Shown: positions 1-37,628 of the stretch, one piece after another
How positions within the stretch are numbered: the stretch's first letter is position 1
How the letters are laid out: every line of letters begins with the position of its first letter
From: a virus
Length of the DNA: 37,628 bases
Reading direction: 5' to 3' (one strand)
Virus record (IMG/VR): IMGVR_UViG_3300013133_000021
Coordinates: 1-37,628 of that record
Translations under genes and position numbers: made by a program
The notes under the pieces: model-generated
Told to the model about the DNA's origin: nothing
What the model saw: the letters and a program-made list of their open reading frames with translations, nothing else
Database searches by the model: none

Positions 1-106
1 ACTCGCATGTATACCTATTAGTTCCTGGATATTTCTTTTCCCATTCGCAGGTACAATCAAATCCAAAATCTGGATTCCCACAGGTACATTTTTCCTTATT
101 GGTCAT
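1..106 (-). CDS. Small cysteine-rich protein, N-terminal part only
   Basis: An ATG at 106 follows a good ribosome site (GGGGATAAAA), and 35 codons are readable before the window edge, so the C-terminus is missing. The visible part contains CTCGNPDFGFDCTC, two CxC pairs that suggest metal binding. Its start overlaps the end of the upstream gene by 11 bases, as is usual in this operon. The family is not recognised. It is the distal gene of the leftward operon served by the promoter at 644-672. Confidence 0.6.
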   Translation of the reverse strand, partial: MTNKEKCTCGNPDFGFDCTCEWEKKYPGTNRYTCE

Positions 107-323
107 TTTTATCCCCTAAAAAGACCGTATCAGAATATCCCTGAATTTTTGTCGCATGTTGTTTACAGTAAAGTCCGTCGGGGCCATAACCGCGTTTACG
201 ATGGCATTGATAACCAATACAATTTCTGGCGGAGAATATTTCATAAACACAATTTATAGGATTCTCTGCTTTACCTTTCTCATTTCCCGCCCATTTACCA
301 TATCTTCGTTTTAACTCTTTCAT
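96..323 (-). CDS. Hypothetical Cys/His-rich small protein, 75 aa
   Basis: A basic 75-residue protein with a cluster NCIGYQCHRKRGYGPDGLYC followed by KQH, consistent with a small zinc-binding fold (C, C, C, H). The start is fixed by AGGGGATAAAAATG, whose AGGGGA is supplied by the last codons of the upstream gene, so the two are translationally coupled. The family is not recognised. It is the second gene of the leftward early-type operon. Confidence 0.65.
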   Translation of the reverse strand: MKELKRRYGKWAGNEKGKAENPINCVYEIFSARNCIGYQCHRKRGYGPDGLYCKQHATKIQGYSDTVFLGDKNDQ

Positions 324-325
324 TT

Positions 326-622
326 TTATCCCCTAAAAAGTAGGTGTCTTTCAAGCCCTAATTGCTTCATAATATCCGCCCAGGTGTCATCATTACATCC
401 ACACCAGGATCGACGGTTCAAATAATTTGCTTCTTGATCTTTTGGATGAGTTATATACCACCAATCGTCTGTTACTGCGTCTAATTCATACTCGGAACCA
501 GCAGCAGTAATAAATGCCCTTTTTCCACTGAGTAGCACCCCGTTTACTTGAGCTCTCTCTATTTTCGTAGCAGCAAAAAGTTCTTCATCTTCTTTTCTTT
601 GTTTTCTTGTATTTTGTTTCAT
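326..622 (-). CDS. Hypothetical protein, 98 aa
   Basis: First gene of the leftward operon, starting just downstream of a consensus promoter (644-672) and an AAAGGATAG ribosome site. The N-terminus is highly charged (KQNTRKQRKEDEE). A central part reads GKRAFITAAGSEYELDAVTD, followed by a Trp- and Cys-containing tail (DDWWYITH, WCGCNDDTW). I recognise no family. Position and size suit a small early host-takeover gene, but that is inference only. Confidence 0.7.
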   Translation of the reverse strand: MKQNTRKQRKEDEELFAATKIERAQVNGVLLSGKRAFITAAGSEYELDAVTDDWWYITHPKDQEANYLNRRSWCGCNDDTWADIMKQLGLERHLLFRG

Positions 623-643
623 TTTATCTATCCTTTCATATAT

Positions 644-672
644 ATTATAACCTCTAATTCACCAAGATCCAA
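644..672 (-). promoter_or_regulatory. Sigma70-type promoter P1, leftward
   Basis: On the minus strand a -35 TTGGAT (667-672) and a perfect -10 TATAAT (644-649) are separated by exactly 17 bases. The ribosome site of the first gene follows within about 20 bases. The core (TTGGATCTTGG, then AGGTTATAAT) is shared with promoters at 873-901 and 37519-37547. It probably serves host RNA polymerase with its housekeeping sigma factor. Confidence 0.8.
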
Positions 673-753
673 ATAAAAAATGCTAAAAATCTTAAAAATC
701 TTTGTAGCCCATAATATCTTTGTTTTTAATTCAAAAATAAGGATTCTGTTTTC
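644..753. repeat. 110-bp repeated promoter module, left copy
   Basis: Aligns without gaps to 37519-37628 with 8 mismatches by hand count, so about 93% identical. The match covers the -10, the spacer, the -35 and about 80 bases upstream of the -35, far more than a core promoter needs. The right copy is cut by the window edge, so the true repeat may be longer. Confidence 0.85.
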
Positions 754-872
754 CAGGCCCTATCATAATACTACTCTTAGTAGATCTCCTATTGTGAGAG
801 GGATTAGAACGGTTATTTGGGGTGTTTATAGCCTGTATTACATACAATTTTAACAAAAAATTGATTTTTTAT

Positions 873-901
873 TTGGATCTTGGCTAAAAATAGGTTATAA
901 T
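873..901 (+). promoter_or_regulatory. Sigma70-type promoter P2, rightward
   Basis: TTGGAT (873-878), a 17-base spacer and TATAAT (896-901). It is followed by ATATATGAAAGGATA, which also follows P1. The match to the other two copies is limited to the core and a T-rich stretch just upstream, so the long upstream module of P1 is absent here. It drives the five small rightward genes. Confidence 0.8.
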
Positions 902-926
902 ATATATGAAAGGATAACGTCGATAA

Positions 927-1292
927 ATGACATATAAAGAATATTCAAAGTTGATTTCTGAGCATAACGGACTAATCAGTCGTAAACGTTCTTTAGAAAT
1001 GACTATTAAAATGAACGAAGTTTGGTTGGTTAGTTGTACTTCTATTCGAGGTAAGAAACGTTTGGCTAAAATTGAGGCAGCTAAAAAAGAACCGAGTTCA
1101 TTAGTTATTCCTCCAAAGCCTAAACAACCTATCGGGTATGAAGTGCTAGATAGAGAAGGTACTTTTGTAGGGTTTTTTGCAACAGATGATATAGAAGCTG
1201 TTAAGCAGTATCTGATAGAAAAGTATGGGCATGATAATTTTAAGTATGTTTCAAAACCAAGATTTCGAGATTTACTTTTAGGAGAATTGTAA
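927..1292 (+). CDS. Hypothetical protein, 121 aa
   Basis: First gene of the rightward operon, 25 bases after the P2 -10 box, with AAAGGA upstream. The N-terminal half is basic and helical (RKRSLEMTIKMNEV). The C-terminal half, from about residue 70, reads like a small mixed fold ending VKQYLIEKYGHDNFKYV. No family recognised. The stop is followed one base later by the next start. Confidence 0.75.
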   Translation: MTYKEYSKLISEHNGLISRKRSLEMTIKMNEVWLVSCTSIRGKKRLAKIEAAKKEPSSLVIPPKPKQPIGYEVLDREGTFVGFFATDDIEAVKQYLIEKYGHDNFKYVSKPRFRDLLLGEL

Positions 1293-1293
1293 A

Positions 1294-1488
1294 ATGTTTG
1301 AAAAACTTCTTAATCTAATTTCACTAACGTACTGGTCGCATGCCAATCACTGTGGAGGAGAATTTGATGAGACAGGATGTCGGGGGCACGATGGGATTGG
1401 TTGTAGGCACTATGATTTTTGCCGGCAGTATAATATTGCAGAAGAAGAGATAAAAAAGTTTCAGCAGCAGATAAATGAGAATCTGTAG
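1294..1488 (+). CDS. Cysteine-rich small protein, 64 aa
   Basis: Starts at ATG 1294 with TTAGGAGAATTGTAAA as ribosome site, coupled to the upstream stop. The centre has C and H residues in HCGGEFDETGCRGHDG and CRHYDFCRQY, a pattern that could bind one or two zinc ions. The tail is charged and helical (EEEIKKFQQQ). The family is not recognised. Confidence 0.65.
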   Translation: MFEKLLNLISLTYWSHANHCGGEFDETGCRGHDGIGCRHYDFCRQYNIAEEEIKKFQQQINENL

Positions 1489-1502
1489 AATAGGGGTTAA
1501 AT

Positions 1503-1766
1503 ATGCTTCTTGTAGAAATAAGAGTCAATTACAAAGTCGTTCGAAGCATTGGTATACAAAATATGGGAAGTGCTTCTCAGATATCTGCTGGAGTATGCTC
1601 CTATGATGTATATGACATAACTAACTTAACTAATGTTCGTCAGAAAGAGTATTTGGGAAATATTCAACACAAACGAAGTGATGGTGCTGAAAGTTTAGCT
1701 CAAAAAGCTTTAAATGTTGTAGTAGAACATGATAAAAACAAAGAAAGTGGAGGTAAAAATGTCTAA
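1503..1766 (+). CDS. Hypothetical protein, 87 aa
   Basis: Begins with ATG at 1503 after AGGGGTTAAAT. Predicted beta-rich in the first half (LLVEIRVNYKVVRSIGI) and charged at the end. No known motif is visible. Its last eight bases overlap the next gene, whose ribosome site (GGAGG) lies inside its 3' end, so the two are translationally coupled. Confidence 0.65.
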   Translation: MLLVEIRVNYKVVRSIGIQNMGSASQISAGVCSYDVYDITNLTNVRQKEYLGNIQHKRSDGAESLAQKALNVVVEHDKNKESGGKNV

Positions 1767-2049
1767 CTATGAAGTAAAAGAAAATTTACAATGTCTTCAT
1801 CGACCTGCTTGGGATTCGATAAGACTAGGTCTTCCAGAAACAGTTGGTCGCAACTCTAATTTAGAAGGAAAGATAGTACTTCTTCGAACGAGAGATGCTA
1901 TTTATTCCCAGGCTCTTGTAATAAAAGATTTTGGGGAGAATATAGTAGTTCGTTTTGTTTCCAAAACTCATTCAAAGGAGGGAATTACTAGAGAAACTAA
2001 TTCAATTCAAAAACGAGATATTAAAGATATTCGGGTGTATCAAGATTAG
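1759..2049 (+). CDS. Hypothetical protein, 96 aa
   Basis: Start chosen at ATG 1759 because GTGGAGGTAAAA lies directly upstream. A longer reading from 1729 has no ribosome site. The middle (GKIVLLRTRDAIYSQALVIK) looks like a small beta-barrel of SH3-like type, but I cannot assign a family. Fourth gene of the P2 operon. Confidence 0.65.
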   Translation: MSNYEVKENLQCLHRPAWDSIRLGLPETVGRNSNLEGKIVLLRTRDAIYSQALVIKDFGENIVVRFVSKTHSKEGITRETNSIQKRDIKDIRVYQD

Positions 2050-2061
2050 GGGGGTATAAAA

Positions 2062-2151
2062 ATGAATATTGTAGATTGGTTTGATATAGAAAATATAGAA
2101 CATCTTAAAGCTTTTTATGGCATTGAGTTGGCTATCCCCGGCCCCGGATAG
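2062..2151 (+). CDS. Very short ORF, 29 aa, possibly truncated gene
   Basis: ATG at 2062 has a strong ribosome site (AGGGGGGTATAAAA). The peptide starts NIVDWFDIENIEHLKAFYG and then runs into the terminator hairpin, where a TAG in the 3' arm ends it. The last ten residues are therefore translated terminator. This looks like the 5' end of a longer gene cut off at a recombination junction, although a real 29-residue peptide is possible. Confidence 0.4.
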   Translation: MNIVDWFDIENIEHLKAFYGIELAIPGPG

Positions 2152-2378
2152 CCAGATTTTTCTCGTTTTACTTTGAGATAGTACGTATAAGTCCCCGCCG
2201 CAGGTTCATCTGTAAAATTAAAAGCAAACATTCTATTTCGATATTCAGAGGTCATAATACCAGCCGAAAGATAAATTTGAGTAACGCCCCGATAAACACT
2301 AAAATCCCAAAGATTCCAATCGTAAGCCGGAGGTGGTTCAGTGGCTGTCCCCCGAAGCACAAAAGAAGCCTGAATCAA
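2115..2378 (-). CDS. Fragment resembling the C-terminal domain of a virion/tail protein
   Basis: 87 residues from a TTG start at 2378 with GGGGAAAAAATA upstream. The pattern AFNFTDEPAAGTYTYYLKVK is like the beta-sandwich ends of phage tail or receptor-binding proteins, which is inference from pattern. The last 13 residues are translated from the terminator hairpin, so the natural end was probably lost. The base composition is visibly richer in G+C than the neighbours. It is the most distal gene of the long leftward run and may be a stranded fragment rather than a working gene. Confidence 0.45.
   Translation of the reverse strand: MIQASFVLRGTATEPPPAYDWNLWDFSVYRGVTQIYLSAGIMTSEYRNRMFAFNFTDEPAAGTYTYYLKVKREKSGYPGPGIANSMP
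2129..2161 (+). terminator. Rho-independent terminator of the rightward operon
   Basis: A perfect 9-bp stem (TGGCTATCC / GGATAGCCA) around an 8-base loop CCGGCCCC, followed by GATTTTT. It ends transcription of the P2 operon before the convergent minus-strand genes. The minus-strand ORF at 2115-2378 reads through the same hairpin. Confidence 0.85.
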
Positions 2379-2637
2379 TATTTTTTCCCCGTAAACAGAA
2401 TACCAAACTTTCCTCTAAAGAAGGCTTTAATACTTCATATACCATCAGAGCAATAAAGCAGCGCTCTCTACTAAAAGGTATTGAACTTAAAGAAATTATT
2501 TGATCTTTTGTGATAAAAATCTTTTTTGTGGTCTCTTTGGGAGTGTGGAGATCCCCCATTCCCCACATTATTCTTGTAAGTTTTTCGGTTTTTTCAAAAA
2601 AGGAAGTAGTAGAATCCAATTTTTCTTGACTATTCAT
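2338..2637 (-). CDS. Hypothetical protein, 99 aa
   Basis: Starts at ATG 2637 after GAAGGGGAAGAA and overlaps the stop of the upstream gene by four bases (ATGA), the sign of coupled translation. Contains KIFITKDQIISLSSIPFSRERC followed by a hydrophobic helix. No family recognised. The C-terminal 13 codons overlap the downstream TTG-started fragment in another frame. Confidence 0.55.
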   Translation of the reverse strand: MNSQEKLDSTTSFFEKTEKLTRIMWGMGDLHTPKETTKKIFITKDQIISLSSIPFSRERCFIALMVYEVLKPSLEESLVFCLRGKNIDSGFFCASGDSH

Positions 2638-3065
2638 TTCTTCCCCTTCGAAAGTTCTTCTACTATTTTCTTTAATCTCTCTAAAGACGAAAGAGGAATA
2701 ACTAGATCGTCTTTTATATTCAACCGAATAATAGGAATATTTTTTTCTTCTGCACGCTCTATCTCGTTCTTTATTCCTCCACCTTCCCAGCCATTTTTGT
2801 TATGAACAATTAAAAGATCCTGCATTTCTACTATCTTACAATCTACTTCCAAAATTTCGGGTATGATAAGATATTTCATATTGTAAGCAAGACAAATCCA
2901 AGGTTCATATTCAGCCGGAACCCAGATATCCAATTTAGGAATATGACGACGAAGTGTGTTTGCTATAACTATTGCTTCCTTACAATTCTTTTCTGTAATC
3001 TCCCGGGGAGCAGAATCTCCTGTGGATCCTCTTATTGCATGTGACAAATATGCTGTTACTTTCAT
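2634..3065 (-). CDS. Nucleoside 2-deoxyribosyltransferase-like protein, 143 aa
   Basis: Begins KVTAYLSHAIRG at ATG 3065, which overlaps the upstream TGA (ATGA). The fold pattern fits the nucleoside deoxyribosyltransferase / DUF4406-like group: an N-terminal YLSHAIRG strand-loop, a middle VPAEYEP segment, then IPEILEVDCKIVEMQDLLIV, and later GGGIKNEIERAEEKNIPII, where the Glu is in the place of the family nucleophile or base-contact region. Such enzymes exchange or cleave bases of deoxynucleosides or nucleotides. The neighbours are dNTP-cleaving enzymes, which supports a nucleotide-pool role. The exact substrate cannot be read from sequence. Confidence 0.6.
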   Translation of the reverse strand: MKVTAYLSHAIRGSTGDSAPREITEKNCKEAIVIANTLRRHIPKLDIWVPAEYEPWICLAYNMKYLIIPEILEVDCKIVEMQDLLIVHNKNGWEGGGIKNEIERAEEKNIPIIRLNIKDDLVIPLSSLERLKKIVEELSKGKK

Positions 3066-3490
3066 TCTTTGTCCTTTTCTAGAAATGGGTTTGCACAATT
3101 TGGATATTTTCTTATAACTGCGGCTGCTTGCTCATTTAGTCCTGTTATATTCAATCCATCTGGATATTTAAGTGGTCTATCGTCTTCACAATTGTTCATC
3201 AATTGTGAATCCCTAAGAATAAAAAGACAAGCCATTGCTTTAATAAGATGGCAAACACCACTATCAGGATCAATATCTTCTCCCTCCTTAAATGCTTTTA
3301 TATGTCGATCTAAAGCATCAAAATAAACGGAAATTCTACAACCGTCCTTCCGCCAATTCCAAGCTCCATATTTTCTGGCACCTTCCATCATAGCTAATCC
3401 TACTTCGAAAAGAGGGCCGGAAGGGATAAACCACAATGAGGCTTTTTCTATACCAACAGCATCTTTTGGATTAGTGGGTTTGCTTTTCAT
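3062..3490 (-). CDS. dATP/dGTP diphosphohydrolase-like protein (DUF5664 family)
   Basis: Strong family pattern: NPKDAVGIEKASLWFIP at the N-terminus, then MMEGARKYGAWNWRKDGC, then YFDALDRHIKAFKEGEDIDPDSG and HLIKAMACLFILRD. The acidic and His residues in the last two blocks are the expected metal-binding helices of MazG-like all-alpha pyrophosphohydrolases. Relatives act on dGTP or dATP in phages with altered DNA. Here it lies beside a MazG-like enzyme and a radical-SAM protein, so it may lower canonical purine dNTPs, which is inference. Start ATG at 3490. Confidence 0.8.
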   Translation of the reverse strand: MKSKPTNPKDAVGIEKASLWFIPSGPLFEVGLAMMEGARKYGAWNWRKDGCRISVYFDALDRHIKAFKEGEDIDPDSGVCHLIKAMACLFILRDSQLMNNCEDDRPLKYPDGLNITGLNEQAAAVIRKYPNCANPFLEKDKE

Positions 3491-3515
3491 TTTTTAAGTT
3501 TTCCCCCTGTTTCTG

Positions 3516-4379
3516 TTACTTCTTCTTAGGCTTTAAAATAATTTTACTCATCAAACAAGTATTGTTTTGTTGGCAATATCTAGAATCAAATTTATAATCT
3601 TTTTGATATTTTAAATTAATAACATCATAAGGGCATTGGATAATTTTTCCACCAATAAAATAATTTGCAAACTTGCACTTATTGTGTGGAAGAGATTGTG
3701 TACTTTCAAACACACCCCTTTTAGAAATATGAATTTCCATATCCCCTTCATATTCATTTAAAAATTGATGAACCAACTTCTTATACTCTAAAACAGGCAT
3801 TGTAAGATTAGTATCATCAAAAAATTCCTGATTTGGGTTGTCTAATTCCCGAATGGAGGAAATGAAAAATACTTTGCATCTATATACTGCTTCACAAATA
3901 TTTGCTACACTCAAAAGAGTTTCTAACTTTGTTTCCTTACCAACCATAAAATTTGCATCAAAAGAATGTTTAACTTTTGAATGGTCTGGAAGACTTAAAA
4001 CACCTTTTAAGCCTTTAAACCCATAAATAGAAACTCTTAATTTTGCTCCGTGTAAATCCATTTTTGTTTTTAAACCCAATCCATTTGTATATATTGTTGT
4101 TTTTAAAGCAAGAAATGAATTTAAAGCAAGCATTCTCTGCAATTTTGGATGAAGAAAAGGTTCTCCTCCAAGAATATTTATTTGCTTTACTCCTTTATAT
4201 ATAGCCTGAGAAAGTGCAGAAACATATTCCTCAAAAGACATAAAACCTTCTTCCCCTTCTGAAACGTTTCTTACAAAACAGCCTGGACATCTAAGATTAC
4301 AAGCTTTTGTAATAAATACTTGCAGGGTATTTCTTTTGGAAAGAGGCAATTCTTTATATTTATCCCATGGAAATTTCAT
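3516..4379 (-). CDS. Radical SAM enzyme with C-terminal cysteine (twitch/SPASM-like) region
   Basis: 287 residues. The N-terminal TKACNLRCPGC holds the CxxxCxxC site for the [4Fe-4S] cluster (C27, C31, C34), and INILGGEPFLHP (GGEP at 71-74) binds SAM. Four more cysteines near the C-terminus (235, 249, 269, 275), including HNKCKF and IIQCPYDV, suggest an auxiliary cluster domain. QueE, the radical-SAM step of 7-deazaguanine synthesis, is usually shorter and lacks such a tail, so this may be a QueE replacement, a base-modifying enzyme or something unrelated. Overlaps the MazG-like gene by 20 bases. Confidence 0.8.
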   Translation of the reverse strand: MKFPWDKYKELPLSKRNTLQVFITKACNLRCPGCFVRNVSEGEEGFMSFEEYVSALSQAIYKGVKQINILGGEPFLHPKLQRMLALNSFLALKTTIYTNGLGLKTKMDLHGAKLRVSIYGFKGLKGVLSLPDHSKVKHSFDANFMVGKETKLETLLSVANICEAVYRCKVFFISSIRELDNPNQEFFDDTNLTMPVLEYKKLVHQFLNEYEGDMEIHISKRGVFESTQSLPHNKCKFANYFIGGKIIQCPYDVINLKYQKDYKFDSRYCQQNNTCLMSKIILKPKKK

Positions 4380-4785
4380 CGTCTTTTCCTGTTACTTTAT
4401 CTACTTCTTTTTGTTCTTTATCTTTGTTCTTATTTAAGGCAGTTTCATTTGTAAAACCATCTGGATGTCTAGCCCTAAGTTTTGTCATATTTAGTCGAAT
4501 TAAATCTTCTAAATTTATTTCAAAAACATTCATAGCATCAGTTAAATACCAAAGAATGTCTCCTAATTCATCTAGAAAGTTAATCTTTGGAATTTTAGCT
4601 TCAAAAAACTTTATTTTTTTCATTAGTCCAGCAAGTTCGCCAGATTCTGAACATAAGCCGGTAATGGCATGATCCAATCGTGTTCTAATATCTTTATCTT
4701 TTGTACCCTCTAGATTGTACACAAAATCGCGGTATTTCTGAAAGTTTGGATCCTGTTCTTTAGGTAGATTGTAGATTTGTTCCAT
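4360..4785 (-). CDS. MazG-like nucleotide pyrophosphohydrolase, 141 aa
   Basis: Family motif GLCSESGELAGLMKKI followed by FLDELGDILWYLTDAM gives the paired acidic helices that hold magnesium in MazG-type enzymes. LNMTKLRARHPDGF is the usual C-terminal hallmark. The last 30 residues are a charged, probably disordered tail. The reaction is dNTP (or NTP) to NMP plus pyrophosphate. It is the second such enzyme in this short cluster. Start ATG at 4785, directly after the upstream stop. Confidence 0.85.
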   Translation of the reverse strand: MEQIYNLPKEQDPNFQKYRDFVYNLEGTKDKDIRTRLDHAITGLCSESGELAGLMKKIKFFEAKIPKINFLDELGDILWYLTDAMNVFEINLEDLIRLNMTKLRARHPDGFTNETALNKNKDKEQKEVDKVTGKDDEISMG

Positions 4786-4917
4786 TTATTTTTTCCTTTC
4801 TTCTTGCTCTATATATTCTCGAAAAGGACATACCAGACAAATTTTTGCATTTTTCTTCCTTTGTATTCTACAGTTTTTATAGAACCAAGATTTAAAGTCT
4901 ATCTTAATTTTTTTCAT
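4786..4917 (-). CDS. Small cysteine-containing basic protein, 43 aa
   Basis: Start chosen at ATG 4917 with ACAAGGAAAAAA upstream. It begins KKIKIDFKSWFYKNC and holds three cysteines (NC..., ICLVCPF), a likely metal site. A longer frame reaches 5019 but would cover a better-supported gene (4904-5047) in another frame. No family recognised. Overlaps that gene by 14 bases. Confidence 0.55.
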   Translation of the reverse strand: MKKIKIDFKSWFYKNCRIQRKKNAKICLVCPFREYIEQEERKK

Positions 4918-5047
4918 TTTTTTCCTTGTCAGTTCTGGCAGTAGGTTCTTTTTTGTTTTGAAGCAACTCTCTAATATATTCTTCTTCTGCTTTCCGTAAC
5001 TGTTCGTTTTTCCATGCAAGTGTTCTTAGTACTTTTTTCTGTCCCAT
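4904..5047 (-). CDS. Small charged helical protein, 47 aa
   Basis: Found by reading the frame directly: ATG at 5047, stop TAA at 4904-4906. The sequence LAWKNEQLRKAEEEYIRELL is one long amphipathic helix with a charged tail. It fills the space between the DUF6166-like gene and the next small gene with no gap, the normal packing here. Family unknown. Confidence 0.5.
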   Translation of the reverse strand: MGQKKVLRTLAWKNEQLRKAEEEYIRELLQNKKEPTARTDKEKNEKN

Positions 5048-5059
5048 TTTTGAACTACC

Positions 5060-5378
5060 TTAAAACGGTATTTCTGAATCTCGATATATGTTTTTCTTTA
5101 TCCATGATTCTATATCCAGTTCAATATCAAAATCACTTTGTGGCAAAGCAGCTATACAAGACCACTTAAAATGCTGATATAAAGAACGAGCAGCATCTTC
5201 ATTAGTTACTTCTAAAAGAATAGCAAGTGCAAGTTGTGCTGGTCCAGAACCGGCATATTCCCAATTAAATCCATCAGGACTATGATTTATAATTTTCTGA
5301 CTTTTTATGTGGAGTGATTTCGTGATCGTCGAGCCAAACTCGTCGGGTTCTCCAGTCGCCTTTAATTTTGTTTATCAT
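5060..5378 (-). pseudogene. DUF6166-family gene interrupted by a +1 frameshift
   Basis: From ATG 5378 the frame reads TRRVWLDDHEITPHKK and then stops within about 30 codons. In the frame one base further on, the family signature continues as INHSPDGFNWEYAGSGPAQ and then LALAILLEVTNEDAARSLYQ to a stop at 5060-5062. The segment is 106 codons plus one base long. The join falls at a run of five A (T in the plus strand, 5302-5306), and dropping one A gives an uninterrupted protein of 105 residues. Options are a sequencing or assembly indel, a recent mutation or programmed +1 shifting. Function of DUF6166 is unknown. Confidence 0.75.
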
Positions 5379-5397
5379 TCTTTACTTCCTCACAATT

Positions 5398-6303
5398 TTA
5401 ATAATTAGAAGTTATTGTTAGATGAAAATTTCTTGGACAGTCTTTTCGTTTAGTCCATAAATACGTATCTATCTGCTCACAAGTACATTCTGCTTTTTCT
5501 GCTAACATCGAACAAACAACTATAGAAGCTGCTCTGATTTCTATCTCTTCTAAACTACCTTCCTGAATAAGAATGCTGTTCTGAATTTTCTGTTTTAATT
5601 CTGGACAATATTCAATACATCCAAAGTATTCTAACATCTTTGGTATTTGATAATCTGCCGGAATAGGTAATTTACCAATTTCCTTCTTAAAAAGCCCAGC
5701 CCCTCTATACCCTTGATATATCCATAGTATGGCTCTCTTTAAGAAAAGATCTTCTGCAAATCCAGGAATATTAGTAAGAAGAACTTCTAACCAATCTCCA
5801 ATCGAGCGAAGTTGTGTATCCATACCATCATTAGTCATTAGATAATATGTAAAAAATTCTGACTCTATAATTTGTTCCAAATGTTTTATTCTCTTGTCTA
5901 AAAGAGGAAATTGATTAAAAATTAAACTGTTTCTAAAGTTAATTATAATCTCCTTTGTTCTTTGTTGTGTGGAAAAAATCCTTTTTTCTTCCAACTCTTT
6001 TATATGCAAAAAAGAGTTGTTTAAGCATTCATACATTTTAATAGAACTAGAATCGTTTGGCCTTAAATCTGATCTTCCATACCAATAACAATAGTTTACA
6101 GAATTTGCTATGAGTTCATACAAAAGTATCTCCTGATTACTTTTAATAAATGGGGGGACCGGCCAAGTACTCTCTCGAGTAGTTTTAAGATAATTGCTTA
6201 CTCGTCTACCCAGTGTATCTACAATTTCTTTATTTATTCTAACATATTTTAAATCAGAACAAACCTGACTGGCTAAGTTCCAAACATTTTCTATCAGATT
6301 CAT
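5398..6303 (-). CDS. Queuosine-salvage protein homologue (QNG1 / DUF2419), 301 aa
   Basis: Start ATG 6303 has a strong GGAGGTTATAAA site. Residue blocks match the queuosine 5'-monophosphate N-glycosidase family (human QNG1): ANSVNYCYWYGRSDLRP near 67-82, FLKRAILW near 187-194, PADYQIPKMLEYFG near 215-228, EEIEIRAASI near 252-261, IDTYLW at 278-283 and a C-terminal FHLTITSNY. Family members release the 7-deazaguanine base queuine from its nucleotide and have a helix-hairpin-helix-like glycosylase fold. In a phage with DpdA and QueC/QueD, it could supply or remove deazaguanine bases. The phage substrate is not known. Confidence 0.85.
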   Translation of the reverse strand: MNLIENVWNLASQVCSDLKYVRINKEIVDTLGRRVSNYLKTTRESTWPVPPFIKSNQEILLYELIANSVNYCYWYGRSDLRPNDSSSIKMYECLNNSFLHIKELEEKRIFSTQQRTKEIIINFRNSLIFNQFPLLDKRIKHLEQIIESEFFTYYLMTNDGMDTQLRSIGDWLEVLLTNIPGFAEDLFLKRAILWIYQGYRGAGLFKKEIGKLPIPADYQIPKMLEYFGCIEYCPELKQKIQNSILIQEGSLEEIEIRAASIVVCSMLAEKAECTCEQIDTYLWTKRKDCPRNFHLTITSNY

Positions 6304-6393
6304 TTTATAACCTCCAAAAATAAACAATTTTATTATCTATAAATACTTTATGTTTAGATTTTTTACAATGTTCTTCGGCTTCATGTATTCCAT

Positions 6394-6843
6394 CTACTCA
6401 TCAATAGGTTTTTCGTAGGCCAGGGCACTGTCCGAAAGAGCCAAGCAGAATCCACGTAACTTTTTGAGTTCGCTCTTTTTGTTCTTTTGAATCTTCTGAG
6501 GATTGGTTACGAGTTGTTTTAATAAATTGACGATTCGTCTGCTAGCAATTATAAGCTCGTCAACCGTATCTATGGATTCCTCTGGATATGAATGCTCTAG
6601 TGCTTGGCCTATGACCATTGCAGTTCGCGGATCTACTATACACTTTCGAGAGTGGGATTGGTTACGGACAATTAAGTTGTTAATTATCTCAATTAGAAGT
6701 TCTACAGCCTTAAAATCTTTTTCACGTTCAAGGATTGTGTCATCGACCTCGCCCGCAGCATAACAAGCTACAGTTGCGAGATCTTCTTGTAACTCCCAAG
6801 GTATCAACTCTGAATCACTTCTTTCTGCAACTTTTCTTGACAT
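6394..6843 (-). CDS. Hypothetical helical protein, 149 aa
   Basis: Start set at ATG 6843 by a perfect AAGGAGG. An upstream ATG at 6876 lacks one. The protein is mostly alpha-helical with no metal or nucleotide motif, and includes VDDTILEREKDFKAVELLI and HSYPEESIDTVDELI. A promoter of the AAACAGTATAAT type ends 45 bases upstream, so it probably begins its own transcript. Codons are somewhat richer in G+C than neighbours. Family not recognised. Confidence 0.7.
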   Translation of the reverse strand: MSRKVAERSDSELIPWELQEDLATVACYAAGEVDDTILEREKDFKAVELLIEIINNLIVRNQSHSRKCIVDPRTAMVIGQALEHSYPEESIDTVDELIIASRRIVNLLKQLVTNPQKIQKNKKSELKKLRGFCLALSDSALAYEKPIDE

Positions 6844-6887
6844 TTTTGCCTCCTTTTGTGTTCCTGTAATGCTCATCTATCATATAT

Positions 6888-6899
6888 ATTATACTGTTT
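6888..6899 (-). promoter_or_regulatory. AAACAGTATAAT-type promoter, copy 1
   Basis: Minus-strand AAACAGTATAAT followed by ATATATGATAG. The same 12 bases recur at 23351-23362 and 27342-27353, each just upstream of a gene with a strong ribosome site. No good -35 hexamer sits 16-18 bases upstream in any copy, so this may be an extended -10 promoter or a site for a phage sigma factor. It overlaps the end of the upstream gene. Confidence 0.55.
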
Positions 6900-7088
6900 C
6901 TACTCCAATTTGTTTGAATAAGTTTTTTGTAAAATTATCCATTTTTCAATATAATCTTCATAAATCTTGCAAAAAGGGTATTTTTTACAATTCTGACAAA
7001 CCTGCCGAAGATGTTTTTGCATACACTCTGTAAGTTCAATCTTAGCGAGAATATATTCGCCAACTGCTTCAATCAGTTCCAAATCCAT
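6900..7088 (-). CDS. Small cysteine-motif protein, 62 aa
   Basis: Helical protein with VCQNCKKYPFCKIY, a CxxC plus C group that may bind zinc. Its first codons overlap the 3' end of the sigma-like gene by 20 bases, so it is co-transcribed with it. No family recognised. A small partner of the sigma-like factor is possible only by position. Confidence 0.6.
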   Translation of the reverse strand: MDLELIEAVGEYILAKIELTECMQKHLRQVCQNCKKYPFCKIYEDYIEKWIILQKTYSNKLE

Positions 7089-7689
7089 TTCCTTCGAATT
7101 CTCTCTTTAATATCCCCGTAACTCTTTCTATCTTCCCTACTATTGTTGCTCTACTACCCCACTTCTTATCTCCAAATATCCTAAGCATTTCACTTATAGA
7201 CATCTCTTCTATGTATTTATGTTGAAGTAGTTCATATTCATCTTGTGTTATTCTTTTAGAGTCAATTAGATTATTAATTATATTTCTAATATCTTCACGA
7301 ATAAGTTCCAAATCAATTTCTGAATTTTCCATACAATTTAGGTGTTCGTGTAAATATTTTGTAGCATCTACATTTTTAATGCCATACATTTTAAACATTT
7401 CGTTCCGAACTTGATGATATATGTGGCCGGGAATGAAAGTTTCTTTTCCTTTTGGATCAAAGGATACTAAAGCTTTTTCTAATCCAATAATTGCTGTTTG
7501 ATACATATCTTGAAGTAGCTGGGGAGTAGGTTCTGTAAAATAATAAATTTTAGAAAATTTCTTAACTAACTCAATGAGCATTTTATCTACTCGTTCTAAA
7601 ATCTGGTGAAAAATAATACCAGATTTTTCTTTTTGATATGTTAGAATTAATTCCTTCAAAATCCGTAGTTGTTCGTCGTGAAATTTCAT
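7069..7689 (-). CDS. Phage sigma-like transcription factor, 206 aa
   Basis: Residues about 60-100 read LLQDMYQTAIIGLEKALVSF and then DPKGKETFIPGHIYHQVRNE, which fits sigma region 2 (core binding and -10 recognition). The C-terminal part ISEMLRIFGDKKWGSRATIV fits a region-4-like helix-turn-helix. No region 1.1 or 3 is obvious. Phage sigma factors commonly redirect host RNA polymerase to middle or late promoters. It lies directly downstream of terL and two genes upstream of a non-host-like promoter motif, so it may be its reader. That link is inference. Confidence 0.75.
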   Translation of the reverse strand: MKFHDEQLRILKELILTYQKEKSGIIFHQILERVDKMLIELVKKFSKIYYFTEPTPQLLQDMYQTAIIGLEKALVSFDPKGKETFIPGHIYHQVRNEMFKMYGIKNVDATKYLHEHLNCMENSEIDLELIREDIRNIINNLIDSKRITQDEYELLQHKYIEEMSISEMLRIFGDKKWGSRATIVGKIERVTGILKREFEGNGFGTD

Positions 7690-7707
7690 AATACATCCTT
7701 TTGTAGA

Positions 7708-10700
7708 TTACATCTGAGACCTTTTAAAAATATTCTTGTATTTTGATGCGAGATCCTGTTTTAGAACTTCGTCGACCTTCTTATCCCTTTCTTCTGACTT
7801 TCCCTTTAAAGAACCCGGATCTACCCACCATAAACCGTCTAGCTTATCTTTTTTTGTACCGACTTCGAAAGCTTTTTTCATTATTTCAACATTTGGGGGT
7901 GTTTTACATTCTTTTATTGCTTGTTCAACTGATACTACCACAGCATCAGAACAATCTTTACTTCCCTCTACAACTATATCTCTAGTATTTCCGTCATCTA
8001 AAAATTCTATAACGGGCACTTCCTTGGGATGATCTATTTTATTTGTACTGGAATCTTCTTCTAAATTTGTTAGTTCAAAATGAAGATAAGGATGTTTATG
8101 GCATATCCATCTTCCTTCTTTAACAAGATCATCTCTAAAACTTCTATAGAATTGAGGATTCTTATCTATAGATAGATATTCACATTTAATTCCTGCTTTT
8201 TCTAGTATTTGGGTATTATCCGTACTTAATAGTTTTAAATCAAAAGTAGCAAGTTGAATATTAAATCCATAAATCTTTTTCAAATCAATAATAAATTTTC
8301 TAACTTTCGACAGATCTACTTCATCATTCTCAGGAGCTTTTATTCTCATAACAAAATCAGTTTCTACTACTGAAACTTTATCTACTACAACATTTCCATC
8401 TTCAAGAGTTCTCGTTATCTCCTTCCATCCCGAAATTCCAGACATTGCCAATCCATAAGAATCATGAGCAAAAGCTATATCCCCATGAATATATCTGGGG
8501 ATATATCTGGGAACACGAATCTTATTTATATCTAGGAAATGAATTAATTCTTTTTCCTTTTCTTTCACTCCAAGGTATATAGTAATAATCTTCACCGGAT
8601 CTTGTTTGTTGGAATTATAGCAATCTAATAAATATTTTTCTGATTTGAACAATTTATTTTTTCTCAAATAGCTAGAAGATATGCCAGCAAAGTTTCTTAG
8701 CGCTACTACTATATCTTCTTCAAATGCTCGTCTAAATTGTTCTGGAACATGAATAACTGTAAAGCCATTGGCAATAGATTCTCTTACTTCTTCTTCTGAA
8801 TTTAGAATTTTGGAAGGTGAATATATATCTCCAACTTGAACTGGAAACTTTTCGCAGTTATGAAACTCTTCTTCTTTCGCTTCCCATATCGGAACATCTA
8901 CTATATGAACTTCTTTATTACCTTTTTTCTTTGCGATGAAAGCATTTAAAAATGATAAATTTTCTTGTTTGGAAGCAACAATGAAAAATTTACCTAAAGT
9001 TTGTCCGTGAATAACAAATCTGTTCTCGAACCTTTGTAACGCGGATTCTACAGAAGCTACAACTTTTTCTCTTTGTTTGAGCCCAGCTTTTAGAGAATCT
9101 ACCTCGTCCATTAGAGCAGCTATTACATCTTGCCCAACTTCTGCTTGTGCATTGGGGGATGCGAGAACATATTCAAAAAGAGGAAAATGTATAGTCTGGG
9201 TTTCAATAATGTTCCCAGAAATTCTTCCCTTTTCCCTAAACCATTCGGAAGAGAGAAGATGATTTTGAAGAATTCTAAACCCTTTAGTTTCCCCCAAAGT
9301 TTTATTCAGGTTGAAGAAGACAATAGCCATTTTTCCCCCGCCCGTCTTTCCTCCATAATATGACCAAGGATCTCGAAGACAGAGATGCAGATACATGCAG
9401 TATGCTATACCAATTATGGCCGCACGTGACTTTCCCGTATTATGCACAAATACACCTGCTGTTAGTGCAAAGTTATGATATTTCTCTATGGATAAATCAT
9501 AGACTTCTTCTGGTGTATTTAATCTTCTAACACTAATTACTTTATGGTTGAGAAGACATTCTATCATTATAGCTTTCTTCTTTTCAAATTTGGTTTTGCT
9601 TGACTTCTTTCCTCCCGCAGCTATTTTATCATTTGTTTGTTTTGTAAGTCCACTATTCCAAGCACGTTTGCCTCTTCTTGACTTTCCACTACATTGATAA
9701 GAACAGAATTTTTTCTTACTTTTGATTGTGCATTCAAAAATAATATTACATTCGGGAAGTTTACACTTTCGCAGTTCCATGGGCAACTTATTCCACGCAT
9801 GTTTCCCATACATTCCATTCTTTTTTCCTTTGTGAGAACATTTTTCTGGATGGCATTTGGGACAGTTACAATCTGATCTGTGTTCTTGATTTTGATAAAA
9901 ATCACGCATTTTCTCGGAATAATTTTTAGAAGATTCTGGTTTTGACCATCGAATCCGACTAGCTCGACTTGCTTGTCCTGTCTCTTTATTTCTTTTTCTT
10001 AGACGATCTGATTCTTTTTTTCTCTTAGCTTCTACGTCTCCTGTAGACCATCGAGTTTCTGTAGCTTTCTTTGCTTGTCCTCTTTCTCGGTTCCTTTTCT
10101 TTAGTCTTTGAGATGCTTGTTTTCTTTGTTCTTTGTTATTGGGTCCTTCCCATCGTTTTTTGTTGGATTTTCTAGCAGCTTTTGCAGCGAATCCCGGAAT
10201 ATTCTTAAATGGATTTAAAACATTTGCGTGTAGATGTCTATGTTCCTTAACTGTTAGAAGTTGTAAATTCTCTGGAGAATTATTGGTTTTGTCTACATTT
10301 TTATGATGAATACAGAATCCTTCGGGTGTCGGTCCATTTATCTCCTCTGAAACAATATGAAATGTTGGTTCCCATTGTTGTTTGTAAATACCAGAAAGTT
10401 CATATCCTAATTCGCTCACGTATCGATATAGTGGCATTAAACTATCCCCGGGCTGAAGATCCTGAGCTTCTTTATATTTTCCAGAAGTTAGTAAGAACGG
10501 ATGATTATGCGTACAATGAATCTTTTCTTTATTATCTAATTCGACTTCCACTATATTAGAAACTTGACTACCCGATAACAAAGCATCTATCACTCTCCCA
10601 GGAACCATTCTTTTTCTTTCTGAATCATAGGAGTAGACCCAGTGTTGCTTTCCTTCTTTTCTTTCTTCAATTATTTCTGGAATAGTTAGTTCTCTACCAT

Positions 10701-10977
10701 CGAGAAGACTAATTTTTACCCCGGCGGACAAACAACCAATTGCCCCCGTGAAAACTGGAATATATTTAGTAGGTTCGCTCATCAAAAAAGAAAGTTCTCT
10801 TCTCCAGATAGGAAAGATAGCTTTTCCAGGAACTCCGTCTTTCTTCGTAAGTTTTCCGATAAAACCTTCATTACGAATGAACTCAGAAATAGATACCGGA
10901 ATTTCCTTGTAGTAAAGTTTGGTAGTGGCGGAAGTGAAAGTTGTGAGCCAAGTTTTATCCGGATTTTCCGGGTTCAT
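7708..10977 (-). CDS. terL: Terminase large subunit with in-frame intein, 1089 aa precursor
   Basis: Start chosen at ATG 10977 (GAGG six bases upstream). ATG 10989 lacks a site. Residues 1-81 and 514-1089 are exteins, which after splicing give about 657 residues. The intein interrupts the Walker A loop: GAIG (78-81) plus TGKS (514-517) restores GAIGTGKS. Walker B is VIAALMDEVDS (DE at 624-625). The nuclease half has the expected acidic strands, YIHGDIAFAHD, then LATFDLKL and CSDAVVV, of the RNase-H-like fold. It packages phage DNA into proheads. Upstream is the probable small subunit, downstream the sigma-like factor. Confidence 0.92.
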   Translation of the reverse strand: MNPENPDKTWLTTFTSATTKLYYKEIPVSISEFIRNEGFIGKLTKKDGVPGKAIFPIWRRELSFLMSEPTKYIPVFTGAIGCLSAGVKISLLDGRELTIPEIIEERKEGKQHWVYSYDSERKRMVPGRVIDALLSGSQVSNIVEVELDNKEKIHCTHNHPFLLTSGKYKEAQDLQPGDSLMPLYRYVSELGYELSGIYKQQWEPTFHIVSEEINGPTPEGFCIHHKNVDKTNNSPENLQLLTVKEHRHLHANVLNPFKNIPGFAAKAARKSNKKRWEGPNNKEQRKQASQRLKKRNRERGQAKKATETRWSTGDVEAKRKKESDRLRKRNKETGQASRASRIRWSKPESSKNYSEKMRDFYQNQEHRSDCNCPKCHPEKCSHKGKKNGMYGKHAWNKLPMELRKCKLPECNIIFECTIKSKKKFCSYQCSGKSRRGKRAWNSGLTKQTNDKIAAGGKKSSKTKFEKKKAIMIECLLNHKVISVRRLNTPEEVYDLSIEKYHNFALTAGVFVHNTGKSRAAIIGIAYCMYLHLCLRDPWSYYGGKTGGGKMAIVFFNLNKTLGETKGFRILQNHLLSSEWFREKGRISGNIIETQTIHFPLFEYVLASPNAQAEVGQDVIAALMDEVDSLKAGLKQREKVVASVESALQRFENRFVIHGQTLGKFFIVASKQENLSFLNAFIAKKKGNKEVHIVDVPIWEAKEEEFHNCEKFPVQVGDIYSPSKILNSEEEVRESIANGFTVIHVPEQFRRAFEEDIVVALRNFAGISSSYLRKNKLFKSEKYLLDCYNSNKQDPVKIITIYLGVKEKEKELIHFLDINKIRVPRYIPRYIHGDIAFAHDSYGLAMSGISGWKEITRTLEDGNVVVDKVSVVETDFVMRIKAPENDEVDLSKVRKFIIDLKKIYGFNIQLATFDLKLLSTDNTQILEKAGIKCEYLSIDKNPQFYRSFRDDLVKEGRWICHKHPYLHFELTNLEEDSSTNKIDHPKEVPVIEFLDDGNTRDIVVEGSKDCSDAVVVSVEQAIKECKTPPNVEIMKKAFEVGTKKDKLDGLWWVDPGSLKGKSEERDKKVDEVLKQDLASKYKNIFKRSQM
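9439..10734 (-). mobile_element. Intein with HNH endonuclease in terL Walker A
   Basis: 432 residues. Splicing block A is CLSAGVKISLLDG (first residue Cys). Block B is CTHNHPFLLTSGKYKEAQDL followed by QPGD. Blocks F and G are VYDLSIEKYHNFALTAGVFV followed by HN, with Thr as the +1 residue. The homing part has an HNH centre, IHHKNVDKTNNSPENLQLLT, then EHRHLHA. Arg/Lys-rich repeated segments (RKRNKETGQASRASRIRW type) and Cys clusters (CNCPKCHPEKCSH; later C..C...C..C) follow, and a NUMOD3-like GKKNGMYGKHAW. All key residues are present, so it looks active. Confidence 0.9.
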
Positions 10978-11617
10978 CAATCGCCTCATTTATTTTAGAT
11001 TCGACAAAGTGTTTGATTTCGGTAATTTTAGATTCGTCCAAATTCTCTAGTTTTTCTAACATTCTTTTTTCTGCAGGAGGAAGCAAATTAGGTTCGAGGC
11101 TCGGACTGGTATTTGTGACAGGTTTTGTAGGTGTGTCAGAAGTATTTGTTATAATACCCATTATTGCCAGAAATTTTCCTATCTGTTCATCTTCTTTTCT
11201 CATACTAGTAACAATTTTTATTACTTGGGCATCGTTGACATTGTCTACCATTTCTACTTCACAATGTTGTTCACATTTTTTACATTTATACCAAGTAGAA
11301 TTTTCATAAGTATGTTCTGCTACCGGGGCATAACAACATACAGATCTTAATTCTTTTTTCTTTAAGAGTTCATTCAATCTATCCTCGAGGATAACTAAAC
11401 GTTGTTCCCTTCCTGAGAGTATTGCATCAGTAACAAAACAAGCTATTTCAAAACTTGTATCGTGTTGAAATCCCCGCCTAATCTTTTTAGTTACTTTTTT
11501 TATGTATTCTTCGTCAAGACCGGTTTCTTTAATAATCGCATTAATATCTCCGCGGTATTTAAAGAATAGACGACGAATTTTTTCGTGTAACTGAAATTTA
11601 GTTATTTCTGTTGACAT
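10955..11617 (-). CDS. Probable terminase small subunit, 220 aa
   Basis: Placed immediately upstream of terL and overlapping its start. Residues 1-50 (LHEKIRRLFFKYRGDINAII, then KETGLDEEYIKKVTKKIRRG) look like a helix-turn-helix DNA-binding domain. The middle has VCCYAP and CKKCEQHC, a likely zinc ribbon. The C-terminal third is helical and charged after a Thr/Pro-rich linker. TerS sequences diverge widely, so the call rests on position, size and the HTH. The zinc motif is not usual for TerS. Confidence 0.6.
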   Translation of the reverse strand: MSTEITKFQLHEKIRRLFFKYRGDINAIIKETGLDEEYIKKVTKKIRRGFQHDTSFEIACFVTDAILSGREQRLVILEDRLNELLKKKELRSVCCYAPVAEHTYENSTWYKCKKCEQHCEVEMVDNVNDAQVIKIVTSMRKEDEQIGKFLAIMGIITNTSDTPTKPVTNTSPSLEPNLLPPAEKRMLEKLENLDESKITEIKHFVESKINEAIDEPGKSG

Positions 11618-11646
11618 ATAGAATCCCGGATTATTTCATTGACCAC

Positions 11647-11778
11647 TCAAACCCTTTCTTTTTCTTCTTCAGTTAGTTGATCGGGAGAATCAACTTTCGT
11701 GAGATTTTTTTCCTCCTCAATATAGATCCCAGTCGTTTCTATCAGTATGTTTCTGTCTTTACCTCTTATCTGAATCAT
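11647..11778 (-). CDS. Small acidic protein, 43 aa
   Basis: ATG 11778 with GAGGATAGA upstream, stop TGA at 11647-11649. Sequence starts IQIRGKDRNILIETTGIYIE and ends in a run of charged residues (LTEEEKERV). It fits exactly between its neighbours. No family recognised. Confidence 0.55.
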   Translation of the reverse strand: MIQIRGKDRNILIETTGIYIEEEKNLTKVDSPDQLTEEEKERV

Positions 11779-11791
11779 TCTATCCTCAATT

Positions 11792-11983
11792 TTATAAATC
11801 TGTATCTACAACTGCTCTAAAAGCTGCTGTTTCCCACTCCGATTTATAATTTTGTGTTGATTTAACTTGTATTTGAACATCTTCCTCTTTTAAATCAACA
11901 TCTCCCAGTGCTTTTTGTAAGTAATCAAAAACAAGTTCTTTTAGTTTGTTCTCGTTTAATTCAACGTGTAATCTACTTTCCAT
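11792..11983 (-). CDS. Hypothetical protein, 63 aa
   Basis: Starts at ATG 11983 one base after the GroES-like gene ends, with GAGGAAGAGTAAA as ribosome site. Alternating strands and one helix (RLHVELNENKLKELVFDYLQ) followed by acidic residues. No motif assigned. Confidence 0.6.
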   Translation of the reverse strand: MESRLHVELNENKLKELVFDYLQKALGDVDLKEEDVQIQVKSTQNYKSEWETAAFRAVVDTDL

Positions 11984-11984
11984 T

Positions 11985-12356
11985 TTACTCTTCCTCTACT
12001 ATTCCAAATATATCCACTTCCATACAGAGAACAACTCTATATGGTTTCATATCTTGTCCTAATACGTGTATTTCATGAGGAACAGAATTATCAAAGAATA
12101 CTTTCGTTCCTGATTTTAGTCTTGGATCTGCAGGATTCCATCTGTTTTTCTTATCATAGTATCCCGGACCGATAGAAAGAATAATTCCCGTTTTATCCTG
12201 ATAATATTCTCTAAATTCTTCTGGAAGAGCAATTAAACTTTTCTCTCCCAACGTCTCCGGAGGAGGGGTGGGGAAGATAAATACCACGCTTCTCAATGCT
12301 CTATACGGAAAGTGTACGTTTCCTTGTTCGTCGTGGAAAGGAGTTAGTTGTTTCAT
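11985..12356 (-). CDS. GroES-like co-chaperonin, 123 aa
   Basis: The order of segments follows the GroES beta-barrel: RSVVFIFPTPPPET, a mobile-loop region, KSLIALPEEFREYYQDKTGI, ILSIGPGYYDKK (the conserved VGPG-type turn), KSGTKVFFDNSVPHEIHV and a C-terminal EVDIFGIVE strand. The length is slightly more than bacterial GroES, as in T4 gp31. It probably works with host GroEL to fold capsid protein. It lies next to the terminase genes, a usual place in a morphogenesis block. Start ATG 12356. Confidence 0.85.
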   Translation of the reverse strand: MKQLTPFHDEQGNVHFPYRALRSVVFIFPTPPPETLGEKSLIALPEEFREYYQDKTGIILSIGPGYYDKKNRWNPADPRLKSGTKVFFDNSVPHEIHVLGQDMKPYRVVLCMEVDIFGIVEEE

Positions 12357-12403
12357 TTTACATCTCTTTTATTGATTTTTAATGAATTATTTGATAGATC
12401 CTG

Positions 12404-12475
12404 TCATCTATTAAAAGGTATCCCTGTTCCTTTAGAAAATACTACTAATAGTAATAACAAAATTCTAATCTTCAT
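12404..12475 (-). CDS. Very small hydrophobic peptide, 23 aa
   Basis: ATG 12475 directly follows the queD stop, and AAAGGAGATTATAA, inside the last queD codons, is a perfect ribosome site for it. Sequence KIRILLLLLVVFSKGTGIPF has a single short membrane-spanning or signal-like segment. The strong site supports translation. The function is unknown. Confidence 0.45.
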   Translation of the reverse strand: MKIRILLLLLVVFSKGTGIPFNR

Positions 12476-12895
12476 TTATAATCTCCTTTGAATACTGTCA
12501 TCTATATAAGTGGCAACATTGCCAGAACTTTCTTGAACCTCTACTTTGTAGCAACGGGGGATTTGAAAACAAATCCATCTTGCGATATTTTCTGCAGTAG
12601 GATTTAGAGGACTGTGGAAAATTACGCTTGCTGAATCATCGTCTGTGGGTACAATTTCAAATCCAATTCCTTCAATTTCATTTAGATCTTTGTGGTCTAA
12701 AATATCGGCTATTTTCTTTTTTATTTCAGAGAAATCAACGACCATTCCGTTATTTTTATCTACTACATCATCTCCTGCTCTGGCATAAACAGAAATAATC
12801 CAGTTATGGCCGTGAGGATTCTTACATTTACTCTCATAAGGAAGATTTAAGTGATGTGCCCCAGATATTTCAAATGTCTTTTTTATTTCAAACAT
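12476..12895 (-). CDS. queD: QueD-like 6-pyruvoyl-tetrahydropterin / carboxy-tetrahydropterin synthase
   Basis: 139 residues, normal for the family. The zinc and catalytic residues are visible: GAHHLNL (His 14 and 15), CKNPHGHNW (catalytic Cys 24, His 28, His 30), GMVVDFSEIKK, LDHKDLNEI and a C-terminal VEVQESSGN with the conserved Glu. QueD makes 6-carboxy-tetrahydropterin, the second step of preQ0 synthesis from GTP. It overlaps the QueC-like gene upstream by 13 bases, so the two are one unit. No folE-like gene is in the window, so the first step may be left to the host. Confidence 0.9.
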   Translation of the reverse strand: MFEIKKTFEISGAHHLNLPYESKCKNPHGHNWIISVYARAGDDVVDKNNGMVVDFSEIKKKIADILDHKDLNEIEGIGFEIVPTDDDSASVIFHSPLNPTAENIARWICFQIPRCYKVEVQESSGNVATYIDDSIQRRL

Positions 12896-13518
12896 TTATG
12901 TTCCTTTCTGTAACATAATTCTTGCCTCGCCATTTCTATATGTATACAGGGATGGCATTTTGTACATGCTATAATTTTTCCTCTTTTATCCTTTTTCGGA
13001 TGTTCACATGTCCAGAAGCAATTTCCCGGAATTTCTTCTTCCTGAAACTCTTTCAAAACTTCCCACTTTTCTTTAAATGAAAAGGGAAAAATTAATTTTG
13101 AATTAGCAAAATCCCCCAAATACTGATAATCAGCAAAAACTTTGTAAAAATTATCCACGGCCAACCAGATACAATCTCCCTGTACATACCCAAAATAAAC
13201 ATCGCAATCTTTGGATATATATGGCAGAATAAAAGTAAACCAACTCTTTTGTTGTGGCCAGCAGGGGGCAGGGTTAATATCTGCTTTTACTTTTATAATA
13301 TGATGATTTATGTAGAATCCCAAAGTTTTTGCAAATTTTAAATAGTTTTCTCGAGCTTCTTTTTCTTTTACTGTTTTCAACTTCTCTACAAAATAAACAT
13401 CAAATGAAAAAGCTTCTACTGGATTTTCTTTTGATGATTCCTTGGCCAATGTATGTAACAAAAGAGTAGAATCTAAACCACCAGACCAAACAATTAGTTT
13501 TTTACATTTTTTAGACAT
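12883..13518 (-). CDS. QueC-like PP-loop ATPase, divergent paralogue, 211 aa
   Basis: N-terminal IVWSGGLDSTLLLHT is the PP-loop (SGGLDST at 12-18) that adenylates a carboxylate in QueC. The C-terminal CEHPKKDKRGKIIACTKCHP followed by CIHI supplies four cysteines for zinc, as in QueC. The middle differs from normal QueC (NPAPCWPQQKSWFTFILPYI instead of the PGRN-type loop), so the substrate may differ. A second, more typical QueC is encoded at 34429-35085. ATG 13518 is preferred over TTG 13524, which overlaps the upstream stop. Confidence 0.75.
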   Translation of the reverse strand: MSKKCKKLIVWSGGLDSTLLLHTLAKESSKENPVEAFSFDVYFVEKLKTVKEKEARENYLKFAKTLGFYINHHIIKVKADINPAPCWPQQKSWFTFILPYISKDCDVYFGYVQGDCIWLAVDNFYKVFADYQYLGDFANSKLIFPFSFKEKWEVLKEFQEEEIPGNCFWTCEHPKKDKRGKIIACTKCHPCIHIEMARQELCYRKEHKCLK

Positions 13519-13520
13519 CC

Positions 13521-13682
13521 TCAACTCTTCTCTTTCTCATAATATCCTCTCAATATCATAGCCACAATAAATAGAGCTGGAACTATGTCTGTAGATATTC
13601 CATAAGAATATCTACGTGCAGACAAAGTTTCTTTGAATTGGTAGTAATCTTCTGTTATTTTTTTAACTGTTTTTTCATCCAT
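13521..13682 (-). CDS. Hypothetical protein, 53 aa
   Basis: ATG 13682, stop TGA 13521-13523, filling the space between the phosphoribosyltransferase and the QueC-like gene and overlapping the former by 8 bases. It begins DEKTVKKITEDYYQFKETL and has a hydrophobic stretch (IVPALFIVAMIL) that could be a membrane helix or a buried core. Family unknown. Confidence 0.55.
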   Translation of the reverse strand: MDEKTVKKITEDYYQFKETLSARRYSYGISTDIVPALFIVAMILRGYYEKEKS

Positions 13683-14232
13683 TTTTAATTTCCTCTGGTT
13701 CTAATACAAATAAACCATTTAAGTTTCTATAATGTTCTCCTTTTCCCATTCCACTTCCAACTAGAAATCCAGAATCTTGAAATTCAAATCCTACTATATC
13801 TGGCAGATCTCCTGGTTCTTTCCATAATTTTATTCTTGGATTCATTTTTCTAACCAATACTGCGGTTCTAAGAGAATTATATCTACCTATTTCATTTATT
13901 ATACTTTTTGCAAACATCATAGTTAACCCGGAATCAAAAACATCATCAATAAGTATGATATTTTTTTCTTTCAGATCTCCTCTAGTAAGATCCAATGGGT
14001 AAGTAACTTTGATCTTTTCCTGGGTTTCTGTTCCATTATTGTAAGAGGAAAGTCCCAAATATCCTACTAATATATCTGGATTGGGAAAATAGTCTAACAA
14101 TCGTTGAGAAGTAAATATGCCTCCTTTGAGAATGGAAATAAAGCATAGATTGTCTGTAGAAAAATTTCTGATTCTCCGGTATATCTGATCTATAGTAAGA
14201 GTAACTTGATATGAATTTAGTATCTGCTTCAT
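13675..14232 (-). CDS. Hypoxanthine-phosphoribosyltransferase-like protein, 185 aa
   Basis: The start at ATG 14232 overlaps the upstream TGA (ATGA) and has GAGAGGATAGT before it. The PRPP-binding signature NIILIDDVFDSGLTMMF is intact. The N-terminal SILKGGIFTSQRLLDYF and LGLSSYNNGTE match the pyrophosphate loop and hood of type I PRTases. The C-terminal PDIVGFEFQDSGFLVGSGMG and YRNLNGLFVLE match the HGPRT end. It joins a purine base to PRPP. Next to QueC-like/QueD genes it could act on guanine or a deazapurine, which is inference. Confidence 0.85.
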   Translation of the reverse strand: MKQILNSYQVTLTIDQIYRRIRNFSTDNLCFISILKGGIFTSQRLLDYFPNPDILVGYLGLSSYNNGTETQEKIKVTYPLDLTRGDLKEKNIILIDDVFDSGLTMMFAKSIINEIGRYNSLRTAVLVRKMNPRIKLWKEPGDLPDIVGFEFQDSGFLVGSGMGKGEHYRNLNGLFVLEPEEIKNG

Positions 14233-14891
14233 ACTATCCTCTCTACTATACTGATACCATCTATTTTCTTTATCAAATGGCAAGTATCTTTTTCTGATCT
14301 ACAAGAAACCTCGGCTAACTGTTTTTCATGGGTGATATATAGAAACTGTAAGTGAAGTTCATCAGATATATCCTGCATAAGTTGAGCTAAGAAAGGAAGT
14401 GTTTCTTTCGCTAAACAACGAAATGGTTCGTCTAAAAAAATTGTATTCCTTGGTCGGGGATCCATAATTGCCCAGGATACTATTCTAGCGGCAAAAGAAA
14501 TCATATCAATAATAGCTCCGCCTTTTTCATCTTTAGGCGAATATCTAATACCATTTTCCACGACAAACATTTCCGTTTCTGGTTGATTTCTAAAGAATCT
14601 ACTTTCAAGCTCAAAGGAATATTCCTCTCCAAAAACTGCTTGAAGAGCTTGGGTAATTAAAGATTCAAAGATCTTTTTTGTATTATCCTGAGCAAGAATT
14701 CCCGTAGCACTTACTATTTCTCTGGCTTCTTTTAGGATAGTAATATCTGATTCTAATTCAGATATTTCTAAGATACAGTTATTCTTTTCTTCTACAAGAA
14801 TCTTCTTGGTAGATTTTATATCAGAAACAAATTCTTTGTATTTAGTTAGATTCATTAGGTTGTTATTCTTATCTGCTTTCTTTTCTCTCAT
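14229..14891 (-). CDS. SbcC/Rad50-type ATPase, C-terminal half, 220 aa
   Basis: Starts with a coiled coil (STKKILVEEKNNCILEISEL), then a globular part with GGAIIDMISFAARIV in the place of the ABC signature helix, Walker B NTIFLDEPFRCLA (DE), and a following LQFLYITHEKQLAEVS with the H-loop His. There is no Walker A, so it cannot bind ATP alone in the normal way. The missing N-terminal half is encoded at 17642-18727. Together they would make one SbcC/Rad50 ATPase head pair acting with SbcD (15731-16687) in DNA end processing. Confidence 0.75.
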   Translation of the reverse strand: MREKKADKNNNLMNLTKYKEFVSDIKSTKKILVEEKNNCILEISELESDITILKEAREIVSATGILAQDNTKKIFESLITQALQAVFGEEYSFELESRFFRNQPETEMFVVENGIRYSPKDEKGGAIIDMISFAARIVSWAIMDPRPRNTIFLDEPFRCLAKETLPFLAQLMQDISDELHLQFLYITHEKQLAEVSCRSEKDTCHLIKKIDGISIVERIV

Positions 14892-15123
14892 AAATATCTA
14901 TTCTTGTTCCAAGTTTGAACGTATTAGTCCGCAGAACAATAGGTTCGTTGGGATCTAATAAAATTCCTTCTTTATCGTCTCTTCCAAATGTATGCCATAC
15001 TTGAGCAGAACTTAGTTTATCTTTAACTAGTACGGCGTGCCCAGTTCTAACTAACTGTCCCGTACTTGGCCGAGGAGATGATTTCTTCGAGTTTCTCTTT
15101 AATAGTTTCAAGATCCAGTTCAT
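14869..15123 (-). CDS. Hypothetical protein, 84 aa
   Basis: Basic N-terminus (KLLKRNSKKSSPRP) and a small beta-rich part (GTRIDIYERKESR at the end). The first 77 bases overlap the coiled-coil gene in another frame, and no strong ribosome site precedes ATG 15123, so the real start may lie further in. No family recognised. Confidence 0.5.
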   Translation of the reverse strand: MNWILKLLKRNSKKSSPRPSTGQLVRTGHAVLVKDKLSSAQVWHTFGRDDKEGILLDPNEPIVLRTNTFKLGTRIDIYERKESR

Positions 15124-15307
15124 TTTCTTTTCTAACCTTTTCTAATTCGTTTAATAATATTTGAGCTTCTTCTTTAGTAGAAATATCAAATTCTGTTTTG
15201 AGTTGTTTAAAAAGTTGTTCTTTCCTTCCAGCTTTCTTTGTTGCTTCCTTTTGCAAATTTTGAATTTCTTTCTGTTTTTGTTTTACGCGTTCTATTAGAT
15301 TACTCAT
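15047..15307 (-). CDS. Coiled-coil protein, 86 aa
   Basis: Almost entirely charged helix with heptad-like spacing (LIERVKQKQKEIQNLQKEAT and LLNELEKVRKENELDLETIK). It lies between the SbcC halves and beside sbcD, so it could be a structural partner. Sequence alone gives no function. Start ATG 15307. Confidence 0.6.
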   Translation of the reverse strand: MSNLIERVKQKQKEIQNLQKEATKKAGRKEQLFKQLKTEFDISTKEEAQILLNELEKVRKENELDLETIKEKLEEIISSAKYGTVS

Positions 15308-15331
15308 TTTTCAATTTCCAACATATTGTTT

Positions 15332-15535
15332 TTATTCTTTCATTTGCTTGTTTTCATATTCAGCAATAATCATAACCAGTACATGTAAATAATCAGATTG
15401 ATCAGAAGTCAACATAGTACATAGGGACAAATCTTCTGCGGCTGTCATCGCACGTTCATAATCATCTTTATTATGAATTGGTCGAAGTTTATAGAATTTT
15501 TTCTGTAAACCGAGAAATGTTTTAGGGATGTTCAT
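15332..15535 (-). CDS. Small protein resembling the N-terminal domain of HigA-type antitoxins, 67 aa
   Basis: LRPIHNKDDYERAMTAAEDL followed later by DQSDYLHVLVMIIAEYEN matches the N-terminal helical pattern (RPI-x-DY-x-A ... D-x-L-x-L-x-x-I-x-x-YE) of HigA-like antitoxins. The DNA-binding helix-turn-helix that normally follows is absent. No toxin gene is adjacent. A phage-made antitoxin mimic is one possibility. The resemblance is by eye only. Overlaps the gene upstream by 14 bases. Confidence 0.5.
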   Translation of the reverse strand: MNIPKTFLGLQKKFYKLRPIHNKDDYERAMTAAEDLSLCTMLTSDQSDYLHVLVMIIAEYENKQMKE

Positions 15536-15734
15536 TTTTTAATTCCTTTTTAATCCAATCTTCTAACTCCAAATTCCTCTTAAACTTATCGTTATGCATT
15601 TCCAGCAAAACCCGTTTTACTGCTGCTTTCCAAGCTATTTCCATAAAAGGTTTCATCAAAACATACCAAAAATTATCTTTATGTTTTGGGTCATCTTTTT
15701 TATATTTGCCAAACCATTTTTTAAATTCTTTCAT
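15522..15734 (-). CDS. Hypothetical basic protein, 70 aa
   Basis: The start is ATG 15734, overlapping the sbcD stop as ATGA, with AGAGGTTCAG before it. Lys/Trp-rich helical sequence (EFKKWFGKYKKDDPKHKDNF). No family recognised. Translationally coupled to sbcD. Confidence 0.6.
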   Translation of the reverse strand: MKEFKKWFGKYKKDDPKHKDNFWYVLMKPFMEIAWKAAVKRVLLEMHNDKFKRNLELEDWIKKELKNEHP

Positions 15735-16687
15735 CTCTGAACCTCTTCTAAACATTCATCTATAACTTCTCTAACTCTTATTGAACATTGTTTTTCTTCA
15801 ATAATTTTACTGAGTATTTTTTTCCATCCAGGTCCAGAAGAACCTTTTTTAGAAAGCACTTCTTCTAAAGATTGAATGAATTTCTCAGTTTGCATTCTAT
15901 CTGCTTTATCTTCTATATGCAGATCAAATACTTCATTTACTGGTTTAACTTCCAGTTCTACAAAGGTAACTTCATTTGTATTTGTATCAAAAATAGCTAT
16001 GGAAGGTTTATGTTCTAAATCCCATTTAGAAATTGTTTTTCTTATTAGGCATCCGGCGTTAACAATTGTTCTTCCTTGGTACTGACTACTAAATTGATAA
16101 TGGTAGTCGCCACAAATAACTAGTTGATAGCCAGGATTGTTTCTCAACAATTGGTTTGGTTTTATCAACTCTTGCTGTGGATAAAGTTCTCTGTCACCTA
16201 TCATCTTATGAATTACCAGTATGTTATATGCTTCTTTATTTTCTACCTTTGGGATAGGCTCTCCATAACTTGCTCCATATACTTGAACTGGTTTCTCAAG
16301 TTTATTTTCATAGTCCAGATAATCTATCTCAGTTGGTTTTGAATCAAGTAGTGTTCCTACCCCGGCTGCCTGTAGTACAGCGATGGGACTATTTGGTAAT
16401 GTATGCAACGAATGTCCAAATATATCGTGCTGACCAGAAACAAATAAAATTCCTTCTTTGTACCATAGAGTTTCTCTTAGAAATCTGATTATTTCAGCTT
16501 TTACTCTATCTGCAACAGTATGAGAATCAAAAAAATCACCAGGTTGAAAAACAAATTGAACATTATGTTTTTTGAAGATGGAAAATGCCTGAGTAAATTT
16601 ACTCATCTGGGTTTCAAAGAAGTTATCCAATCTTCTTGAGGGCCCACGATTGGTAAAGTGGATATCTCCGAATATTCCAAATTTCAT
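15731..16687 (-). CDS. sbcD: SbcD/Mre11-type exonuclease subunit, 318 aa
   Basis: The calcineurin-fold metal motifs are in order: FGIFGDIHFT, QPGDFFDSHTVADR, VSGQHD, LVIHKM, CGDYHYQF and VNAGCLIR, covering the Asp/His/Asn ligands of the two manganese ions. After residue 240 a capping and helical tail follows that would contact SbcC. It resects and opens DNA ends as a complex with the split SbcC encoded on both sides. Start ATG 16687. The 3' end couples to the next gene. Confidence 0.88.
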   Translation of the reverse strand: MKFGIFGDIHFTNRGPSRRLDNFFETQMSKFTQAFSIFKKHNVQFVFQPGDFFDSHTVADRVKAEIIRFLRETLWYKEGILFVSGQHDIFGHSLHTLPNSPIAVLQAAGVGTLLDSKPTEIDYLDYENKLEKPVQVYGASYGEPIPKVENKEAYNILVIHKMIGDRELYPQQELIKPNQLLRNNPGYQLVICGDYHYQFSSQYQGRTIVNAGCLIRKTISKWDLEHKPSIAIFDTNTNEVTFVELEVKPVNEVFDLHIEDKADRMQTEKFIQSLEEVLSKKGSSGPGWKKILSKIIEEKQCSIRVREVIDECLEEVQR

Positions 16688-16688
16688 A

Positions 16689-17117
16689 TTATTTTCCAGT
16701 ATTTATTGCCGGCTCTACCGACGATAAGATTATCTTTTCCAGTCTTTTAGAATCCCGTTCAAGTAAGGAAAAAAATAGTTTTTCATCGATCTCATCTATT
16801 ATTTTTTCCAAGGAATTTTTCCAAGTTTCTTTTACAGCATTTTCCCCCTTCTTTACAAATATTTTCTGAATAAATTCTTGTGTTGTTTTGGAAAGAAGTG
16901 GGCAGTATCTTAGTTCATCCCCACACAGAAAATAGAGTGCTTCAAAATAACTAAAACCACAGTGAATCAAAGCTTCTTGAGCAGAACATGCAGAAGTAAA
17001 TGTCAGATCTTCTACGTAACTTATAGTAATATAAAATCTCTGAAGAATTTCATCTCTGAGAACTTTCCCAAAAAGATATTTAGACTCAAGTTGTTCCAAG
17101 CATTTCTGTTCTTTCAT
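16689..17117 (-). CDS. Hypothetical helical protein, 142 aa
   Basis: No motif recognised. The protein is largely helical, with several cysteines (TSACSAQEALIHCGFSYFEA). It lies one base upstream of sbcD and overlaps the phosphoesterase gene by 32 bases, so it is part of the DNA-end-processing operon. Start ATG 17117. Confidence 0.6.
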   Translation of the reverse strand: MKEQKCLEQLESKYLFGKVLRDEILQRFYITISYVEDLTFTSACSAQEALIHCGFSYFEALYFLCGDELRYCPLLSKTTQEFIQKIFVKKGENAVKETWKNSLEKIIDEIDEKLFFSLLERDSKRLEKIILSSVEPAINTGK

Positions 17118-17640
17118 TTGTATCTTCCTTTTTTACGAGATTGAAATTATCAGGAGCATGTTTCATGTATTCTTTAATTTCTTCAAACGAAACTGGTCGA
17201 AATCCCCAGCAGTCTACTCCAATATCAACAGATTTTCCAAAATTTGGTTCTAACTTACCGTGGCTGTGTCCATATAAGTGCCAACTATTGTAGTGACTTC
17301 TTTCCCAAACTCGCATAGCATAATGGCAGACTACAATAAATTGTCCATCGATGGTTTTTCTCCACATATACTTTGCAGAATTTGGTAGCCAATGATCGTG
17401 GCTTCCTACAATAAAAATATGGTTTCCATTAAGGTTTGAAATATATTTTTGAGCATCTTTATAAGTATTACACCAACAGAAATCTCCGGCATGTACTACT
17501 ATATCATTTTTTGATACAACAAGATTATGTCTTCGGATAAGTTCGGCATCATGTTCTTCAATAGTATCGAATGGGCGGTCGCAGTATTTAAGAATACCCG
17601 CATGTCCGTAATGTTCATCACTAGTAAAAAAATAAGTCAT
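17086..17640 (-). CDS. Calcineurin-like metallophosphoesterase, 184 aa
   Basis: Short phosphoesterase with FFTSDEHYGHAGILKYCDRP, VVHAGDFCW, IVGSHDHWL, VVCHYAMRVWE and HLYGHSHG, the complete two-metal set. This compact version is frequent in phages and bacteria. Substrates include phosphodiesters and 2',3'-cyclic nucleotides, and cannot be chosen here. It stands between the SbcC N-half and sbcD but is distinct from SbcD by size and by the YCDRPF segment. Confidence 0.85.
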   Translation of the reverse strand: MTYFFTSDEHYGHAGILKYCDRPFDTIEEHDAELIRRHNLVVSKNDIVVHAGDFCWCNTYKDAQKYISNLNGNHIFIVGSHDHWLPNSAKYMWRKTIDGQFIVVCHYAMRVWERSHYNSWHLYGHSHGKLEPNFGKSVDIGVDCWGFRPVSFEEIKEYMKHAPDNFNLVKKEDTNERTEMLGTT

Positions 17641-17641
17641 A

Positions 17642-18727
17642 TTAATAATTTTCTAATAAAGCTTTTTTAGTTTTCTTATTTAAACCACTTGTACAGAAAG
17701 GGCAAATTGTAATCTGATTTAACAAAACAAATAACTCTTCCTGTTTATTTTGAATTGTTTTATCTTTTTCTATTTCATCTTTCTCAATTTCAGATAATTC
17801 GTGAATTAGTTTCGTCAATGAATTAATCTTACTGCCTATATTATTATACTGTTTTTCAAGAGGTTCTACTTGTAAAATAATATTTTCAGCATCTGCTGGG
17901 ATTCTTAAAATCTCTTTATCCAGAAGAACTAGTTCATCTATTAGTCTGTTTAAGGAATCTATTTTATACTTGTATGCTTGAAAAACAGAACAGGTTTGCT
18001 CTGTTCGATTCAGAACAATATCTATATCTACGGGTAGTTCAATCCAAGTTTTTTCTACATCCAGAATCTCTCTCAGTATCTTACTTAACGAAGCACTAAG
18101 AATAATATTTTCCTCATTTTCTTTTTGAAGCAATTCTGCTTCTTGAATTAACTTCTCTATTTTGGTAATATCAATTTTTTCAAGTTCTGTAAGTTTCTTT
18201 TCCTTCTCCTCTAAGAGTTCTTTCTGATTATCCAAAGCAGTAGATTTAGTGGATATTCTGCTTTTTAAGAGAGTAGTAACTTTGTCTATTATATCTAGTC
18301 CAGAAATACTTCTAATATGTTGGGCAATCTGACCGGGAGAGGATAAAACTAAAAAAGGTTGATCTAGTTGAGATTGAATATTAATATCACTGAGATTAAG
18401 AAGTTCTACTACTTCTTCGGGGGGATTACTGCCAAAGGCTACAAAAGGTTCTTCTATATCAGAAATAAGATATTCATTAGTTTTTTCTCCTCGTTTCCTA
18501 GTAATAGAAGAGTTTCCCAATTCTATAATTACTTCGGAATCTTCAGATTGGTTCTTTCTAATGTATCCAGTACCAAGAGGTCTGTTGGTTCGAACTAATT
18601 GAATTGCTCTAAAGAGCGAAGTTTTTCCAGAATCATTTTCGCCAATAAAACTATTAATCCCGGAACCGAGAACTACTTCGGTATTTTTATGTCCTTGAAA
18701 GTTTTTGAGTTGTATTTTTTTTATCAT
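17642..18727 (-). CDS. SbcC/Rad50-type ATPase, N-terminal half ending at the zinc hook, 361 aa
   Basis: KIQLKNFQGHKNTEVVLGSG followed by INSFIGENDSGKTSLFRAI is the Rad50 N-terminal lobe with Walker A (GENDSGKT). From about residue 150 a long coiled coil follows. The protein stops 16 residues after TICPFC (CxxC near 342-345), the zinc hook that normally lies at the tip in mid-protein. No signature or Walker B is present. These are in the separate protein at 14229-14891. Start ATG 18727. Confidence 0.85.
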   Translation of the reverse strand: MIKKIQLKNFQGHKNTEVVLGSGINSFIGENDSGKTSLFRAIQLVRTNRPLGTGYIRKNQSEDSEVIIELGNSSITRKRGEKTNEYLISDIEEPFVAFGSNPPEEVVELLNLSDINIQSQLDQPFLVLSSPGQIAQHIRSISGLDIIDKVTTLLKSRISTKSTALDNQKELLEEKEKKLTELEKIDITKIEKLIQEAELLQKENEENIILSASLSKILREILDVEKTWIELPVDIDIVLNRTEQTCSVFQAYKYKIDSLNRLIDELVLLDKEILRIPADAENIILQVEPLEKQYNNIGSKINSLTKLIHELSEIEKDEIEKDKTIQNKQEELFVLLNQITICPFCTSGLNKKTKKALLENY

Positions 18728-18739
18728 AGTTGATTCTTA

Positions 18740-18979
18740 TTATGGATGTTTTTCTTCTAAAAGTTCTTGAACTTTCTCTCTATCTAAAGAACAAAGAAGA
18801 ACAGCTCCATTTGAAAGAGAGATTGCCGTTCCCTCTTTTAACATGGGCGTTTTTCCATCTGAAGAAGTTAATCCAGAAGGTATTTGTGCTTTCATTAGCA
18901 TAGAAACGTGTTCTGGATTAACTGGCATATCTTCTGAATCTCCAGTCTTATTAATTACTGAAATATTAATAAATTTCAT
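18740..18979 (-). CDS. Hypothetical protein, 79 aa
   Basis: Small beta-rich sequence, FINISVINKTGDSEDMPVNP, then ISLSNGAVLLCSLDREKVQE. ATG 18979 overlaps the HAD gene stop by four bases (ATGA). No family recognised. First gene before the SbcC N-half and co-transcribed with it. Confidence 0.6.
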   Translation of the reverse strand: MKFINISVINKTGDSEDMPVNPEHVSMLMKAQIPSGLTSSDGKTPMLKEGTAISLSNGAVLLCSLDREKVQELLEEKHP

Positions 18980-19356
18980 TTCTTTTTCTCCAAATTTTCT
19001 ATCTGTTTTACTATTTCCATCCAGTTGTTATTGTACTGAATACCTTTATTATCTATATAGTATTTTGCAAGAGGTTTATCCATATGAATATCTATAATTA
19101 TGTCGTCATATGGGATTTCGTGTTTTCCTAAAAACTTTCGAATTAACTGAATCTGTTTTTCTCTGCTTCTTTCCTTCCAGTAAGTAGCAGTTCGACAAGA
19201 ATGAATTCTTATAAAGTATCCAAGATCTTTTAGTCTTTTTAAAGCTTCTTTTACTTGAGGTTGAGGAGGACCGATTTTGGTTAGACTCATTACTGGAAGA
19301 TCTTCACAGATAGTTCCATCGAAATCTACTATAATAGTTTTCTCAAGATTCTTCAT
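18976..19356 (-). CDS. HAD-superfamily phosphatase-like protein, 126 aa
   Basis: IIVDFDGTICED is HAD motif I (DxDGT). RIHSCRTATYWK gives the motif II Ser/Cys region. YDDIIIDIHMDKPLAKYYID holds the later acidic residues (motif IV) in a short form. The small size and absence of a cap suggest a nucleotidase or polynucleotide phosphatase type, as in other phages. ATG 19356 overlaps the upstream stop (ATGA). Confidence 0.75.
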   Translation of the reverse strand: MKNLEKTIIVDFDGTICEDLPVMSLTKIGPPQPQVKEALKRLKDLGYFIRIHSCRTATYWKERSREKQIQLIRKFLGKHEIPYDDIIIDIHMDKPLAKYYIDNKGIQYNNNWMEIVKQIENLEKKK

Positions 19357-19676
19357 TTACTCTCCTCACAACAATTCATCAAAGGTAGAAAAATAACATT
19401 ATTTTCTTTACAAATGAATCTCTTCTTTCTATCTCTCTTAATTTGATTTTTATCTGTAAGATGTTGGAATCCTCCTGGTTCAATAACACATACTAGTTCC
19501 CCGTGTCTAAAAACACTTATATCAGCATGTGACCATTTGTGTTTCCAAAAACCTTTATATTTACTTGGTTCGGGAAAGAGTTCATATAATGGTTTTTTAA
19601 TTTCAAAAACCAGTATTGGAAATTCTTTTCTCAACCAAAAAACAAGTTCTTTAAGTAGCTTATCATCAGATTTCAT
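19353..19676 (-). CDS. Small PD-(D/E)xK-type nuclease-like protein (DUF2726-like), 107 aa
   Basis: The centre SHADISVFRHGELVCVIEPG, then GFQHLTDKNQIKRDRKKRFI, has the arrangement Asp ... Glu-x-Gly ... His ... Arg-Asp, seen in DUF2726 and Vsr-like endonuclease folds (D in HADI, E in VIEPG, then QIKRDRKK). The usual E-x-DG is here E-PG, a change near the active site. It may be a structure-specific or nicking nuclease. Activity is uncertain. Confidence 0.55.
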   Translation of the reverse strand: MKSDDKLLKELVFWLRKEFPILVFEIKKPLYELFPEPSKYKGFWKHKWSHADISVFRHGELVCVIEPGGFQHLTDKNQIKRDRKKRFICKENNVIFLPLMNCCEESK

Positions 19677-19746
19677 AAATAAAATCCGGTCCCACTTTCA
19701 TTTCTGAAAGAAACAGAATAATCTGCCACCAGGTGTTAATTGATTC

Positions 19747-19835
19747 CTCCCTTAAATATAAATGGGAGTATTTGAATACAACTTAACTTACTCCAATCCA
19801 ACTTAATTCAACTTAACCTAACATAACCCATAACC
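19747..19835. repeat. Intergenic repeats: CAACTTAA direct repeats with a hairpin
   Basis: Between the nuclease-like gene and the RuvC-like gene (173 bases without a gene) there is an imperfect hairpin CTCCC...GGGAG (19747-19768). Three copies of CAACTTAA(C/T) start at 19779, 19799 and 19809, followed by CTAACATAACCCATAACCC. The 10- and 20-base spacing puts the copies on one face of the helix, which suits protein binding. An operator, a replication signal or slippage debris are all possible. Confidence 0.5.
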
Positions 19836-19849
19836 CAATAAAATTGAAA

Positions 19850-20383
19850 TTATATTTTATTACATTGCCTTTTCCCCCATTCAGCGATTAACAATGCGTC
19901 AGATCTACCATCTTTTTTACCTCCTCTAGGTCCAACAAGTTTTGCATCAGGAAATAATTTACTGGCAACTATAAAACTTTGAACTTTTATATCACCTCGG
20001 TCCTTGGAGATTCCAAAATGCTTCTGCCATGTTTTCGGGAGAACTAATTGGTAAGCTATTTCAAACCCACATAAGAAAGCTTCAAAAATTCCCTGGCTGT
20101 ATCCAAGACTAAAAGAAGCCTGACTTCGTATCCCTGGAGGCATTGTTTGCATCTTTTCTAAGAATACAATTATTTCTGTGGGGCCTTCTTCTTGAAGAAT
20201 AATTCGATTCTGAGAAAATTCTTTTAATATACTTTTTATCCCGGGGAGATCGTACTCTGTTCTTGTCTTTTTCCCTTTTTTGAAAGTTATGGTCGGAGTA
20301 TCAAGAATTTGTAGAACTTTTCCTGCCCCATCTATTACAGCAATAGCTCCTTTAAGCCCCGGATCAATTCCGATGTATATCAT
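19850..20383 (-). CDS. RuvC-like Holliday-junction resolvase, 177 aa
   Basis: IYIGIDPGLKGAIAVID (first catalytic Asp), IVFLEKMQTMP (Glu) and GRSDALLIAEWG (final Asp) give the RuvC/RNase-H acidic set in order. The length equals RuvC. It cleaves recombination junctions, probably to debranch DNA before packaging. It lies in the recombination block with RecA-like, SSB and SbcCD genes. ATG 20383 overlaps the end of the small membrane gene. Confidence 0.88.
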   Translation of the reverse strand: MIYIGIDPGLKGAIAVIDGAGKVLQILDTPTITFKKGKKTRTEYDLPGIKSILKEFSQNRIILQEEGPTEIIVFLEKMQTMPPGIRSQASFSLGYSQGIFEAFLCGFEIAYQLVLPKTWQKHFGISKDRGDIKVQSFIVASKLFPDAKLVGPRGGKKDGRSDALLIAEWGKRQCNKI

Positions 20384-20597
20384 GTTTCTTCTTCCCTTTT
20401 CTATAATTATTCAATCCAGTTAAGAACAGAATTAAACCTGCAACTGCCCAACCGTACAATCCTTTCTGTAATACTACTATAATATATAAGAAATTTCCAA
20501 AAGCATATACTAACCAAATCTTATAGTTTCTTTCCACAACATTCAATGTGATAATTACTATAAGTGCGGTCAATATATCTAATATTCTAAATATCAT
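20364..20597 (-). CDS. Small membrane protein, 77 aa
   Basis: Three hydrophobic segments (ILTALIVIITLNVV, YAFGNFLYIIVVLQ, WAVAGLILFLTGL) and a basic tail (NYRKGKKKHD). The segment order slightly recalls one repeat of PnuC-type transporters, too weak to call. It starts one base after the recA-like stop. Confidence 0.6.
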   Translation of the reverse strand: MIFRILDILTALIVIITLNVVERNYKIWLVYAFGNFLYIIVVLQKGLYGWAVAGLILFLTGLNNYRKGKKKHDIHRN

Positions 20598-21665
20598 TTA
20601 CCATATCCTCGGTTTTCTAGTTTCTGTTTTATGAAGTTCCTGCCATGTTTCCCAAACAACTTGCTGGAGTTCCTTCTCTTTATTATTGTCTTCTATGTAA
20701 TGTATCCATTCAGATAGAGTCTTTTCTTCTCCAAACAGTTTAATAGTAGTTGTTTTATTTTTAGCTGCATTTTCCCCATTCTGATCTATGCTGAGAAAAC
20801 TTAAATTGGTTCCAATATCGTCAGGATTCTGTTCAAAAATAATTTTAAATCTTCCCTCCTTAAATGGGGGAGCTACTTTGTTCTTAACTATTTTGAATTT
20901 CACCCAGATTCCGACGGGGCTATTTTTACTATTTTTTATCCTACAATCGTGTTTCAAGTAAATTTGAACCGAACTGTAGAACTCCAAAGCTCTGCCTCCA
21001 GAAGTAACCTCCTTATTTGCAGAGAAAGGACCCGCACCTACGTTGTCCCTGGTCTGGTCAATACAGAATAGAGTAGTATTACTCTCAGTAATAGCAAATA
21101 GATACTTTCTAAAACCTTTTGACATCTGTTTTGCTCTTGATGTTCCAAATGTTCCATCCTTCATTCCTTCACCAAGCTCAACTTCAGTTGGTAGTGCTGT
21201 TATACTATCTACTACTACTATTTTTGGATCCTTGTTTAATCCTTTAATCTTTCCAGCGGGCGTTTTCTTATAGATAATATCTGAGAGATAAATATCAAAG
21301 AATTCTTCAATAGTAGTTGGGTGCCCCATTTCTACCTTACCACAATCAAGTCCATATAGAACTGCAAAATTAGGATCTAAGGTATGTTCTACGTCTGCGT
21401 AGTATGCTTTCATTCCAGCTCTCTGAGCGTAACCACAGATAATTGTAGCAAGAACAGATTTTGCTGTACTCCCTCCACCAAAAACGTGAATAACTCTTCC
21501 AATGGGAATTCCACCTGGAAATCGATTTGCTATAGCTATATCAAGAATAGTATAGCCCGTGGAACACCAATCTCTGATACCTGGAAGACCTACTATATCT
21601 AAACATCGTTTTGAAGTTTCTTTTATTGTATCTTCTACTGTATTCTCTGTATCTCTTTTAGCCAT
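20598..21665 (-). CDS. RecA/UvsX-like recombinase, 355 aa
   Basis: Blocks follow RecA: PGGIPIGRVIHVFGGG with phosphate loop GGGSTAKS (63-70), YADVEHTLDPNFAVLYGLD, IVVVDSITALPTEVEL (Walker B), FCIDQTRDNVGAG and TSGGRALEFYSSVQIYL (loop 2 and after). The phosphate loop has Ala instead of the usual Gly before Lys (GxxxxAKS), which is unusual. It forms filaments on single-stranded DNA for recombination. The ribosome site AAAGGAATTAG overlaps the end of the small zinc gene. Confidence 0.9.
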   Translation of the reverse strand: MAKRDTENTVEDTIKETSKRCLDIVGLPGIRDWCSTGYTILDIAIANRFPGGIPIGRVIHVFGGGSTAKSVLATIICGYAQRAGMKAYYADVEHTLDPNFAVLYGLDCGKVEMGHPTTIEEFFDIYLSDIIYKKTPAGKIKGLNKDPKIVVVDSITALPTEVELGEGMKDGTFGTSRAKQMSKGFRKYLFAITESNTTLFCIDQTRDNVGAGPFSANKEVTSGGRALEFYSSVQIYLKHDCRIKNSKNSPVGIWVKFKIVKNKVAPPFKEGRFKIIFEQNPDDIGTNLSFLSIDQNGENAAKNKTTTIKLFGEEKTLSEWIHYIEDNNKEKELQQVVWETWQELHKTETRKPRIW

Positions 21666-21680
21666 TTTGATCTAATTCCT

Positions 21681-21848
21681 TTAGAAATTGTAGCGCTTCA
21701 TGAGGAGGTAATTCATATACTCGTCTTGAATATCCATTCCGTGAATTTTACAGTATTTCAATCGTTCTTTTCTAGTAGTTGGACCAAAACCACAACCACA
21801 TTCATATTGACCAACAATTATTTTGGGTTTTCTTCCCCGTTTAGCCAT
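21681..21848 (-). CDS. Small zinc-binding protein, 55 aa
   Basis: ATG 21848, stop TAA 21681-21683. The basic start AKRGRKPKIIVG is followed by ECGCGFGPTTRKERLKYCKI and H, with CxC and CxxH able to bind one zinc. It lies exactly between the mediator-like gene and recA. Family unknown. A DNA-binding accessory is possible. Confidence 0.65.
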   Translation of the reverse strand: MAKRGRKPKIIVGQYECGCGFGPTTRKERLKYCKIHGMDIQDEYMNYLLMKRYNF

Positions 21849-21852
21849 TTTT

Positions 21853-22383
21853 TTATCCTTCTTCCGTAATATCCCTACTTCTTTCCTCTGCTACGTCCTG
21901 TTCAAACTGCGAATCCAAACTCTTTTCTTCTCCGGAGAGCGATTGATTCTGGTAGTACTTATGGATGTACAATGATACTAAATCACGAAGCATAGCTTTC
22001 CGTTGTTCCATACTTGCTACTAGTACAGAAAAATTATCAGATATTTTTTGTACTTCAATATAATCTGCTTTTGCTTCTTGAAACTCCTGCTGGACAATGA
22101 GAGTTTCATTTACTGCATCATTCGTTACTTTTCCAGTAAGTCCGAAGTTTTCTGGATTTGCACGAATTTGAGATTTAATATCCGCCTCGATGAAATCTAA
22201 CACATCTTTACTTCGCCGGACAAGAACTTTAGCTTGTGTGGCTATTTCTCCTATCATATCAAACTTCTCGGGCTGTCTCCTGCATTCCTCATCTAATTCC
22301 ATAGAATTGATAGGAAGATCGTGTCTATATTCTAATAATGCTTCCTGCAGGTTTTTAATTTCTTCTGCTAAATTCGGATTCAT
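21853..22383 (-). CDS. Helical protein between SSB and RecA genes, 176 aa
   Basis: Entirely helical and charged. Contains PEKFDMIGEIATQAKVLVRR, IRANPENFGLTGKVTNDAVN and a C-terminal EQRKAMLRDLVSLYIHKYYQ. This pattern is widespread in phages beside recA or uvsX. Its position between SSB and recombinase suggests a loader comparable in role to UvsY, but no homology to UvsY is visible. Start ATG 22383, with GGAGAATAAAG upstream. Confidence 0.6.
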   Translation of the reverse strand: MNPNLAEEIKNLQEALLEYRHDLPINSMELDEECRRQPEKFDMIGEIATQAKVLVRRSKDVLDFIEADIKSQIRANPENFGLTGKVTNDAVNETLIVQQEFQEAKADYIEVQKISDNFSVLVASMEQRKAMLRDLVSLYIHKYYQNQSLSGEEKSLDSQFEQDVAEERSRDITEEG

Positions 22384-22385
22384 CT

Positions 22386-23315
22386 TTATTCTCCTGCTTC
22401 TTGATTACTTAATCTGGCTTTTCGAGCTTGTTCTATTCTTGCCCGAATCCAATCTTTTTTAGCTTCTTGAGAAGGATTGAGGTTCCGAGTAGAAACAGAT
22501 CTTGTTTGTGGTTTTTCTTGTTCTTTTGGTTCCTCTTTCTTTGTACTCTCTACCTGATCCTCTTCAACTACTTCTTCTACTTCTCTTTCCATTTCTTCAT
22601 TTTCTACTACCTCGTCTGGAGTAGATTCTCCTTCCAAAGCTTCCCTCATTTCTTCAATAGAAGATTCCTTTAATACGTCCTTAAATTCGGGCAGATCTTT
22701 GTACCAACCCTCTGGAATAGGTTCCGATGAAAGTAATTCAACTCCTTCATATCCATATTTTCCTTTTTCCTTGGTCTGTTCGAATGCAATATCTCGTCCA
22801 TTTACTGGATCACTAACATCGATATACTTCTTAAAGTTTTCGCCTTCTGTAGATCCACCTCGTCTTTTAATTTTAGATCGTGTTTTAATTTCCTTATAAA
22901 TTCCAATAGGACAATCAAACCAACGGATTCCTTTTTTCATTCCTTCTTCTGTAGCAACGTCTACTACAAAGAACAAGTACCGTCTGGAAGCATAGAGGAC
23001 TTCTGCTCTTTTATCTTGTGGATCTTCTTTTTTTAGTAAGTCTATAAATTCACAAATTGGGCAGGATTCGTCAAACATCTTTCTCCTACATATGAAAGTT
23101 TTTCTATTTACTCCAACATTTCCATGTTTATATACTTCTAGCCCAAAAAACCCTGGCCTGCTTGGTGGGAATACAATTCGTATAGCATTGCTGCCAAGTG
23201 CCGGTTTGTACTGGGTTATTCCTAATTGTTCCAACTTGGAAGTATCGACAAAGTTGAAATAGTTACCCCCCGGTGTTTTACTAAATTCTTGATCTAGTGC
23301 TTCGTCACGATTCAT
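22386..23315 (-). CDS. gp32-like single-stranded DNA-binding protein, 309 aa
   Basis: The N-terminal region and central OB-like part contain NAIRIVFPPSRPGFFGLEVY and a zinc group FICRRKMFDESCPICEF, as in T4-gp32-type SSBs. RYLFFVVDVATEEG and WFDCPIGIYKEI are typical core strands. From about residue 225 a long acidic tail (ENEEMEREVEEVVEEDQVES) precedes a basic end, the usual protein-contact tail though here not at the very end. Served by the promoter motif at 23351-23362. Confidence 0.85.
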   Translation of the reverse strand: MNRDEALDQEFSKTPGGNYFNFVDTSKLEQLGITQYKPALGSNAIRIVFPPSRPGFFGLEVYKHGNVGVNRKTFICRRKMFDESCPICEFIDLLKKEDPQDKRAEVLYASRRYLFFVVDVATEEGMKKGIRWFDCPIGIYKEIKTRSKIKRRGGSTEGENFKKYIDVSDPVNGRDIAFEQTKEKGKYGYEGVELLSSEPIPEGWYKDLPEFKDVLKESSIEEMREALEGESTPDEVVENEEMEREVEEVVEEDQVESTKKEEPKEQEKPQTRSVSTRNLNPSQEAKKDWIRARIEQARKARLSNQEAGE

Positions 23316-23350
23316 ATATTTCTCCTTTAAAGTAAATGATTCTTCTCTTT

Positions 23351-23362
23351 ATTATACTGTTT
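23351..23362 (-). promoter_or_regulatory. AAACAGTATAAT-type promoter, copy 2
   Basis: Identical 12 bases to copies 1 and 3, here overlapping the last codons and stop of the clamp-loader gene and 36 bases before the SSB start. It would let the abundant SSB and the recombination genes be transcribed separately from the clamp loader. Confidence 0.55.
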
Positions 23363-25529
23363 TATTTCCCAAACAAACTTGCATAAGCAAAGAAACTAAT
23401 ACATTTTTCCCCCCATAAAAAGTACTGTATGATAAGATCTGCATAGTACGAGATATATCTTCAGCATATCCTGTATCTTTATCTTCTATTTTCATAAGTT
23501 GTTTTCGAAGAAATGTTAGAATGCCAGTTCTGATTTGTTCAGGTTCTTGTTGTAATTTTTCCACTTCTGCAAGTACTTTCTTCCATTCATTTCTCCTCTT
23601 CTCCGGGAGCATTAGAAGTAACTTGCACAAATGAATAAAGTCTCCACCTTCTTGAATATTAATCTCAGAAGCAATAGCCTCTGCGATCTCATCAAGATCT
23701 GTCATTCCAATTATCTTTTCCAACATTACTAAAGCAGATCTGGGAGTCCTTTCACAATTGCTGGCAATAACTTCCAGTATGGAGGAATCAACAGTTAGAT
23801 TTTTTATTTTACATGCCCGTTCCAGAATAGTTATAATATCTCTAGATTTTAGTTGTTCCACTTTATATTCTGTACATCTGTTTCGTAAAGTTGGAAGTAT
23901 CTTTTCTGGATCTGTTGTACATAAAATGAAGTATACATGTTTAGGAGTATCCTCTGTTTCCTTTAGTAAAGCCTGCTGTGCATCGCGGGTAATTTGGTGA
24001 CAGTTGCTAACAAGAATTGGAATTGAGGAATTGCTCCAAGCTTTTCCTCTTGACTGTGCCAAAACAAAATAATTGTGGGTACCCTCAATTTCTATATTAT
24101 ATACATATTGGTTTCCTCTGGATTTAAAGTTTCTTTTTCGATTTTTCTTTCTTCCAGATTTTGATCTTGGTGTGGTTATAACTTCTACATAACTATTATT
24201 GGCAAAAGATTCAATTTTAGCTCTACAAGAGAGAGAATCTTCAACTACTTCTTTTGCATTTAGTATAAGGATATCAAAACCAAGTTTTTTATATCCTTCC
24301 TCTATATCTTTCCAGTTTTCTTTATGCCAATATTCTAAATCCATCACTTCTATAAACTTGTTTGCAGAAAGAATTTTACCATTTTCATCTCTTTTTCGAA
24401 CAACAAAATCTGGATTTTTATGGTGGTTTTTTCCTTTGATTTTTAAAGTCAGAAAGAAAGAACCATTCCCCACATATTCCACATTTGGAATTCCCATAGA
24501 TATAATACCTTTTTCGGGACGATTTGGAATATTCTTATACTTTGGAGCATTTACAAATCGTTTTATTTGCTCTTCTTTAACAGAAGAGGGAAGATTTTCC
24601 CATCTTTTTTTCATAGCTTTTCTTAGCTTTTTAAGTCCAGCCGAATTGTTCCGAAATAAGGGATTATTCTTTCCTCGATGGGATAAACTCAATTTCTCTC
24701 GGTTTTTTCTTCCCCCCTCTGTTTTTTCAAATTTTTTTCTTGCTTCAGATATTGTTTGGCTTATAACTTGTTTTTTATTCTTGGATATCTCATGAATTAG
24801 AATTTCATGAGGTCGAACATGATCAAAATATTTTCTACAATACTTACATATACCACTTCGTTTACCTACAAAAGATCTTTTTTTCTCTTTCTGAAAGAAG
24901 GTAAATTCTCCATCATATTTTATAAGTTTATCCCCCGGAGCAAGATTTTCTGCTTCTATATATCCTTTTCCAATCACATAAAATTTATGATTTTTTGTTG
25001 AATAGATCCAATATTCTTTTTCACCATCTCTAATAAACGTTTTTACTAATTTTTCTGATATTTTTCTTTTTATCTTTCTAATGATTTTCTTCTTTATTAT
25101 TTTCTTCTGTTCAATATCATAACTTAAAATTTCTTGAATTTTTTGAGAGTTAAAGATATTTTCTATAGTAGTACATTTATTATAATCAGTTAATACTCTG
25201 GTTTGTCCTGGAAAACACTCATCCAGAATATAACTTACAGATCCTCCCCCAAAGGGAACAAAATTGAGATCTGAAATGATATCTCTAACCGTTTCAATTC
25301 CCCTAACGTTTGCTGTATTAAGTTCCCGGATGTTGTCTCCGTTGGTACCAAAAGTAGAAGCAAGGATATGAGCAAGAGTAGTTTTGCCACATCCTTTTGG
25401 ACCACTTAAAAGAATAGTATGGGGACGATCTTTCGGGGCTCGCTTAGAGAGAAGTTCCAGAGCTTTGACTGTAGATCTGTTTCCTACTACTTCAGAAAAT
25501 TTAGTTGGTCTGATTTCTTGATAAAGCAT
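23352..25529 (-). CDS. Clamp loader AAA+ subunit with in-frame intein, 725 aa precursor
   Basis: Exteins are residues 1-104 and 510-725, giving about 320 residues after splicing, like DnaX/RFC-type or T4 gp44 loaders. Walker A is LLSGPKGCGKTTLAHI (43-51). Walker B is YILDE, cut by the intein directly after DE and continued by CHQITRDAQQALLKETEDTP. Sensor 1 is YFILCTTDPEKI, the arginine finger LRNRCTEY, and sensor 2 the ERTPRSALVMLEK region. It loads the sliding-clamp-like protein encoded at 32316-33353 for the phage polymerase. Confidence 0.9.
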   Translation of the reverse strand: MLYQEIRPTKFSEVVGNRSTVKALELLSKRAPKDRPHTILLSGPKGCGKTTLAHILASTFGTNGDNIRELNTANVRGIETVRDIISDLNFVPFGGGSVSYILDECFPGQTRVLTDYNKCTTIENIFNSQKIQEILSYDIEQKKIIKKKIIRKIKRKISEKLVKTFIRDGEKEYWIYSTKNHKFYVIGKGYIEAENLAPGDKLIKYDGEFTFFQKEKKRSFVGKRSGICKYCRKYFDHVRPHEILIHEISKNKKQVISQTISEARKKFEKTEGGRKNREKLSLSHRGKNNPLFRNNSAGLKKLRKAMKKRWENLPSSVKEEQIKRFVNAPKYKNIPNRPEKGIISMGIPNVEYVGNGSFFLTLKIKGKNHHKNPDFVVRKRDENGKILSANKFIEVMDLEYWHKENWKDIEEGYKKLGFDILILNAKEVVEDSLSCRAKIESFANNSYVEVITTPRSKSGRKKNRKRNFKSRGNQYVYNIEIEGTHNYFVLAQSRGKAWSNSSIPILVSNCHQITRDAQQALLKETEDTPKHVYFILCTTDPEKILPTLRNRCTEYKVEQLKSRDIITILERACKIKNLTVDSSILEVIASNCERTPRSALVMLEKIIGMTDLDEIAEAIASEINIQEGGDFIHLCKLLLMLPEKRRNEWKKVLAEVEKLQQEPEQIRTGILTFLRKQLMKIEDKDTGYAEDISRTMQILSYSTFYGGKNVLVSLLMQVCLGNKTV
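24003..25217 (-). mobile_element. Intein with Vsr-like (EDxHD-type) endonuclease in clamp loader Walker B
   Basis: 405 residues. Block A is CFPGQTRVLTDY, block B STKNHKFYVIGKGYIEAENL then APGD, and block F VYNIEIEGTHNYFVLA. The end ILVSN is followed by Cys +1, and the penultimate residue is Ser rather than the usual His. The endonuclease part is not HNH or LAGLIDADG. HHKNPDFVV, then KFIEVMDLEYWHKE and LGFDILILNAKEV, follow the PDF / IE-x / YWH order of Vsr-like homing nucleases. A NUMOD3-like HRGKNNPLF and a CKYC...H zinc group precede it. Confidence 0.85.
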
Positions 25530-25533
25530 TTAT

Positions 25534-25782
25534 TCACCGAGATAACGCATATATACAAATGACAAGGCCCAGATAGATAAGTAATATCCCCGGAAAGGTA
25601 CCAAATTCAAAAAAGACAGCTCTAATAATTCCCCAGACAACTTCAGAATTATTTGTTCCCCAATTGTTTACTGCTTGCATAATCCCTTTATACAACATTA
25701 AATACAGACCCAGCCAAACAGATATTACTGCTCCTCCTATTACCGTAAGTATTCCTGATATCATAACAAGTAAATTTTTCAT
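25534..25782 (-). CDS. Small membrane protein, 82 aa
   Basis: Start chosen at ATG 25782 because AAAAAGGAAATCAAA precedes it. The longer frame from 25830 has none. Two or three hydrophobic segments (LLVMISGILTVIGGAVI, LGLYLMLYKGIM, GILLIYLGLVICIYAL). No family recognised. Ends four bases before the clamp-loader start. Confidence 0.65.
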   Translation of the reverse strand: MKNLLVMISGILTVIGGAVISVWLGLYLMLYKGIMQAVNNWGTNNSEVVWGIIRAVFFEFGTFPGILLIYLGLVICIYALSR

Positions 25783-25810
25783 TTTGATTTCCTTTTTTAA
25801 AATAAAAATT

Positions 25811-25862
25811 AATTCAAAATTTAGTGACAAGTTTCACATACTTCGTGTTCTTTTATGACAGC
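25811..25862 (-). pseudogene. Remnant duplicate of the 3' end of the DUF932-like gene
   Basis: The minus strand reads AVIKEHEVCETCH and a stop, matching AVAKEHEVCTECH at the end of the gene at 26149-27165. DNA similarity extends into the bases after the stop (AATTCAAAAT on the plus strand, 25811 and 26151). No start codon of any strength precedes it. The DUF4326 gene lies between original and copy, as if inserted with duplication of its flank. Confidence 0.65.
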
Positions 25863-25863
25863 A

Positions 25864-26136
25864 TTATTTGTCAAGCCAATCTATAATTACTTCACCATGA
25901 CATGGTTGTGAGGCACACCAACAGGCCAGCACTTTATTCCTAAGACCCAAAACTGCTTTTCTAAATACTTTGTCATTTTCTATACGAGCATAGAAGTAAT
26001 CGACATACTTGGCTATGACTTCTTCTCGAGAACCATCCCTACCAATTCTAAATGGGTTCCCAAAAATAGTTTGTCGATCGATTCGAACTGCATCCGGCGG
26101 TAATTCTTCAGAGTGCATATTAATTAAAGTTGTCAT
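25864..26136 (-). CDS. DUF4326-family protein, 90 aa
   Basis: Clear family pattern: an N-terminal VRIDRQTIFGNPFRIGRDGS, then REEVIAKYVDYF, then LACWCASQPCHGEVIIDWL with the CWC...CHG signature at the end. The family is common in phages and its function is unknown. The Cys/His end suggests a metal or reactive-thiol site. It is flanked by the true and duplicated ends of the DUF932-like gene. Confidence 0.85.
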   Translation of the reverse strand: MTTLINMHSEELPPDAVRIDRQTIFGNPFRIGRDGSREEVIAKYVDYFYARIENDKVFRKAVLGLRNKVLACWCASQPCHGEVIIDWLDK

Positions 26137-26148
26137 TTTTACTCGTAG

Positions 26149-27165
26149 TTAATTCAAAATTCTGTGACATTCTGTGCAGACTTCATGTTCTTTTGCAACA
26201 GCTCCCGCAATCCACTGTAGCCTACTGACTGCTGTGGGAGTAAGATCTGAATCGTGCGAAGCGACCCAGGTAAACGCATTATAAACATCGTACATTGTCT
26301 CTGCATTTTCCGAAGTAGCTTGATCAAAAACTTGTTCAATTATTTTGCCAGAAAGTCGTCTATCTTTTCCAATACCACTAATAGTTTCAGATAAATGACC
26401 TTTTACCGAAATACTGGTAAGATGTCGAATTCGTTCAAATTCCTTATCGAGCGTAGAATTAGCACCTTCTATTATTTCGTTAAACCAGTTATCAAGATTA
26501 TCATGTTTCTTCCTGGTATACTTTCCCAAAGCATCGGCGGTAATAGCTCCGTTTGAACACCACTGTCGGAAAATGTAGGGCGAAATCTCAATTACTTCTT
26601 GTCCGGTAATGGAATTGCTAATTTTAATTCCACCAAATAAGGTATCCCTATTAACAGGTTCAAAAGAATGGTCAGTTACAATAGCAACGGTACTATTATT
26701 AAGGTCTGAGTAAGTTTGGTGATATCCTACAATATGATCTAACCCAATTCTTTGTTCTGCCAATCCAAGAAGCCTTTCATTACTTACAGTTCGAGTTTTA
26801 ACTCTATCTTTAGTCATACTTAATAGCACATCATCTTTTGAAATTGCTCTGATAGGTTTTTTCATTCCATTACCAAAAAAGTAATTCATATTACCAAATA
26901 AAAGATCAGCTGGGCATTTTGTAGTATATTTTTGTGTAAGACCAATGCAGTGAGCTGAATCAAACAGAGATTTTGGAGTTAATCTGAGTTCGTTGTTTCC
27001 AATTGTTACAACGGGTTCGTCCTTATTCCCATGGAAGTTTACTTCGATATCGTCTCCTGGTTTCAGATCTGTAAAAGTAAGATTTTCAGTTGGTGCTAAA
27101 ATTTTACTTACTTCTTCGCGAGATATTAGTTTTAAATCAGAAGGTTTTGTTTTTTCTTTTTCCAT
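26149..27165 (-). CDS. DUF932-like phage protein, 338 aa
   Basis: Central segments TRTVSNERLLGLAEQRIGLD, DHSFEPVNRDTLFGGIKISN, EVIEISPYIFRQWCSNGAIT and a C-terminal EHEVCTECH fit the DUF932 / plasmid-phage protein group (function unknown). Start set at ATG 27165 with GAGGAAATTCAAG before it. ATG 27180 has no site. It overlaps the small membrane gene upstream by 29 bases. Confidence 0.65.
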   Translation of the reverse strand: MEKEKTKPSDLKLISREEVSKILAPTENLTFTDLKPGDDIEVNFHGNKDEPVVTIGNNELRLTPKSLFDSAHCIGLTQKYTTKCPADLLFGNMNYFFGNGMKKPIRAISKDDVLLSMTKDRVKTRTVSNERLLGLAEQRIGLDHIVGYHQTYSDLNNSTVAIVTDHSFEPVNRDTLFGGIKISNSITGQEVIEISPYIFRQWCSNGAITADALGKYTRKKHDNLDNWFNEIIEGANSTLDKEFERIRHLTSISVKGHLSETISGIGKDRRLSGKIIEQVFDQATSENAETMYDVYNAFTWVASHDSDLTPTAVSRLQWIAGAVAKEHEVCTECHRILN

Positions 27166-27322
27166 CTTGAATTTCCTCATAAATATTAAGAATATCTATA
27201 CGGTTTAGTACAACAAACAGCAATATAACAGGGATTAATTTAATATAATCCCATCCGACAACCATCATGAACATAATGGTAATTAGAGTAGCAAGGATAC
27301 AATTTATGATTTTTATTTTCAT
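27137..27322 (-). CDS. Small membrane protein, 61 aa
   Basis: Two membrane segments (IINCILATLITIMFMMVVGW, LIPVILLFVVLNRI) and a charged tail. ATG 27322 has TTGAGGAGAATATAAA and lies 20 bases after a promoter motif, so it opens a transcript. No family recognised. Confidence 0.65.
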   Translation of the reverse strand: MKIKIINCILATLITIMFMMVVGWDYIKLIPVILLFVVLNRIDILNIYEEIQDGKRKNKTF

Positions 27323-27341
27323 TTTATATTCTCCTCAATAT

Positions 27342-27353
27342 ATTATACTGTTT
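27342..27353 (-). promoter_or_regulatory. AAACAGTATAAT-type promoter, copy 3
   Basis: The same 12-base motif in a true intergenic space, followed by ATATTGAGGAG, so the start of transcription would fall close to the ribosome site of the membrane gene at 27137-27322. The clearest of the three copies because no coding sequence explains it. Confidence 0.6.
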
Positions 27354-27393
27354 TTAAGAATCTTCTATAATGAAAATGTTAGATTGTTTATAT

Positions 27394-27546
27394 CTAGGAA
27401 CATATTTTTTTTATTTCTTCATCCGTCAGATCTGGACCAGCATTAGATTTTCCGGCTATAATCCAATAGGGCTTTCCAGTAGGAGGAATCCAAATTCTTC
27501 TACATGGATCTAAATCAATCCGGCAAGCACAAGTAAAATTAATCAT
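27394..27546 (-). CDS. Small cysteine-containing protein, 50 aa
   Basis: ATG 27546, stop TAG 27394-27396. The sequence INFTCACRIDLDPCRRIWIP has three cysteines, and a C-terminal LTDEEIKKICS ends in a fourth. A weak AAGAGAAATAG site precedes it. The family is not recognised. The 120 bases upstream (27547-27666) show no gene or clear signal. Confidence 0.55.
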   Translation of the reverse strand: MINFTCACRIDLDPCRRIWIPPTGKPYWIIAGKSNAGPDLTDEEIKKICS

Positions 27547-27666
27547 TCTATTTCTCTTACATCTAAATTTTATTTATCTTTAGTTGTTACTTTATAATAT
27601 TGCCCCATCTAACTTGTCCTAATATTACAACGAAATACCAGCTCTTAACTTTCTTTACCGGAAACT

Positions 27667-28158
27667 TTAATATTTTTCTATATGAATTGAATAGCATCTA
27701 GGACAAGTACAAAAATATATGCCATCATATTCCCCACAGTAATCAAGCTGCCCATTAATTTCTTCTTCCCACTCGTCAGAATCCATACTTCCATAATTTT
27801 GACAGGTACAGATAGGGCAGTTAAAAAAAGAAGTAGTCTTATTAGATAACCAAACCCGGAATCTATCATACAGAACTAATGTACCTTTATCAATTTGATA
27901 CCACCTTTTACTTGGATGAAGCCAACCCTTGTTAAGCCATTTTGTAAACTTATTATACCAGTTTGGATGCACCCATTCTCCGTTTACTGGTTTTCCCCAT
28001 TGAAGTTTAATCATTCTCTTTCTAAAAGGTCTGATAAAAAGTATTCCAAAAGTATACCAAAAAGTTTGTTTTATTTTACGTCTTCTAATTCTTGTAGGTT
28101 TCTGTATATCTCTTGGTAGAAATTCTTTTTGATATTTGTCAATAAGTAAATGTTTCAT
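27667..28158 (-). CDS. Hypothetical zinc-motif protein, 163 aa
   Basis: Start ATG 28158 overlaps the upstream TGA (ATGA) with GGGGAGAACGAAA as ribosome site. The N-terminal half is very basic (RIRRRKIKQTFWYTFGILFI). The C-terminal part carries two CxxC pairs, FNCPICTCQNYG and FCTCPRCYSIHI, likely one zinc ribbon. No family recognised. A nucleic-acid-binding role is plausible only from composition. Confidence 0.6.
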   Translation of the reverse strand: MKHLLIDKYQKEFLPRDIQKPTRIRRRKIKQTFWYTFGILFIRPFRKRMIKLQWGKPVNGEWVHPNWYNKFTKWLNKGWLHPSKRWYQIDKGTLVLYDRFRVWLSNKTTSFFNCPICTCQNYGSMDSDEWEEEINGQLDYCGEYDGIYFCTCPRCYSIHIEKY

Positions 28159-28739
28159 TTTCGTTCTCCCCGTACCTGACTCGTTACAACATTTACATCG
28201 GCATGTCGCCAGCAATAGAAATTACACCTTTCACAATGATCCCGGCATACAAAATAATTTTCAGCCCCTTTTGTTCCAGATATAGCTGCCTCAGGTACTA
28301 AACCTAAACTCTTTCTTGTATTATCAGTTGATTCCCGAATAATAAAATTTGGGGGCAGTTCTTCAATCATAAATCCGAGTAAATCCTGTCTTTTTGTATT
28401 TGTTCTAAATGGTATACAAGGGAAAGCACGAGCTATTGCTGCCCATTTAAGAATGTACTTCGAGCTATAGAAATCTCCAGTAATATGAACTCGGATAAAT
28501 TTTAGGTTTTTTCTTCGTTTTATTTCGTTAATCATTCTACTCACAAAATCATTCTGAAGGCTTTGTTTATATCTCCATTCGTGTGCTGCTTTAATAGTCC
28601 CCCAGATAAATCTTCCATGGAGGGCATAACAGTGTTTTCTACACCAATCGGATGGAGTGCATGTTATAAGAGCAGGAAGATTAAAGATTCCCACATATTT
28701 AGGCATCGTACTATTTCCAGCAACGAGCAAGTTTTTCAT
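28155..28739 (-). CDS. GP88-like phage protein, 194 aa
   Basis: The order AGNSTMPKYVGIFNLPALIT, TPSDWCRKHCYALHGRF, RVHITGDFYSSKYILKWAAI, PFRTNTKRQ and STDNTRKSLGLVPEAA fits the mycobacteriophage gene-88 family, with the CxxxCYA and HITGDF blocks as hallmarks. A C-terminal CRDHCERCNFYC adds cysteines. Function unknown. The cysteine sets suggest a metal or iron-sulfur site. Ends two bases before the polymerase start region, in the same operon. Confidence 0.7.
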   Translation of the reverse strand: MKNLLVAGNSTMPKYVGIFNLPALITCTPSDWCRKHCYALHGRFIWGTIKAAHEWRYKQSLQNDFVSRMINEIKRRKNLKFIRVHITGDFYSSKYILKWAAIARAFPCIPFRTNTKRQDLLGFMIEELPPNFIIRESTDNTRKSLGLVPEAAISGTKGAENYFVCRDHCERCNFYCWRHADVNVVTSQVRGERK

Positions 28740-28741
28740 TT

Positions 28742-31372
28742 TTACATCCCCATTAATTCTTTGAAAGTTTTTGCTGATTTACTGTACCAATCTGTATAAC
28801 TGGCTTCCCACTCAACTGCCAATGGAACATCTCCCTGCCAATCAAATCTTTTAGACAAAAGAAATTCTTCTGATAATTTAACTACCTCCTGCATTTCCTC
28901 TGGAACACAATCAAAAGTTATACTATCATGAATTTCTATAAAAGGAAAGGATTCCATTCCCCTTCTAATCATCTCATCATCTATTGGTTGTAAAGCATCT
29001 AGAAGAAGAAGAAAGGACATTCCCTGATTATTATTATTATACAATTGATAATAATTTAGAGGACCGGGTCGTTTACACCCAAATGTTCCCACGTAACCAC
29101 CATATTCATTATAGTATTGAATCTGTTCCTTCTGCCATCTTCTTATTCCAGGATATTCATTCCAAAATTCTTCTTGAACTTTAGTTAGATGTTTTTCTGG
29201 AATATCTGAAAAACCTTCATATCTAACCATTGAAGAGGGAACAGAACCATATATTGTAGGAAATACAAATCCATTCTTACTATAATATCTTTCGTCTTTT
29301 GTTACTTCTTCCACATTTTTTTGATATATTTTTGTTGCCCATCTTCTATGAGTATCCCAAGGATTTGCTTTTTCTCCAGGATGTTCCCTTTCCCACTCAC
29401 CCATCTTAATGAGTTGCCTGGTTAGTTCTGTGTCCTTCGAGAGCATTGCAATACCTCGAACTTCCATTCCCGAGTAATCTACTTCTAAAATAATATTTCC
29501 AGGTCTTGGTATTATACACTTTCGGAAAACCTGTAATTCTGAATCATGATTAAAAACATTCTGTGAATTAGGTCCATTAGCAGAAGAGCGGTAGGTAGCT
29601 GCCACATTCATATTATATGTAGGATGAACTCTGTTATTTGCATCCAGCAACCTTTTATATTCTTTTACTTTTTTAGGAATATCGTCACATTTTTTGTACC
29701 GGAGAAGAGAAGAAACAAAATCTTTAACTTCTTTGTTTTTTGTAGTTTTTATTATGCTGGTAAAAATATCCTTATCTGTTTTTCCTCTCCCAGTCGAAGT
29801 CCGTCTATCTTTTGTTAATGGTTCCTTCCATATATTATATATTAACTCTTCTAACTGAGGGCCAGAATTTATATTAAATTTTCTTTTTTCTCCTTTCTCG
29901 TCTGGAATAGATTCAAATTTCTTAACTCCTGGGGAGTTTTCTAATTTTTCTTTTATAATATTTTTTTCTTCTGTCCACTCTTTATCTAACTTCTCCATTA
30001 CTTCTGTATCAATAAGTATTCCCCTATCCTTAAGATTTGCAAGACAGCGAAGCTTATCAGTTAACCAAGCATTAAATCTTTTTTTGTCGGGATCAACAGA
30101 AAGTTTCGCTTCTTGATTGTAGTAGGATAATATGGTATATCTGACATCCCAGCAATTATAATCTACTACATTTTCCAGAGGTTCTTTCTGAAGATCTCTT
30201 GTATCTACTACCTTTTTATAATCATGACCAGTTAACTGATATGCCTGGAATCCCAAACCGGTAGTCCCTCTATGGCAGTTAATAACATGAGCAGTTACCA
30301 TGGTATCATGAATAAAATTATTCATGGATTGCCCCAAAATATTTCTTCCCCATAACTCTTCCATATAATAGTTCTGAACTACTTTGGGGGTATCACTTGC
30401 TAGAAATCCTTTAAATGATTTTAATACTTTTTCTAATTGTTCTTCGGTAAAAACTGGTTTTCCATCTTTAAGAAAACTAATAGGAATGCACGCTGCACTT
30501 TCAACTTCATTTGTTAAAGCTATAGTAAATATTTTAGAATCTTTTTCATAACAAGATAAGTAGTTAGTTTCAAAATCATGACAACTGGGTTTTCTGGATT
30601 CTTTTATATACTCCATATAATCTATTGCTTCTTTATAATCCGTAATGAGAAGATTCCCCTCTTTTGTTAGAGGCTTTGGTAGAGGTTCTCCAAGAACAGC
30701 CAGTATATCTGCTAAATCGTTCGTAAAAACTATATCGTCTTTTTTATCTCCCCTTTCTTTTTTCTTTCTACAAAAGAAGGAAGGATGGTAAGAACATCCC
30801 ACCCAAGTTTGAAATTTTTGATTTGGGAAAATGAGTCCATGTGTTCCGGCAACAGTAAAAGAAGCTAATCCTTTAGTATTGATTAGTTCTTGAATGGCCG
30901 ATGTTCCTAGTGCTATAATTAATTCGGGTTTAGTCTCTTCTATGTCTCGTAAAAGGTTTGAATGGCAGGATAAAATTTGATTGTTGGTAGGTTTTTTGTC
31001 GTTTCCTTGACTATCCAGACCGGGAAAGCATTGAACAATATTTGTTCTGATACAATCTCGGTTTATATCCAGACCTGCAAAGTCTAGTTGTTTTCTTAAA
31101 AAACTTCCGGAAGTTCCTATAAAGGGAATACCTTCTTTATCTTCTGTTCTTCCAGGACATAATCCAACTAGGAGGATTCTCTTTTCTCCCCCTCCATATC
31201 TTTTGATTTTTGGATGTTTACACTTAGAGGAGAGTCCACAAGTTTCGCAGTTGTAAACTTTTTCTTTTTTTGGTTGTGAAGATCTTTGTCGAATTTTTTT
31301 TTCGAAGGCTTCCGGGTGTTCTTTTCGATAGATCTCTTCAGGACTAAGAAAAAAAGCTTTTTGTTTTGCCAT
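28742..31372 (-). CDS. Uracil-DNA-glycosylase / family A DNA polymerase fusion, 876 aa
   Basis: Residues 1-230: UDG-like domain with NCETCGLSSKC, LVGLCPGRTEDKEGIPFIGT and CSYHPSFF. Residues about 245-430: 3'-5' exonuclease with CHDFETN (D266, E268), NFIHDTMVTAHV and NCWDVRYT. Residues 440-876: polymerase with motif A ILEVDYSGMEVRGIA (D632), motif B RYYSKNGFVFPTIYG and motif C FPFIEIHDSITF (HDS 815-817). The same domain order is known from SPO1-type phage polymerases. It replicates the genome with the clamp and loader of this window. Start ATG 31372, next to the upstream stop. Confidence 0.92.
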   Translation of the reverse strand: MAKQKAFFLSPEEIYRKEHPEAFEKKIRQRSSQPKKEKVYNCETCGLSSKCKHPKIKRYGGGEKRILLVGLCPGRTEDKEGIPFIGTSGSFLRKQLDFAGLDINRDCIRTNIVQCFPGLDSQGNDKKPTNNQILSCHSNLLRDIEETKPELIIALGTSAIQELINTKGLASFTVAGTHGLIFPNQKFQTWVGCSYHPSFFCRKKKERGDKKDDIVFTNDLADILAVLGEPLPKPLTKEGNLLITDYKEAIDYMEYIKESRKPSCHDFETNYLSCYEKDSKIFTIALTNEVESAACIPISFLKDGKPVFTEEQLEKVLKSFKGFLASDTPKVVQNYYMEELWGRNILGQSMNNFIHDTMVTAHVINCHRGTTGLGFQAYQLTGHDYKKVVDTRDLQKEPLENVVDYNCWDVRYTILSYYNQEAKLSVDPDKKRFNAWLTDKLRCLANLKDRGILIDTEVMEKLDKEWTEEKNIIKEKLENSPGVKKFESIPDEKGEKRKFNINSGPQLEELIYNIWKEPLTKDRRTSTGRGKTDKDIFTSIIKTTKNKEVKDFVSSLLRYKKCDDIPKKVKEYKRLLDANNRVHPTYNMNVAATYRSSANGPNSQNVFNHDSELQVFRKCIIPRPGNIILEVDYSGMEVRGIAMLSKDTELTRQLIKMGEWEREHPGEKANPWDTHRRWATKIYQKNVEEVTKDERYYSKNGFVFPTIYGSVPSSMVRYEGFSDIPEKHLTKVQEEFWNEYPGIRRWQKEQIQYYNEYGGYVGTFGCKRPGPLNYYQLYNNNNQGMSFLLLLDALQPIDDEMIRRGMESFPFIEIHDSITFDCVPEEMQEVVKLSEEFLLSKRFDWQGDVPLAVEWEASYTDWYSKSAKTFKELMGM

Positions 31373-31373
31373 G

Positions 31374-31511
31374 TTAGTGAATAAAGAATTGAGCGTGTTT
31401 TATAATATCTTGGGTAAACAGAGTTAAATAATCTATGCTAGTACCCCACCCAACGTGGGTTAGAAGAGATCCAAGAAGAATTCCTGTTATCAATCCGAGT
31501 AGATATTTCAT
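31374..31511 (-). CDS. Small membrane protein, 45 aa
   Basis: ATG 31511 has AGGAAAGGATAAAA, stop TAA 31374-31376, just before the polymerase ATG. KYLLGLITGILLGSLLTHVG is one membrane segment or signal anchor. A duplicate of its start region, with ATG changed to ACG, lies near 31798-31827. Function unknown. Confidence 0.6.
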   Translation of the reverse strand: MKYLLGLITGILLGSLLTHVGWGTSIDYLTLFTQDIIKHAQFFIH

Positions 31512-31520
31512 TTTTATCCT
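31491..31520 (-). repeat. Duplicated gene-start repeat, copy A
   Basis: CAATCCGAGTAGATATTTC (plus strand) and following bases match 31798-31827 with about four differences. The repeat holds the ribosome site and first codons of the 45-aa membrane gene. Copy B reads KHLLGLLLQAIV after ACG instead of ATG and then stops. Confidence 0.65.
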
Positions 31521-31800
31521 TTCCTAAAAAGCCGGCGGGCAGGATTCGGGATAGCTAACTTGGAACTCTAATCATACTGCAACTTGTAATCATGCCAACA
31601 CCGCCGCCGGTCTTATTTACCTTTCAAAATGCAAACAGGCAATCCCGATTACGTTCGCTATATTCCACGAATACCCACAACTCCAAGATAGGTACGGGAT
31701 AAGGGGGCAGATTTATTGTATGTTGCCAAACGCATCGTAGCATAGCATACTCACTTGGAATCACCTTATCGTTGCGTTAGACGATTGCCTGTAAGAGCAA
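31512..31800 (-). ncRNA. Structured non-coding segment, possible RNA or leader
   Basis: About 290 bases without an ORF and richer in G+C than its surroundings. Inverted repeats (minus strand): a perfect 10-bp pair ACAGGCAATC / GATTGCCTGT (31783-31792 and 31635-31644) enclosing nested pairs TCCAAG/CTTGGA, GTATG/CATAC and ATCGT/ACGAT. At its 3' end a 7-bp pair CCGGCGG / CCGCCGG encloses 65 bases and is followed by TTTTT, 11 bases before the ATG of the next gene. The order fits a leader with a terminator-like end, or an independent small RNA. No known riboswitch, tRNA or group I core was recognised. Confidence 0.5.
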
Positions 31801-31827
31801 TCCGAGTAAATGTTTCGTTTTTATCTT
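31798..31827 (-). repeat. Duplicated gene-start repeat, copy B
   Basis: Imperfect copy of 31491-31520. The start codon is ACG and the frame closes after 13 codons, so it is a remnant. The structured segment lies exactly between the two copies, as after a duplication or an insertion. Confidence 0.6.
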
Positions 31828-32021
31828 TTTCCTGCTTTTGGAATTCTGACCATCTTCGAAAATGAGTTAACATATATAATTCTTCCAAAAGTATCTTTTA
31901 AAATCCAACTATCTCCAGTTGCAACAGGAATATGGAGAACTTCTAGTTCATGTTCTGATTCAACATTTTCCCAGTAGATATTGACTCTATCCCCAACCAG
32001 AATTAATTCTTTTTGTTCCAT
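31821..32021 (-). CDS. Hypothetical protein, 66 aa
   Basis: Small beta-rich protein (ELILVGDRVNIYWENVESEH, SWILKDTFGRIIYVN) of SH3-like appearance. ATG 32021 follows AGAGGATAAAAATT. Its 3' end overlaps copy B of the duplicated repeat. No family recognised. Confidence 0.6.
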   Translation of the reverse strand: MEQKELILVGDRVNIYWENVESEHELEVLHIPVATGDSWILKDTFGRIIYVNSFSKMVRIPKAGKR

Positions 32022-32026
32022 AATTT

Positions 32027-32323
32027 TTATCCTCTTCCAATTACAGCGACTGCTTTACCTTGACAATCGAGAGAAACTTTTTTAATTCTTTCTTTACCAA
32101 GTTTAAGTTTTCTGGCTTCTTTGCGAGTTCTAAACACTTTAGCTTCTGAAAGGCATGGAGTACTGTGGTCTTGATAATCTACCAAGTATTCTCGGGATTC
32201 AGTATCAAATAATACCCAACCATGTTGCTGTTTTGTAGTAACAGGCTCTTTCTTCTTGGAGAACAAAGCTACAATTTTTTTAAGTAGTCCATAAAACCTT
32301 TGTATTGCTTTTGATTTATTCAT
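32027..32323 (-). CDS. Hypothetical protein, 98 aa
   Basis: Basic N-terminal helix (FYGLLKKIVALFSKKKEP) followed by a compact part HGWVLFDTESREYLVDYQDH, then TRKEARKLKLGKERIKKVSL, which looks like a small phage decoration of unknown type. ATG 32323 overlaps the clamp gene end by 8 bases. Family unknown. Confidence 0.6.
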   Translation of the reverse strand: MNKSKAIQRFYGLLKKIVALFSKKKEPVTTKQQHGWVLFDTESREYLVDYQDHSTPCLSEAKVFRTRKEARKLKLGKERIKKVSLDCQGKAVAVIGRG

Positions 32324-33353
32324 TTTCCACCTTTGTTTGAATTAGTATTTGTAGTTTTCCAGCATCCAGAAGAACTACTTTATCTTCCAGATGATACAAA
32401 AATCTTCCTTTACTATACAAAAGAACCTCATAAAGAAGAGTTGGATTTATGATAAATTCAAATTCACCAACTGATGTTTCCAGTTCAACCTCTTCATTAA
32501 GAGTTCCACTCATTTTACTTTCAGAGAACAGAGAGCATATTTGATCTTTCACTTTAAACTTAAGTTCCCGATCATAAAAATCTACCCCACCCAGAAAACT
32601 TTTTAGATGTTTTTCCAGAAGTTCTTTCAAATCTACTTTGAACTTTAATTCTACATACTCTTCTTTGTTTATTTGATCGAAGTACTTTTGAAGATCTGGA
32701 TAGCCCCCGGAGTAGGTGACCGTTTCTATTATTGATCCATCTTTAAGAATTACATAAAATCTGTCTTTTACAAGCCCATACTCAACTATATTTTCCTTCT
32801 CTCTAAGAATAATATCTGCAAATTTTGTTGGTATAGTACAACCGGCTATATCGGCAAAGTGTTCTAAGTCATATTTATGAATTCGCCATCGATCTGTACT
32901 AAACACTTTATTAATCTCTATTCGAATTCCACACATAGAACCGGAGGTCTTCTCTTTGCATACCCCAAATCTGCACTTATACATTCCCTCAAATAAATCC
33001 CTACACGAATCTACACTTTTGATATTTTCAGGAATAAACAATTTAAGATCTCTGGGTTTTCCTATATTAAATTTTCCTTCCAGATGAGTAGTACTTACAG
33101 ATAGAGAAGATTCTTTAATTTTCATTTTCACTTCGTCTGAACTTATGTTCTGGAGAAGATTTAAAAAGGAATCAGCTTTAACTGAAAAAGATTCTTCAGG
33201 AAGCGGACTGGAAGTATATATTGAAACAACTCCGTCTGTTGCGGCTAACGTTCCTTTATTAAAATGAAAATTTCCAAAATCTGGAACAAAAGAAGAAGGA
33301 TTAGTTGCCGAAGCAACTAACTCTAATTTTTTAACTAATTCTTTTCGGTCCAT
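32316..33353 (-). CDS. Sliding-clamp-like protein (DnaN-type), 345 aa
   Basis: Start at ATG 33353 with AAAGGAATATA. ATG 33368 has none. NFHFNKGTLAATDGVVSIYT, FSVKADSFLNLLQNISSDEV and KMKIKESSLSVSTTHLEGKF follow the first clamp domain. GEFEFIINPTLLYEVLLYSK with the closing HLEDKVVLLD and ILIQTKV match the last. The length is near bacterial beta clamp. A middle insert with CRFGVCKEKTSGSMCG carries three cysteines. With clamp loader and PolA-type polymerase it completes the replication core. Assigned by pattern, not by search. Confidence 0.7.
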   Translation of the reverse strand: MDRKELVKKLELVASATNPSSFVPDFGNFHFNKGTLAATDGVVSIYTSSPLPEESFSVKADSFLNLLQNISSDEVKMKIKESSLSVSTTHLEGKFNIGKPRDLKLFIPENIKSVDSCRDLFEGMYKCRFGVCKEKTSGSMCGIRIEINKVFSTDRWRIHKYDLEHFADIAGCTIPTKFADIILREKENIVEYGLVKDRFYVILKDGSIIETVTYSGGYPDLQKYFDQINKEEYVELKFKVDLKELLEKHLKSFLGGVDFYDRELKFKVKDQICSLFSESKMSGTLNEEVELETSVGEFEFIINPTLLYEVLLYSKGRFLYHLEDKVVLLDAGKLQILIQTKVENE

Positions 33354-33369
33354 TATATTCCTTTCCATA

Positions 33370-34410
33370 TTAAAAAAATCTTTTCTGAATAGAAAGTTTC
33401 TTTACTGGAACACTCCTCATAAATTCTCCCACATCTACAAAGTATGCTATATTCGCATCCCATCTTCGTTCCCAAGATTCTTCAAGATCTTCCAGTTTGA
33501 ATCCTTTCATCTCAAGATAGTATAAAACTTGTTTAATTACTTCTTCTGGGAAAATCTTGGTAAAATGAGGATTCCCGGGGTTATACTTTGATTTGGTAGA
33601 AAGGGTTAGCGAGAGAGGAGTTTTACTATAATCTAGAGTTTTTCCATCCTTCTTAAATTTTGGAACATAAATTCCACCATACGCCGCATGCTTGATCCAG
33701 GTCGTCGAATCGCAACTATTCCACGCATAACGAAGCATTAGATCTACGGAAGTAATAGCAAAGCCATGGGTTCTAATCTTCTGTTTTGAATTTTGTATTA
33801 GGGAAAATATTGGATCTCCATGCTCCAAGACAAATCTATTTTTTGTTACATCTTGACCCAGACCACCAATGCCAATATACTCATAATTATCCATATACTT
33901 CTTCAGCCATTTGATATCTTCTCCAAAGTGATAAACTGGCATGGGTTTTAGACCATAGGATTCAAGAAGTTTTTGATTATCCCAAGTTCTTTCCGGGTTG
34001 AAGATAACATCTATATTTACATATACGTCAAGCTGGTTCTTATATTTGTTAACAAACTCTACATACCTTTTAATAAAATTCTTAACTTCCTGAGTATCGT
34101 AGTAAGACCAGTCTGCTATAGATCGGAAATCTTGTTTCTGAATTACCCTGGTATTATCTTGATTATTTTTACCATCCTCTCTCTTTTTCTGCCCCAGTTT
34201 AATAGCATTAGTAACTAAAGAATATGCTCCTGAATCTAGTAGAATTTTAATTTCTGGATGAGCACTTAAAAGTTTAGTTACTTTATTTTCGTTATAGAAA
34301 GTTTCGAGAGAGAAGATTTTTCCCTCATAAATGAGAGGAAATCTACTTTCAATCCCTTTTTTCGATCCGTTGGTTAACAGATTAGCCAGATGTATTTTCT
34401 GTACACTCAT
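33370..34410 (-). CDS. dpdA: DpdA-like 7-deazaguanine DNA transglycosylase, 346 aa
   Basis: Relative of tRNA-guanine transglycosylase. LLDSGAYS (D59) and YVNIDVIFNP (D134) fit the base-binding acidic residues. IGIGGLG (180-185) and HGFAIT (215-220) line the barrel. SCDSTTW (D234) is at the place of the nucleophilic Asp. The zinc cysteines of bacterial TGT are not seen. In phages DpdA exchanges guanine in DNA for preQ0 or a related base. QueC is the adjacent upstream gene. No ribosome site precedes the ATG, but TATAAT ends six bases before it. Confidence 0.85.
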   Translation of the reverse strand: MSVQKIHLANLLTNGSKKGIESRFPLIYEGKIFSLETFYNENKVTKLLSAHPEIKILLDSGAYSLVTNAIKLGQKKREDGKNNQDNTRVIQKQDFRSIADWSYYDTQEVKNFIKRYVEFVNKYKNQLDVYVNIDVIFNPERTWDNQKLLESYGLKPMPVYHFGEDIKWLKKYMDNYEYIGIGGLGQDVTKNRFVLEHGDPIFSLIQNSKQKIRTHGFAITSVDLMLRYAWNSCDSTTWIKHAAYGGIYVPKFKKDGKTLDYSKTPLSLTLSTKSKYNPGNPHFTKIFPEEVIKQVLYYLEMKGFKLEDLEESWERRWDANIAYFVDVGEFMRSVPVKKLSIQKRFF

Positions 34411-34416
34411 ATCAAT

Positions 34417-34422
34417 ATTATA
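34417..34422 (-). promoter_or_regulatory. Possible -10 element for a leaderless dpdA transcript
   Basis: TATAAT followed by six bases (ATTGAT) and the dpdA ATG, so transcription would begin at or next to the A of the start codon. No clear -35 lies 16-18 bases upstream. The preceding gene ends only 18 bases before the ATG. Chance occurrence in AT-rich DNA cannot be excluded. Confidence 0.35.
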
Positions 34423-34428
34423 CTCAAA

Positions 34429-35085
34429 TTAGGTTTCAATCGTCCGGAATATATGAAAAATTCTATCCTTTTCCACACAGTTAGAGCACTGGCCGCATTC
34501 AGTAGGACCACCTCTAAAACAACTCCAAGTATCTTCTTTTCCAAATCCCTCTTGGACTAGTTCCCAATAAACCTGCTCTTTGCTCATGGTATTTTCTTGT
34601 CCTTCTGCAAGTATGGGAATGATTTGAACTTGGCGTTTATTTTCCGTAGTATAAGACCATACAGCTTCCAGCAACTTTGCAAAGGGTACTGTACTGTCAT
34701 AGAAGCTATGATTCTTGTTTGGAATTTTTGAATGGCCTTTACTTCCGGTAACTATAATATCTGCTCCGATGGTATCGGCATAAGCAATAATGGTTCCAAG
34801 AAGGGCGAGATTTCTACAGGGAGTATAAACGTCTTGATTCTCTTTACTTTCCCCGGAAATCATACCACCAGAATCCCATAGATAGTTTATCTGAATTACT
34901 TTAAGACGTTCTATCTCAAGTTGGCGGGCTATGTTAATAGCATATTTGTATTCTTGTTCTTTGCAGATTTGGTTGTAGTCTACAAAAATCCCGTAGAATT
35001 CTGCATCGGGCCAGCGACGCTTTGCGTATATGACTGCGAGAGTACTATCTGCTCCACCACTGATTGTCAGTAAGATTTTTTGCAT
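34429..35085 (-). CDS. queC: QueC, 7-cyano-7-deazaguanine synthase, 218 aa
   Basis: ILLTISGGADSTLAVIYAKR holds the PP-loop (SGGADS, 9-14). YTPCRNLALLGTIIAYADTI and IVTGSKGHSKIPNKNHSFYD keep the QueC core. The end WSCFRGGPTECGQCSNC gives the four zinc cysteines. QueC turns 7-carboxy-7-deazaguanine into preQ0 with ATP and ammonia. Directly followed by dpdA, so product and user are co-expressed. SD AAGGAAACTAAG upstream of ATG 35085. Confidence 0.9.
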   Translation of the reverse strand: MQKILLTISGGADSTLAVIYAKRRWPDAEFYGIFVDYNQICKEQEYKYAINIARQLEIERLKVIQINYLWDSGGMISGESKENQDVYTPCRNLALLGTIIAYADTIGADIIVTGSKGHSKIPNKNHSFYDSTVPFAKLLEAVWSYTTENKRQVQIIPILAEGQENTMSKEQVYWELVQEGFGKEDTWSCFRGGPTECGQCSNCVEKDRIFHIFRTIET

Positions 35086-35180
35086 TTTCTTAGTTTCCTT
35101 GATCTATTTTCTCTTACTCTTTTTATTCCTCGCTCTCCAGATTTCTTTCCTTGTGCAAACTTTTGTAGTTCTCCTCTCAT
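35067..35180 (-). CDS. Very small basic protein, 37 aa
   Basis: ATG 35180 follows CGGGGGGCGAAGAG, stop TGA 35067-35069 overlapping the queC start by 19 bases. Sequence RGELQKFAQGKKSGERGIKR and more Arg/Lys, a likely nucleic-acid or acidic-protein binder. It would couple translation into queC. Codon content is plain, so the call is tentative. Confidence 0.4.
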   Translation of the reverse strand: MRGELQKFAQGKKSGERGIKRVRENRSRKLRKCKKSY

Positions 35181-35220
35181 CTCTTCGCCCCCCGCAAAAG
35201 TCAAACTTTATTTCTAATAC

Positions 35221-36174
35221 TTACAACTCTCCATCCAACATCATCCTAATCAACTCATAGTATCTTGGTTCCCTATAATTAAACATAGAAACCTGAAAAT
35301 AATCTGTCATATATGCCTCGTTGAAGTATATCTCTGCATTAATCCTCTTAAACTTCTCTACCCACTCTTTTGGATTCTCCACTTTAATGGTTAGAACTGG
35401 AGCAACCTTTTCCCCAATAAACTGAATCTTATCAGAGTGTAACGCTTGACAATTTCTCTCTATCTGTTCTCTACTAATAGGATTGTCCAAAGCTTTATTT
35501 AAACTAAGAAACTGTGGGATTAAAGAAGTATGAGGAGTCTGATTTACTTCATCATACTTCATATAATTTCTTATACTCAGATAATCTCCGGTATCTATGA
35601 AGTATTTTTCTGCTTTAGAATCGTATAGAACGATACCAAGAACTGGTAACCCACCAAGTATTTTTGAAGAGGATAAGATTATTATATTCGCTTCAATAGG
35701 AAGCGGGTAGAAACCAAAACCACTAATGCAATCTACAATTTTCAGTTCATACTGAGCAAGAGAAGGGGGGGCAATAAAAGTAAACTGGCTGCTGCTGGTT
35801 TCAAATTGAACATAATAAAAGAATGATTTTCCTGGAGTAGATTTTTCTTCTTCAGATAAGAAAAGTTGTTTTGCTATCTTTTCTGCTCGTGCACAAAAAG
35901 TTCCCCCATTCTCAAAGAATCTTGAAGTTAAGTCTCTGGATAAACTTCTAAGGACAGTTTCAATAGCACTCGTTCCACTTCCTTGAGTGAATAGAATATT
36001 ATATCTATCTGGTATGTTAAACCTTTCTCGAAGTTTCTTCTTAGTATCTGCATATAGTTCTTGAAACTCCTTACTTCGATGGCTAAAAGTAATATCTACT
36101 CGAAACGATTGGGGAATCGGTCCAGGACTATATAATTTCTTTTCCGGCAGAATATCTAAGTATTTTTTTAACAT
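35221..36174 (-). CDS. Class-V-type PLP-dependent aminotransferase-like enzyme, 317 aa
   Basis: Begins like alanine-glyoxylate/serine aminotransferases: LYSPGPIPQSF, TFSHRSKEFQELY, ILFTQGSGTSAIETVLRSL. IVDCISGFGFYPLPI supplies the Asp over the PLP ring. IIILSSSKILGGLPVLGIVL has the likely Schiff-base Lys (SSSK). NQTPHTSLIPQFLSLNKALD is the typical C-terminal block. It is shorter than the usual 360-400 residues. The amino acceptor is unknown. Placed upstream of queC and dpdA, it could act on a deazapurine side chain. The ribosome site GGAG sits in a small hairpin (ATTAC-CGGA-GTAAT). Confidence 0.8.
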   Translation of the reverse strand: MLKKYLDILPEKKLYSPGPIPQSFRVDITFSHRSKEFQELYADTKKKLRERFNIPDRYNILFTQGSGTSAIETVLRSLSRDLTSRFFENGGTFCARAEKIAKQLFLSEEEKSTPGKSFFYYVQFETSSSQFTFIAPPSLAQYELKIVDCISGFGFYPLPIEANIIILSSSKILGGLPVLGIVLYDSKAEKYFIDTGDYLSIRNYMKYDEVNQTPHTSLIPQFLSLNKALDNPISREQIERNCQALHSDKIQFIGEKVAPVLTIKVENPKEWVEKFKRINAEIYFNEAYMTDYFQVSMFNYREPRYYELIRMMLDGEL

Positions 36175-36189
36175 ACATTACTCCGGTAA

Positions 36190-36328
36190 TTATTCCTTCC
36201 TTAATATGGAAATGAACCCCTCTGTCTTGGCCTTCGACTTTATATTAATAGTTCTCTTGGCGACGTCAGCAGCTTGGCGCCTGCTTCTTACCGGTATTAC
36301 GCCGGAGGTTTGGTGAGAACTGGACCAT
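36190..36328 (-). pseudogene. Short basic ORF requiring a +1 shift, or a structured leader
   Basis: From ATG 36328 (GTGGATTTGAAC upstream) one frame reads VQFSPNLRRNTGKKQAP and stops after 20 codons. The frame one base on continues AADVAKRTINIKSKAKTEGF and then ISILRKE to TAA at 36190-36192. The whole is 46 codons plus one base. The same 180-base gap is G+C-richer than its neighbours and has an inverted repeat AGTTCTC / GAGAACT with CCGG and GGCGCC pairs inside, so an RNA element before the aminotransferase gene is an alternative. Confidence 0.4.
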
Positions 36329-36354
36329 GTTCAAATCCACTTCTACTAGTAAAC

Positions 36355-36960
36355 TTATTCTGTTACTTCTTCGGCTTGAGACTCTTCCTGCTCGGTCTCA
36401 GCATCTCCCTCAGGTTCCGGGGCAGGTTCAGTTTTTTCTGCTTCCGGCTTCTTCTCTGCCTTAGCTACTTTCTTTGCCACTTCTTTTTTCGCTATTTTGA
36501 TTCCATCGTCTACTTTACGATCCATCTTCTTCAGAACAGAAATCAAAACTACTCTTGCTCTGCTATTGGCATACTCTTCGTTCTTCCCCATCCCCACATA
36601 GGTCTGAATCAAACTATTCAGAACTTCACTCTGACTCTTCCCTGATTCTAACTGCTCTTTTGCAACCTTCCTTATATTTCCTGCCTTTTTCATGTCTTTG
36701 TCTCCAATAATTGTTTCAACTGTTAATGATTTAGATTCTTGATTTTTTTCATTTGTTGCCAATACTTGTACTTCCACCATTATATTATACGGTTTTTTCA
36801 ACACTTCCGAGAGTTTTTTCGCAGAAGAAATCGCTTTTCTCGCAGAAGAAAATACAAATGCTAACTGTTCTCTTCCTTCTCCACGAAAGTATATACAAGG
36901 ATCATTAAAGAAAAACTTTGCTTCTATTGTCTCGAGATTAAACTCTCCTATTACTTTCAT
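36355..36960 (-). CDS. Hypothetical protein with acidic C-terminal tail, 201 aa
   Basis: Start ATG 36960 has TAGGGGGACCAAAA. ATG 37008 has no site. The N-terminal part is a beta-alpha unit (KVIGEFNLETIEAKFFFNDP, REQLAFVFSSARKAISSAKK). The middle is helical. From about residue 155 low-complexity Lys/Ala then Glu/Pro repeats follow (KKEVAKKVAKAEKKPEAEKT). No family recognised. Such tails are typical of structural or nucleic-acid-linked phage proteins. Confidence 0.65.
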   Translation of the reverse strand: MKVIGEFNLETIEAKFFFNDPCIYFRGEGREQLAFVFSSARKAISSAKKLSEVLKKPYNIMVEVQVLATNEKNQESKSLTVETIIGDKDMKKAGNIRKVAKEQLESGKSQSEVLNSLIQTYVGMGKNEEYANSRARVVLISVLKKMDRKVDDGIKIAKKEVAKKVAKAEKKPEAEKTEPAPEPEGDAETEQEESQAEEVTE

Positions 36961-36974
36961 TTTTGGTCCCCCTA

Positions 36975-37280
36975 CTACTTCTGATGAAGAGATTTTATTC
37001 TTCTCCATTCCTTCTGGTCCCCCCGTTCTGGAATAGGTCTTGGTACAACGTTTCTACCAAATTCATCTGTTATATGTTCATATCTTGTACCAGAACCAGC
37101 ATAAGAAATTAGTTCGTTTATTCGTTTTGATCCCCAACCTACCCGACTTAGGCTCTTAATAAAGAGTCGTAATTCTTCATCAAATCCCTTTTCGAGAAGT
37201 TCTGCCAGATTCAACAAATCCCTTATATGTTGAACAACTGCTTTCTCATCAGTTAAATCAAATGTGCACGATTTTTCCAT
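36975..37280 (-). CDS. Hypothetical protein, 101 aa
   Basis: Start ATG 37280 after CGGGAGAAGAAAA. A longer frame from 37343 has no site and would overlap the upstream gene more. Contains SLSRVGWGSKRINELISYAG and a Tyr/His/Arg-rich end. Family unknown. The first 23 bases overlap the upstream gene. Confidence 0.6.
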   Translation of the reverse strand: MEKSCTFDLTDEKAVVQHIRDLLNLAELLEKGFDEELRLFIKSLSRVGWGSKRINELISYAGSGTRYEHITDEFGRNVVPRPIPERGDQKEWRRIKSLHQK

Positions 37281-37491
37281 TTTTCTTCTCCCGATAATAT
37301 ACGGATTTATTGATGGCACAGGGTATAGAAAACATCTTCTCAAGCTTGTTTCCGATTTCTATCGCCTCTTCTATTATGGGGAATGTAAGGAGGAGATAAG
37401 GAATTTCATCCTCATTCGTTCTCCAAATTCCCCATTCTAAATTTGGTGCCTGTCGAACTCTCAACCCGAATGTATTTATTGGTCTTGTCAT
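37258..37491 (-). CDS. Hypothetical protein, 77 aa
   Basis: First gene downstream of promoter P3, ATG 37491 with AGAAAGGAAATAG. Sequence LLLTFPIIEEAIEIGNKLEK suggests a small beta-alpha domain, as found in many short early phage genes. No family recognised. Confidence 0.65.
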   Translation of the reverse strand: MTRPINTFGLRVRQAPNLEWGIWRTNEDEIPYLLLTFPIIEEAIEIGNKLEKMFSIPCAINKSVYYREKKNGKIVHI

Positions 37492-37518
37492 CTATTTCCT
37501 TTCTACCTCTTTTATTAA

Positions 37519-37547
37519 ATTATAACCTATTTTTCACCAAGATCCAA
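37519..37547 (-). promoter_or_regulatory. Sigma70-type promoter P3, leftward
   Basis: TTGGAT (37542-37547), a 17-base spacer and TATAAT (37519-37524), same core as P1 and P2. It drives the genes from 37491 leftward and is part of the 110-bp module shared with P1. Confidence 0.8.
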
Positions 37548-37628
37548 ATAAAAAATGGGAAAAATGTTAAAAATCTTTGTAGCCCATAATATCTTTGTTT
37601 TTAGTTCAAAAATAAGGGTTCTGTTTTC
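37519..37628. repeat. 110-bp repeated promoter module, right copy
   Basis: Gap-free match to 644-753 with 8 differences by hand count, running up to the window edge, so its outer end is unknown. Both copies are in the same direction (promoter reading left). Recombination between them would delete or invert nothing essential to their own promoters but would remove the 37 kb between. Confidence 0.85.

Follow-up and report, generated by a model that had tools for sequence, protein, structure and literature searches.

The open reading frame at positions 5398-6303 of the window, the whole 37,628-nucleotide stretch of uncultured-virus DNA analyzed here (IMG/VR record IMGVR_UViG_3300013133_000021), encodes a QNG1/DUF2419 protein, and the assignment is far beyond chance. 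The protein belongs to a divergent, virus-specific branch of the family and, as judged from its sequence and predicted structure, most likely works as a QNG1-type N-glycosidase. In cells, QNG1 is known for making queuine from degraded tRNA available for reuse. The family itself was already known; what appears to be new is that it has a virus-specific branch and that this branch is linked to DpdA and preQ0 genes. No report of a viral QNG1 or of this link was found in the literature searched, in which subscription papers are under-represented.

The gene had been placed correctly in an earlier note on this DNA, and the strand, which that note did not state, was found to be minus (Table 1). A TTG located 24 nt upstream of the ATG is a possible start but is not needed. 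PF10343 (Q_salvage) was the sole Pfam family in the 301-aa reading frame, scoring 78 bits where 25 bits is the cut-off (E=1.1e-21, residues 55-289). Among PDB chains, the credible phmmer matches were exclusively QNG1, namely that of Sphaerobacter thermophilus (7uk3/7u07, E=4e-10) and that of human (7ugk, E=1.8e-6). With a profile of nine viral homologues, these values reached 1.6e-21 and 1.2e-15, respectively. Searches of PHROGs and NCBIfam with the window protein yielded no significant match and no match, respectively.

The AlphaFold2 model, computed with a 38-sequence viral alignment as input, had a pLDDT of 92.6 and a pTM of 0.91. When the model was compared with the PDB by Foldseek, all 11 matches at E<=0.001 were QNG1 chains, both bacterial and human, with TMq values of 0.68-0.77; no significant match was obtained in BFVD. 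The family identity proposed in the earlier note was thus borne out by the Pfam match and by the QNG1-only structure matches, and the structural comparison it suggested with bacterial and human QNG1 was significant for these proteins and for nothing else. The same note had named a missing DUF2419 match or the loss of active-site residues as grounds for giving up the assignment; the match was present and the residues were retained.

Four active-site positions could be checked, and all were kept in the window protein. The Lys of FYKRAQ, changed in structure 7u5a (K199C), aligns with K189 (FLKRA), and the Asp of FADYKVP, changed in structure 7ulc (D231N), aligns with D217 (PADYQIP). D298 and W302 of Sphaerobacter QNG1, named as active-site residues (PMC11592518), align with D279 and W283. 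Across the 38 viral sequences, K189, D217 and D279 were invariant, while position 283 was either W or F.

The window protein therefore has its fold, the Q_salvage profile and the residues K189/D217/D279/W283 in common with cellular QNG1 (Sphaerobacter thermophilus 7U07/7U91, human C9orf64 7UGK), but it is of viral origin and only about 20% identical. The viral branch also lacks the insert preceding the FxKRA motif of cellular QNG1, and the segment after the conserved Trp (W74), WYGxSxIRP (Y-G-x-S-x-I-R-P), is unlike its cellular counterpart, so the viral substrate may differ. In their short form and their C-terminal FHLTxTxxY, the viral proteins resemble a "queuosine salvage family protein" encoded on plasmids of Azospira and Variovorax. 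These homologues differ from the viral branch in being only 25% identical and in their location on bacterial plasmids, and the genes listed around them include none for deazaguanine.

Scans of IMG/VR yielded 40 loci with a viral QNG1, one of them identical to the window and the others mostly at 26-45% identity; several of the contigs were 200-550 kb in size. Neither the viral query nor the Sphaerobacter query matched anything in 50,697 phage records, and the viral branch was not found in PHROGs, the BFVD structure library or the literature searched. No cellular-type QNG1 was found on viral contigs with a single-sequence query. In a 42-row tree, a very long branch parted the viral sequences from the two cellular ones, the cellular sampling being thin.

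Among 84,980 species genomes, one match to viral QNG1 was obtained, on a 179 kb contig (JAHQJS010000001.1) binned in an Asgard MAG (Borrarchaeum). Replication and packaging-type genes of the window have homologues on this contig in colinear order, and the contig is therefore viral. A host origin of the QNG1 gene was rejected, as no species genome other than this one had the viral type, and the contig bearing it there is colinear with the window. The contig (L042, L082-L090) represents a window-related virus, which either infects Asgard archaea or was binned in error. The other ten Q_salvage matches in 195 genomes of Borrarchaeum's phylum belonged to a distinct, Cys-rich family; these archaeal proteins (L153-L162) match Q_salvage weakly, carry a C-terminal cysteine cluster and are possibly an iron-sulphur relative of QNG1.

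Table 1. Positions of QNG1 and of the deazaguanine and nucleotide genes in the window.
Feature	Coordinates	Strand	Evidence
Viral QNG1 (Q_salvage, PF10343)	5398..6303	-	301 aa; Pfam, phmmer, AlphaFold2 and Foldseek
Shine-Dalgarno GGAGG	6311..6315	-	7 nt ahead of QNG1 ATG at 6303
DpdA (7-deazaguanine DNA base-exchange enzyme, TGT superfamily)	33370..34410	-	phrog_887 E=7e-47
QueC (preQ0 synthase), adjoins dpdA	34429..35085	-	PF06508 E=8e-23; phrog_1550 E=4e-26
QueD (6-carboxytetrahydropterin synthase family)	12476..12895	-	PF01242 E=8e-25; TIGR03367 E=3e-21, under its cut-off
Second, divergent QueC-like PP-loop protein	12883..13524	-	PF06508 E=3e-7; phrog_1550 E=1.7e-20
HGPRT-like phosphoribosyltransferase	13675..14283	-	PF00156 E=1e-12; TIGR01203 E=1e-22; PDB 3o7m E=1e-15
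MazG nucleotide pyrophosphohydrolase, downstream of QNG1	4360..4785	-	PF03819 E=8e-8; 60% in L009
dATP/dGTP diphosphohydrolase N-terminal-domain protein	3062..3490	-	PF18909 E=1e-24
Class-V aminotransferase-like protein beside QueC/DpdA	35221..36174	-	PF00266 E=6e-7; 57% identity in L043

As shown in Table 1, the window holds several further deazaguanine and nucleotide genes. Its DpdA was 29.7% identical to that of phage 9g over 93% (E=2e-28) and 63% identical to that of L043. The second QueC-like protein, located between QueD and the phosphoribosyltransferase, had no match in the relative L009. The class-V aminotransferase-like protein might carry out a further modification of the base. FolE was detected in relatives only, not in the window, and no QueE was identified in the window by profile searches or by comparison with the QueE of L032. 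A radical SAM protein at 3516-4379 was considered as QueE and rejected, as it fitted only weakly and did not match the L032 protein; it has extra C-terminal cysteines and is 63% identical to a protein of L003 (3895-4755) located near the QNG1 of that virus.

The window also carries a phage-type DNA polymerase, an SSB and a processivity factor, and is probably a fragment of a larger genome. Most of the window is matched, in the same order and largely at 40-75% identity, by L009 and L043 taken together; these two contigs, both from metagenome 3300017991, probably derive from a single viral genome of about 145 kb. Further relatives are the Borrarchaeum-bin contig and G039. QNG1, DpdA, QueC, QueD and the phosphoribosyltransferase recur in these window-related lineages. 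FolE is present in the record of L043, in G039 and in the Borrarchaeum-bin contig, where it lies 2.5 kb from QNG1. The presence of a hydrolase and an inserting enzyme in one genome, put forward in the earlier note, was thus confirmed for the window, where QNG1 accompanies DpdA and preQ0 genes, and the combination was repeated in its relatives.

By synteny, the phosphoribosyltransferase is close to QueD in every lineage of the window family. An HGPRT-like gene beside or near QueD was observed in L009 (4658-5254), L082 (2842-3372) and L081 (19141-19725), as well as in the unrelated G035 (104839-105225). This recurrence suggests that the enzyme is dedicated to the deazaguanine pathway.

Similar gene company was found in unrelated viruses. 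In L032, QNG1 (8979-9830) is followed after 48 bp by a 462-aa TGT/DpdA-like gene (9878-11266), and QueE (phrog_2076, E=4e-29) lies 3 kb upstream. In L035, QueC is located upstream and ends 1 bp from QNG1. QueC is also directly upstream of QNG1 in L036, where FolE, QueD and a phosphoribosyltransferase lie no more than 9 kb away, and FolE is 2.1 kb from QNG1 in L003. A placement test with one value per lineage gave a combined P of about 0.005, a rough figure given truncated contigs, hand-assigned lineages and distances taken from profile-match borders.

The TGT/DpdA-like gene of L032 belongs to a divergent family of 460-470 aa with a DSGGFQ motif and a weak phrog_887 match (L032, G014, G016, G040 and G054). 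Four QNG1 records contain this family, as does one relative that lacks QNG1, and no match to it was found in the 50,697 phage records. Canonical TGT (PF01702) was absent from the QNG1 viral records, its matches being confined to different contigs in the Borrarchaeum bin.

Over the 42 QNG1 records, clear DpdA was found in three (seven including TGT-like proteins), QueC in 13 and QueD in 15. At least one deazaguanine gene was present in about 20 of the 42, and none was detectable in about half; none was detected on the QNG1 contigs G024 (351 kb), G013 (298 kb) and G012 (225 kb). The co-occurrence of DUF2419 with dpdA, for which the earlier note had proposed a survey, held for the window, its relatives and the TGT/DpdA-like gene of L032 but not as a rule, and DpdA was rejected as an obligatory partner on these counts. 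Since several large QNG1 contigs lack DpdA, TGT and QueC, QNG1 is more than an accessory to DpdA.

Relatives matched by ribonucleotide reductase were also considered. QueD occurred without QNG1 in three of ten such records, so co-occurrence with QueD is not specific among them. A specific QueD/QueC association in this phage group was likewise rejected as not significant: among contigs over 80 kb, QueD or QueC was present in 8/8 with QNG1 and in 3/5 without it.

The reading that we prefer, held tentatively at slightly below an even chance, is that the QNG1 N-glycosidase frees a 7-deazaguanine base, which is supplied alongside preQ0 to the virus's DpdA. QNG1 would hydrolyze a 7-deazaguanine nucleoside 5'-monophosphate to the free base, the likeliest candidate substrate being queuosine-5'-monophosphate from degraded host tRNA, or else a related preQ-type nucleotide. 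The freed base would join preQ0 from FolE/QueD/QueC and could be delivered to DpdA, which would swap it for guanine in viral DNA, and the guanine set free in this exchange could be converted back to GMP by the HGPRT-like enzyme. Where DpdA is absent, the acceptor is likely the host TGT. Against this supply of DpdA, a preQ0-making virus has no obvious need of queuine salvage, a deazaguanine gene is missing from about half of the QNG1 records, and the window QNG1 lies 27 kb from dpdA.

A base-supply cycle joining the QNG1 hydrolase and DpdA, as raised in the earlier note, is plausible. A fuller version is unlikely, in which QNG1 strips salvaged nucleotides and thereby sorts the bases, DpdA, or else the new TGT-like family, puts them into DNA, and the HGPRT-like enzyme recycles guanine to GMP; if true, phages would build modified DNA partly from host-tRNA bases.

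Compared with the published phage scheme for 7-deazaguanine DNA modification (phage 9g and Vibrio phage nt-1, with DpdA and FolE/QueD/QueE/QueC), the window family has DpdA, QueC and QueD, with FolE in relatives, and in addition a base-releasing hydrolase and a phosphoribosyltransferase. With bacterial queuine salvage (QueK, or QNG1 with a queuine-specific TGT), the window system shares a hydrolase that liberates a base for a transglycosylase, but the transglycosylase in the same genome is of the DNA-acting, DpdA type.

A role in translation is a somewhat unlikely alternative, in which QNG1 would free queuine from degraded tRNA, the host TGT would re-modify host and phage tRNAs with GUN anticodons, and DpdA would be incidental. 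It is consistent with the tRNA genes of QNG1 contigs without TGT, DpdA or QueC: G024 carries 31, including Asn-GUU, Asp-GUC and His-GUG (three of the four Q types), and G013 carries 33, including all four Q-type tRNAs. Two tRNA-Tyr(GUA) genes were found in G012 and several tRNA genes each in L030 and L040. However, tRNA genes are common in large phages anyway, none was found near QNG1 in the window or at most QNG1 loci, and the linkage to QueC, QueE, FolE and TGT/DpdA-like genes would be left unexplained. The nucleotide-metabolism neighbors in the window, MazG and the dGTP diphosphohydrolase-like gene, together with a ribonucleotide reductase gene that is next, or nearly next, to QNG1 in group-A phages, would instead fit a house-cleaning function, whereby QNG1 strips the base from modified deoxy-monophosphates (deaza-dGMP) of the virus's own nicked or degraded modified DNA, preventing mis-incorporation and recycling the base. 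This is quite unlikely, as characterized QNG1 acts on ribonucleotides and QNG1 also occurs in viruses without a detected DNA-modification gene. QNG1 substrates have been described as Q and Q-MP (PMC11130926).

Repurposing of QNG1 for hydrolysis of a different nucleotide, such as a host signalling or defence nucleotide, is very doubtful. The depth of the viral branch, with a very long branch between it and cellular QNG1 (few cellular rows), the unlike segment after W74 and the occurrence in viruses without a deazaguanine pathway all favor it, but K189, D217 and D279 stay invariant in 38 diverse viral sequences and the linkage with deazaguanine genes is repeated. Least probable by far is a DNA glycosylase excising the modified base from DNA, an activity that the earlier note had also entertained and that found no support: the significant Foldseek matches of the AlphaFold2 model were QNG1 structures only, with no HhH DNA glycosylase among them, and crystals of StQNG1 reportedly held Q and Q-5'-MP instead of DNA. 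In its favor, DUF2419 has been predicted to be structurally similar to 8-oxoguanine DNA glycosylases (PMC11592518).

If the preferred supply of a freed base to DpdA holds, viral QNG1 would tie the turnover of tRNA during infection to the modification of viral DNA or to tRNA repair, and the branch may show how viruses obtain unusual 7-deazaguanine bases. A 2019 survey of phage 7-deazaguanine DNA modification made no mention of salvage and tabulated 76 DpdA phages without a preQ0 pathway (PMC6884629). The base source of DpdA phages with an incomplete or absent preQ0 pathway is an open point, which becomes testable because a conserved viral branch is recurrently linked to preQ0-synthesis and base-exchange genes.

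Several minor observations were also made. Inteins were present within the putative terminase and clamp-loader genes of the window (7708-10989 and 23352-25529), the terminase-like homologue of L009 being intein-free. The region 28742-31372 encodes a family-A DNA polymerase with an N-terminal uracil-DNA-glycosylase domain. In one group of large phages (L005, L007, L014, L016 and L025), the QNG1 gene precedes one for an AAA ATPase and one for a homologue of a Ro60-type RNA-binding protein, this homologue being profiled in L005 as TROVE plus vWA.
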